Shown here one piece after another: positions 1 through 42,825 of a stretch of DNA of 42,825 bases. Position 1 is the stretch's first letter; each line of letters opens with the position of its first letter. Source of the DNA: Candidatus Chloroploca mongolica (lineage in GTDB: Bacteria; Chloroflexota; Chloroflexia; Chloroflexales; Chloroflexaceae); NCBI RefSeq assembly GCF_004762035.2, contig NZ_SIJK02000043.1:1-42825 (forward strand). The letters run 5' to 3'. The position numbers were made by a program, and so were the translations under genes. The notes below the pieces were generated by a model. It had not been told where the DNA came from, searched no databases, and saw nothing but the letters and a program-made list of their open reading frames with translations.

Positions 1-134
1 TCGTAGCAGAAATGGTCATGACCCGCACATTATCTGAAAAACCTACCCCCAAAAGGGGCGCTTGCCCCATGCACATCTTTTCATAGTATACCATTTGCAG
101 CAGCTGTGCGGTAGGGCGTTTTGCACCCTGAGGG

Positions 135-163
135 TTGACAAAAGCGTCAAAAACGTGTACACT
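135..163 (+). promoter_or_regulatory. Sigma-70 promoter of the trmB-like gene
   Basis: A consensus -35 box TTGACA (135-140) is followed after exactly 17 bases by TACACT (158-163), five of six matches to the -10 consensus. Transcription would start near 170, about 50 bases before the ATG at 220. The -10 box touches the first base of a perfect palindrome at 163-194, which suggests repression at this promoter. Confidence 0.75.
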
Positions 164-194
164 TTATAGTAGTTCGGGTTTGAACTACTATAAA
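163..194. promoter_or_regulatory. Perfect 13-bp-arm palindrome, probable TrmB-type operator
   Basis: TTTATAGTAGTTC (163-175) and its exact reverse complement (182-194) are separated by six bases. The palindrome begins at the last base of the -10 box and covers the expected start site, so a bound dimer would block transcription of the downstream regulator and ATPase genes. TrmB-family regulators bind palindromes and often control their own genes. That this particular protein binds here is inferred from position. Confidence 0.7.
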
Positions 195-219
195 AGATAC
201 GTAGAAGAGAATCTCCCAT

Positions 220-999
220 ATGGCAACTGTACAGCTTCTGGATCAACTTGCAGCGCTCGGGTTGACTGAATATGAGTCGAAAGTCTACCTGGCGCTACTG
301 AGTGAAAACCCGGCCACGGGCTATCAAATCAGCAAGCGTTCGGGCGTCCCGCGTTCGATGGTCTACGAGGCCTTGGGGCGGCTCGAGGCACGTGGGGCGG
401 CGCTCAAATCTGAAGAGGAGAAGGCAACGCTGTACCGACCGGTTTCGCCGGCGCTGTTGCTTGACCGCTACGAGCGTGAAGCCCGCGAGCGTGCGGCCAA
501 TCTGCGTACTGAACTTTTGCCCCTGTACCATCAAGAAAAGACCGGGCGGCTCTGGAATTTCAGTGGGCGTAACGAGGCCTTGGCCTATGCCGGCGATCTG
601 ATTGATCGGGCCAAACGCGAACTGATGCTTGTCTTTACGGATGCCGACATTGAGGCTTTGCGTCATCGTCTCGAAGAAGCGCATGCCCGTGGGGTTGCGC
701 TGGGGGTCATTCTCACCGGTGACATCTCTTTTGAGCTTGGTCAGGTGGTACGTCATCCCAAACGGGAAACTGAATTGCACCGCATGGAAGAGACGCTGAT
801 TGTGGTTGCCGACGAGTGTGAATTTCTCATTGCTAGCGGTCATATGGTCACCTCGGCCACCGTCACAACCAACCCGAATATGGTCTTGATTGCCCGTCAG
901 TTTATCTGGATGGAACTCTTTGCCCAGCGCATTTTTGCTCGTCTGGGTCCTGAATTGCTTGAATTGCTGTCACCTGAAGATCGTCAGGTGTTACGTTAA
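220..999 (+). CDS. TrmB-family transcriptional regulator
   Basis: The 259-residue protein has a winged helix-turn-helix of TrmB type at residues 1-80: a helix-rich start (LGLTEYESKVYLALL), then a recognition segment (YQISKRSGVPRSMVYEALGRL) and a wing (LKSEEEKATLYRPVSP). This is followed by a coiled linker (about 85-105) and a C-terminal effector-type domain (about 110-250) resembling the phospholipase D-like sensor region of the family. TrmB-like proteins are dimeric repressors or activators that respond to sugars, redox state or other ligands; the ligand here cannot be read. The ATG at 220 follows a purine-rich AGAAGAGA stretch. The gene is first of a probable two-gene unit with the metal ATPase at 1083, with no clear terminator in the 83-base gap. 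The promoter carries a palindrome, so autoregulation is likely. Confidence 0.85.
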   Translation: MATVQLLDQLAALGLTEYESKVYLALLSENPATGYQISKRSGVPRSMVYEALGRLEARGAALKSEEEKATLYRPVSPALLLDRYEREARERAANLRTELLPLYHQEKTGRLWNFSGRNEALAYAGDLIDRAKRELMLVFTDADIEALRHRLEEAHARGVALGVILTGDISFELGQVVRHPKRETELHRMEETLIVVADECEFLIASGHMVTSATVTTNPNMVLIARQFIWMELFAQRIFARLGPELLELLSPEDRQVLR

Positions 1000-1082
1000 C
1001 GTGCTGGGCAGCAGGCCTGCGGCCCGTTGCGCAGCACGGTAGCCTCTGGTTGGGGGGCACACGCCTCCTAAAGGAACACCAT

Positions 1083-3011
1083 ATGATTACGTTATCAACC
1101 TCACGTCCTGAAACAAAGCCTGAACGTCGTCTTCAGTTTGATGCGACTTTTGTTGAACAATTGTTTGTTGTATTGACCCTGGTCGGCATTGTTGTCGGTG
1201 TTCTGCTAGAACGCGTAGAGGCGGCCCCCGGCCTGCTTTTGACGGTGCGGATGGCTACCTATTTTGTCGGTGGTTTCTTTGCCGTCATTGCGATCATCAA
1301 AGCCCTGCGCGAGCGCACGATTGAGGTCGATCTGCTGATGGTGCTCGCAGCGCTTGGAGCGGCCTATGTGGACGCCTGGACCGAGGGGGCGATCCTGCTT
1401 TTCCTCTTCTCGCTGAGCAATGTGTTGCAGAACTATGCGATGAATCGCACCCGCAGCGCGATCTCGTCACTGCTCGAGTTGCGCCCTGATACGGTGACGA
1501 TCCGGCGTGATGGCGAGCTTGAAGAGGTGCCGCTTGAGGCAATTGTGCCTGGCGACCTGGTTGTGCTGCGCCCCGGTGATCGGGTGCCGCTTGATGGCGT
1601 GATTATGCAGGGTACCGGCAATTTCGATGAGTCGGCCATTACCGGTGAGTCAATGCCGGTGCAAAAGGGTGTCGGTGCGACGATCCTGGCCGGTACGCTC
1701 AATCAGAGTGGTGCCATTGATATGCAGGTTGCGAAGACAGCCGAAGAGAGCACCCTGGCCCGCATTATTGGTATGGTCAGCGATGCCCAGGCCCGCAAGG
1801 CGCAGACGCAGAGCTTTCTCGACCGCGCCGAGCAGTGGTATGCAATGGGTGTCATTGCAACTGTGGCCCTCTTTATTCTGCTGGTGCCACCAATCTTTGG
1901 GGTGAACTTCAGCGATAATTTCTATCGTGGCATGGTTTTGCTGACCGTCGCTTCACCGTGCGCCCTGGTGATCAGCGTGCCCGCTGCGCTGCTCAGCGCC
2001 ATCGCCAACGCTGCGCGCAAAGGGGTACTCTTTAAGGGCGGTGCCCATCTTGAAGAGTTGAGCCGCGTGAAGGTCATTGCCTTTGATAAGACCGGGACGC
2101 TCACCTATGGTCGCCCTGAAGTGACTGATATCTTGCCCCAACCCGGCGTAACAGCGCATGCGTTGCTCGTGGCGGTGGCCCGCGCCGAGTACCAAAGCGA
2201 GCATCCGATCGCCAGGGCGATTCTGGCCTATGCCGAGGCGCAAGGTCTGGAGACCGACGAACCCGAAGCTTTCGAGGCGGTGACAGGGATGGGTGTGCGT
2301 GCAACCTGGGATGGCGAAGAGACCCTCGTTGGTGCGCCTAAACTCTTTGCGCATGCCGGTTTGTCGGTGCCCCAGGAACTGCTCGACGAAGTGGATCGTC
2401 TGGCGCTCGAAGGCCGTGGCACGGTGCTGCTGGCAGCCCGTGGTGGGCACTGGTTGGGTTTGATCACCGTGATGGATCGCGAGCGCCCCGATGCTGCCGC
2501 GCAACTGGCTGAGTTGCGCGCCGCAGGCATCGAACGCATTGTGATGCTCACCGGGGACAATGAGCGTGTCGCTGAAGCGTTGGGGCGTCGCCTTGGCATT
2601 GACGAAGTTCACGCCAGCCTGATGCCCGAAGATAAGCTGCGCATTGTTGAGGATCTGGGCCGTCGCTATGGCCCAACGGCAATGGTTGGCGACGGGGTCA
2701 ACGATGCTCCGGCGCTGGCAGCTGCCGCCAGTGGCATTGCGATGGGCGCGGCGGGCACCGATGCGGCCCTCGAAACGGCTGATATCGTCTTGATGCGTGA
2801 TGACCTCAGTGCCATTGCTTATGCCGTCAAGCTGAGCAAACGTACCCAGCGCATTGTCTGGCAGAATATCAGCTTTGCCCTCACTGTTGTTGTGGTGCTT
2901 GTGATCGCGACGCTCACCATCGGCATCCCGTTGCCCCTTGGCGTCGTCGGGCACGAGGGGAGTACGATTATCGTTGTGCTCAACGGCTTGCGCCTGTTAG
3001 CACATCGGTAG
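1083..3011 (+). CDS. P1B-type heavy-metal translocating ATPase, P1B-4-like
   Basis: This 642-residue membrane pump exports a transition metal at the cost of ATP. Visible landmarks are two hydrophobic helices (about 25-43 and 57-73), TGES (187-190) in the actuator domain, SPC (291-293) in the metal-binding helix, the phosphorylation motif DKTGT (335-339), SEHP in the nucleotide domain, GDGVNDAP in the hinge, and HEGST (624-628) near the C-terminus. SPC plus HEG(G/S)T, with no N-terminal metal-binding domain, defines the P1B-4 group, whose known members export Co, Fe(II) or related ions; CPC pumps for Cu or Zn/Cd differ. Substrate remains an inference. The ATG at 1083 is chosen over the upstream in-frame codon at 1050 because AAAGGA lies just before it. 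It probably shares the promoter and operator of the TrmB-like gene upstream. Confidence 0.9.
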   Translation: MITLSTSRPETKPERRLQFDATFVEQLFVVLTLVGIVVGVLLERVEAAPGLLLTVRMATYFVGGFFAVIAIIKALRERTIEVDLLMVLAALGAAYVDAWTEGAILLFLFSLSNVLQNYAMNRTRSAISSLLELRPDTVTIRRDGELEEVPLEAIVPGDLVVLRPGDRVPLDGVIMQGTGNFDESAITGESMPVQKGVGATILAGTLNQSGAIDMQVAKTAEESTLARIIGMVSDAQARKAQTQSFLDRAEQWYAMGVIATVALFILLVPPIFGVNFSDNFYRGMVLLTVASPCALVISVPAALLSAIANAARKGVLFKGGAHLEELSRVKVIAFDKTGTLTYGRPEVTDILPQPGVTAHALLVAVARAEYQSEHPIARAILAYAEAQGLETDEPEAFEAVTGMGVRATWDGEETLVGAPKLFAHAGLSVPQELLDEVDRLALEGRGTVLLAARGGHWLGLITVMDRERPDAAAQLAELRAAGIERIVMLTGDNERVAEALGRRLGIDEVHASLMPEDKLRIVEDLGRRYGPTAMVGDGVNDAPALAAAASGIAMGAAGTDAALETADIVLMRDDLSAIAYAVKLSKRTQRIVWQNISFALTVVVVLVIATLTIGIPLPLGVVGHEGSTIIVVLNGLRLLAHR

Positions 3012-3040
3012 AATGAATGAGAGCTTTGCCTGGCTCATAC

Positions 3041-3085
3041 TTGGGTGATGGATGGCGCTGCGTAGCAGCGCCATCCATCACCCAA
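3041..3085. terminator. Long perfect hairpin after the metal ATPase gene
   Basis: Arms of 21 bases (3041-3061 and 3065-3085) are perfectly complementary around a GTA loop. It lies 29 bases after the ATPase stop codon and just before a -10-like TATAAT at 3093. There is no T-run after the stem, so it would be an atypical (I-shaped) terminator or an RNA 3'-end stabiliser. The apex reads GCGTAGC, also seen in two other hairpins of the window. Confidence 0.6.
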
Positions 3086-3092
3086 ATTCTGC

Positions 3093-3098
3093 TATAAT
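3093..3098 (+). promoter_or_regulatory. -10 box upstream of the GT2 gene
   Basis: A perfect TATAAT occurs 46 bases before the chosen ATG at 3144. The -35 position (about 3070-3075, inside the hairpin arm) has no good match, so this is either an extended or activator-dependent promoter, or chance. Confidence 0.4.
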
Positions 3099-3143
3099 CA
3101 GGGAGGTTTGCTCGCGTTGTGTCGTATGCGGAGAATGCCCGGG

Positions 3144-3956
3144 ATGAAGAAGCCTCGCGTTGTTGTCGTGATGCCTGCCTATAATGCCGCTCGTACGCTC
3201 GAACGGACGTATCATGATATTCCGCCTGGTGTGGTTGACCACGTCATCCTGGTTGATGATGTTTCCCGCGATGAGACGGTTGAGATTGCACGGCAGCTCG
3301 GGATCGAGGTGGTGATCCATATCCAGAATCGGGGGTATGGGGGCAATCAAAAGACCTGCTACCTTGAGGCTCTGCGCGATGGAGCCGATATTGTGGTGAT
3401 GCTGCACCCCGATTATCAGTATGATTCGACGCGCATTGTTGAGCTGATTCGTCCGATTGTTGCCGGTGAATACGATATGATGCTTGGTTCGCGTTTGAAG
3501 CGCCAGCCGGGCCAACGCGGCGTTCCTGCGCTCGCCGGCGGGATGCCGGTCTGGAAGTATGTCTCGAACCGGTTTCTGACGATCTGCGAAAATGTTGTGC
3601 TTGGCCTCAACCTCTCCGAGTTTCATACCGGGTTTCGTGCCTACAATCGTCGTTTGCTCGAGACCGTACCGTTTCTGCTCAACTCGGATGATTTTGTCTT
3701 TGATACCGAGATGATTGTGCAGGCGGTGCAGTACGGCTTTCGCATTGGCGAGATTGCGGTGCCAACCCGCTATTTTGAAGAGGCGTCGTCGGTGAATTTT
3801 CAGCGCTCGGTGGTCTATGGGCTCGCAACGCTCAATGTGCTGCGCCGCATGATGCTCCATCGCTCTGGAATGCGCCGTTATCCCCAGTTTAGCGCCCGTC
3901 TGGCTGATGTGATCAGTCCACATCATAGCGAAGCTATTCTTGGTGAGCGTCAGTAG
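3144..3956 (+). CDS. GT2 glycosyltransferase, polyprenol-phosphate sugar synthase-like
   Basis: The 270-residue GT-A fold protein begins [16 protein letters not shown], the nucleotide-binding strand of family 2, followed by [12 protein letters not shown] (Asp38-Asp39) and HPDYQYD (90-94), which supply the nucleotide- and metal-binding acidic residues. Length and the lack of C-terminal membrane helices resemble dolichyl-phosphate-mannose synthase-like enzymes, which load a sugar from a nucleotide donor onto a polyprenyl phosphate. Start choice: the ATG at 3144 is preceded by GGAG at a spacing of ten; earlier in-frame codons at 3108, 3126 and 3135 are possible. Its stop codon (3954-3956) shares a base with the GTG start of the next gene, so the two are translationally coupled. 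This fits a lipid-linked sugar donor being made for the adjacent GT-C enzyme. Confidence 0.85.
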
Positions 3957-6859
3957 TGGTGGCTGGCCGCGCTCTTCGCCAGGGTTTCGTTCATTCGCTC
4001 GTTCCTCTGCTGTTGCTCGGGCTTACCGTCCTGCTCCTGGTGCTGGCTCTCCGCACGGCCCCGCCGCTCCAGGTTGATGTTGGCGATACGGGCGATCTTC
4101 GTTTTCTCACCGGTTTTTACACACCTGAAACCGGCTTTGGCGAAAGCTTTCGCTGGAGTGGCCCCGAGGCGCGGTTTGTGTTGCACGGTGCCCCTGCGGC
4201 TCCTACGGTATTCTTGCTCCAGTTGAGTGGCGAACGCCTCCTTGCCCAGGGCGAACCCGAGGTGGCACTTGTCCAGGGTGCCAGCGAGGTGGCGCGCTTT
4301 GCGGTGCAGGCTGGCTGGCGCAGCTATGAGGTGCTGCTGCCCTCGGGGGCAGTGGCGACACCCGGCGGGAGTGCGCTTCCGCTCGCGCTAGTGACAGCGG
4401 TGAGCACGCCTGGAGCCAGCGATGCGGCACGTGATTTTCGCCCCCTTGGGCTGCCAGTATCGCATGTTGGCGTCGCTGCCCTTGAAGGGCCACACACGCC
4501 CGCGCTTATCCGGTCGCTCTGGCTCACCTGGTTGCTGGCGCTGGTTGCTGGCAGCCTGGCCTTGCTTGATGCACTGCTCTTGCCGCGCCGACGAGCAAGC
4601 CTGTGGCTACGGGCGAGTCTGGTGATCGGGTTTGGTGGAACAATCCTGATCCTCTGGGCCGCACGCGATCCCTTCGGGCTTGCCTGGGTCTTGCCGCCCA
4701 CGCCGTGGATCCTGGGGACAGGCACGCTCTTGCTGGGGGTTGGGTTGGTTTTTGCGCTTGCGGGGGACGCGGAGCGAGATGATGCGCAAGCACCTGATGG
4801 TGGTGCGGGAAAACGCCCCTCCCCCCTCGTGGGAGCGGAGCGAGATGATGCGCAAGCACCTGAAGGCGGTGCGGGAAAACGCCCCTCTCCCCTCGTGGGA
4901 GCGGAGCGAGGTGATGCGCAAACGCCTAATGGCGGTGCGGGAAAACGCCCCTCCCCCCTCGTGGGAGCGGGGTTGGGGGTGGGGGGAGCGTCGGGGTTCG
5001 CACTGGTGGCGGGGATGGCGCTGCTTGCTGTGGCCGTTGGCTTGCTCAATACGCAAACGAGTGTGGCTGGTGGATTGATCCTGGCGCTCGTGGCCCTTAT
5101 GCTAGTGGCCGGTGGCCCGTATGGGCTCGGCAAAGATGGGTGGGTACGCGGCGGCCCCGATCTTTCCCAGAAACATGCGCTGCTGCTGCTCGGCTTGATC
5201 CTGGTGCTCGCCGTCGGCTTGCGGCTCTTTCGACTTGATGAGATGCCGTTTGGCCTGTGGCGCGACGAAGCGCGTCACGGTCTTTTTGCCCAGCGCATTC
5301 GTGATTACCCTGATTACCGACCGATCTATATCGCCAACGAGAACCTTGATGCATCGCAACTCGACCTAAATGCCGCACCGCTCTCGATCCACTTGCCTGC
5401 GCTCGGACTCTACCCCTTTGCGCTCGCCTTGCACCTCTGGGGCGAAAATCTCTGGTCGATGCGCGTGATGAGTGGCCTCGGCGGGGCGCTGACGGTCGTG
5501 CCGCTCTACGGCTTCGCGACATGGCTCAGCGGGCGGCGGAGCATCGGGCTTGTTGCGGCTTTCTTGCTGGCGGTCTCAAGTTGGCATATTACCGTCAGTC
5601 GGCTCGTCTTTCCTACGATCTTTGACCCACTGCTGACCCTCAGTGGCCTCTGGTTGCTCGGGTTGGGGCTGAGCGGAGGGGGGCGAACAGCGCACGTGTA
5701 CCCACCGATCCTGTCGCACACGACGGGCAGCCCGTTGGCGAGGGGAACTGATGCTCGCCCGGGGCACCACCGGTTCTTCTGGATGGCGTATTGTCTGCTC
5801 GGGGGCGCGAGCATTGGTCTGGCGATGCAGACGTATCACACGGGACGGCTGGCCCCTGTGGCGGCGGCGTGGCTGGCGCTGGTGCTCTTGTTGCGCGAGC
5901 CACGGGCGTGGCGCGGCTGGTTGCGTGGCAGTCTTGTGGCAAGCCTGGGGTTGTTGCTGACCGTGACACCGCTGCTGCTCTTTGCGCTCAACCAACCCGA
6001 AGCCTTCAACGACCGGGTGGGCCAGGTTTTTCTTTTGAGTGACGAGGCGCGGCAAGGCGCGGCGCCGCTAGAAATGCTTGATCAATCACTCCACCAGCAC
6101 CTGCTGATGTTTCACGTGCAGGGCGACCTGAATGGGCGGCACCACGCCCCTGGACGACCGATGTTTGACTATGTCACTGGCATTGGCCTGCTGCTCGGCA
6201 GCGTCGTCTTGCTCCGATCGGCGCGTGATTGGCGCACCCTGATCGTGGCAGGCTTGTTTCTGCTGGGCCTGGCCCCGAGTGCGCTGGCGGTCGATGCCCC
6301 CCACGGCATGCGAAGCCTCAACGCCGCTGCGTATGGCGTGATCATTGCGGCCCTGGGCTGGAACGCACTGGGGTGGAGCCTGCGCCAGCGCGGGGTGCAG
6401 CTTGCGCGGGGCATGCGCCGCAGCATCGTGGCAATGCTGGCGAGCCTGGTGATCGTGCTCAACGCAACGGTCTATTTTGTGGTGATGCCACCGCAGCGCG
6501 AAGTCTTTCTCGTCTTCTACCCAGTGCAGAGCCAGATGGGGGCGTACATTCGTGCCGTCGCAAACGAAAACGGCGGCGAACTACCAAGGCAGATCTACGT
6601 CGCTGAAGGCCTGAAAAATGATCAGATCTTCATGTTTCTGACCTCAGGCCTGCACATCGAAACCTTTCGCGGGGCAAGCCTATCGGCGCCGCCGGAACCA
6701 GGGGCACTCTTTCTCTTTGGGGGCTACTTTGCCGACGAAGAGGCCGCTCTACTCGCTCCGATCCTTGGCCTCGACGCCGCACCGACGGGCAGTGGACCAG
6801 CGTTTCCTGACGGGCAAGGGGTGACGTTTTATATGTATGAGGTGGGTGTATTGCCGTGA
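3956..6859 (+). CDS. GT-C (ArnT/PMT-like) membrane glycosyltransferase, paralogue 1
   Basis: The predicted protein has 967 residues. It starts with a signal-anchor helix, then a soluble extracytoplasmic beta-rich region (about 40-180), then many hydrophobic helices. The motif RDEARH at 436-441, in the first loop after a membrane helix, corresponds to the acidic catalytic motif of GT39/GT83-type enzymes that use polyprenyl-phosphate sugars. The GTG start overlaps the stop of the GT2 gene by one base. The gene is clearly paralogous to the one at 15856-18660, with shared blocks such as GLWRDEARHG, FGLWRDE and QREVFLVFYPVQSQMGAY. It differs by three in-frame copies of a 22-residue repeat (about residues 272-337) between two membrane segments, and by a short insert near 5690-5760. 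The acceptor (protein, lipid or wall polymer) cannot be told. Confidence 0.8.
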   Translation: MVAGRALRQGFVHSLVPLLLLGLTVLLLVLALRTAPPLQVDVGDTGDLRFLTGFYTPETGFGESFRWSGPEARFVLHGAPAAPTVFLLQLSGERLLAQGEPEVALVQGASEVARFAVQAGWRSYEVLLPSGAVATPGGSALPLALVTAVSTPGASDAARDFRPLGLPVSHVGVAALEGPHTPALIRSLWLTWLLALVAGSLALLDALLLPRRRASLWLRASLVIGFGGTILILWAARDPFGLAWVLPPTPWILGTGTLLLGVGLVFALAGDAERDDAQAPDGGAGKRPSPLVGAERDDAQAPEGGAGKRPSPLVGAERGDAQTPNGGAGKRPSPLVGAGLGVGGASGFALVAGMALLAVAVGLLNTQTSVAGGLILALVALMLVAGGPYGLGKDGWVRGGPDLSQKHALLLLGLILVLAVGLRLFRLDEMPFGLWRDEARHGLFAQRIRDYPDYRPIYIANENLDASQLDLNAAPLSIHLPALGLYPFALALHLWGENLWSMRVMSGLGGALTVVPLYGFATWLSGRRSIGLVAAFLLAVSSWHITVSRLVFPTIFDPLLTLSGLWLLGLGLSGGGRTAHVYPPILSHTTGSPLARGTDARPGHHRFFWMAYCLLGGASIGLAMQTYHTGRLAPVAAAWLALVLLLREPRAWRGWLRGSLVASLGLLLTVTPLLLFALNQPEAFNDRVGQVFLLSDEARQGAAPLEMLDQSLHQHLLMFHVQGDLNGRHHAPGRPMFDYVTGIGLLLGSVVLLRSARDWRTLIVAGLFLLGLAPSALAVDAPHGMRSLNAAAYGVIIAALGWNALGWSLRQRGVQLARGMRRSIVAMLASLVIVLNATVYFVVMPPQREVFLVFYPVQSQMGAYIRAVANENGGELPRQIYVAEGLKNDQIFMFLTSGLHIETFRGASLSAPPEPGALFLFGGYFADEEAALLAPILGLDAAPTGSGPAFPDGQGVTFYMYEVGVLP
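4769..4966 (+). repeat. Three in-frame 66-bp tandem repeats inside the GT-C gene
   Basis: Three copies start at 4769, 4835 and 4901, and each encodes a 22-residue unit of the form AERDDAQAP-x-GGAGKRPSPLVG. A partial continuation (GCGG then a G-rich stretch) follows at 4967. The nucleotide core CCCCTCCCCCCTCGTGGGAG is GC-rich and partly palindromic, like dispersed intergenic repeats. Because 66 is a multiple of three, the array stays open in frame. The paralogue at 15856 lacks it, so it is probably an insertion that was amplified within the gene. Confidence 0.9.
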
Positions 6860-6890
6860 TGAGTAGTCTGTGAAGTGTATGTGCTGATGA

Positions 6891-6912
6891 TTTGACGCAA
6901 AGACGCAAAAGC
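6891..6912 (+). repeat. Copy of a short dispersed GACGCAAAG motif
   Basis: The intergenic stretch between the convergent GT-C and PIN genes holds two tandem 9-mers of the type GACGCAAAG. A longer copy in inverse orientation is found at 31819-31846. Function is unknown. Nothing else was recognised in 6860-6971. Confidence 0.4.
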
Positions 6913-6971
6913 TGTGGGCCAGCAGCAGGATCTACCGGTTTTAGGCTTCTCTCCGACAGGATGCTAGGAGG

Positions 6972-7532
6972 CTATGAAGCTCCAGTTGGTGTAGATGCTG
7001 AAACCGCCCAGATCTCGTAACGGTCGTAGCCGTACTTAGCTTGAGCAATTTCAAGGATTCGCTTCAGGCGTTCGTCGCGGGTGACTAAACGCAAGTCATA
7101 TTGCACAGCAACACTTACGATCCAAAGATCGTTTTCCTGGATACCAAGTTCGCGAGCACTCGTCGTATCACGCAACTCTTCAGGGCGCTTGGCTTTTATT
7201 CGTCCGCGCATATCGCGTGGCGCGTATCGCCGAAAAAGTTCGCCACGCAGGACGCTGTAGTACTGACTTGTATCTTTATCTACGGGCCAGACAAAATAGG
7301 TCTCCATGGCATCACGTACAGCTTGGTGCCGACTTGGATCGGCACCATCAGTGATGTTAAGGCCATAGGCTACTTCGCCAATGGAGATAGCGCAAACCGC
7401 AATGGTGCTTTCTCCGAGAGCGCTTAATCTCCCTCGAATCAGCGCATGATCCTTGTTGCCGCCATCCCACGCGATACTGGCAACGGAGGTATCGAGTAAG
7501 TAGGCGTCAGGCGTCGATGTCATAATCATCAT
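6972..7532 (-). CDS. PIN-domain protein, putative ribonuclease
   Basis: From the ATG at 7532 the product is 186 residues. It shows the PIN signature: YLLDTSVASIAW with Asp14, AISIGEVAYGL with Glu53, ENDLWIVSVAV with Asp135 and LVTRDERL with Asp153. These four acidic residues form the Mg-dependent nuclease centre in VapC-type toxins. The start is uncertain: 7523 and a TTG at 7562 are in frame and none has a clear ribosome binding site. Whichever is used, the start lies within the 3' end of the methylase gene (stop at 7507), so translation is probably coupled. No VapB-like antitoxin gene is adjacent on either side, so this is not an ordinary toxin-antitoxin pair. The overlap instead suggests that it works with the methylase. 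Confidence 0.8.
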   Translation of the reverse strand: MMIMTSTPDAYLLDTSVASIAWDGGNKDHALIRGRLSALGESTIAVCAISIGEVAYGLNITDGADPSRHQAVRDAMETYFVWPVDKDTSQYYSVLRGELFRRYAPRDMRGRIKAKRPEELRDTTSARELGIQENDLWIVSVAVQYDLRLVTRDERLKRILEIAQAKYGYDRYEIWAVSASTPTGAS

Positions 7533-10086
7533 CCGATGAGTCGTCGAGCTCGCGTACAGCAACTGAGATAACCGGATCGTTCAGCACTGGTAGACGGCTG
7601 ATTGTAGAGCGGGCACCGGCATTTTGAAAACCTTGGGAAATGAAGATGCGCCACGGAATAGCTGGACGAAAATCGGTTGGATAGTAGCCTGTGAAATGCA
7701 CTGGACCGGGGCGTTGATAACCGGCAAACGTGTCTAGCAGCTGTTTCTCTAATCGTGGAGGCAGTTCGTAAGCCGAGAGAACCTCAGCATCAATTTGTGC
7801 CAGTAGTTGCCGACATGTTTCTTCAAGTTCTTCAGCTTGGTCAGGATTTTGTAGCCACTGAGAGCGATATAACCTATATTGATTTACAAGAATGACAAGC
7901 GTTTGAGTTTGTGCCGTCGTGAAATCTGGAAAGGGTATGTCTTCAATAGCACGTATTTGATTGTCCCGCCCTCCTGCCGCCGGATTGGTATAAAGAAAAG
8001 CATTAGCTAGAGGGCTGTTGAGTACGGATGCGATTTCCTCCAGAGAGGTGTTTGCCTTGGCCCAAATTCCGTGAAACCTTTGATAACAAACTAGACCCTG
8101 ATGATCTATAACTGCTGCAATTCGCCAGGGGCCGCGACTCAGGCGAGCCGCATTGACGATTACTTTTGGCCGATCCCACGGTAATTTGTAGGCCTCATAC
8201 AGCATAACCGAAGCATCGGTATTTAAAAATGCGAATTTGCCCGTAAAGAACGGCTCAAAGTTGTCTTTTGCACTGACAAGACCAGCAGCAAATCCCGATC
8301 TCGGCTCACTGCTCACTAGTTCTGCTTTATGAGAGCTCATTGGAACGCGGTATTCGATACCGCGATGCACCTCCGCAACATCACCAAGCCGAGGTAGTCG
8401 ACTAAGAGCTTCCCATACGCGCCAAAGCGGTGTACGCCAGAAGACCGGATAGTCAGCGGCATTTATCGACTCAGATGGCAACTCTTCCTGCCAAGTAGGA
8501 ATGCCGGTCTGCAGGAAGCGATCATAATCCTGTTTGTTGACCGAAGCGGTACGGCGACGTGGACTACGCGTGCGTGGACTATGTGCAGTTAGTAGAACCG
8601 TCTCAACATCAGAATATTGAAAAACGGTATCAGGGAGTGTGACGACCGCTATCTCCTGATATGATGCTGCCAATTGTTTTCGCGCGTTGCGGTATTCCTG
8701 ACCGCTCACAAAAGCCTTTGGCAAGACAAAACCAAGCTGTGCAGGCGGGTAGCGCATGACACGATTCAGTGCCTCAACCGCCCGTTTGGCCGCACCTGCT
8801 CGCAGGCGCGTTTGTGTTCCACGTGTTGGTACATCGCTGAAGGGCGGATTGCAGAGTACAATCCTGGCCTGTTGGAGGTACGTGTCGGTGTGTGGCGACG
8901 AAAAGACATCAGCCTGCCGGATATCCCAGCCATCAGGATTAGGGTAGTCAGCAAGGATCAGCGAATAGCGGGCCACTTCACGAGCAAACGCATCGAGTTC
9001 CATCCCACGTAACATGCGCACGAAATAGTCATGCCGCTGGTTCGTATCCATTGTGGAGGGAAGGAGGGTGCGAAGCCGTCCAAGCGCAGCAATGAGAAAT
9101 GGCGCGTGTCCAGTGAAGGGCTCAAAGACACGCCGCTCATCTTGTGGCAATTCGTCAAAAGGCAGTTGTTGGACAATGTACTCGGCAAGTTGTGGCGGTG
9201 TGGCATGGGTGTCAAAGAGTTCGCGGTTACGCTCGCTGACGAGGGTGTTCTCGTACACGTATGCCAATGCTTCAACAGAGAGATTCTGAAAGAGGAACGC
9301 GGTGCGGATTGTATCCCAGGCGACACGTTGCACAAGTGGATCCTGCAACAACCCCTCATCGGGAGCCTGCCGAAAGTAAAATGCGTCGACGGCAGCAATT
9401 ACCCGTTGGGGATCAGGGTGCAACCAGTCGTCACCGGGATAGCCACGATCCGCAAGCATTTTCGATGCGATAAAGCGGAAAATCAGTCGGAAGAGCGCCT
9501 GGTAATCAGGCTCGCTGTCGTGGTGTTCAGCATAAACCGCTTTGCAGGTAGCGAGCACATCGCGGAGCAGTTGGTCAAGTTTTTTGTGAGTTGTTCCCTC
9601 CAACGTGGGAAGCAATCCGGTATCAAAAAAGTCAAGTTGAACAGGTCCCCGAGCGAAACCGATGGACTTAGCTCGCAGAACTGCGTCAGGATTCCATTCG
9701 TTGCGATTCGCGTGAAAAGCAGTGCTGAGATGTTCCGGTGCAATCTCTTCGATAAACGTCGGCGCACCACTGGCGGTCATGCGCCACCGCCGCACAATGC
9801 CCTGTTCAGGGGAGAGCACCAGGATCTGGGGCGCACCCAGTGCGCGATACTGTTGGAGTGTGTCTGGGCCGTACTGATCAAGAATAGCCACCCCAAAGCA
9901 TGCGCTCCGGTATGATGGTGGCTCTTGAGCGAAGGCAGCTAAATCGATCGTACGTGTCGGAGAAGAGTCGATGAGCACGTCAGCAAAAGAGTAGCGATGT
10001 CGGAGCAAGTCGTCACGATAGCCTAACTCCTGTAGGCCATTGTGCGTCAAGTCCAGCAATTGTGTCGCTGAAAAACGTGCTTCCAC
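7507..10086 (-). CDS. N6-adenine DNA methylase-like protein (class I SAM MTase)
   Basis: The 859-residue protein has an N-terminal region (1-150) that may be a degenerate nuclease- or DNA-binding-type domain. An HsdM-like helical segment follows (about 160-310, with VYENTLVSERNRELFDTHATPP). Then come the methylase core with motif I FEPFTGHAPF (321-330) and motif IV NPPF (413-416), and a C-terminal half (about 560-859) like target-recognition domains of type I or IIG systems. Motif I is degenerate: the usual GxG is GHA, so SAM binding should be tested. The GTG start at 10086 follows AGAAGGGGG. A separate ATG frame just upstream is not used. The gene has its own consensus promoter at 10238-10266 and overlaps a PIN gene downstream. 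A self-contained restriction-modification or other defence role is inferred; no HsdR or HsdS gene is present. Confidence 0.75.
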   Translation of the reverse strand: MEARFSATQLLDLTHNGLQELGYRDDLLRHRYSFADVLIDSSPTRTIDLAAFAQEPPSYRSACFGVAILDQYGPDTLQQYRALGAPQILVLSPEQGIVRRWRMTASGAPTFIEEIAPEHLSTAFHANRNEWNPDAVLRAKSIGFARGPVQLDFFDTGLLPTLEGTTHKKLDQLLRDVLATCKAVYAEHHDSEPDYQALFRLIFRFIASKMLADRGYPGDDWLHPDPQRVIAAVDAFYFRQAPDEGLLQDPLVQRVAWDTIRTAFLFQNLSVEALAYVYENTLVSERNRELFDTHATPPQLAEYIVQQLPFDELPQDERRVFEPFTGHAPFLIAALGRLRTLLPSTMDTNQRHDYFVRMLRGMELDAFAREVARYSLILADYPNPDGWDIRQADVFSSPHTDTYLQQARIVLCNPPFSDVPTRGTQTRLRAGAAKRAVEALNRVMRYPPAQLGFVLPKAFVSGQEYRNARKQLAASYQEIAVVTLPDTVFQYSDVETVLLTAHSPRTRSPRRRTASVNKQDYDRFLQTGIPTWQEELPSESINAADYPVFWRTPLWRVWEALSRLPRLGDVAEVHRGIEYRVPMSSHKAELVSSEPRSGFAAGLVSAKDNFEPFFTGKFAFLNTDASVMLYEAYKLPWDRPKVIVNAARLSRGPWRIAAVIDHQGLVCYQRFHGIWAKANTSLEEIASVLNSPLANAFLYTNPAAGGRDNQIRAIEDIPFPDFTTAQTQTLVILVNQYRLYRSQWLQNPDQAEELEETCRQLLAQIDAEVLSAYELPPRLEKQLLDTFAGYQRPGPVHFTGYYPTDFRPAIPWRIFISQGFQNAGARSTISRLPVLNDPVISVAVRELDDSSDDDYDIDA

Positions 10087-10237
10087 GGCGCCCCCTTCTC
10101 TTCATGCTGCATCGCCAAGAGTGCAGAGCGCTGGTTTTGCCTACCGCTCCTTCGCGAGAAAGATGGTCATCTTTAAATAATGTAAGCAGGCTCGGCGAAT
10201 GATTTTCTGCCGTTCTGACGCCCAAAACGACTTATGT

Positions 10238-10266
10238 AGTATAGAACGCTTGGTTCATGGTGTCAA
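10238..10266 (-). promoter_or_regulatory. Consensus sigma-70 promoter of the methylase-PIN unit
   Basis: On the minus strand TTGACA (10266-10261) is followed after exactly 17 bases by TATACT (10243-10238). The -35 box lies inside the last codons of the beta-helix gene, whose stop is at 10255-10257. The transcript would carry a leader of about 145 bases before the GTG at 10086. No other feature was recognised in 10087-10237. Confidence 0.8.
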
Positions 10267-11922
10267 TCTGATCAGAGGCATAAGCACGGCAAACGCACGT
10301 GCCCCATATTCCACGGCACCCAGGTCGCAGACACCCACACGTGAGGCATCACGTTGATCGGTGGCCTGGCAAGACGTTGGATCGCCGGCGTCAATCAGCG
10401 GGCTGCCAGGTTGTGGCAGTATGGTCTGCATCGGGAAGCGTCCGCCGTTATAGGTCAGATTGCCGAGCAACAGATCACCGGTGAAGGCATCCCGATCGGT
10501 GGCACCGCTTAATGACGCGCAACTGCCCTGGCTCAGGTTGTGACCGAGCGATTGAAACAGCCCGCCATCGCAGTTGACCGGATAGCCAAAGATGACCGTG
10601 TTCACAAGCTGCACTACGCCCGGATTGGCCGGGGTCTGCGGGGAATCTTCGTAGATCGCATTGCCGGCGATGGCGGCCTGGTTATTCGCCAGGGTAGCAT
10701 TGGTCAACACGGCATAGCGCCCGTAGTGATAGAACCCTCCGCCCAGCCCGGAGGCCACATTGCCGGCAATCGTGACATTCGTCAAGGTCAGGTTGTCGTC
10801 GGAAGCTTGATAGATGCCACCACCGTTGTTGCCGGCAAAGTTGCCCTGGATGGTGGCATTAGTGACAAAGGCTGTGCCGCCCGCGTGGTACAGGCCGCCG
10901 CCATTCGGCGTGCCGCTGACCGCGTTGGCGTAATTGCTCACCAGATTGACCTCGCGCATCTCCAGCACGGTGCCATACGAATTGACACCACCGCCCTCAT
11001 AGGCAAAATTATTGGAAAAGGTCGTCTTTTCGATGACGGCTGTACCATTAAGATTCCAGAGCCCGCCGCCACTGCCGGTTGTTTCGTTGCCATCAAACAG
11101 GCTGCTTGTCACGGTCAGCGCACCACTGTTTTCGATGCCGCCGCCGTAACCCGCCGTATTCTTGGCGAAGGTGACGGTTGCCAGATCGGCGCTGGCACCG
11201 CTGGCGTTGTAGAGGCCGCCACCATCCAGGGCGTAGTTGGTTGTGAAAGAGGTATTGCGCGCGATGATCGCACCGGTAATGGCGTTTTCGATCGCGCCGC
11301 CGCGCCCGGTTGCACCATTCGCCCGATTGTTGGCAAAGCTGGTATTGGCAATGTCCAGCCTACAGCCGTCGTTGTAGATCGCCCCGCCCGTTACGGCCTG
11401 GTTGCCTGCAATGACGCTGTCGCGGATGGTGAGTGAACCGTCGTAACAGTAGATTGCCCCGCCCGAGACAGCCGAGCGATTATTCCGTAGCTGCACGTTT
11501 TCTACTATCACCTGCGCCCCTGAGGCTTCGATTGCGCCGCCGCTGACGAGCGAGTCGCCGCCTTGCAGAATGATCTGTTGCAGGCGGAACGTGATTGGCC
11601 CGACAAAGAAGATCCGCTCGTTCGGCCCGCCGTTGAGGATGATCCGCCCGCCGCCGTTGATCGTCACATTGGCCAGATTCACCACTTTAGCCAGGCTAAG
11701 CTGGATGGTATGCACGGACGGGCCGCAGTTGAAGGTCATCACCCCACCGCCACTGCTGACCGTGGTGAGCGCCACGTCAAAGGCGGCCTCGGTGCAACTG
11801 GCTGGAGACCCATCACCCACTACCGCATCAGCGGCGCGGGCCGTCTGGTGAGTGCTAGCCAGAAGCACCACCACTGCGAACAACCATAGCGCAATACCAC
11901 TTATTTTCTTCATCATCGGCAT
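10255..11922 (-). CDS. Exported right-handed beta-helix protein, choice-of-anchor Q type
   Basis: The 555-residue protein opens with a signal peptide (MPMMKKISGIALWLFAVVVL, cleavage probably after ARA near residue 30). The body is built of about twelve turns of the pattern GGGIYN...LTVTNSSF..N, typical of parallel beta-helix surface proteins. It closes with SPLIDAGDP and DLGAVEYG, the choice-of-anchor Q hallmark, then a hydrophobic tail VLMPLIRLTP. The ATG at 11922 is chosen because AGGAG lies eight bases upstream; an in-frame codon at 11946 would overlap the lipoprotein gene. It starts two bases after the lipoprotein stop, so the two form an operon. Likely an adhesin or a surface scaffold; no catalytic motif was seen. 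Confidence 0.85.
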   Translation of the reverse strand: MPMMKKISGIALWLFAVVVLLASTHQTARAADAVVGDGSPASCTEAAFDVALTTVSSGGGVMTFNCGPSVHTIQLSLAKVVNLANVTINGGGRIILNGGPNERIFFVGPITFRLQQIILQGGDSLVSGGAIEASGAQVIVENVQLRNNRSAVSGGAIYCYDGSLTIRDSVIAGNQAVTGGAIYNDGCRLDIANTSFANNRANGATGRGGAIENAITGAIIARNTSFTTNYALDGGGLYNASGASADLATVTFAKNTAGYGGGIENSGALTVTSSLFDGNETTGSGGGLWNLNGTAVIEKTTFSNNFAYEGGGVNSYGTVLEMREVNLVSNYANAVSGTPNGGGLYHAGGTAFVTNATIQGNFAGNNGGGIYQASDDNLTLTNVTIAGNVASGLGGGFYHYGRYAVLTNATLANNQAAIAGNAIYEDSPQTPANPGVVQLVNTVIFGYPVNCDGGLFQSLGHNLSQGSCASLSGATDRDAFTGDLLLGNLTYNGGRFPMQTILPQPGSPLIDAGDPTSCQATDQRDASRVGVCDLGAVEYGARAFAVLMPLIRLTP

Positions 11923-11924
11923 GC

Positions 11925-12590
11925 TTATTGCTCCTGGCAAATCCACTGCATCGTCAGATCCACTCGTGCGTTGGGGTCTGGCGCACTGACTTGCACCGAG
12001 GCAATTTCGACCAGGCCTGTTGCCTCAAGCATACCCGACCCATCGGCAGCGACCGTCACGCGGGCAGTCGAGCCTTCGCCAATGCCAAAGCTACGCGCGC
12101 CAACGTTCATTGCCGGGAACATGTCGGGAATGGCTCCACCTGTGGCAACCGACTGCAAGACATATTCGCCCGGCCCCGTATATGCGGCGATGCGCGTTAG
12201 GGCAACGGTAATCGGTGGTTCGCCTGAGTTCAACATCATCGGCACTTCGAGAATTCGTGCTGGCCCCTCTTCCGCCCACGCAGTACAATTATCTATATTG
12301 CCCCCCACTCCGCCTGTTGCCGAGGCGTTGACTGCCCCGCTGACAGTAGATGTGACGCAGAAGCGGAAATACTCCTCGCAGGCGACAGCTTGTGCGCTGC
12401 CTGGGTCAGGGCTTTCTGCGTTGCTCGTTGCCGCATCAGGGGGTTGTTCGCTCGATGTGCCCACCGCCGAGGGCACCATCGTCGGCGGATTGACCGTTGG
12501 CGCTGCTGGCGTGGTTGTGCCACACCCTACGCTCACCAGCAACAGCAGACCTAGCAAAGCCATGCGGAAGGATTTGGACGTCTTCATCAT
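11925..12590 (-). CDS. Putative lipoprotein of unknown function
   Basis: The 221-residue product has a type II signal peptide with the lipobox SVGC (Cys23). A Pro/Thr/Ser-rich spacer follows (about 25-65), then a globular domain rich in beta strands and containing a few cysteines (EEYFRFCVTS, DNCTAW, WICQEQ). I do not recognise the domain. It is the first gene of a tight pair with the beta-helix protein, so the two are probably displayed on the cell surface together. AAAGGA precedes the ATG at 12590; a second ATG follows directly. No convincing promoter was seen in the 125-base divergent gap to the XRE regulator. Confidence 0.65.
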   Translation of the reverse strand: MMKTSKSFRMALLGLLLLVSVGCGTTTPAAPTVNPPTMVPSAVGTSSEQPPDAATSNAESPDPGSAQAVACEEYFRFCVTSTVSGAVNASATGGVGGNIDNCTAWAEEGPARILEVPMMLNSGEPPITVALTRIAAYTGPGEYVLQSVATGGAIPDMFPAMNVGARSFGIGEGSTARVTVAADGSGMLEATGLVEIASVQVSAPDPNARVDLTMQWICQEQ

Positions 12591-12715
12591 TTGGTCTGTC
12601 CTTTGTCGAGAACCGTTACGCTTGTCGTTTCAGGCAGTTCGATGGTCAGAATCAGGCATCGGATCTGCTTGGATGTAAAGGGTACTGGTTTTGCCGTGAG
12701 TAAAGGTGACATTTT

Positions 12716-14659
12716 GTGACAAAGTTGCCAACTCTACCCGCTTCGTTTGGCCCGGCCTTACGTTTTTTACGCAAGCGTGCCCACCTGACCCAGGACGAAC
12801 TGGGGCGGCGCGTTGGCTACAGCCGGGAACAGATCGCCCGCCTGGAAAATGGCTCGCGCTTCCCCGACCTGACGGTGGTGGCGGCGCTCTTTGTGCCGGC
12901 GCTTTTGATGGAAGATGAAACGCCCCTGGTTGAACAATTGCTCAAGCTTGCGGGCAACACGCGTGCCACGCAGGTGACGCCTACCCGCACGCGGCACATG
13001 CGCGGGCAGCAGATCAGCAACCCCATAGTTACCCCCAGGCTGCGCGTCCACACCCCACCAACCCCGCTGCTCCCGTTGATTGGGCGTGAAGCCGAGGTCA
13101 GCGCTCTGCTTGACCTGCTTGCAAGCGAGCGTCTTGTCACCGTGCTTGGCGCGCCGGGCATCGGCAAGACGCGTCTGGCGCTGGAAGTAGCCCGAGCGGC
13201 GCGGCCCATCTTTGCGCATGGCGTGGCGTTTGTCTCACTGGTCGATGTCGTCAACCCTGCCGATGTACCGTATGCGGTCTTGCGCACTCTATCGCTCACC
13301 CCGGTAGCGCACCAGTCGGTTGACGATGCCATCGCCGATTATCTCGCCACTCGTCATCTGCTGCTCGTGCTGGATAACTGCGAACACATTCTCGATGGTG
13401 CCTCGTTCTTCACGGCCTGGCTCGAGTGCGCACCGCATCTCAAACTGCTCTGTACCAGTCGCGTACCGCTTGATGTGTACGGCGAACAGGAATGGCCGCT
13501 CGGTCCACTGGGTACCCCCGATCTCGCGCAACCACCTGATCTCGAAGTCTGGCGCAGCCGACCTGCCCTGCAATTGCTCTGTGCCCGTATTCGTGCCGCC
13601 GACCCCGCGTTCACCCTGACGCAAGCGAACCTGTTACCACTGGCAACGCTGTGCATCGCGTTGGATGGCTTGCCACTTGCGCTCGAATTGGCCGCTGTGC
13701 GCCTGCGCGATCTCGCCCCCGATGTGCTGGTGCAGCAACTATTGACACTGCGCAGCAACGGGCAACCTGCTTCGACCTGGTTGCAGCAAACCCGGCGCAA
13801 CGTCGCCGAACGCCACCGTACCCTGCAAGCCGCCATCGCCTGGAGTGTGAAGCGACTGACGCCCGCCGAGCAGATTGCCTTTGCACGCCTGGGGATCTTT
13901 ATTGGCGGTTGCAGCCTGGATGCCGCCCTGCAGGTTGCTGCTGCCGAACCAGAAATACTGGTATGCCTGGAGCGTACGAGCTTGATCAAGCTTCAGGACG
14001 AGCGCATCACGCTCCTGGAGACCTTACGCACCTACGCCTTCGAGCAACTCACGGCCAGTGGCAACCTGGCTGACTGCCAGGCTACCCATGCCGCGTATTA
14101 CACCGCTTTTGCTCAGGATGTGTTCAACGGCCTTCAGGGCGAACAGCAGGCCTTCTGGATGGAACGCGCCCTGGCTGACCACGAAAATTGCCTGGTGGCG
14201 CTACGCTGGGCCCTGGCGAATAAACGTGGTGAAACTGCGATCACCATCGCCGACAGCCTGTGGTGGTTTTGGTATCGGCGCGGCTTGTTTACCCTGGCCC
14301 TAGAGTTGCTCACCGCTGCCCTGGGCCTTGCCACCTCGGATCAATCGACCCGGGCCTCCGCCCTCAACGGCCTCGCCTCGATCTACCTGGCGTTAGACGA
14401 CTATACGGCAAGCCTGGACTGTCACCGCGAGGGGTTGAGCCTGCGTCGGCAGCTTGGCGATCACCGTGGTACGGCTACTGTGCTGCACAACATGGCCCTG
14501 ACGGCCTATATGATGGGCGATTATACGCATGCCCTGGCCTGGCTTGATGAAAGCATCGCCGCTGACCCAACCGCCGACCCGATGCAAGCCTGGGCGCACA
14601 AGGGCATCATTGCCCTCCACATGCTCGACCTCGAACAGAGGCCCGTTCTTGGTTCGTGA
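12716..14659 (+). CDS. XRE/NB-ARC/TPR regulator, probably 3'-truncated
   Basis: The 647-residue protein combines an XRE helix-turn-helix (residues 12-60, LTQDELGRRVGYSREQIARLENG), a linker, and a STAND-type ATPase with Walker A GAPGIGKT (145-152) and Walker B LLLVLDNCEH (215-224). A winged-helix segment follows, then the beginning of a TPR array (about 520-640). Proteins of this build regulate transcription or act as signal-sensing switches, usually with many more TPR repeats. Here the chain ends abruptly after about two repeats with EQRPVLGS, and eight bases later an inverted-repeat element begins at 14667. I infer loss of the 3' part; no TPR coding sequence is found beyond the element. GTG start at 12716, preceded by AAAGGTGA. 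The truncated form may still bind DNA and ATP. Confidence 0.75.
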   Translation: MTKLPTLPASFGPALRFLRKRAHLTQDELGRRVGYSREQIARLENGSRFPDLTVVAALFVPALLMEDETPLVEQLLKLAGNTRATQVTPTRTRHMRGQQISNPIVTPRLRVHTPPTPLLPLIGREAEVSALLDLLASERLVTVLGAPGIGKTRLALEVARAARPIFAHGVAFVSLVDVVNPADVPYAVLRTLSLTPVAHQSVDDAIADYLATRHLLLVLDNCEHILDGASFFTAWLECAPHLKLLCTSRVPLDVYGEQEWPLGPLGTPDLAQPPDLEVWRSRPALQLLCARIRAADPAFTLTQANLLPLATLCIALDGLPLALELAAVRLRDLAPDVLVQQLLTLRSNGQPASTWLQQTRRNVAERHRTLQAAIAWSVKRLTPAEQIAFARLGIFIGGCSLDAALQVAAAEPEILVCLERTSLIKLQDERITLLETLRTYAFEQLTASGNLADCQATHAAYYTAFAQDVFNGLQGEQQAFWMERALADHENCLVALRWALANKRGETAITIADSLWWFWYRRGLFTLALELLTAALGLATSDQSTRASALNGLASIYLALDDYTASLDCHREGLSLRRQLGDHRGTATVLHNMALTAYMMGDYTHALAWLDESIAADPTADPMQAWAHKGIIALHMLDLEQRPVLGS

Positions 14660-14666
14660 TCTAGCC

Positions 14667-15111
14667 CCAATAGCTTGCAAAGAAGGACGCGCAGCGACCT
14701 CACTGGTCTTGATGAAGGCATTCCAATGCCGACGCGCCGACCTGTGAGGTCTCGCCTTGTCTTGCCTTGCCGATCAAGGATTGCAAGGACGAGACCTAGG
14801 GCGATGGCATCATACGAAACCGGACACAAAAAGACGCGCGATCAGGGCACCCGCAAGGGGTGCCCCTACCGGCCGGGGCCCGGATCCGGTGTACGGGCAC
14901 CCGCAAGGGGTGCCCTGGTACCGGCCGGGGGCCGGATCCGGTGTACGGGCACCCCTTGCGGGTGCCCTGATACCGGCCGGGGGCCGGATCCGGTGTACGG
15001 GCACCCCTTGCGGGTGCCCTGGCGGGGTGCATACACGGAAGATGCCATCGCCCTTGGACGAGACCTCACCGGTCTTCTCGCCCTGATGAGGTCTTCTTGG
15101 CAAAGTATTGG
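14667..15111. mobile_element. 445-bp inverted-repeat element (MITE/REP-cluster-like)
   Basis: The ends 14667-14685 and 15093-15111 are inverted repeats matching at 16 of 19 positions (CCAATA...AAGAAG). A second, inner inverted repeat of 14 bp is perfect (14798-14811 with 15041-15054). A 13-mer GACCTCACNGGTC occurs at 14696, inverted at 14739 (one mismatch), and again at 15062. The centre is an array of GC-rich hairpins (14845-15019). No coding region is convincing, so the element would be non-autonomous. No target-site duplication was found. It begins eight bases after the end of the XRE/NB-ARC gene and accounts for most of the 606-base gap between genes; the remaining bases 15112-15197 show nothing else. 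Confidence 0.65.
14845..15019. repeat. Array of four 21-bp palindromic units, two in each orientation
   Basis: Units at 14845-14865 and 14895-14915 have the form GGGCACC-CGCAA-GGGGTGCCC. Units at 14947-14967 and 14999-15019 are the exact reverse complement. Spacing is 50, 52 and 52 bases. The nearly identical spacers (ACCGGCCGG, then CCGGATCCGGTGTAC) are themselves partly palindromic. Such units look like REP/BIME hairpins. Confidence 0.9.
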
Positions 15112-15197
15112 ATGTAACACTACATGCCCGATCCGCAACTGGTGCGGCTGAACATCTTGCCCAGACTCAGACCAGGCGCCAGACCGTTAAACGCCCC

Positions 15198-15227
15198 CTG
15201 ACTCCTCGTGAACAAGTGCGTTATACT
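15198..15227 (+). promoter_or_regulatory. Likely promoter of the deazaflavin-type reductase gene
   Basis: CTGACT (15198-15203) and TATACT (15222-15227) are separated by 18 bases. The -10 box is strong and the -35 box is moderate. A strong ribosome binding site, AAGGAG at 15252-15257, precedes the ATG at 15266. Confidence 0.5.
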
Positions 15228-15265
15228 ACCTTGACGCAAGCCTTGTCGGGTAAGGAGCTAAATCT

Positions 15266-15841
15266 ATGTCACAAACCAGTGAGCACCTCTTGCGACAGAT
15301 GTTCAAACGGCTAAATCCTTTGATGCTATGGCATTGGCGCGTAGGCATGGGAGCGTACCTTAATTTTTGGCCGTCAGGAATCGGGCGTTTTCTTATCTTG
15401 ATCCATACGGGTCGCAAAAGCGGGCGCCTCTATCGCACGCCAGTCAATTACGCCGAACGCGATGGTGACGTGTATGTTACGTCAGGATTTGGCCGCAGCG
15501 CCGATTGGTATCACAATCTTATGGCCCAGCCGCGCACTGAGGTGTGGCTCCCCGACGGACGCTGGCTCGTTGAGGTGGAGGATGTCACCGAGAGCGCGGG
15601 CAAGACGGTGATCATGCGTGATGTGCTCCAGGGAAGTGGCTTTGCCGCCTATCTGGCCGGGATAAACCCCGACCGGTTGAGCGATGCGGACCTGGATGCT
15701 GCCACTGCCTCTTACCGGCTGCTGCGTTTGCGTCGCGTTGCTCCTCTCGCTGGATCTGGTGGGCCAGGCGACTTGATTTGGCTCTGGCCGCTGCTGTTGC
15801 TCATAGCTTTCCTGCTGGGACGTGGTTGGCCCCGTCGCTAA
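15266..15841 (+). CDS. Deazaflavin (F420)-dependent nitroreductase family protein with membrane tail
   Basis: The 191-residue protein matches the DUF385/Ddn-like family: a hydrophobic start, then LIHTGRKSGRLYRTPVNY, the phosphate-binding strand-turn of the split-barrel fold, and YVTSGFGRSADWYHNLMAQP. Family members use F420H2 (some FMN or other cofactors) to reduce quinones or nitro compounds. The usual domain ends near residue 150. Here it is followed by a hydrophobic helix (about 170-187) ending in RGWPRR, which would anchor the protein in the membrane, perhaps beside the quinone pool. The start is supported by AAGGAG eight bases upstream. The next gene starts 14 bases downstream, so it may be co-transcribed with GT-C paralogue 2. 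No F420 biosynthesis gene lies in the window. Confidence 0.8.
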   Translation: MSQTSEHLLRQMFKRLNPLMLWHWRVGMGAYLNFWPSGIGRFLILIHTGRKSGRLYRTPVNYAERDGDVYVTSGFGRSADWYHNLMAQPRTEVWLPDGRWLVEVEDVTESAGKTVIMRDVLQGSGFAAYLAGINPDRLSDADLDAATASYRLLRLRRVAPLAGSGGPGDLIWLWPLLLLIAFLLGRGWPRR

Positions 15842-15855
15842 ACGAGAGAACAACT

Positions 15856-18660
15856 ATGATAGCTTTGCCTCGTTTTCGTTTGCCGCAGGGCGTACACCTA
15901 GTGCCTTTGCTCGTATTGGTGCTGGTCGCCCTGCTGCTTGGACTGGCACTGCGTCTGGCACCGCCGCTTTTTGTTGACCTTGGTGCGCCTGGCGATAGCC
16001 GTTTTGTGAGTGGCTTTTATCAGCCCGAGGTTGGGGCCGGTGAAACCTTTCGCTGGAGTGGCCCCGAGGCTCGGTTGCTCTTGCACGGCGCTACGCCTGC
16101 GCCATCGTTCCTGCGTCTGCGCCTCAATGGTGAGCGCTTGCTTGCCGAGGGGATGCCGTCAGTGACGTTGCGCCAGGCTTCAATTGACGTTGTGCGCTTT
16201 GATGTGCAGGATGGCTGGCGTACCTATACGCTGCTTTTGCCCCCTGATACCGTTGCGACGGCATCGGGCGTGGCCCATCCACTCAATCTGGTCACACCCG
16301 TCAGCGATCCCGGTGTTACCGCCGATGATCTTGATTTTCGCCCCCTGGGCATTCCTGTCGCCGCTCTTCAACTTGAACGCATCGGTGGCATCCAGACGCC
16401 CGCGTTTCTCCGTGCAGCATGGCTGACCTGGATGCTCGCGGTCGTTGTTGCCGCGATTGCCTGGCTCGATGCACTGCTCTTGCCGCGCCAACGCAGGCAT
16501 CTCTGGCGGCGGGCGAGTCTGGTGAGCGCGGTCGGCGGCGCACTCTTGCTTGTCTGGGCCTTCCGTGATCCTGCGGGCCTTGCCTGGGCGCTGCCCCCCA
16601 CGCCGTGGATCCTCGGCACTGCCACCCTGTTGTTGGTTGTCGTCTCAGTCAGCACCTTCCCCCGCCTGGAAGCGCGAGCGTCCCGCCCACGCAATGCGTC
16701 CAATGACTCGTTGGCATCTGGTGCGCTAACCCTGATTGCAGCGATGGCGCTGCTTGCCGTGGCGGTTGGTCTGCTCAATACGCAACTCAGCGTCGCCGGC
16801 GGGTTGATCCTGGCGCTCGTGGCCCTTATGCTGATGACCGGTGGCCCGTATGGGCTCGGCAAGGATCTCTGGGCGCATGGAGGCCCCGATCTTTCCCGGA
16901 AATATGCCCTGCTGTTGCTCGGCCTGATCTTTCTGCTTGCCCTCGGGCTGCGCTTCTATCGACTTGATGAACTGCCCTTTGGCCTGTGGCGTGATGAGGC
17001 GCGTCACGGCATGTTTGCGCAGTTGATCCGTGACTACGCCGACTATCGCCCGATCTACATCGCTAGCAACCGCGTCAATATGCCGGCGCTCGGACTCTAC
17101 CCCTTTGCGCTTGCCCTGCACTTCTGGGGCGAAAATCTCTGGTCGATGCGCGTTGTCAGTGGTCTCGCCGGGGCGCTGACGGTGTTGCCGCTCTATGGGT
17201 TTGCCACCTGGCTGAGTGACCGTCGCAGCATCGGGTTGCTCGCGGCGCTCTTCCTCGCTGTCTCTAGTTGGCACATCACCGTCAGTCGCCTCGCTTTTCC
17301 TACCGTCTTTGATCCCTTGTTGACGCTCAGCGGCCTCTGGTTGCTTGGCTGGGGGCTTTGCGCTCAGCCTTCCGCCGGTGCGGAGAAAGAGTTGACGAGC
17401 TTGTCGGTTGGGCAACGCATCCGTGCCTTGCTCGCCTGCTTGCTCGGTGGGATCTGCCTTGGCTTGGCGGTGCAGACCTACCACACGGGGCGGATGGCCC
17501 CGATCATTGCGGCGTGGCTGGCGTTGCTATTGCTGCTGCGTGCGCCACGCGCCTGGCGCGGGTGGTTGGTAGGCAGCCTGGCGGCGACGGTGGGCCTGAT
17601 GCTCACCGTGACGCCGCTGGTGATCTATGCCGTCAATCAGCCCGAAGCCTTCAACGACCGGGTGAGCCAGGTCTTTCTCTTGAGTGAAGAAGCCCGGCGT
17701 GGCGAACCACCGCTGCGCATGCTTGATACAACCGTGCGGCAGCACCTGCTGATGTTTCACGGTGAAGGTGACGTAAACGGGCGTCATCACGCTCCGGGGC
17801 GCCCCATGCTCGACTATGTGACGGGCATCGGCATGCTGCTCGGGGTTGCCGGGTTGCTCCGTTCCCCGCTTGACTGGCGGAGCCTGATGCTTGCGGGGGC
17901 GCTGGCGATTGGTCTGGTGCCGAGTGCGCTTGCGGTCAATGGGCCACACGGCTTGCGTGGTTTTTCAGCGGCGGCCTTTGCCTTCATTATCGCAGCCGTG
18001 GGTTGGGTCGCCCTGTGGCAGAGCCTGAAGCAGCGCTGGCCTGCAGCAAGCAGACCGTGGTGGCTACCGCAGGGCGTTGGCGCAACGCTGGTCATCCTTG
18101 TGCTTGCGCTCAATGCAGCGGTCTATTTTGTGTTCATGCCGCCGCAGCGCGAAGTCTTTCTCGTCTTTTACCCGGTGCAGAGCCAGATGGGTGCGTATGT
18201 CCGTGAGCTTGCCGAAGCAAACGGTGGCACGCTCGCAACCCAGGTCTTTGTCCCCGAGGTTGTGCGCAGTGACCCAGTCTTTGCTTTTCTCACCACGGGC
18301 CTGGACGTGCAGAGCTTTGCGGGTGCCCAACTCTCAGCGCCTGCCGAGCCCGACGCGATCTTCCTGCTTTCGGGCTATGTTGCCGAGCAAGAAGCCGCCG
18401 CTCTTGCCCCAATCCTTGGTGTGAACGCGAAGCGGACAGCCGAGGGGCCGGCCTTTCCCGACGGCCAGGGCGTCACCTTTTATGTATACAAGATCGACCG
18501 CACCGCTCGAATATGGTCAGGCGTCGTCCGGCAGCACCCGCCGATAAGTTGTGCCCCGAGCGCATACCAGGTACGCGCCTGGGCCCCAAAATCGGCACTC
18601 GAGCACTCTCCCGACCACGACCGTGATGCGACCTCGTACTGTTCACCCGAATTTGGATAG
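15856..18660 (+). CDS. GT-C membrane glycosyltransferase, paralogue 2, with read-through C-terminus
   Basis: The 934-residue membrane protein is co-linear with the gene at 3956-6859, sharing the N-terminal signal-anchor helix, the extracytoplasmic beta-rich part, RDEARH (379-384) and the C-terminal globular segment ending in GVTFYVY. It lacks the 66-bp repeats. The start ATG at 15856 aligns with the start of the homologue; longer in-frame starts would overlap the preceding gene. Paralogue 1 stops seven residues after its GVTFYMY, whereas this frame continues about 59 residues (IDRTARIWSG...) antisense to the downstream methyltransferase gene, ending at 18660. That tail is unlike anything in the homologue, so the ancestral stop has probably been lost. 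A role in attaching sugars from polyprenyl-phosphate carriers is inferred from the family. Confidence 0.8.
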   Translation: MIALPRFRLPQGVHLVPLLVLVLVALLLGLALRLAPPLFVDLGAPGDSRFVSGFYQPEVGAGETFRWSGPEARLLLHGATPAPSFLRLRLNGERLLAEGMPSVTLRQASIDVVRFDVQDGWRTYTLLLPPDTVATASGVAHPLNLVTPVSDPGVTADDLDFRPLGIPVAALQLERIGGIQTPAFLRAAWLTWMLAVVVAAIAWLDALLLPRQRRHLWRRASLVSAVGGALLLVWAFRDPAGLAWALPPTPWILGTATLLLVVVSVSTFPRLEARASRPRNASNDSLASGALTLIAAMALLAVAVGLLNTQLSVAGGLILALVALMLMTGGPYGLGKDLWAHGGPDLSRKYALLLLGLIFLLALGLRFYRLDELPFGLWRDEARHGMFAQLIRDYADYRPIYIASNRVNMPALGLYPFALALHFWGENLWSMRVVSGLAGALTVLPLYGFATWLSDRRSIGLLAALFLAVSSWHITVSRLAFPTVFDPLLTLSGLWLLGWGLCAQPSAGAEKELTSLSVGQRIRALLACLLGGICLGLAVQTYHTGRMAPIIAAWLALLLLLRAPRAWRGWLVGSLAATVGLMLTVTPLVIYAVNQPEAFNDRVSQVFLLSEEARRGEPPLRMLDTTVRQHLLMFHGEGDVNGRHHAPGRPMLDYVTGIGMLLGVAGLLRSPLDWRSLMLAGALAIGLVPSALAVNGPHGLRGFSAAAFAFIIAAVGWVALWQSLKQRWPAASRPWWLPQGVGATLVILVLALNAAVYFVFMPPQREVFLVFYPVQSQMGAYVRELAEANGGTLATQVFVPEVVRSDPVFAFLTTGLDVQSFAGAQLSAPAEPDAIFLLSGYVAEQEAAALAPILGVNAKRTAEGPAFPDGQGVTFYVYKIDRTARIWSGVVRQHPPISCAPSAYQVRAWAPKSALEHSPDHDRDATSYCSPEFG

Positions 18661-19415
18661 ACCAAAATGGGCCGCGTCGTCACGCGGCGGGCCGTACGGA
18701 TCAACCCGTTGATATAGCGAGGATCTGTGCAATTGATGCCGAGAGCGGCAATTTGGGGATACGCTTCGAGCAGGGCTACACTATCGGCAAAAGACTCACC
18801 TTGCGCAATCGTCTTCTCGTCGCGTGCGGTAAAACTGAGCCAGGCCCACATCTCGGGAAATTCGGGCAAGAGGCGTGCCAGCGCACGTGCCTCGGTGAGA
18901 CAGGGGATCGTCTCACAGGCAAAGAGGTCGGCCCCTGCGGACGCGAGCACCGCCATACGTGGACGATGAAACTCCATCAGGGCCTCTTCGCTTAACCCAT
19001 AGTCACCATGATACTCAGCGCCATTGGCGAGAAACGCACCATATGGCCCAACCGACGCAGCCACGAGCGGCCGTGAACGGCCCACTCGGTTGGCCCGGTT
19101 GGCCCAGAAATGATCACGGGCCTCAAGCGCAAGGCTCACCGACTGCTGCATCAACGCCGCGGCCACCGCTCGTTCAAGCCCCCGGCTGGCAAAGCCCTCA
19201 AAGGTCGCCTGGTAACTCGCCGTAATTGCCACATCAGCCCCGGCCGCAAAATAGTCCGCGTGAACCTGCCGGATCAACTCGGGTGCCTCAAGCAAGATCT
19301 TGGCCGACCAGAGCGGATCATTGAGGTTGCAGCCGCGTCGCTCAAGTTCGGTTGCCATCGCTCCATCAAGCACCAGAAAAGGATGCAGTTGAAGCATGTG
19401 CGCAATAGGATCCAT
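18480..19415 (-). CDS. mmuM: Homocysteine S-methyltransferase
   Basis: The 311-residue protein is full length for the MmuM/BhmT family, which transfers a methyl group from S-methylmethionine or S-adenosylmethionine to homocysteine to form methionine. The three zinc-binding cysteines are visible: Cys229 in LGINCTDP and Cys294-Cys295 in GGCCRTTP. LVLDGAMATELERRG at the N-terminus is the family's first barrel strand. The symbol rests on length and motifs and could equally be a general homocysteine methyltransferase. Its 3' end overlaps the convergent GT-C paralogue 2 gene by 181 bases. There is no obvious SAM riboswitch in the roughly 80-base leader, only a small hairpin at 19443-19456. Confidence 0.85.
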   Translation of the reverse strand: MDPIAHMLQLHPFLVLDGAMATELERRGCNLNDPLWSAKILLEAPELIRQVHADYFAAGADVAITASYQATFEGFASRGLERAVAAALMQQSVSLALEARDHFWANRANRVGRSRPLVAASVGPYGAFLANGAEYHGDYGLSEEALMEFHRPRMAVLASAGADLFACETIPCLTEARALARLLPEFPEMWAWLSFTARDEKTIAQGESFADSVALLEAYPQIAALGINCTDPRYINGLIRTARRVTTRPILVYPNSGEQYEVASRSWSGECSSADFGAQARTWYALGAQLIGGCCRTTPDHIRAVRSILYT

Positions 19416-19497
19416 CCGTCTCTCCCCAAGAAAAACGCTGATGCTGGTGAACCAGCGGTGCCCCGCAGGGACTTATATCGCACAAACCCTTGCCCTT

Positions 19498-19503
19498 ATT
19501 ATA
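19498..19503 (-). promoter_or_regulatory. -10 box upstream of the homocysteine methyltransferase gene
   Basis: The minus strand reads TATAAT here, about 80 bases before the ATG at 19415. The nearest -35-like TTGATT is only 14 bases further upstream, so the promoter is non-standard if real. A direct repeat ATAGTAC lies across the box. Confidence 0.3.
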
Positions 19504-19705
19504 GTACGGATAGTACAAATCAAGTTCTTTGAAACCGGAGCGTGTATGCTGGAAGAGGACAGATCTTTATCTAATGAGTGTCGTTAGCCCAAGTAGGCAA
19601 CGTGGTGAAGGCAACGTGGCATGCATCCGCAGGTTTGGTATGACCTACAGGCTGATCGGACCGCCCCCAAAACAAGCAAGCCCTGGTGGAGTGGAGAAGA
19701 GCCCC

Positions 19706-20914
19706 ATGTCTGAAATAGAGCAAATCCGGGCAGCGCCAGGCCTGCAGCGTATATTCTTGCGCCATAAAATTGAAGAGGAGTTACTGCGCAATATTTTGCC
19801 CTTCTGGATGTACCGTGTCGTTGATCGTCCGCGTGGTGGTTTTTATGGTGCGGTCACCCGTGATCTGCGGTCACTGAACGAAGTTCCACGCGTGGCGTTG
19901 ATCTGTGCGCAGATCCTCTGGATCTTTGCGGCTGCCTATCGTACCTACCGTCGCCCCGAATACCTCGAAATGGCCGGTCGAGCGTTCCGTTATCTGCGCC
20001 TCGCCTTCTGGGATGAAGAATATGGTGGGATCTTCTGGACAGTTGATATGTGGGGGCGACCGCTCGATACTCGCAAGACGACCGTTGCGCAGGCGATGGC
20101 AGTGTATGGTCTGGCCGAACATCATAGCGCCACCGGCGACCCTAATAGTTTGCAGCTTGCCAAAGAAATCTTCCAGTTGATCGAGGCGAGTATCTACAAT
20201 CCGCTCTGTGACGGCTATAGTGAGGGCTCCAACCGTACCTGGCATGTGCCGGTCTGGGAAGATGAGCGCTACACCTCGAACTATGGCTATCTTTCGATGC
20301 CGACGCTGCTGCATTTGCTCGAAGCCTACACGAATCTCTTGCGCATCTGGGACGATAGCCTGCTGCGTGGGCGCCAGCGTGCGATGATCGAAAACATCCT
20401 TACGCGAGGCGTCAATCCAGCGACGGGCCATCTACGGCTCAGCTTTGATACGACCTGGCGGCCCCTGACTGGCAATATTTCGTACGGCCACGATAGTATG
20501 AGTAGCTGGTTTCTCGTTGAGGCTGCCGCTGTGCAGGGTAACCGCGACCTCCAGGCACGCGTGCGCGAAGTGGCCCTGGGGCTTGCTGCTGCTGTCTGCA
20601 AAGATGGCCTTGACCCTGATGGTGGGGTGCGCCCGGTCACCAATAGCGTTGAACGAAGCTGGTGGGCACAAGCCGAAACCATGATTGGTATGTATACCGC
20701 CTTTCAGCTCTCAGGCGAAGCAGGCTTCGCCGAAGCAGCGGCTAACATCTGGTTTTACATCGAAGACCATTTCATTGATCGAGTGCATGGTGACTGGTTC
20801 AAGTCTCTGGCGCTCGATGGCACCCCTCTGCCTGATCGCTATAAAGTGGGGATCTATGAACAGGCCTATCAACACCCTCGTGCCTGCATGGAATTATTGC
20901 GGCGCATGCGATAG
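19706..20914 (+). CDS. N-acylglucosamine 2-epimerase family protein
   Basis: The product is 402 residues from the ATG at 19706, which follows GGAG and aligns with the family's usual N-terminus; the frame is open back to 19529 but that part looks non-coding. It has the (alpha/alpha)6-barrel pattern of AGE and cellobiose 2-epimerases: LPFWMYRVVDRPRGGFYGAV near residue 30, then a middle segment with CDGYSEGSNRTWHVPVW, NISYGHDSMSSW with a candidate catalytic His, and SWWAQAETMIGMYTAFQLSG. These enzymes isomerise a sugar at C2; the substrate cannot be decided. The gene stands alone between the methyltransferase (divergent) and a strong hairpin shared with the convergent DUF368 gene. Confidence 0.85.
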   Translation: MSEIEQIRAAPGLQRIFLRHKIEEELLRNILPFWMYRVVDRPRGGFYGAVTRDLRSLNEVPRVALICAQILWIFAAAYRTYRRPEYLEMAGRAFRYLRLAFWDEEYGGIFWTVDMWGRPLDTRKTTVAQAMAVYGLAEHHSATGDPNSLQLAKEIFQLIEASIYNPLCDGYSEGSNRTWHVPVWEDERYTSNYGYLSMPTLLHLLEAYTNLLRIWDDSLLRGRQRAMIENILTRGVNPATGHLRLSFDTTWRPLTGNISYGHDSMSSWFLVEAAAVQGNRDLQARVREVALGLAAAVCKDGLDPDGGVRPVTNSVERSWWAQAETMIGMYTAFQLSGEAGFAEAAANIWFYIEDHFIDRVHGDWFKSLALDGTPLPDRYKVGIYEQAYQHPRACMELLRRMR

Positions 20915-20928
20915 GGTGAAGACCTTGG

Positions 20929-20981
20929 TGCTCGTTGCGCAGCAAACGCCAGCTTAGCTGGCGTTTGCTGCGCAATGAGCA
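20929..20981. terminator. Bidirectional hairpin between the epimerase and DUF368 genes
   Basis: The core arms of 20 bases (20935-20954 and 20956-20975) pair perfectly around a single T. Allowing one G:T pair, they extend to 26 bases (20929-20981). It lies between two convergent genes and is followed on the plus strand by AAAAACTTTT, so it can serve both directions. Confidence 0.75.
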
Positions 20982-20999
20982 AAAACTTTTGGGATCTGT

Positions 21000-21983
21000 T
21001 TATGGCGACGCAACAGGCTTCGCACGACGCCCAACCCCCAACCGACGGAAGATTGGATTTGACCCCGTTTGCAGGTGGTCAATAAAGCTGAGCAAGAAGA
21101 AGCCAATCATAGCCAGCAGCAGGGCGATCCAGAATTCCGGGCCTGCAAAATCGGGCAAGATATTGCGCTCGCGCAGCGGCACGATTTCACCGTGACGATC
21201 GAGCGTTGTTTCAAGTATCTCTTTCCAAGGCCAGATCTTGCGCAACGAACCAATCATAAAGCCGACCAGCACCGCTACGGTCACTCCGTGATAATGATTC
21301 AGCAACCAGCTCAAGACTCGCGCAAACCCCAGCAAACCGACAACTGCCCCGAGTCCCAGCGGAATGATCGCCAACAGGTTGAACTCTGAGATTGCATTGA
21401 GGACATACGTGTATTGTCCAAGAATAAGCAAAATAAAAGAACCTGAAATGCCTGGTAAAATCATTGCCATAATCGCAACAATGCCACTTAAAAAGAGCGT
21501 CAATGGATCATTCGGCATGTTGAGTGGCACCAGACCAACAATAAGGAAGGCTGCAACTGTACCAACCACCAGGGCCACCAGGCTTGTCGGGGTCCAGCGT
21601 ACTGTTGCGCCAACAGCGATAATCGAGGCAAGAATCAAGCCAAAGAAAAAAGCAAAGAGGTAGACCGGGTAATTCTCGAGCAAAAAACGCATCGTACGTG
21701 CCATGGAAATAATGGCAACCCCGATGCCTAGACCGAGCGGAATCAGAAACATCCAGGGAATCTGTCCAAACGCCTCACGCCACTGACGCTGCCCTAAGAG
21801 TTGCAACAGGCGCACATTGAAGGATTTGATCGCATCGAGTAGTTGCTCGTAGATCCCAAGAATGAATGCCATTGTCCCACCCGACACCCCCGGGATCAGG
21901 TCGGCAATGCCCATCGCAAACCCGGTCAAAAAGAGGCGTAGCGCAGAAAAAGGACGATGCGGACTTGTATCTTCAGAATTCAT
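21000..21983 (-). CDS. DUF368 membrane protein, putative polyprenyl-phosphate translocase
   Basis: The 327-residue integral membrane protein carries the family signature near its start, FAMGIADLIPGVSGGTMAFILGIYE (residues 19-43), and a second inverted-type motif MILPGISGSFILLILGQY in the middle. Family members (PopT-like) have been shown to return undecaprenyl phosphate across the membrane, recycling the carrier used for wall and surface polysaccharides. That fits the two lipid-carrier-dependent glycosyltransferases elsewhere in the window, although they are not linked. The ATG at 21983 has GGAG nine bases upstream. The gene starts 13 bases after the dinG-like gene, so they are probably co-transcribed. 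About nine membrane helices can be counted by eye. Confidence 0.85.
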   Translation of the reverse strand: MNSEDTSPHRPFSALRLFLTGFAMGIADLIPGVSGGTMAFILGIYEQLLDAIKSFNVRLLQLLGQRQWREAFGQIPWMFLIPLGLGIGVAIISMARTMRFLLENYPVYLFAFFFGLILASIIAVGATVRWTPTSLVALVVGTVAAFLIVGLVPLNMPNDPLTLFLSGIVAIMAMILPGISGSFILLILGQYTYVLNAISEFNLLAIIPLGLGAVVGLLGFARVLSWLLNHYHGVTVAVLVGFMIGSLRKIWPWKEILETTLDRHGEIVPLRERNILPDFAGPEFWIALLLAMIGFFLLSFIDHLQTGSNPIFRRLGVGRRAKPVASP

Positions 21984-21996
21984 ATAGTTAACTCCA

Positions 21997-24816
21997 TTAT
22001 TTTAAAAACCGCTCCCCCAGCACCGGCAACTGATTCAACGGCCCTGTACGCACGCGGGTGTTTGGCAAGGAGTCGAGGAACTGCTGACCATATTTCTTGC
22101 TCAATAACCGGCGATCAAGCACGACCACAATCCCCCGATCTTCGCGACTCCGGATCAGACGCCCAAAGCCCTGCTTGAAGCGCAGAATCGTCTGCGGTAC
22201 CGAAAATTCGCCAAACGGATCCTGAAAGCGCTCGCTACGGGCCGCAAAGATTGGATCGTTCGGTACGCTGAACGGGAGTTTTGTAATCACGAGCACCGAG
22301 AGCGCGTCGCCAACAACGTCTACTCCTTCCCAGAAACTGTTTGTGCCGAGCAAGACCGTGCGTGGAAATTCTTTGAAACGGTCGAGCAACGCTCGCCGAC
22401 TGCCATCAATCCCCTGCGCCAGTACCGCAATCTCTTGGGCTTCTAGTGGTTCCTGGATCGCATGGTAGGTCTGTCGCAGTGCGTTATTCGCAGTAAAGAG
22501 GGCCAGGGTGCGTCCGCCTGTGACGGTGCAAAGTTCGATCAGCGCCTGCTCAATCGCCTGTTGGTACCCTCGCTGATTCGGTTCGGGAATATCACTCGGG
22601 ATATAGACCAGCGCCTGTTTTTCGTAGTCGAAGGGAGATTCGAGTTCGAGCTCGTTGGCTTCGGGTAAGCCCAGGCGATCTTTGACAAACTCGAAGCTTG
22701 TCTCGATCGTCAGCGTTGCCGAGGCAAGCACACTCGTTGCTTTTTGCGCAAAGAGCTGGGCCTGCAACATGTCGGCAACACTGAGTGGTGCCGCCGTTAG
22801 GGTCAGGGTGTCGCGCTGCCGATCCAGCGTCAACCAGGCAATGATCGCTTCGTCACCAAAGATGATATGCCCGGTCTTGACCCGTACATCGACGGCAAAC
22901 CGCCCCAGGTATTCGACCTGGATCAAGAGTTCCTCGTACCCGTCGACTTTGCTCGCATCCAGATTGCGCAGTTGCTCTTCGATCTGGGCCAGTCCTGTGC
23001 CAATGACCGTCAGGATGTCGGTCATGTTCGCCCAGATGACTTGCACTTCTTGCCACGCGGCCTTCTCACGGATGCCCGGGGTTAGGCGCAGACGTGGGTC
23101 GTACTGGTTATCCTGCACTTCGCGGATCACAAATGCATTCAACAGGTTGAAGCATTCGTAGACGGCTGTGCGCGCCCGTACTAGCGCCGGACGGATCAAG
23201 TCGCTTGCTTGCGCAATCTTTTTCGCCACAAGTTCGTCCACGCTCGCCTGCAATGCCGCTGGTAATTCACTCAGCAAGCCACTGACAACCTGCGCTCCTC
23301 CGGTCTGAAAGATATCATCGAGAAACTTCAACATTGCCGCCTGATCGACCTTGAAACTCAGTTGATCCGTGGCGACATCTTCCAGGTTGTGGGCTTCGTC
23401 AACGATCAGGTGCGCGTATGGCGGCAAGACATGCGATTGCGCGGCGAGATCGGCAATCAGCAGTGCGTGGTTGACCACCAAAATATGTGAGGCTTCGGCT
23501 TGACGCCGTGCCTTGAAAAAGAAACATTCGCGAAAATGGGGACACCGCGAGCCAATGCATGTCTCGGGCGTGACGTTGACCCGATTCCACGCGGCATTTT
23601 CCCGATCCATCAGTAGCAACTCGGCTTTATCCCCGTTCTCGGTCGTAGGAACCCAGAGTTGAACCTTGAGCAACATCCGTACCTCGTCCGGGTTCAGGTT
23701 CTCACTCCGCTGCACGTCGTAGTACCGTTTGAGACAGAGGTAGTTGCCGCGCCCTTTGAGCAATGAGGCGGTAAAGGGCGGCATGCCGCTCACCGCCATG
23801 ATCGCTTGCAAGGCCGGGAGATCTTTGAAAAAGAGTTGATCTTGCAGGTTGATCGTATTGGTTGAAATGACAACCCGCTCTCCGCGGCGAGTGGCGAAAA
23901 AGACCGACGGTATCAGGTAACTCAACGATTTCCCGGTACCTGTGCCCGCTTCAACGAGCAATGGTTCGCTCAGGTTGAAGGCTTCGGCCACGGCCTGCGC
24001 CATGTGTACCTGGGGTGCCCGCGGCTCGTAGCCGGGAAATTGTTGCCCGAGGGGACCATCTGGGGCAAAGAAGGCTGCAATGTCATCATAGTCAAGCGGT
24101 CGTGCGTCACCCGTGGGTTTGAGTGGTTGTGGCTCACCTGGGCCTGGCGGCGGTGCCATCTCAAAGATCGTTGGGGGTGGCTGTGTCCGCCCTGGCATCG
24201 CTGGCTCAAAAAAGGCGTTCCGCGTCTTCTCCCGCAGCGTATGCTCAAAGAGATCGCGCATCGGGAAATCAATTTTGTTGATCAACCGCATGATCTCATT
24301 CAATGCATCGAGACCCAGCGCTTCGAGCAGGTCAAGCAAGTGGTTGAAAACATGCGCCGTGACAATCGCATCGTTGAGCGCACGGTGGGCATCAGGGTGA
24401 GGGACACCGATCCGCTCGGCGAGTGCGCTTAGTTTGTAGATTGGCGCCTGTGGCATCAGCAGCGTTGCTAGTTCAAATGTGTCATACGTCGGCTGCGTAA
24501 AGTTCATGCCTTGCGCACGGAGCATGCTCAGGTCAAAGTTTACCGAGTGCCCCACAATCGGGTAACTCTTGATAAAACGCGCAAAGTCCCCCCCAATCAT
24601 ATTGAAGAAGGGTGCCTCGGCTACATCCTCGGGCGCGATGCCCGTCAGACGGGTGATCTTGAGTGGCAGCGGCTGGCGCGGTTGCACAAGCTGGCTGTAG
24701 GTGTCGAGCAGTTCATTACGACGAAAGGTAACCGCCGCGACTTCGATCAGTTCATCCGTCCCCGGAACCAGCCCTGTTGTCTCAACATCAACCGCCACAT
24801 AAATGCGCTCGTTCAT
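21997..24816 (-). CDS. dinG: Exonuclease-DinG helicase fusion
   Basis: The 939-residue protein joins a DnaQ-like 3'-5' exonuclease domain to an XPD-type helicase. The exonuclease (1-165) has all DEDDh residues: Asp10 and Glu12 in DVETTG, Asp95 in NFD, His144 and Asp149 in HRALND. The helicase has Walker A AGTGTGKS (290-297), DEAH (473-476) and four cysteines (361, 420, 425, 431) placed to hold the iron-sulfur cluster of DinG/XPD enzymes. It ends with a complete C-terminal helicase lobe (GTNSFWEGVDV, GFGRLIRSREDRGIVVVLD). It should unwind DNA from 5' to 3' and degrade 3' ends during repair or recombination. The start at 24816 is chosen by homology to the exonuclease N-terminus and a nearby GGAAAG; a frame open to 24891 is not needed. 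Confidence 0.9.
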   Translation of the reverse strand: MNERIYVAVDVETTGLVPGTDELIEVAAVTFRRNELLDTYSQLVQPRQPLPLKITRLTGIAPEDVAEAPFFNMIGGDFARFIKSYPIVGHSVNFDLSMLRAQGMNFTQPTYDTFELATLLMPQAPIYKLSALAERIGVPHPDAHRALNDAIVTAHVFNHLLDLLEALGLDALNEIMRLINKIDFPMRDLFEHTLREKTRNAFFEPAMPGRTQPPPTIFEMAPPPGPGEPQPLKPTGDARPLDYDDIAAFFAPDGPLGQQFPGYEPRAPQVHMAQAVAEAFNLSEPLLVEAGTGTGKSLSYLIPSVFFATRRGERVVISTNTINLQDQLFFKDLPALQAIMAVSGMPPFTASLLKGRGNYLCLKRYYDVQRSENLNPDEVRMLLKVQLWVPTTENGDKAELLLMDRENAAWNRVNVTPETCIGSRCPHFRECFFFKARRQAEASHILVVNHALLIADLAAQSHVLPPYAHLIVDEAHNLEDVATDQLSFKVDQAAMLKFLDDIFQTGGAQVVSGLLSELPAALQASVDELVAKKIAQASDLIRPALVRARTAVYECFNLLNAFVIREVQDNQYDPRLRLTPGIREKAAWQEVQVIWANMTDILTVIGTGLAQIEEQLRNLDASKVDGYEELLIQVEYLGRFAVDVRVKTGHIIFGDEAIIAWLTLDRQRDTLTLTAAPLSVADMLQAQLFAQKATSVLASATLTIETSFEFVKDRLGLPEANELELESPFDYEKQALVYIPSDIPEPNQRGYQQAIEQALIELCTVTGGRTLALFTANNALRQTYHAIQEPLEAQEIAVLAQGIDGSRRALLDRFKEFPRTVLLGTNSFWEGVDVVGDALSVLVITKLPFSVPNDPIFAARSERFQDPFGEFSVPQTILRFKQGFGRLIRSREDRGIVVVLDRRLLSKKYGQQFLDSLPNTRVRTGPLNQLPVLGERFLK

Positions 24817-24857
24817 AGCTAGCTTTCCGTCACCAGATCCTGTGCTTATGGCATAGA

Positions 24858-24905
24858 AATGCAGCCTGGACTTACCTGCAAAGAGGGGCAAGCCCAGGCT
24901 GCATT
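24858..24905. terminator. Hairpin between the ABC exporter and dinG genes
   Basis: Arms of 12 bases (24858-24869 and 24894-24905) pair perfectly around a 24-base loop. It lies downstream of the ABC gene on the minus strand and just upstream of the dinG start. It may end the former transcript or sit in the leader of the latter. Confidence 0.5.
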
Positions 24906-24993
24906 ATACCCTAATCTACTATGCCCCAACGCTTCCGCTAGAGCACCTTGCAGGTTGCCTGCATATGGCTGCCTCTGACCGTGCCGCCCGGTC

Positions 24994-25106
24994 GGGTCCC
25001 AGCGCCGCCGTTGGGTCCCAGCGCCGCCGTTGGGGCCCGGCGCCGCCGTTGGGTCCCAGCGCCGCCGTTGGGTCCCAGCGCCGCCGTTGGGTCCCAGCGC
25101 CGCCGT
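24994..25106. repeat. 19-bp minisatellite, six copies
   Basis: The unit GGGTCCCAGCGCCGCCGTT repeats at 24994, 25013, 25032, 25051, 25070 and 25089; the third copy has changes (GGGGCCCGGC) and the last is partial. It lies directly after the stop codon of the ABC gene (25111-25113, minus strand). A unit of 19 is not a multiple of three, and no coding role was found. Copy number may vary between strains. Confidence 0.95.
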
Positions 25107-25110
25107 GCCC

Positions 25111-26922
25111 TTATGCTGCCCGACGTGTCCCTTCAATATAGTCCAGCGATTGATGCCGAAAGTAGGTGTTGTACAGTTCGGCGTAGTGTCCGTTCGCTGC
25201 AATCAGTTGGTCGTGATTGCCTTCTTCGATGATTGCGCCTTTGCTCAGCACAATGATGCGATCCGCTGACCGTACCGTGCTCAGTCGGTGGGCAATCACA
25301 ATGGAGGTCCGCCCCAACAGTACTTCGTCTAGCCCTTCCTGGATCAAGGTCTCGGTCAACGGGTCAATGCTCGCCGTTGCTTCATCAAGAATGCAGATCG
25401 CCGGGTCTTGCAACAACACCCGCGCTAGCGCGACAAGCTGCCGTTGCCCCATCGAGAGGCTCCCTCCCCGCTCGCCAACCTGACTCTCCAGGCCCTCTGG
25501 CAACCCTGCGATCCAGTCTCCCCCACCGACCCGCTCGGCCACTGCGCGCACCGCTTCGTCACTGGCTTCCGGTCGCCCATAGCGGATATTTTCGCGTACT
25601 GTTCCATCAAACAGAAACGGCGATTGGGTGACAATGCCCAAGCGTGTGCGGTATGCTGCCAGGTTTAGGGTGCGGATGTCTGTGCCGTCAACCGTGATGC
25701 TCCCCTCCTGAAATTCGTAGAAGCGCGCAACCAGTCGCGCAATGCTGCTCTTGCCCGACCCTGTGTGCCCGACCAGCGCAATCGTTTCGCCCGGACGGAT
25801 CGTCAGGTTGAAGTCACGCAAGACCGGCTCGCCTGGACGGTACGCAAAGTTGACATGCGCAAAATCGATCGCTCCTTTCAGTTCCGGTAGCCGTACATCG
25901 CCTCGTTGCACAACCTCTGGCTCGGCATCAATCAGGGCAAAGACCCGCTCGCCTGCCGCCAGGCCAAGCTGGAATTGACTCCAAAATGAGGCAATGCTGG
26001 TCAGCGGAAACCAGAAGAGCGCCAAACCCTGAATAAAGAGAAACCATTCGCCTGGTGTCAGCCCGCCCCCCCGTACTTGCAAGCCCCCAAGATAGACAAG
26101 CAGCGCGGTGCCGATGCCAGCCAGGATGTTGAGCAGCGGGAAGATGCTGCTAAAGGTGTAGCGCGTGCGCATATTCACCCGCCGACTCTGATTGTTAACC
26201 CGCACAAACTCGTTGTAGATCGCTGGCTCTTGCCGAAAGGTCTTGGCGACCCCGATGCCGCTCACGGTCTCTTGCACATGGGCGCTGACGGTCGCATTCA
26301 TCCGCCGCGATGCGGTGATCGTTTTCCGCGCTAGCGCTCGAAAACCCAGCGCTGCCCCGACAATGAAAGGGGCCAGGCCCAGCAAGACGAGCGTCAGTTG
26401 CAAGTTGATCGTTGCCAGATAGATCAGCAGCACCACAACGAGCAAGACCCGGCTCATCAAGTCCATCGTAAGCACCATCACCTGCGAGAAGGCTGCCGTA
26501 TCCGACGTCACCCGACTGACGATCTTGCCGGTCGGGAACTGGTCGTAAAACGAGAGATCACGTCGTAACACGGCGTCGGCGGCGTCTTCCCGCAGCTTGA
26601 GTACCACTGCACCAACTGCCTGCGATGAGCGCGTCTGACGGATAAAGTTGAAGACCCACGACGTCGATGCCAGCGCGACCAGGCCCAGGGCAACTAGGCC
26701 AAGTTGCGTAAAGGGTGTGTCAGGCCGCAGACTATCAAGATTCCGCGCAATAAAGATCGGTATCACCGCATCAAGCAGCGCAGTTGCGATGATCATCCCG
26801 GCAGCAATGATCATCTTCGGCGCTTCAGGCCGAAAGTAGCTCAGAATCCGTTTGACCAGAATCTTGTCGCCATATTTACGGTCGTATTCTTCCGCATCCA
26901 GACCGTCAAAAATGAAACCCAT
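25111..26922 (-). CDS. Half-ABC exporter, subunit with the catalytic glutamate
   Basis: The 603-residue protein has a six-helix exporter domain (about 35-310) and a C-terminal ATPase. The ATPase has Walker A GHTGSGKS (385-392), Q-loop Gln433, a non-canonical signature LSMGQ (489-493), Walker B with ILDEA (Asp513, catalytic Glu514), and an H-loop (IVIAHRLS). A strong GGAGG lies before the ATG at 26922. It follows the second half-exporter (27100-28956) on the same strand with 177 bases between, and the two probably make a heterodimer. The substrate (drug, lipid or peptide) cannot be inferred. The signature deviation matters because it completes the partner's ATP site, which also carries a substitution. 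A 19-bp minisatellite follows the stop codon. Confidence 0.9.
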   Translation of the reverse strand: MGFIFDGLDAEEYDRKYGDKILVKRILSYFRPEAPKMIIAAGMIIATALLDAVIPIFIARNLDSLRPDTPFTQLGLVALGLVALASTSWVFNFIRQTRSSQAVGAVVLKLREDAADAVLRRDLSFYDQFPTGKIVSRVTSDTAAFSQVMVLTMDLMSRVLLVVVLLIYLATINLQLTLVLLGLAPFIVGAALGFRALARKTITASRRMNATVSAHVQETVSGIGVAKTFRQEPAIYNEFVRVNNQSRRVNMRTRYTFSSIFPLLNILAGIGTALLVYLGGLQVRGGGLTPGEWFLFIQGLALFWFPLTSIASFWSQFQLGLAAGERVFALIDAEPEVVQRGDVRLPELKGAIDFAHVNFAYRPGEPVLRDFNLTIRPGETIALVGHTGSGKSSIARLVARFYEFQEGSITVDGTDIRTLNLAAYRTRLGIVTQSPFLFDGTVRENIRYGRPEASDEAVRAVAERVGGGDWIAGLPEGLESQVGERGGSLSMGQRQLVALARVLLQDPAICILDEATASIDPLTETLIQEGLDEVLLGRTSIVIAHRLSTVRSADRIIVLSKGAIIEEGNHDQLIAANGHYAELYNTYFRHQSLDYIEGTRRAA

Positions 26923-27047
26923 GGATTCCTCCAGGATAAACGCCCTCCGGCGAGGTCTTAAGAACGCCGCTCCTCATCGTCGGGCGTATGTCAGCGGCAG
27001 GCCTTGCGTTACGCCAGGCCACGCCCGCCGCTCCCTCATCCTTTCCC

Positions 27048-27083
27048 GTGCGTGGGCGGCAGGCTTGCCTGCCGCCCACGCAC
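27048..27083. terminator. Perfect hairpin between the two half-ABC genes
   Basis: Arms of 17 bases (27048-27064 and 27067-27083) pair perfectly around TT. It lies 16 bases after the stop codon of the upstream half-ABC gene (minus strand). With no T-run it may attenuate or set the ratio of the two subunits, or protect the 3' end of the first message. Confidence 0.55.
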
Positions 27084-27099
27084 TCCCCACCCCCCCCTC

Positions 27100-28956
27100 T
27101 TATGCTGCTCGCCGCACCGGCGTCGCTTCATCTTCGAGTGGCGGCAGATCAACTTCAAATCGGGCAAAGATCCGCCGGTAGTGATGTGAGCGCCGTAGCA
27201 GTTCATCGTGACTGCCTGCTGCCACTAGTCGCCCACTGTCAAGTACCAGGATCTGGTCGGCCCATCGGATCTGTGAGAGCCGGTGGGTGATCAAAAGCAC
27301 GGTGCGACCCTCCTGCGCTTTGCGGATCGCTTGCTGAATCTGATCCTCGGTGGCACTATCAATCGCACTCGTGCTATCGTCCAGGATCAGAATGCGCGGA
27401 TTACTCAGGAAGGCCCGCGCAAGCGCAATGCGCTGACGTTGCCCACCCGAAAGCGTGACGCCCCGTTCCCCAACAACCGTTGCGTAGCCATCGGGGAAAC
27501 TCATGATAAACTCGTGAGCTTGGGCAGCGTGGGCGGCTTCTTCAATCTCGGCCTGTGTCGCTCCAGGTGCTCCGAACGCAATGTTTTCCCCGATGCTCCG
27601 CGAGAAGAGAAAAATGTCCTGCTCGATCTTGCCAATCTGCGACCGTAGCGCATCAAGACTCCAGTCACGCACATCTACCCCGTCAATTAGAACCCGCCCA
27701 TTCGTCGCGTCATATGTACGGTTCACGAGTTGCGTAAGCGCACTCTTGCCACTGCCAGTCTGGCCCACAATGGCTACAGTCTGCCCCGGTACAACGTCAA
27801 ACGATACCGCCTCAAGCGTGGCCGCGGGGGGGTGTGCCTCCGCCGATGGTGCTTCAATCGTGCCCGTCGCCCCTCGCCGCGCATACCCAAAACCCACATG
27901 TTCAAAGGTTATGGAACCACGCATTGGGGCCGCATATCCGGTTGCATTCTCATGCAGGTCAGTCTCGGCTTTGATAATGCTCAGAATGCGTCTGGCACTT
28001 GATAAACCAGCCTGAAAAATTGAAAACGCAAAGATCGAAATAAAGGTCGGAAACCGCAAAACATTCATCAGGCCGATCACTGTAATGACCGAGCCAAGAT
28101 CAATCACACTCTGCCGATAGAGCCACATCGCATGGAGGAAGGTCAGGCCCACCGCAATGCCATAGACCAGCAGCGGCAGATAGCGTGCCTCGATAGCGCC
28201 TTGCTGCACAAAAAGATCGCGGAAGATTCGTGCGTTACGCCGAAATTTGCCTTGCTCAAAGATCTCGCGTGCGCTCGCTTTCACTACCTCGATCCCCGAC
28301 AGACTCTCTTCCAGCCCCGCGTTAAGGGTGCCGTACTGCTCGCGTTGACGGTCAATCACCGGTTGCAAACGCCGAATATGGTTGCGCGCCAGCAGAATAT
28401 AGGCCGCTACAAAGCCGAGGGGGATCAATGCCAGTTCAAGCCGTGTCAGCGCGATAAACGTGATCGGAATCAGGATCCCCAGGATTGTTTCAAAAATCAG
28501 ACTCGATCCGGGCACGATCATGCTGCTCAATTGCTGTGTATCGTCGGTCGCCCGTGCCATAATGTCGCCAGCTCGCTGCCGATCATGAAACGCCTTATTC
28601 TTCCCCAGCAGACTCGCATAGAGCTCCTGGCGTGCATCGGCCTCAAAGTGCGATGCCACCGTCTCAGCGGCAAGCGTCCCAATCAGCATCGAAATGCCAT
28701 CCAGCGCCAGCAGACCCATAATGATCAGCGCTAGCACCAGCAACGCCTGGGCGGCACTCGGCTGCAGAATCTCTTCGGCGGCGCGTCCGATGAAGACCTG
28801 CGCCCCTGCATAGGCAATCCATCCCAAAACATAACAGCCTATCGCTACCAGCGCTAGCCATTTGTACCGCACCACATGTGCGACAATCCATTGCCACCGA
28901 CTTGTATGGTTGTACTGATAGGCATCTTTAATCGTAAACTCGCTCTGCTGATGCAA
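27100..28956 (-). CDS. Half-ABC exporter, subunit with degenerate Walker B
   Basis: The 618-residue protein has a six-helix exporter domain (about 30-320) and an ATPase with Walker A GQTGSGKS (398-405), Q-loop Gln446, canonical signature LSGGQ (502-506) and Walker B ILILDDS, where Asp527 replaces the usual catalytic glutamate. That is the pattern of heterodimeric exporters with one impaired site. The gene starts with TTG at 28956, supported by AAGGAG six bases upstream. A linker insert rich in Ala/Pro (about 362-380) precedes the nucleotide domain. Together with the gene at 25111-26922 it would form an exporter in which the degenerate site is made of this Walker B and the partner's LSMGQ. Confidence 0.9.
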   Translation of the reverse strand: MHQQSEFTIKDAYQYNHTSRWQWIVAHVVRYKWLALVAIGCYVLGWIAYAGAQVFIGRAAEEILQPSAAQALLVLALIIMGLLALDGISMLIGTLAAETVASHFEADARQELYASLLGKNKAFHDRQRAGDIMARATDDTQQLSSMIVPGSSLIFETILGILIPITFIALTRLELALIPLGFVAAYILLARNHIRRLQPVIDRQREQYGTLNAGLEESLSGIEVVKASAREIFEQGKFRRNARIFRDLFVQQGAIEARYLPLLVYGIAVGLTFLHAMWLYRQSVIDLGSVITVIGLMNVLRFPTFISIFAFSIFQAGLSSARRILSIIKAETDLHENATGYAAPMRGSITFEHVGFGYARRGATGTIEAPSAEAHPPAATLEAVSFDVVPGQTVAIVGQTGSGKSALTQLVNRTYDATNGRVLIDGVDVRDWSLDALRSQIGKIEQDIFLFSRSIGENIAFGAPGATQAEIEEAAHAAQAHEFIMSFPDGYATVVGERGVTLSGGQRQRIALARAFLSNPRILILDDSTSAIDSATEDQIQQAIRKAQEGRTVLLITHRLSQIRWADQILVLDSGRLVAAGSHDELLRRSHHYRRIFARFEVDLPPLEDEATPVRRAA

Positions 28957-29085
28957 AATCTTCTCCTTATCTGCAAGAGCGCGACCGTCGCCTCGCCAAG
29001 CGCAACCGGGCCCATCATCTGCTCATCTCAGCCAGGGTAGCACACACGGGCGATCTAGCCATCAGCCAAAAGGCGTATGTTAGAC

Positions 29086-29128
29086 AATGCCGTGCGAGGC
29101 CAACCATAAGTCGGCCTCGCACGGCATT
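29086..29128. terminator. Perfect hairpin after the MacB/FtsX-like gene
   Basis: Arms of 16 bases (29086-29101 and 29113-29128) pair perfectly around an 11-base loop, 19 bases after the permease stop codon (minus strand). No T-run follows. Nothing else was recognised in 28957-29085. Confidence 0.6.
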
Positions 29129-29146
29129 ATAAGCAGAAGTCGGCGT

Positions 29147-30397
29147 TTATTCGTAACGCAGTGCCACCAGCGGATCAAGTCGCGCCGCCCGCGCTGCCGG
29201 GTAGAGCCCCGCCACGATCCCGATCAGTGCGGCAAAGACGAGCGCTGCCAGCGCGAGCCACCACGGGGTCACAAAGAAGGTCGCCGCAATCGGCAGTTGC
29301 TCGCGCTCGATGTACCAGGCAATCACTTCGTTGAGCAACAAGCCAAGCAGCCATCCGCCGACAATGCCAAACGCCCCACCAAGCAACCCGATCAGCCCTG
29401 CCTCGATCATAAACAGGTTGCGAATATCCCCCCGTGACGCCCCAATCGCTTTCAGTGTGCCAATCTCGCGCGTGCGCTCGTAGATCGCCATAATCATGGT
29501 GTTGACGATCCCGAGGCTCGCCACAAAGAGCGCCAACCCGCCAACCGAGGCAAGCATGACATTGATCACCGCAAAAACCCGGTTCGCCTGTTCGAGGATG
29601 AGTTCCAGCGATTGTACCCGGTAGCCCTCTTCGCGAAAGGTGCGCACAAGCACCGCTGCCGCTGCGACGTCATTCGCCCGTACCACCGCTACATCGTACC
29701 CCTGGGTCTCCAGGTAGTCGGGTACATTGAACCACCACGATTTCATCGTTGCCATATCAGCGACGGCCGCCTGGACTTCGTTGTCAGGTAGATCGCTCAC
29801 CCCGGCAACAACCAGCGGGAACCGCTCACTTTCACCGCGTGGACTGCGCAGCACAATCGTGATCGTTTGTTCGACAAGTTCTCCAGCCTCAACACCCTCT
29901 GGCACCGCACCCGCAGCCAGCACAACACGCCCTGCTTGTTGCACCGGGCTAATATCACCTGCCAGTGCCGCCGCTTCACTCCGAAACGGGTTGGCAAAGA
30001 CTTCTTGCCCAGTCACGCGGATCGAGGTGAGATCGCCATTGGGAAACTCGATCAACGATGTCACATCATCAAGATTGATCTGGGCAACGACGCCCTGCAC
30101 AGTTGGCAATGCTTCCCATTGTGCAACCACCTCAGGCGTGATTGGATTCGATCGGCTTGGTGTGCCAAACTGGTTAAAAAAATCATCGTTACGCTGGACA
30201 CCAGGGTTGACAAAGACATTCTCAAGCCCTAAAGCCGCAAATTGTGCCCGTACCTCGCGTTGTACGCCAACACCGAGCGAAACCATTGTGACAATCGTCA
30301 AGATGCCCACAATGACCCCGGTTGACGTCAGAATCGTACGTACTTTGCGCCGCCCTAGATTCTCTAAGGCTGTACGCAGAATATCACCAAGTTCCAT
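29147..30397 (-). CDS. MacB/FtsX-like ABC transporter permease
   Basis: The 416-residue protein has the four-helix layout of MacB-type permeases: one helix near the N-terminus (about 22-45, TILTSTGVIVGILTIVTMVSLGVG), a large extracytoplasmic domain (about 50-270), and three helices at the C-terminus. YERTREIGTLKAIGASRGDI and LYPAARAARLDPLVALRYE are typical FtsX-family signatures. These proteins couple ATP hydrolysis by a separate LolD-type ATPase to lipoprotein or peptide handling outside the membrane. No ATPase gene is adjacent, so the partner must be elsewhere. The gene starts three bases after the stop codon of a lipoprotein gene, so the pair is co-translated and probably works as one machine. 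Confidence 0.85.
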   Translation of the reverse strand: MELGDILRTALENLGRRKVRTILTSTGVIVGILTIVTMVSLGVGVQREVRAQFAALGLENVFVNPGVQRNDDFFNQFGTPSRSNPITPEVVAQWEALPTVQGVVAQINLDDVTSLIEFPNGDLTSIRVTGQEVFANPFRSEAAALAGDISPVQQAGRVVLAAGAVPEGVEAGELVEQTITIVLRSPRGESERFPLVVAGVSDLPDNEVQAAVADMATMKSWWFNVPDYLETQGYDVAVVRANDVAAAAVLVRTFREEGYRVQSLELILEQANRVFAVINVMLASVGGLALFVASLGIVNTMIMAIYERTREIGTLKAIGASRGDIRNLFMIEAGLIGLLGGAFGIVGGWLLGLLLNEVIAWYIEREQLPIAATFFVTPWWLALAALVFAALIGIVAGLYPAARAARLDPLVALRYE

Positions 30398-30400
30398 AGT

Positions 30401-31633
30401 TTAAAAACCGACTTCGATAATTGTTCGTGCCGTGCGATCCTGAAAGAAGCCGACCCCATCCTGGATCAACCCGACATAAAACCCCATCTGGGTCTCACGC
30501 TGCAAAATGCGAATCTGTCCAACAATCTCGACCTCTTCGCCCGGCATCAAGAAGTCTTCGACCCCTGGGATCGTCCACTCTTCGGCTGGCCGCGGCGAAA
30601 TGGCCCAGCGGAATGGGTAGCGCCGCGGTCCACCCCCACTGTTGGCGTCCCAGTCCATGCCGACCCGCCAGAAGCCACCCGCCTGGGCCGTGTAACGTCC
30701 CTGCTCAACCGACGAAAAGACTTCGTCGGTCGTATAGGCGAAGCCGCTCGGTGGGCCATAGGTGCGGATCGGGACATCGCCGGTATTGCGCACCCGCATG
30801 GTTACTGTAATGATGTCTCCCAGCATAACGCGCTGCGGGGCGATATGCGCCGCGACAATGCGTGCCTCGGGTTGCCCGACATCTTCGAGTCCGAGTTGCC
30901 CCTGTTGCTGCACAATGTTGCCATATGCATCTTCCGCCCGCACTGTGTAGGTGTAGATTCCCGCCGACAAGAGCGATTGATTCGGTCGCTTGCCATTCCA
31001 GATGTGGTGCTGTTCGAATGGCCCTACCTCTTCGCGGGTGACCACCGGGATTACTTCGCCATCAGGTGCAGTCATCGTAATGTCAACGGTCGCTGTCACC
31101 GGCAGTCGGTAGGTGATTTCTGCAATGTCATCAATTGCATCGGCATTGGGCGAAATGATTGAGGGCGAGACCAGCAGGTTCTCGATTGTCGGCAACGCAA
31201 TTTCCTCGCCGGTAATCGTCAGGTTGTGCTTCTGTTCACTCCGTTGCCCATCGTTCCCCTCGGCTGCAATCACCAGTTCATACGTCCCAGGTGGCAGCAT
31301 CCGTCGCACAATGATACTATCATCAACAGGCACGGTTCCATCAAACCGCAAAATATAAGGTTCATTACTGCCAGGGCGCATGTCTCTGCGTCGCAGGTCA
31401 AACCGCTCACCACTACTATCATTGATGTAAATATCAACTGTTGCGTCACGGCCCACCGCATAACGAATATCCAGGGGCCGACTTGCTTCGGTTGGGTTAA
31501 ACGACGTTGCACTCAGACTCACCTCGCCAAGCAGTGGTCGCGTTGTGCATCCGCTTAACACGATCATCGTAACACCGATCATCATCAAGCCGATGATGCT
31601 CACCATCAGTCGCATAGGTTTCACGTATCGCAT
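30401..31633 (-). CDS. Lipoprotein with an Ig-like (FlgD-type) segment
   Basis: The 410-residue product has a lipobox LSGC with Cys29 after a hydrophobic helix. The following part contains beta-sandwich-like stretches. One, LVSPSIISPNADAIDDIAEITYRL, resembles the calcium-type loop and first strand of FlgD-like Ig domains, and SAGIYTYTVRAEDAYGN is its closing strand. The rest (about 260-410) is of unknown fold. The ATG at 31633 is chosen because GGAGG lies before it; an upstream ATG at 31645 overlaps that ribosome binding site. The stop is three bases before the MacB-like permease start. It is inferred to be an extracytoplasmic partner of that permease. Confidence 0.7.
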   Translation of the reverse strand: MRYVKPMRLMVSIIGLMMIGVTMIVLSGCTTRPLLGEVSLSATSFNPTEASRPLDIRYAVGRDATVDIYINDSSGERFDLRRRDMRPGSNEPYILRFDGTVPVDDSIIVRRMLPPGTYELVIAAEGNDGQRSEQKHNLTITGEEIALPTIENLLVSPSIISPNADAIDDIAEITYRLPVTATVDITMTAPDGEVIPVVTREEVGPFEQHHIWNGKRPNQSLLSAGIYTYTVRAEDAYGNIVQQQGQLGLEDVGQPEARIVAAHIAPQRVMLGDIITVTMRVRNTGDVPIRTYGPPSGFAYTTDEVFSSVEQGRYTAQAGGFWRVGMDWDANSGGGPRRYPFRWAISPRPAEEWTIPGVEDFLMPGEEVEIVGQIRILQRETQMGFYVGLIQDGVGFFQDRTARTIIEVGF

Positions 31634-31701
31634 AGCCTCCTCCATTAGGCTGAGGCATCGTACCAGGAGTCAAGCGCAGGCGCAAGTTGTCGTTGTCCCT
31701 C

Positions 31702-31752
31702 AGATCCGCATGAGGGGTGGGCCGCTACGCGGCCCACCCCTCATGCGGATCT
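31702..31752. terminator. Longest perfect hairpin of the window, after the double-HTH gene
   Basis: Arms of 24 bases (31702-31725 and 31729-31752) pair perfectly around a TAC loop (GTA on the minus strand). It lies 131 bases downstream of the double-HTH gene's stop (minus strand) and 69 bases upstream of the lipoprotein start. The minus-strand apex reads GCGTAGC. There is no T-run. Confidence 0.6.
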
Positions 31753-31818
31753 AGGCGCAATACTTTTCAAAGAAGCTCGCGCGAAGGCGCGAAGCGTTGC
31801 TCACCGACGCGAAAAACG

Positions 31819-31846
31819 TTGCGCCTTTGCGCCTTTGCGTCAAAAC
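31819..31846 (-). repeat. Inverse copy of the GACGCAAAG motif
   Basis: Read on the minus strand this is TTTTGACGCAAAGGCGCAAAGG followed by a further GCGCAA, a longer version of the motif at 6891-6912. It lies between the double-HTH stop and the hairpin at 31702-31752. Neighbouring bases (31770-31818) contain related, imperfect GCGAA units. Confidence 0.5.
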
Positions 31847-31882
31847 AACCGCCTTCTTTGCACGGTATTGGATCGAGGCGTC

Positions 31883-32575
31883 TTATTCAGTGGCGAGAAT
31901 AGCCAGGTATCCGAGCGTTGCGCGTTTTGCCTGCGGGTGCAACTGTCGCCATAGCCCAAGCAGTTGCACTTCGTCACTCGATAGTTCCTGCCCGCTTGGC
32001 TTTGCTCCTGCTACGTTAAGGTCGCCCCACGCAACAGCCGTTCCTCCGTCGCTTACCTCGGCTTCATTATTGATCGGGGCCACCATCTGGCCGTTCATCA
32101 GCACGATGCCTGCTTCGGCAAATTGGTTGGCAACAATGATCCGTGCGAGCTCAAGAGTCCCAACTCCTAGCACTTCGGCGAGCCGTTGTGACTGATCGGC
32201 ATCCGGTAAGGTGCGATTACTTAGATAGTTGCGCATCGCACCATCACTGATCTTCGCCTCACGGTTCAACCGTGACCGCGAAAAACGCCCTTCCATCTGT
32301 GCCTTCAGCCATTCACCAAACGGTGGGGCCGCCTCTGGCTGACGCCCCATACGCTGCCGTATCTCTTCTATGGGTAGATCCAGCACGCTACTGAGCGCTT
32401 CCATGGTGCGTTCGCGTGGACGTGTCGTTTTGCCCAGCATAAATTGCCGCAATGAGATTGTTCCAATCCCTACTTCTTCCGCAAAATCACTTAGCGACTG
32501 GCCTCTGCTCATAGCTGTGTGAAATAACAAGACTGCAATAGGCTCTTCCATACCGATTATTCCTTGCATAGACAT
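31883..32575 (-). CDS. Regulator with two XRE-type helix-turn-helix domains
   Basis: The 230-residue protein has two XRE-like domains. The first (about 22-75) contains LSDFAEEVGIGTISLRQFMLG. The second (about 95-150) contains RLNREAKISDGAMRNYLSNRTLPDADQSQRLAEVLGV. The C-terminal part (150-230) has no recognised domain. It is likely a DNA-binding regulator; targets are unknown. The ATG at 32575 has GAGGAG five bases upstream. It is transcribed from a consensus promoter (32735-32763) that lies back-to-back with the promoter of the S9 peptidase, leaving a leader of about 150 bases. A palindromic ACTTG-T-CAAGT overlaps the -35 box, so self-control is possible. Confidence 0.75.
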   Translation of the reverse strand: MSMQGIIGMEEPIAVLLFHTAMSRGQSLSDFAEEVGIGTISLRQFMLGKTTRPRERTMEALSSVLDLPIEEIRQRMGRQPEAAPPFGEWLKAQMEGRFSRSRLNREAKISDGAMRNYLSNRTLPDADQSQRLAEVLGVGTLELARIIVANQFAEAGIVLMNGQMVAPINNEAEVSDGGTAVAWGDLNVAGAKPSGQELSSDEVQLLGLWRQLHPQAKRATLGYLAILATE

Positions 32576-32734
32576 GTCGTCTCCTCTTGAAAGGTTTGTA
32601 GATTATGTTGGGATTATTGTGTCTGCAGGCTTTTAAGAAAGCCGCTCGTTTAAGAATTTGTTAGAGTAATCTGCTTAGATATTTAAAGGTTGTCTTTTCT
32701 GTTGCCATATATCTGTAGAATCCACAACAGGTTG

Positions 32735-32763
32735 AGTATAATCTGAATAAAATTACTTGTCAA
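32735..32763 (-). promoter_or_regulatory. Consensus sigma-70 promoter of the double-HTH gene
   Basis: On the minus strand TTGACA (32763-32758) and TATACT (32740-32735) are separated by exactly 17 bases. The start site near 32727 gives a leader of about 150 bases. A short palindrome, ACTTGTCAAGT (32755-32765), covers the -35 box. Confidence 0.8.
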
Positions 32764-32785
32764 GTTTGTTTTTGATGTTCAGGTA

Positions 32786-32813
32786 GTGACAGACGCTCAA
32801 GATATGGTACAAT
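32786..32813 (+). promoter_or_regulatory. Sigma-70 promoter of the S9 peptidase gene
   Basis: GTGACA (32786-32791) and TACAAT (32808-32813), each matching five of six consensus bases, are separated by 16 bases. The start site near 32820 precedes the ribosome binding site AAGGA (32853-32857). The promoter is divergent from, and 22 bases away from, that of the double-HTH gene. Confidence 0.7.
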
Positions 32814-32865
32814 CGCACGCATAGGATCACTGTCCCATCGTAACTCTTGTGTAAGGATAGGTTCT

Positions 32866-34896
32866 GTGGATACTCAGCGCACTCCCATAACCGTTGAAGA
32901 TCTCTATTCGCTTGGATCCCTTGAAGATGTTCGGATCAGTCCTGATGGACAGTCTATTGTGTCGGTTCATGTGACGATCGCGAAGCGCGAGAATCGTTAC
33001 CATCGTCGCCTTCTGCTTACCTCTGTCGCAACTGGACACTCACGCCGCTTTACCCATGGGCTGTTCGATCATCAACCACGCTGGAACCCCGATGGTCAGA
33101 GTCTGGTCTTTGTTTCGCGCCGCGATGATCCTCATGGGCAACTCTATCGGATTCAACTCGCCGGCGGTGAGGCTCAGCAGCTCACGGCTATGCCCAACGG
33201 TGCCAGTGATCCAGTCTGGAGCCCTGATGGTCGCCAGATTGCTTTTCTTGCCCCTGTCAGCGAAGAAGAACGTGCCTCTGAGCACGATGAACCCTCGCCT
33301 GCGCCCGCTACCGCCTGGGACGCACAGCGGGCCGGCGAGCAGCGACGTCACGAAGAAGAGCAACGCATCGATCCGCGGGTGATCACCCGCCTACCCTATC
33401 GTAGCGACACCAGTTTCTTTGACCACCGCCGCCGCCACGTCTATGTCATTGATGTGCCGCTTGATGATGTCGAACAACTTCCCCGGCCACGTCGCCTCAC
33501 CGATGGCGATATCCACTTTGGCGCACTCACCTGGATGCCCGATGGTCAGAGCCTGCTCACTACTGCGACCCGTGATCCCGAGGCTGACTCGCTCTTCGCT
33601 TTCTATGATGTGCTCCGCCTCCCCCTCAGTGGTGCTCAGCCTATCATTCTTACCAAACCCGGCTTCTCCTATTTTGATCCCCAACCTTCGCCCGATGGCA
33701 CGAAGATCGCTTTTCTTTGCCTCGATGAGCAAAAACTCCTCGCCGATGGCAACCGTGTCGCTATCATTCCGGCTGAGGGCGGTGAACCAGAGGATTTGAC
33801 CGCGCACACCGATCTCAATGTGGAACAGTTTCGCTGGCAACCCGATAGCCAGGGCATCATCTTTACGGCTGGCTGGCGCGGTGATCAGCATCTGTATAGC
33901 CTTGGCTTGCCTGATACGCCAACCTATCGCAATGGTATAACCCTTGTCCCCGGGTTGCGCATGGTCAATGGCTTTGATGTCGCCCGTGATGGCACGATCG
34001 CGTTTCTCGCTAGTAGCCCCGCGAATCCCGGTGAACTCTTCTTGCGTCACCTCGATGGTACCGAACGTCAGTTGACCACCCTCAATCAGGCCTACCTCGA
34101 TCAGCGTATTGTGCTACCCCTCAACGAAATCCTCTACCTTGCCCCTGATGGTCAGGAAGTCCAGGGGTGGGCCATCTATCCGCCTGCCTGGCAACCCGAT
34201 CAACCTCATCCGATGATTGTCTCGATTCACGGCGGTCCGCATACGATGTGGGGGCCGGCTTTCCGTTCTATGTGGCACGAATGGCAAACGATGGCCGCCG
34301 CAGGCTATGTCGTCTTCTTCTGCAATCCACGTGGCTCTGAAGGCTATGGCGAACAGTGGCGCGATGCCATCCGTGGCAATTGGGGCTATGCCGATGCCCC
34401 TGATATCGAGGCAGGTGTTGATGCCATGCTCTCCCGCGGGGGCATTGATCCTGCTCGCCTTGCCGTTACAGGTGGCTCCTATGGCGGCTATATGACAGCC
34501 TGGTTGTTGGCTCACACTGATCGTTTTGTCTGTGGAGTAGCCGCCCGCGGTGTCTACAATCTCATCTCTCACCCCTCTACATCCGATGCCCACGAGTTGA
34601 TCGAAATTGAGTTCAATGGCTATCCCTGGGAAATGGCCGAAGAATTGTGGGTTCACTCACCTCTTGCCCACGCCCATAAAATAACTGCCCCCCTCTTGCT
34701 TTTGCATAGCGAGTGTGATTACCGTGTTCCCATCAGCGAGGCTGAACAACTCTTTTCTTTCCTCCGTCGCCAGAAGAAAGTTGTTGAACTCGTTCGCTAC
34801 CCCCGTGAAGGCCACGAACTTACGCGCACCGGTGAACCGGCCCACCGCGTTGACCATATGCGCCGTGCCCTCGCCTGGTTTGACCGCTATTGTTAA
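32866..34896 (+). CDS. S9 family serine peptidase (acylaminoacyl/dipeptidyl peptidase type)
   Basis: The 676-residue protein has an N-terminal beta-propeller (about 20-410, with repeated motifs of the type SPDGQ / WNPDGQSLVFVSRRDD / WSPDGRQIAFLAP) and a C-terminal alpha/beta-hydrolase domain. The catalytic triad is visible: Ser538 in GGSYGGYM, Asp618 in CDYRVP, and His650 in EGHEL; VSIHGGPH supplies the oxyanion hole. Such enzymes trim short peptides, mostly in the cytoplasm; no signal peptide is seen. The GTG start has AAGGA eight bases upstream. A charged insert (about 130-170, rich in Glu/Ala) sits between two propeller blades. The transcript ends at the intrinsic terminator at 34936-34964. 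Confidence 0.92.
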   Translation: MDTQRTPITVEDLYSLGSLEDVRISPDGQSIVSVHVTIAKRENRYHRRLLLTSVATGHSRRFTHGLFDHQPRWNPDGQSLVFVSRRDDPHGQLYRIQLAGGEAQQLTAMPNGASDPVWSPDGRQIAFLAPVSEEERASEHDEPSPAPATAWDAQRAGEQRRHEEEQRIDPRVITRLPYRSDTSFFDHRRRHVYVIDVPLDDVEQLPRPRRLTDGDIHFGALTWMPDGQSLLTTATRDPEADSLFAFYDVLRLPLSGAQPIILTKPGFSYFDPQPSPDGTKIAFLCLDEQKLLADGNRVAIIPAEGGEPEDLTAHTDLNVEQFRWQPDSQGIIFTAGWRGDQHLYSLGLPDTPTYRNGITLVPGLRMVNGFDVARDGTIAFLASSPANPGELFLRHLDGTERQLTTLNQAYLDQRIVLPLNEILYLAPDGQEVQGWAIYPPAWQPDQPHPMIVSIHGGPHTMWGPAFRSMWHEWQTMAAAGYVVFFCNPRGSEGYGEQWRDAIRGNWGYADAPDIEAGVDAMLSRGGIDPARLAVTGGSYGGYMTAWLLAHTDRFVCGVAARGVYNLISHPSTSDAHELIEIEFNGYPWEMAEELWVHSPLAHAHKITAPLLLLHSECDYRVPISEAEQLFSFLRRQKKVVELVRYPREGHELTRTGEPAHRVDHMRRALAWFDRYC

Positions 34897-34935
34897 TCCG
34901 CCCGCGCACTCCCTACATCCCCCTTGCTTCACTCG

Positions 34936-34964
34936 AAAAACAGCCCCCTACGCGGGCTGTTTTT
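34936..34964 (+). terminator. Intrinsic terminator of the S9 peptidase gene
   Basis: An 11-base perfect stem (34936-34946 and 34954-34964) with a GC-rich core (CAGCCC/GGGCTG) ends in a run of six T. It is the only clear rho-independent terminator with a T-run in the window. Confidence 0.9.
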
Positions 34965-35090
34965 TGAGCAAAGAGCGATCCCTGGGGGCGTAGATCGCCA
35001 AATATGTGACATATCACACAAGTAATCCCCGAAAACCATCATATCTTCCCTAAACTCTTCTCTGGTCTAAAGTATTTGTGAAGGTACTGT

Positions 35091-35123
35091 GTGCTTGCTC
35101 GCGGCGTAGCCGCGAGCAAGCAC
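35091..35123. terminator. Orphan perfect hairpin with a GCGTAGC apex
   Basis: Arms of 15 bases (35091-35105 and 35109-35123) pair perfectly around GTA. It lies 127 bases beyond the peptidase terminator and far from the next gene, so it is not a simple gene-end signal. No T-run follows. Confidence 0.5.
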
Positions 35124-35279
35124 GCAAATGCTTTTGCAAACTCGTTAGGTTTGCTCTAGTATGCTAAATCGATAATTGCAAAAAGAATAATTTCTCATGA
35201 TACCTTTTGATGCTATCGTGTAGATAGATGCCCTCTCGTACTATTTGTACAATTTTTGTCTGAAAGTCATCATGGGGGC

Positions 35280-35308
35280 TTCTCAAAGTGATATGTATGT
35301 GGTACACT
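35280..35308 (+). promoter_or_regulatory. Weak promoter candidate of the RRM gene
   Basis: TTCTCA (35280-35285) and TACACT (35303-35308) are 17 bases apart. It would give a leader of about 315 bases before the ATG at 35630. Such long leaders are common for cold-inducible RNA-binding proteins, but no known element was recognised. Confidence 0.35.
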
Positions 35309-35629
35309 TTCCATATCTAACAGCGTCACGATGTCGCAAGAGCCTCCTTTGTAATGGGTTTCGTCTCCCTGAATGCATGTGCCTCCCTGACTGAGGTGCA
35401 GCCCGCGGCGTTTGCTTAGCTAGGCTATTGCACACGAACAATGAAGATCGTGTGTGTCGGCCTTTCCACCGAGTCGTTTCGTAAGGTTTGCCTGTTTTGA
35501 CGACATTTCTCCACGAAGTGACTCAATGCATCGCTTCGACGTGTCGCCCGAATTGATGAACGCAGGGGCACTTGCCCTTGCCGGTGCAGTGTGTCACGGT
35601 GTAGCCTGGCACGCAGGAGTGGGATCGGA

Positions 35630-35929
35630 ATGCAAGTAAAGCTCTTTGTCGGCAATCTCGCCTGGGGTATTGACGATCAGCAGCTCGAAGCTGTGTTTCG
35701 TGAGCATGGCTCGGTGCAGAGTGCTCGCGTTATTTATGATCGCGATACCGGTCGCTCGCGGGGGTTTGGTTTTGTTGAGATGGAAGTTGAGGATCTTGCC
35801 AAGGTGCTCCGTGATACCGATGGCCTTGAGATCGGGGGGCGTCCTATTCGGGTGAATGAAGCTGAAGATAAAGGTGGTCCGCGTGGCCCCCGTCAGGATA
35901 GTGGGGGCTTTGGCAATCGCCGCTATTAA
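35630..35929 (+). CDS. Small RNA-binding protein with one RRM domain
   Basis: The 99-residue protein is a single RNA-recognition motif: RNP2 is KLFVGNL (4-10) and RNP1 is RGFGFVEM (44-51), with the aromatic residues that stack on RNA. A short Gly/Arg-rich tail (about 80-99, GGPRGPRQDSGGFGNRRY) follows. This is the build of cyanobacterial Rbp and other bacterial cold-response RRM proteins, which bind mRNA. The ATG at 35630 is chosen because it starts the RRM directly and AGGAG lies ten bases upstream; the frame is open from 35591. It is convergent with the iron-sulfur oxidoreductase gene and they share a hairpin at 35959-35997. Cold induction is inferred from the family and from the long leader. 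Confidence 0.9.
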   Translation: MQVKLFVGNLAWGIDDQQLEAVFREHGSVQSARVIYDRDTGRSRGFGFVEMEVEDLAKVLRDTDGLEIGGRPIRVNEAEDKGGPRGPRQDSGGFGNRRY

Positions 35930-35958
35930 TCGAGCTTTCCCTCTACATTCAACCTGAC

Positions 35959-35997
35959 GACGCACTGAAGGCCAGCATTGCTGGCCTTCAGTGCGTC
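35959..35997. terminator. Bidirectional hairpin between the RRM and oxidoreductase genes
   Basis: Arms of 19 bases (35959-35977 and 35979-35997) pair perfectly around a single T, between two convergent genes, 30 and 17 bases from their stop codons. It has no T-run on either side. Confidence 0.7.
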
Positions 35998-36013
35998 TAT
36001 GTGCCTTCTTCCC

Positions 36014-38191
36014 TCATGCCGTAGGCTCAAGTGCGTCCAGAAGCAATTCTGCAATGTCACGCCGCCGTAGGCTTTCATCCCGCCCAGTGTTCTTGGCTGC
36101 ATCTTCAAACATCACCATGCAGAATGGGCAACTCATCGCCAGGGTCGCTGGTTGTGCCTCGGTCAATTGCTCTAGCCGGATGTAGTTGACCTGCTCTTTG
36201 CCCCAACCCTCTAGCCAGACATTGCCACCGCCACCACCACAACACATCGAGCGCTCACGATTGCGATCCGGCGCTTCGACTAGCTCAAGCCCCGGAATGC
36301 TCTTCAGTAGCTCACGAGGTGCATCATAGATGTCGTTGTAACGCCCGATGTAACACGGGTCGTGATACACGACCTTTTCGCCAAGCGGCTTCACTGGCTT
36401 CAGTTTGCCCTCGGCTACCAGCCGTGCCAGGAATTCGGTGTGGTGGATAACGTCATAGTCAACGCCCGCACCACCCCCGAACTGAGGATATTCGTTCTTG
36501 ATTGTGTTGAAGCAGTGGGGACACGTCGTGACGATGGTCTTGAATTTGTATTGCTTCATTGTCTCGATGTTCTGCTCTACCTGGGCTTGATAGAGCAATT
36601 CTTCCCCCATGCGTCGCGCCGGATCGCCGTTGCACGTCTCTTCATCTCCAAGGATGGCAAAGTTCACGCCAGCTTGTTGCAATAGTTGCACAAAGGCCCG
36701 TGCCACCCGTTTGCTGCGTTCGTCGTAGCTCGGCGCACAGCCAACCCAGAAGAGTACGTCCGCCGCTTCTTGCTCGGCCATAATCGGGACATCCAATCCC
36801 TCTGCCCAGGCTGTCCGTTCACCGGCGGGCAAGCGCCACGGGTTGCCGGCGCGCTCGATGCCTTCAAGCACGCGCTTGACCCCTTGCGGTACTTCACTCG
36901 CAATCATCGTCAGGTGTCGCCGTGCGCCCACAATGTCGTCGACATGTTCGATCATCGCCGGACATTCATGCACACATGCATAACATGTTGTGCAACTCCA
37001 CAGTTCATTCTCGGTAAAGAGGTTTTCGTACAGCGGTACCTGCTCGTTGTCAACCGCGACCACGCCCCCCTCTTTATCCTCTTGCTCTCCCATTTCAAGC
37101 TGCGTCACAAGCTTGATCGTGCCATCTTTGAAATGGATCGGCTCTTCGCGCATCAAGTCGTGCAACTTGGTAATAATGTACTTCGGTGAAAGATCGGCCC
37201 CCGATGCATGCGCCGGACAGACCGATTGACACCGCCCACAGCGCATACACGCATCAAGATCGAGTCGGTGCTTCCAGCTGAGATCGCCCAGCGTCGCAAT
37301 CCCCAGACGGGGCTCGTCCTTCTCGATTTCCGCTTCCAGCGACGGAATGGTCTCAAGTGCACCGCGTGGCGCTGTATCCCGGAAGAAGGTGTTGAGCGGG
37401 GTGTAAAAGATGTGCTTGAATTTGCTGAACGGTAGCGTCGCAATGAATGCTCCCGTCGCTGCCGCATGGGTAAACCAGAGCAGAATGTGCAGGTTGAGCC
37501 CGATGGCACTGCCCTCCCCTAGCCCGATGGCCTTGAAGACGACGGCTAGCGCAAAGCCGACATATGCCAGGCGTGCCCACGCCTGCTCATAGACTGGAAT
37601 GCCGCCAATTTCTTGATTGGCAATGCGCAGCCCCTCGATTAAAAAGCCGCCAATGCCAATGAAGAGCAAAACCCACAGCACCCATGCGTCGGTACGCCGA
37701 TTATCAAGGCGCGGTTCTTTGATCCGATACCGTCGCCACGCAGCCCAGCTTAGACCTGCTACAAAAACAAGCCCTAGCGTATCCATAATGAATTCGTAGC
37801 TCTGATAAAACGTGCCGGCAAGAATCTTGCCGGCATCCTCGCCCATCATCGGCAAGGTGAAATCCTCTTCGACCGCAATAATGTCGGTACCAATAAAGAG
37901 GGTCAGAAAACCAAAAAAGATCAGGGCATGCATCATCCCTGGCCGACGATCACGCAGTACCTTCTTTTGACCAAAGACTTGAGCTAGAAACTCGACGGTA
38001 CGTGCGGGAAGTTGGTCAATGCGTGCATCAGGACGCCCTTTGCGCCATCGTCCAATATCACGCAAAATACCCCAGGTCATCACAATTGATGTGACTAGGA
38101 TCAGACCATAGAGAAAGATTGGGGCTAGTTTGCCAAAACGATCTACATTCCAGTAGATCTCACGGATCGCAACAATAATTGGTTCATCCAT
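36014..38191 (-). CDS. Membrane b-heme / iron-sulfur / CCG-domain oxidoreductase, EtfAB:menaquinone type
   Basis: The 725-residue protein has six hydrophobic helices in the first 255 residues, as in NarI-type cytochrome b subunits, with histidines at 88, 235 and 242 as candidate heme ligands. Two [4Fe-4S] sites follow (Cys315-318-321-325 and Cys400-403-406-410). Then come two CCG domains (VGCAPSYDE..., TTCPHCFNTIKNEYPQFGG, HDPCYIGRYND, MCCGGGGG, SCPFCMVMFED) like HdrD. Proteins of this build are proposed to pass electrons from electron-transfer flavoprotein to menaquinone in fatty-acid oxidation. That role is an inference, since no etf or acyl-CoA dehydrogenase gene is present here. The start at 38191 is chosen for homology and its promoter; the frame is open back to 38266. 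Confidence 0.8.
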   Translation of the reverse strand: MDEPIIVAIREIYWNVDRFGKLAPIFLYGLILVTSIVMTWGILRDIGRWRKGRPDARIDQLPARTVEFLAQVFGQKKVLRDRRPGMMHALIFFGFLTLFIGTDIIAVEEDFTLPMMGEDAGKILAGTFYQSYEFIMDTLGLVFVAGLSWAAWRRYRIKEPRLDNRRTDAWVLWVLLFIGIGGFLIEGLRIANQEIGGIPVYEQAWARLAYVGFALAVVFKAIGLGEGSAIGLNLHILLWFTHAAATGAFIATLPFSKFKHIFYTPLNTFFRDTAPRGALETIPSLEAEIEKDEPRLGIATLGDLSWKHRLDLDACMRCGRCQSVCPAHASGADLSPKYIITKLHDLMREEPIHFKDGTIKLVTQLEMGEQEDKEGGVVAVDNEQVPLYENLFTENELWSCTTCYACVHECPAMIEHVDDIVGARRHLTMIASEVPQGVKRVLEGIERAGNPWRLPAGERTAWAEGLDVPIMAEQEAADVLFWVGCAPSYDERSKRVARAFVQLLQQAGVNFAILGDEETCNGDPARRMGEELLYQAQVEQNIETMKQYKFKTIVTTCPHCFNTIKNEYPQFGGGAGVDYDVIHHTEFLARLVAEGKLKPVKPLGEKVVYHDPCYIGRYNDIYDAPRELLKSIPGLELVEAPDRNRERSMCCGGGGGNVWLEGWGKEQVNYIRLEQLTEAQPATLAMSCPFCMVMFEDAAKNTGRDESLRRRDIAELLLDALEPTA

Positions 38192-38237
38192 ATCGCAGCC
38201 AGGCCTTTCTTCCCTTGGCAGCACGCAAATTTTGCTT

Positions 38238-38266
38238 ATCATAACATTTGCACTATACTGCGTCAA
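38238..38266 (-). promoter_or_regulatory. Sigma-70 promoter of the oxidoreductase gene
   Basis: On the minus strand TTGACG (38266-38261) and TATGAT (38243-38238), five of six matches each, are 17 bases apart. It would start transcription near 38231, 40 bases before the ATG at 38191, which supports that start over the longer frame. Confidence 0.7.
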
Positions 38267-38314
38267 TGATTACTCTTGCAACAATTGGTAGTGGAAATTG
38301 TACGCTTTCCTCGT

Positions 38315-38343
38315 TTGACAACCCCCCCGCCAAATGGTATACT
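38315..38343 (+). promoter_or_regulatory. Strong sigma-70 promoter of the str operon
   Basis: TTGACA (38315-38320) and TATACT (38338-38343) are exactly 17 bases apart. Transcription would start near 38350, giving a leader of about 155 bases before rpsL. It lies 49 bases from, and divergent to, the promoter of the oxidoreductase gene. Confidence 0.85.
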
Positions 38344-38353
38344 CCCTTATCGT

Positions 38354-38367
38354 CGTGCCATGGCACG
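38354..38367. promoter_or_regulatory. 14-bp perfect palindrome at the str operon start
   Basis: CGTGCCATGGCACG is fully self-complementary and lies about +4 to +17 of the predicted transcript. It could be an operator or the base of a leader hairpin. The rest of the leader (38368-38503) shows no recognised ribosomal-protein binding motif. Confidence 0.4.
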
Positions 38368-38503
38368 CGCTGAATAGTCCTCTGTGTGTCAAGCCGGCCC
38401 ACTCTAAGGCGTAGCTTCTGCTATGACCAGATACGGGGCTCGGATATTATTTTGTCTGAACATTGGATGTTGATGAGCGAGCTTTAGTCTGTAGGAGTGC
38501 TGG

Positions 38504-38938
38504 ATGCCAACTATTAATCAGCTCGTACGGAAACCGCGTAAGCCGGTCGAGAAGAAGACCAAGGCTCCTGCACTGCGGTTCACGTACAATTCGTTGAAGG
38601 GCAAGTTGACCCGTGGCAAGGGTTCACCTCAGAAGCGTGGGGTGTGTACCAAGGTTGCAACGGTAACACCCAAGAAGCCGAATTCGGCTCTGCGCAAGAT
38701 TGCCCGTGTCCGCCTGTCTAACCAGATCGAGGTGACAGCCTATATCCCAGGTGAGGGCCATAATCTGCAAGAGCACTCGGTGGTGCTGATCCGCGGTGGC
38801 CGTGTCAAAGACTTGCCAGGTGTGCGCTACCATATCGTGCGCGGTACCCTCGATACCCAGGGGGTTAATGGTCGTAAACAGGGCCGCTCGAAGTACGGTA
38901 CCAAGAAGAATGCCCAGGCGATTGGCAAGAAGCGCTAA
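38504..38938 (+). CDS. rpsL: 30S ribosomal protein S12
   Basis: The 144-residue protein has the conserved S12 core: NQLVRKPR at the start, [18 protein letters not shown] (the streptomycin loop lysine), [28 protein letters not shown] and GRSKYG. It sits at the decoding centre of the small subunit. Compared with the E. coli protein, about 14 residues are inserted between the N-terminal motif and PQKRG (the region [20 protein letters not shown]). This insert is known from other deep lineages and is not a sign of an error. AGGAG lies six bases before the ATG. First gene of the str operon. Confidence 0.98.
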
Positions 38939-39024
38939 TTGCTGTACGGCGCAAAGCAACAACTGTCGCTCTGTCAGCCTTCGTTGCTGCACAATCTGTA
39001 AGCTACAAGCATTGAGGAAATTCT

Positions 39025-39498
39025 ATGCCCCGTCGTGGAAATATTGAAAAGCGGATCCCGCCACCTGATGCACGCTACAATAGTGTGCTGGTGCAGAAGT
39101 TCATCAATAAGGTGATGGAACGCGGTAAAAAGAGCGTCGCCGAGCGTATTGTCTATGATGCGCTGGATATTGCCGCTGAGCGTACCAGGAAGCCGCAACT
39201 TGAGGTGTTTGAGATTGCGCTACGCAATGCCAGTCCCGCTATTGAGGTTAAACCCAAGCGCGTTGGTGGCGCAACCTATCAGGTGCCTGTCGAAGTCAAG
39301 AGCGATCGCCGCTATGCCCTTGCAATGCGCTGGCTCTTGACTGCTGCTCGCTCTCGTAGTGGTCGCCCGATGCACGAGCGTCTCGCCAATGAAATTGTAG
39401 ACGCCTATAACAATACCGGGACGACGATTAAACGTAAGGAAGATGTACATAAGATGGCTGAGGCAAATCGTGCCTTTGCCCATTATGGACGGCTCTAA
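39025..39498 (+). CDS. rpsG: 30S ribosomal protein S7
   Basis: The 157-residue protein is of normal length for S7 and has the typical stretches [41 protein letters not shown] and [53 protein letters not shown]. It nucleates assembly of the small-subunit head and contacts the exit-site tRNA. It lies 86 bases after rpsL and 87 bases before fusA. S7 regulates its own operon in some bacteria by binding the rpsL-rpsG spacer; the spacer here (38939-39024) was not recognised as such an element. Confidence 0.98.
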
Positions 39499-39585
39499 GC
39501 GCTCAACAGAAGTTCTCCTGTTTGATGCTTGCTGTGAGTCCTATAAGAGGCGATATGCTCGCCTGACCTAGGAGTAGGGAACGGT

Positions 39586-41694
39586 ATGCCACGCCAGTTC
39601 GAACTTGATAAAGTGCGAAATATTGGGATTATTGCCCACATTGATGCGGGCAAGACCACGACAACCGAGCGCATTCTTTTCTATACCGGGCGCACCTATA
39701 AGATCGGTGAGGTTCATGAAGGAACCGCGACGATGGACTGGATGCCCCAGGAGCAAGAGCGCGGGATTACGATTACCTCTGCTGCAACTACGGCTCAGTG
39801 GACGCTCGGTGATACAGTCTATCGGATTAATATTATTGATACTCCCGGCCACGTTGATTTTACGGTCGAGGTTGAGCGCTCGCTGCGTGTCCTCGATGGT
39901 GGCGTCGTGGTCTTTGATGGGGTCGCCGGGGTTGAGCCTCAGTCTGAGACGGTCTGGCGTCAGGCTGATAAGTATAGTGTGCCCCGTGTCTGCTTTGTCA
40001 ATAAGATGGATCGCACCGGCGCAAGCTTTGAGCGCTGTGTTGATATGATTGTTGACCGCCTGGCTGCGAAGCCAGCTATTGTTCAGTTGCCCATCGGCGC
40101 TGAAGATACCTTCAAAGGCGTTATCGATCTCTTCACGATGCGCGCTACTATCTATGACGACGATCTTGGCAAGGACATTAAAGAAGTTGATGTTCCCGAA
40201 AACTTGCTTGCCGCAGCCCAGAAGTCACGTGCTGATCTCGTCGAGATGATTGCTGAGACCGATGATGAGTTGACCCTGCTCTATCTTGAGGGCGAGGATT
40301 TGAGCGTTGAAGAACTGAAGCGCGGTCTTCGTAAGGCTACGATTGAAGGTCGGCTCGTTCCTGTCCTCTGTGGCGCGGCACTCAAAAATAAGGGTGTGCA
40401 GAAATTGCTTGATGCTGTCGTCGAGTATCTGCCCTCGCCCCTTGACCGCCCTGCCATCCAGGGCGTCCTTCCCGGTCATGTGCCAAGTGAAGATGATGCC
40501 GAGTTGATCATCCGCCAGGTTACCGATGAGGCACCGTTTTCTGGCCTGGTCTTCAAGATCGTTGCCGATCCCTATGTTGGGAAGTTGGCCTATTTCCGGG
40601 TCTACTCTGGCACGATCGAGAAGGGGAGCTATGTCCTCAATAGTACCCGCGGTCAGCGCGAGCGCCTTGGGCGCATCTTGCAGATGCATGCAAACCATCG
40701 CGAAGATATTGATACGGTCTATGCCGGCGATATCGCGGCAATGGTTGGCCCCAAGCAGAGTTTTACCGGCGATACCATCTGCGATCCCGATAAGCCGATT
40801 GTGCTCGAGAGTATTCGCTTCCCCGAGCCGGTTGTTGAGTTGGCGATTGAACCCAAGACGAAGGCTGACCAGGATAAGATGGCAATTGCCTTGCATCGTC
40901 TCAGTGAGGAAGATCCGACCTTCCGCGTCTATACCGATCAGGAAACCGGTCAGACGATTATTAAGGGAATGGGTGAGCTTCACCTTGAGGTGATTGTTGA
41001 CCGTATGCGCCGTGAGTATAAGGTCGAAGCTAATCAGGGTAAGCCCCAGGTTTCGTATCGCGAGACGATTACTGCGGCTTCTGATATCGAGACCCGCTTT
41101 GTTCGTCAGACTGGTGGTAAAGGCCAGTTTGCCCACGTGAAGATTAAGTTTCAACCACAAGAGCCTGGGGTTGGCTTTGAGTTTGTGAACCAGATTGTCG
41201 GTGGGACTGTTCCTCGTGAGTATATTCCCGCAGTTGAACAGGGGATCAAAGAGGCAATGCAGACCGGTGTCATGGCCGGGTTCCCTGTGGTTGACCTCAA
41301 AGCAATCCTCTATGATGGTTCATTCCACGAGGTTGACTCCTCCGAAATGGCTTTTAAGATTGCTGCTTCAATGTCCCTGAAGGACGGTGTTCGTAAGGGC
41401 CGCCCTCAGTTGCTTGAGCCAATTATGAAGGTCGAAACGACAACCCCCGAGGATTTCCTTGGAACCGTGCTCGGTGATTTGAACTCGCGCCGTGGTCGGG
41501 TTGAAGGGATGGAAGCACGTGGCAATGCGCAGATTGTCAAAGCCTATGTGCCCCTCGCAACGATGTTTGGCTATACCACCGATCTTCGTTCGGCGACCCA
41601 GGGCCGTGCAACCTCTTCGATGGAGTTCGATCACTACGAAGCGTTGCCCGACTCGCTAGCGAAAGAAATTATCGAAAAGCGAAGTGCGAGTTGA
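39586..41694 (+). CDS. fusA: Translation elongation factor G
   Basis: The 702-residue GTPase drives ribosomal translocation. G-motifs are visible: AHIDAGKTT (17-25), RGITIT in switch I, DTPGH in switch II, and NKMD. The usual five-domain length is present, with the domain IV region [17 protein letters not shown] and the C-terminal [23 protein letters not shown]. This is a full, canonical EF-G. The gene follows rpsG in the normal str order. A six-base gap separates its stop from the methyltransferase gene. Confidence 0.98.
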
Positions 41695-41700
41695 GTACGC

Positions 41701-42618
41701 ATGTCTGAGTTGCATCTGCTGGCACCGCCACCCTGGCGGGAATATGCCCTCCTTGATACAGGTGGTGGTGCCAGGCTCGAACGTTTTGGTTCGTATACCC
41801 TAGTACGGCCCGATACCCAGGCGATCTGGCCGGTAACTTTGACGGAACAAGAGTGGTTGCGCGCTGATGCAACCTTTGCTAAAGCTCGCGGCGGCGATGA
41901 TAACCCTGGTCACTGGGTTGCGCGCCGCCAGTTGCCTGAACAGTGGCCGTTGCACTATGACAATTTAGCGTTCTGGGTTCGCCCAACCCCGTTTCGCCAT
42001 ACCGGGATCTTCCCCGAGCATAGCGCTCATTGGCCCTGGCTCGCAGATGTGCTCGCCAGATGCCCTCGACCGTCGGTGCTTGTGCTCTTTGGTTATACCG
42101 GCTTGACGAGTATCTATGCCGCTGCTCACGGCGCCGCAGTGACCCACGTCGATGCGTCCAAGCCAGCTGTGCGGTGGGCTCAGGATAATCAACGCCTTTC
42201 TGGCCTCGAAGCAGCGCCAATTCGCTGGCTCGTTGATGATGTTGGTAAGTTTGTTGCACGCGAGATTCGTCGTGGACACCACTATGACTTGATTGTGATG
42301 GATCCTCCTGTCTTTGGCCGTGGCCCCAAAGGGGAGATCTGGCGCCTGAATGAGCATTTGCCTGAACTTGTTACGCAGTGTGTGCAGCTTTTGAGTGACC
42401 AACCCCTTGGGTTGTTGCTTAATGCTTATGCGACGAATGTGTCCGCGTTGACCTTGTACAATTTGGTGACGGCAGCTTTCAGTCGGCGTTCAGGTTCGAC
42501 AAGCGCGGGGGAGTTGACTCTCCGTGAAGAACGCTCCGGGCGCTTGCTGCCCACTGCCCTCTATGCCTGCTGGTCGGATGTGCTCCATCCCCATCAGTTG
42601 CAGTCTGGCCTGTTGTAG
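41701..42618 (+). CDS. RlmI-like class I SAM-dependent methyltransferase
   Basis: The 305-residue protein has a methyltransferase fold: motif I VLFGYTGLTSIYAA (128-141), motif II acidic residue Asp151 in HVDASKPAVRWAQDN, and motif IV DPPVFGRGPKGE (201-212), as in the RlmI/RlmK and RlmL group of 23S rRNA (cytosine or guanine) methyltransferases. The N-terminal part (1-90) lacks a clear PUA domain, although WPVTLTEQEW may be a small beta domain. Sitting six bases after fusA and 152 bases before tuf, it is probably expressed with the translation factors, which suggests a ribosomal RNA or tRNA substrate. The exact base is not known. Confidence 0.8.
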   Translation: MSELHLLAPPPWREYALLDTGGGARLERFGSYTLVRPDTQAIWPVTLTEQEWLRADATFAKARGGDDNPGHWVARRQLPEQWPLHYDNLAFWVRPTPFRHTGIFPEHSAHWPWLADVLARCPRPSVLVLFGYTGLTSIYAAAHGAAVTHVDASKPAVRWAQDNQRLSGLEAAPIRWLVDDVGKFVAREIRRGHHYDLIVMDPPVFGRGPKGEIWRLNEHLPELVTQCVQLLSDQPLGLLLNAYATNVSALTLYNLVTAAFSRRSGSTSAGELTLREERSGRLLPTALYACWSDVLHPHQLQSGLL

Positions 42619-42672
42619 TGGTCTGTCGGAAAAGGGTTTGTTCTTCACATCCTCGGGTGGGTGTGATTGGCT

Positions 42673-42715
42673 GATAAAGTGAGGGGTTTGGCCCCCTCTG
42701 GTCGAGATAAAGTGA
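42673..42715 (+). repeat. Direct 10-bp repeat flanking a small hairpin in the tuf leader
   Basis: GATAAAGTGA occurs at 42673-42682 and 42706-42715. Between them lies a small stem GAGGGG (42681-42686) with CCCCTC (42693-42698). This is the only structure noted in the 152-base gap before tuf. A regulatory role is only suggested by position. Confidence 0.4.
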
Positions 42716-42770
42716 AATAGCGTTGGGTGGTGACCAGCACTACCTCAAAACCTTGTGGAGTATCAAGCTT

Positions 42771-42825
42771 ATGGCGAAGCAGAAATTCGAGCGGACGAAG
42801 CCGCACGTAAACATCGGCACGATTG
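42771..42825 (+). CDS. tuf: Elongation factor Tu, N-terminal fragment (cut by window end)
   Basis: From the ATG at 42771 the frame reads MAKQKFERTKPHVNIGTI, the classic EF-Tu start up to the GTP-binding loop, and is then cut by the window end. GGAG lies 11 bases upstream. This is the expected last gene of the str operon. Confidence 0.95.
   Translation, partial: MAKQKFERTKPHVNIGTI

What the first reader, a model, noticed from the sequence alone, without database searches (positions are those of the whole stretch)
7507..10086. Methylase-PIN operon as a candidate undescribed defence module
A large HsdM/IIG-like methylase with a degenerate motif I (GHA in place of GxG) overlaps a PIN nuclease gene with all four acidic residues. 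There is no HsdR, HsdS or antitoxin nearby, and the unit has its own perfect promoter. A PIN ribonuclease controlled by a methylase-type DNA sensor could act in phage defence.
Basis: inference. Interest (0 to 1): 0.7.

Follow-up and report, generated by a model that had tools for sequence, protein, structure and literature searches.

The report
DNA methylase paired with RNase toxin
A bacterial gene pair joins a DNA-marking enzyme to a probable RNA-cutting toxin; some relatives carry a different toxin in the same position, so it looks like a compact restriction-modification-like unit whose DNA-cutting enzyme has been replaced by a toxin, though none of this has been tested in the laboratory.

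Summary
An 859-aa N6-adenine-type DNA methylase (7507-10086, -) overlaps by 17 bp a VapC-family PIN gene with all four acidic residues (6972-7523, -). They form a 3.3-kb cassette with its own promoter: homology to a Viridilinea copy runs 6963-10268. One same-genus genome lacks the cassette at this site; another has methylase fragments and no PIN. Both genes are under purifying selection (dN/dS 0.22 each).

Nine further intact relatives were found, six in Chloroflexota and three on rhizobial plasmids. The gene directly after the methylase is PIN in 8 of 10, RES in 1, and a possibly HEPN-like protein in 1. Six more distant methylases are followed by a metallo-beta-lactamase-type protein. One bona fide R-M locus has its endonuclease in the same position. 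Seven of 10 have a small upstream gene, DNA-binding by Pfam in two. The methylase N-terminus has no conserved acidic residue, so no built-in nuclease is expected.

Best reading: an R-M-like module whose endonuclease is replaced by a translation-targeting toxin restrained by the methylase. Toxicity, methylation and defence are untested. VapC beside R-M genes is published; a methylase-toxin unit without endonuclease and with exchangeable effectors I did not find described.

The parts
6963..10268 (-). whole cassette (promoter + methylase + PIN); borders of homology with the Viridilinea copy
   Evidence: blastn window vs L010: 6963-8170 and 8353-10268 only; right border adjoins the point 10269 where G014, which lacks the cassette, resumes
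10238..10266 (-). sigma-70-like promoter TTGACA-17-TATACT
   Evidence: 11 of 12; L010 reads TTGACA-17-TATAAT; a consensus match, not measured
7507..10086 (-). N6-adenine-type DNA methyltransferase, single chain with a probable target-recognition region, 859 aa
   Evidence: family profile matches type I M subunits and RM.BsaXI in the PDB; dN/dS 0.215 against L010
9667..10086 (-). N-terminal domain, residues 1-140; no conserved acidic residue, so no nuclease site expected
   Evidence: column test over 10 members; fold not determined (AF2 model mean pLDDT 35)
9097..9123 (-). motif I, EPFTGHAPF (SAM-binding loop, clade-typical GHA)
8839..8850 (-). motif IV, NPPF
8167..8406 (-). variable part of the probable target-recognition region, residues 561-640; 40-50% identical to L010, where all other 40-residue blocks but the first are 82-97%
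   Evidence: no blastn match for 8171-8352
6972..7523 (-). VapC-family PIN gene, probable ribonuclease (alternative starts 7529, 7532), overlapping the methylase by 17 bp
   Evidence: Pfam PIN E 2.1e-12; family profile finds VapC toxins in the PDB, best E 6.3e-11; catalytic D/E/D/D in 8 of 8; dN/dS 0.217 against L010

Best explanation
A mobile, R-M-like two-gene module in which the restriction endonuclease has been replaced by a VapC-family PIN ribonuclease. Shown: conserved pair with overlapping or nearly touching genes; a different effector in the same position in some relatives; purifying selection on both genes; presence as a cassette in two contexts and absence from the site in a sister genome; a fast-changing recognition region. 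Inferred: the methylase (or a complex that it forms) keeps the PIN toxin inactive while it can bind or modify its target sites; when phage DNA, an anti-restriction protein or loss of the methylase breaks that state, the PIN cuts tRNA or other RNA, translation stops and phage growth aborts. The nearest characterised logic is PrrC, latent in the EcoprrI complex.
For: Effector directly after the methylase: PIN 8, RES 1, possibly HEPN-like 1 of 10 intact members; the tree needs at least 2 effector changes. Homologous MerR-like upstream proteins accompany PIN (L012, L013), RES (L014) and a protein that looks like an endonuclease by eye (L058), so that upstream protein is hardly a toxin-specific antitoxin, which leaves the methylase as the likeliest restraint; window and L010 share no upstream small gene. 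The same position holds the BsuBI/PstI endonuclease in a plasmid R-M locus. Methylase and PIN co-diverge. The cassette has sharp borders; in Khr17 the methylase is in fragments and no PIN is found. Shedu and PDC-S28 genes adjoin L013, Hma and PDC-S02 genes adjoin L033. dN/dS 0.22 for both genes.
Against: No assay of toxicity, neutralisation, methylation or defence. Defence neighbours were seen at 2 of 10 loci, and only selected neighbours were scanned with PADLOC (8 of the 10 proteins are neighbours, the other two effectors). Upstream AbrB-like, RHH-like and Xre proteins in four members could be antitoxins. The HEPN-like call rests on motifs by eye; its library hits are weak and mixed (PADLOC JetA E 0.026 and HEPN_IX E 0.037; Pfam WH2_Lhr E 0.029; PDB Cam1 E 1.3), so only the RES swap is firm. 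Co-divergence also follows from plain co-inheritance, and shuffled effector labels need as few changes on the tree (500 of 500). Sampling: 7 Chloroflexota members from overlapping draws and 3 plasmids; chromosomes of other phyla were not searched with a profile.
Confidence: 0.57

Rival explanations
1. Addiction module without a defence role: the methylase is simply a very large antitoxin and the pair stabilises the plasmid or island that carries it, as some R-M systems do.
For: Three relatives are on plasmids, and the Viridilinea copy is on a 7,994-bp contig with plasmid-like genes by eye; the unit behaves as a cassette; fragmentation of the methylase goes with absence of the PIN in Khr17.
Against: A fast-changing recognition region and a different effector in the same position fit DNA-discriminating defence better than a plain antitoxin; two loci lie among defence genes. 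The two roles do not exclude each other.
Confidence: 0.2
2. Split toxin-antitoxin: the PIN is neutralised by the small upstream DNA-binding-like protein (AbrB-like, RHH-like, Xre, MerR-like) and the methylase is a bystander or corepressor.
For: Seven of 10 members have a small upstream gene overlapping the methylase start; Xre by Pfam in L025 (E 1e-13), MerR below its cut-off in L012 (E 4e-4); AbrB- and RHH-like by eye only.
Against: Window and L010 share none, and in L033 the upstream gene is a DUF1016 fragment. Homologous MerR-like proteins serve PIN, RES and endonuclease-like effectors alike.
Confidence: 0.1
3. The PIN protein cuts DNA and is the restriction endonuclease of an unusual R-M system.
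For: Its position equals that of the endonuclease in an R-M locus; PIN and FEN1-type DNA nucleases share a fold (recalled).
Against: Closest solved relatives are VapC toxins, several named tRNA(fMet)-specific; RES and HEPN domains are not known as DNA nucleases (recalled).
Confidence: 0.08
4. Unrelated neighbours: an orphan methylase beside a VapC gene by chance.
For: VapC genes are common (13 PIN loci in this genome).
Against: Eight of 10 intact members have the PIN within -20 to +11 bp, in two phyla; Mantel r 0.95.
Confidence: 0.03

Closest known systems
VapC and HicA toxins beside R-M systems in Thiohalocapsa (PMC9296519; passages read)
   Same: VapC-type RNase gene directly beside a DNA methylase, antitoxin not encoded there; the authors propose a PrrC-like role in phage defence or programmed death. 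Six of 23 methylases there are flanked by vapC or hicA, five of these in complete R-M systems.
   Different: Mostly beside complete R-M loci with their endonuclease; here no endonuclease was found, the toxin gene overlaps or nearly touches the methylase gene, and the slot also takes RES, possibly HEPN-like, and in a sister clade metallo-beta-lactamase proteins.
PrrC-EcoprrI (PMC3506569 and PMC12707154; passages read)
   Same: RNase toxin kept latent by a modification system, with no dedicated antitoxin gene.
   Different: PrrC belongs to a full hsdMSR locus and is an anticodon nuclease of another family; here there is no HsdR or HsdS and a PIN domain instead.
HEPN toxins in R-M and methylase operons (PMC3710099; passages read)
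   Same: RNase toxins encoded with methylases; its table lists a HEPN family in operon with a ParB nuclease and DNA methylase, and HEPN-M occasionally fused to nucleic acid methylase domains.
   Different: The paper's text describes R-M-linked HEPN domains fusing to nucleases and helicases, not to methylases; no PIN or RES effector exchange with this methylase was seen in the passages.
Type II R-M systems with BsuBI/PstI endonuclease, e.g. Xanthomonas plasmid locus L060
   Same: Small ribbon-helix-helix gene, methylase, then effector, each overlapping the next.
   Different: Effector is a DNA endonuclease by Pfam and the methylase is only weakly related (25% over 28% of the query).
VapBC toxin-antitoxin systems
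   Same: Toxin is a VapC-family PIN domain.
   Different: Partner is an 859-aa methylase, not a small VapB.
Type IIG restriction-modification enzymes (MmeI, BsaXI, BseRI type)
   Same: Single-chain N6 methylase with a probable target-recognition region.
   Different: No conserved acidic residue in the N-terminal domain; a separate toxin gene instead.

Membership tests
Type II toxin-antitoxin, VapBC | PIN-domain toxin with four acidic active-site residues | tested here: met
   Pfam PIN E 2.1e-12; D11, E50, D132, D150 in 8 of 8; PDB VapC matches
Type II toxin-antitoxin, VapBC | small protein antitoxin encoded directly upstream | tested here: not met
   the overlapping upstream gene is the methylase; no leader ORF of 31 aa or more is shared by window and L010
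Type II toxin-antitoxin, VapBC | partner neutralises the toxin | not testable with these tools
   needs expression assays
Type IIG restriction-modification enzyme | single-chain N6 methylase with own target-recognition region | tested here: inconclusive
   methylase domain met; a diversified stretch at residues 561-640 suggests a recognition region, but the role is inferred
Type IIG restriction-modification enzyme | nuclease active site in the same chain | tested here: not met
   no conserved D or E in residues 1-140 over 10 members; sequence test only, the fold could not be modelled
Type I restriction-modification | HsdR and HsdS subunits | tested here: not met
   none among the 18 other window ORFs scanned; six further ORFs of 150 aa or more unscanned
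Toxin-guarded R-M (PrrC-like) | RNase-type toxin encoded within the locus of a modification enzyme | tested here: met
   RNase activity itself inferred from the family
Toxin-guarded R-M (PrrC-like) | a restriction endonuclease is present and guarded | tested here: not met
   none next to the pair in the window, nor directly adjoining in the gene lists of L010, L012, L013, L024, L031, L032, L033, read by annotation or by eye, not all scanned; L024 has a separate methylase-Mrr gene about 0.5 kb further on and L013 a helicase and Shedu gene
Toxin-guarded R-M (PrrC-like) | toxin released by anti-restriction factor or unmodified DNA | not testable with these tools
   needs phage and reconstitution experiments

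The most novel reading that the evidence does not exclude
A class of immune module built on one constant part, a methylase that both reads DNA and restrains its partner, with a cell-damaging effector plugged into the position of the restriction endonuclease: PIN, RES, possibly HEPN, and in a sister clade a metallo-beta-lactamase. The methylase would be at once self-marker, sensor and antitoxin. In the Chloroflexota clade, with its changed motif I, it may even have given up methylation and act purely as a DNA-reading switch.
Probability: 0.4. Interest if true: 0.8.

Novelty: new variant of a known kind. Interest (0 to 1): 0.6.

Why it matters
It offers a minimal, two-gene test of the 2012 proposal (PMC3506569, passages) that immunity proteins themselves restrain the toxins encoded beside them: in the window copy no endonuclease and no separate antitoxin were found that would confuse the result. 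The exchange of effectors suggests that R-M-like loci are a chassis onto which DNA-cutting, RNA-cutting or other toxic effectors can be mounted.

Tried and rejected
Structure prediction gave nothing usable: methylase from a single sequence, mean pLDDT 35; PIN from two sequences, 39; no fold search was run. Viral contigs: two profile scans, no relatives. Phages: tblastn with the window methylase, no match; with the RES-type methylase one weak hit to a type IIG enzyme. Classes of G160 (7 genomes) and G159 (2) gave nothing. The genome draws overlap and used different E-value limits (1e-10, 1e-20, 1e-40), so their counts are not additive. The window methylase alone has no meaningful PDB match; its NCBIfam best is MAD2 at E 0.094, far below cut-off. 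RES was not found in the window's own genome.

Considered and rejected: that the motif I change means gene decay (7 of 7 Chloroflexota members share it, and the methylase core has dN/dS 0.10); that an inverted repeat in the leader is an operator (one arm is not conserved in L010). Against a universal pattern: Polaromonas locus L059, a weak methylase hit, is followed by a 943-aa protein and a helicase, not a toxin. Weak plasmid hits H31, H33 and H35 were not examined. Of 17 plasmid PIN records, six were examined (H5, H6, H9, H12, H18, H20). Of 12 PIN places, two are the methylase-linked ones and seven others were read; three (L040, L042, L044) were not. The sister-clade count (6 of 6 metallo-beta-lactamase) covers the six distant methylases whose flanks were read; three come from one genus, and only L048, L052 and L057 were scanned with Pfam, the other three judged by their similar sequence and motif.

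On re-checking, the spacing between the flanks in G014 was mended from 103 to 101 bp, the unscanned window ORFs are told more fully, the HEPN-like call was weakened, and the odds of the best reading were lowered slightly for that reason.

Literature: six effective searches, open-licence PubMed Central only; the tool states that no bioRxiv preprints are held. Ten papers were opened, as found passages and none in full: PMC13092281, PMC2701414, PMC3710099, PMC3506569, PMC12839542, PMC3874152, PMC9296519, PMC10865869, PMC11980606, PMC12707154. The HicA and RelE surveys (PMC10865869, PMC11980606) do not contain the words methyltransferase or methylase. REBASE and DefenseFinder were not available.
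Full report
What is there. The window is contig C98 of a 6.3-Mb genome (G000); the named relatives found are Ca. Chloroploca sp. Khr17 and Ca. Viridilinea mediisalina, Chloroflexota. On the minus strand, ORF 7507-10086 encodes an 859-aa methylase of the N6-adenine type (Pfam N6_Mtase E 1.8e-9; PADLOC MTase_I E 3.1e-15). ORF 6972-7523 encodes a PIN protein (Pfam E 2.1e-12) whose start codon lies 17 bp inside the methylase gene. A profile of the family PINs finds VapC toxins in the PDB (best E 6.3e-11; several named tRNA(fMet)-specific endonuclease). Scanned neighbours include sugar transferases, a P-type ATPase, a repeat protein and an HTH-ATPase-TPR regulator; no defence gene was recognised among them, but six ORFs of 150 aa or more and all shorter ones were not scanned.

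A cassette with sharp borders. Compared with the Viridilinea contig L010, similarity covers window 6963-8170 and 8353-10268 and nothing else: from 9 bp past the PIN stop to just beyond the -35 hexamer of the promoter. The promoter is TTGACA-17-TATACT here and TTGACA-17-TATAAT there. The same-genus genome G014 has the flanks (ending at 6861 and resuming at 10269) with 101 bp between them instead of 3,407. The right junction adjoins the L010 border exactly; on the left, about 100 bp in each genome do not align, so the junction there is not clean. Khr17 (L011) has the same locus with three methylase fragments and no PIN. G014 has neither gene at the limits used.

Both genes are maintained. Between window and L010 dN/dS is 0.215 for the methylase (0.097 in the catalytic core) and 0.217 for the PIN. 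Blocks of 40 methylase residues are 82-97% identical except residues 1-40 (65%), 561-600 (50%) and 601-640 (40%). The last two lie in the probable target-recognition region, so DNA specificity has probably changed between otherwise similar copies (inference).

The family. Searches of Chloroflexota (158 genomes of the window's class; 400 drawn from the phylum; 393, 29, 7, 2 and 177 from further classes; overlapping draws, different E limits) and tblastn of plasmids gave ten intact members: window, L010, L024, L025, L031, L032, L033, and plasmids of Sinorhizobium (L012), Agrobacterium (L013) and Rhizobium (L014), 33-85% identical to the window protein. It is rare: 7 of 400 genomes in the phylum draw match at E 1e-20, of which four are intact members, two distant sisters and one the broken Khr17 copy.

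The effector slot. Directly after the methylase stop, at -20 to +11 bp, lies a PIN gene in 8 of 10, a RES-domain gene (Pfam E 1.5e-16) in Rhizobium Q54, and in L025 a 127-aa protein that I read as HEPN-like from its motifs; its library hits are weak and mixed (JetA E 0.026, HEPN_IX E 0.037; WH2_Lhr E 0.029). On the tree the RES member lies inside a 100/100-supported rhizobial clade with two PIN members, and the L025 member groups with the Chloroflexota PIN members; at least two effector changes are needed, though with only two non-PIN rows shuffled labels do as well (500 of 500), so the tree shows exchange, not a pattern. Where a PIN is present it diverges in step with its methylase (Mantel r 0.95, p 0.00015, 8 loci; Spearman 0.83), as co-inheritance predicts. 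Six more distant methylases (L048, L052-L055, L057) overlap a downstream protein of metallo-beta-lactamase type (Pfam in the three scanned, L057 below its cut-off at E 8e-4; TH-x-[HD]-x-DH motif in all six); four of the six come from two genera. An R-M locus has the same layout: Xanthomonas L060 is ribbon-helix-helix, methylase, BsuBI/PstI endonuclease. Rhizobium L058 is MerR-like protein, methylase, and a protein that looks like a PD-(D/E)XK nuclease by eye only (no Pfam match and no meaningful PDB match). Polaromonas L059 does not fit.

The upstream slot. Seven of 10 members have a small gene whose end overlaps the methylase start: Xre in L025 (Pfam E 1e-13), MerR-like in L012 (E 4e-4, below cut-off) with homologues in L013 and L014, and by eye AbrB-like in L024 and RHH-like in L031 and L032. 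Window and L010 share no leader ORF of 31 aa or more. Because homologous MerR-like proteins occur with PIN, RES and endonuclease-like effectors, they are more likely regulators, comparable to R-M controller proteins, than toxin-specific antitoxins. That leaves the methylase as the only partner common to all ten, and the only one seen in the window.

Is the methylase active, and does it cut DNA? Residues 1-140 contain no acidic residue conserved over the ten members, so a PD-(D/E)XK site is not expected and the protein fails that test for a IIG enzyme. NPPF is present in all ten. Motif I is GHA or GHS in the 7 Chloroflexota members and GAG in the 3 rhizobial ones. From memory, the TaqI methylase also has a non-canonical motif I and is active, so activity cannot be judged from this; it needs sequencing of modified bases.

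Mechanism. Shown: coupling of the genes, cassette borders, selection, at least one firm effector exchange, change in the recognition region. Inferred: the methylase restrains the toxin and links it to DNA status. PrrC is the characterised precedent: latent in the EcoprrI complex, activated by the T4 anti-restriction peptide (passages of PMC3506569, PMC12707154). The 2012 paper argues that immunity systems lack typical antitoxins because their own components may restrain the toxins, which is the arrangement here reduced to two genes.

What is already in print. PMC9296519 (passages) reports vapC and hicA genes flanking 6 of 23 methylases in one genome, five in complete R-M systems, without antitoxins there, and proposes a PrrC-like role. 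PMC3710099 (passages) states that R-M-linked HEPN domains fuse to nucleases and helicases but not to methylases, although its table lists HEPN-M occasionally fused to nucleic acid methylases and a HEPN family in operon with a ParB nuclease and DNA methylase. PMC12839542 (passages) lists PIN and HEPN RNases as backup effectors of BREX-type loci. PMC13092281 (passages) validates two PIN-based defence systems unlike this one. I found no description of a methylase-toxin unit that lacks an endonuclease and exchanges PIN, RES and further effectors (searches). Hence: new variant of a known kind.

Limits. Recognised defence genes adjoin two of ten loci: Agrobacterium L013 (PDC-S28 helicase E 2e-304; Shedu, Pfam E 7.8e-21) and L033 (HmaB, HmaC, PDC-S02); L014 has a gene annotated as BseRI beside it. 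Only selected neighbours were scanned, so this is not a rate. Chromosomes of other phyla could not be searched with a profile here. Nothing biochemical is shown.

Noticed in passing
L052, L053, L054, L055, L048, L057: A sister group of methylases (854-934 aa) is in 6 of 6 loci read followed, with overlap, by a ComEC-like metallo-beta-lactamase-type protein; possibly a second effector class of the same kind of module.
   Followed up: partly
L058:4637-8879: Rhizobium plasmid locus with a MerR-like protein homologous to those of the PIN and RES modules, a different methylase, and a 237-aa protein with a D...EAK pattern by eye: possibly a complete R-M system with the same regulator.
   Followed up: partly
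window 3956-6859 and 15778-18660: Two long membrane glycosyltransferase-like genes appear to be paralogues: blastn against G014 gives cross-matches of 66-77%.
   Followed up: no
window 4764-4970: Three tandem 66-bp repeats (92% match) inside the coding sequence of the 967-aa membrane protein.
   Followed up: no
window 10701-15191: This stretch (most of the repeat-protein gene, a lipoprotein-like gene by eye and an HTH-ATPase-TPR regulator) is also missing in G014, so a second insertion or deletion lies close beside the cassette.
   Followed up: no
L033:30-9985: Methylase-PIN module beside HmaB/HmaC genes, a small nucleotidyltransferase/HEPN-like pair by eye, and a DUF1016 fragment: a defence island.
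   Followed up: partly
L031:6772-7444: An apparently ordinary VapBC-like pair with an AbrB-like antitoxin (by eye) lies about 1.1 kb upstream of the small gene of the methylase-PIN module, so the two arrangements coexist in one genome.
   Followed up: no
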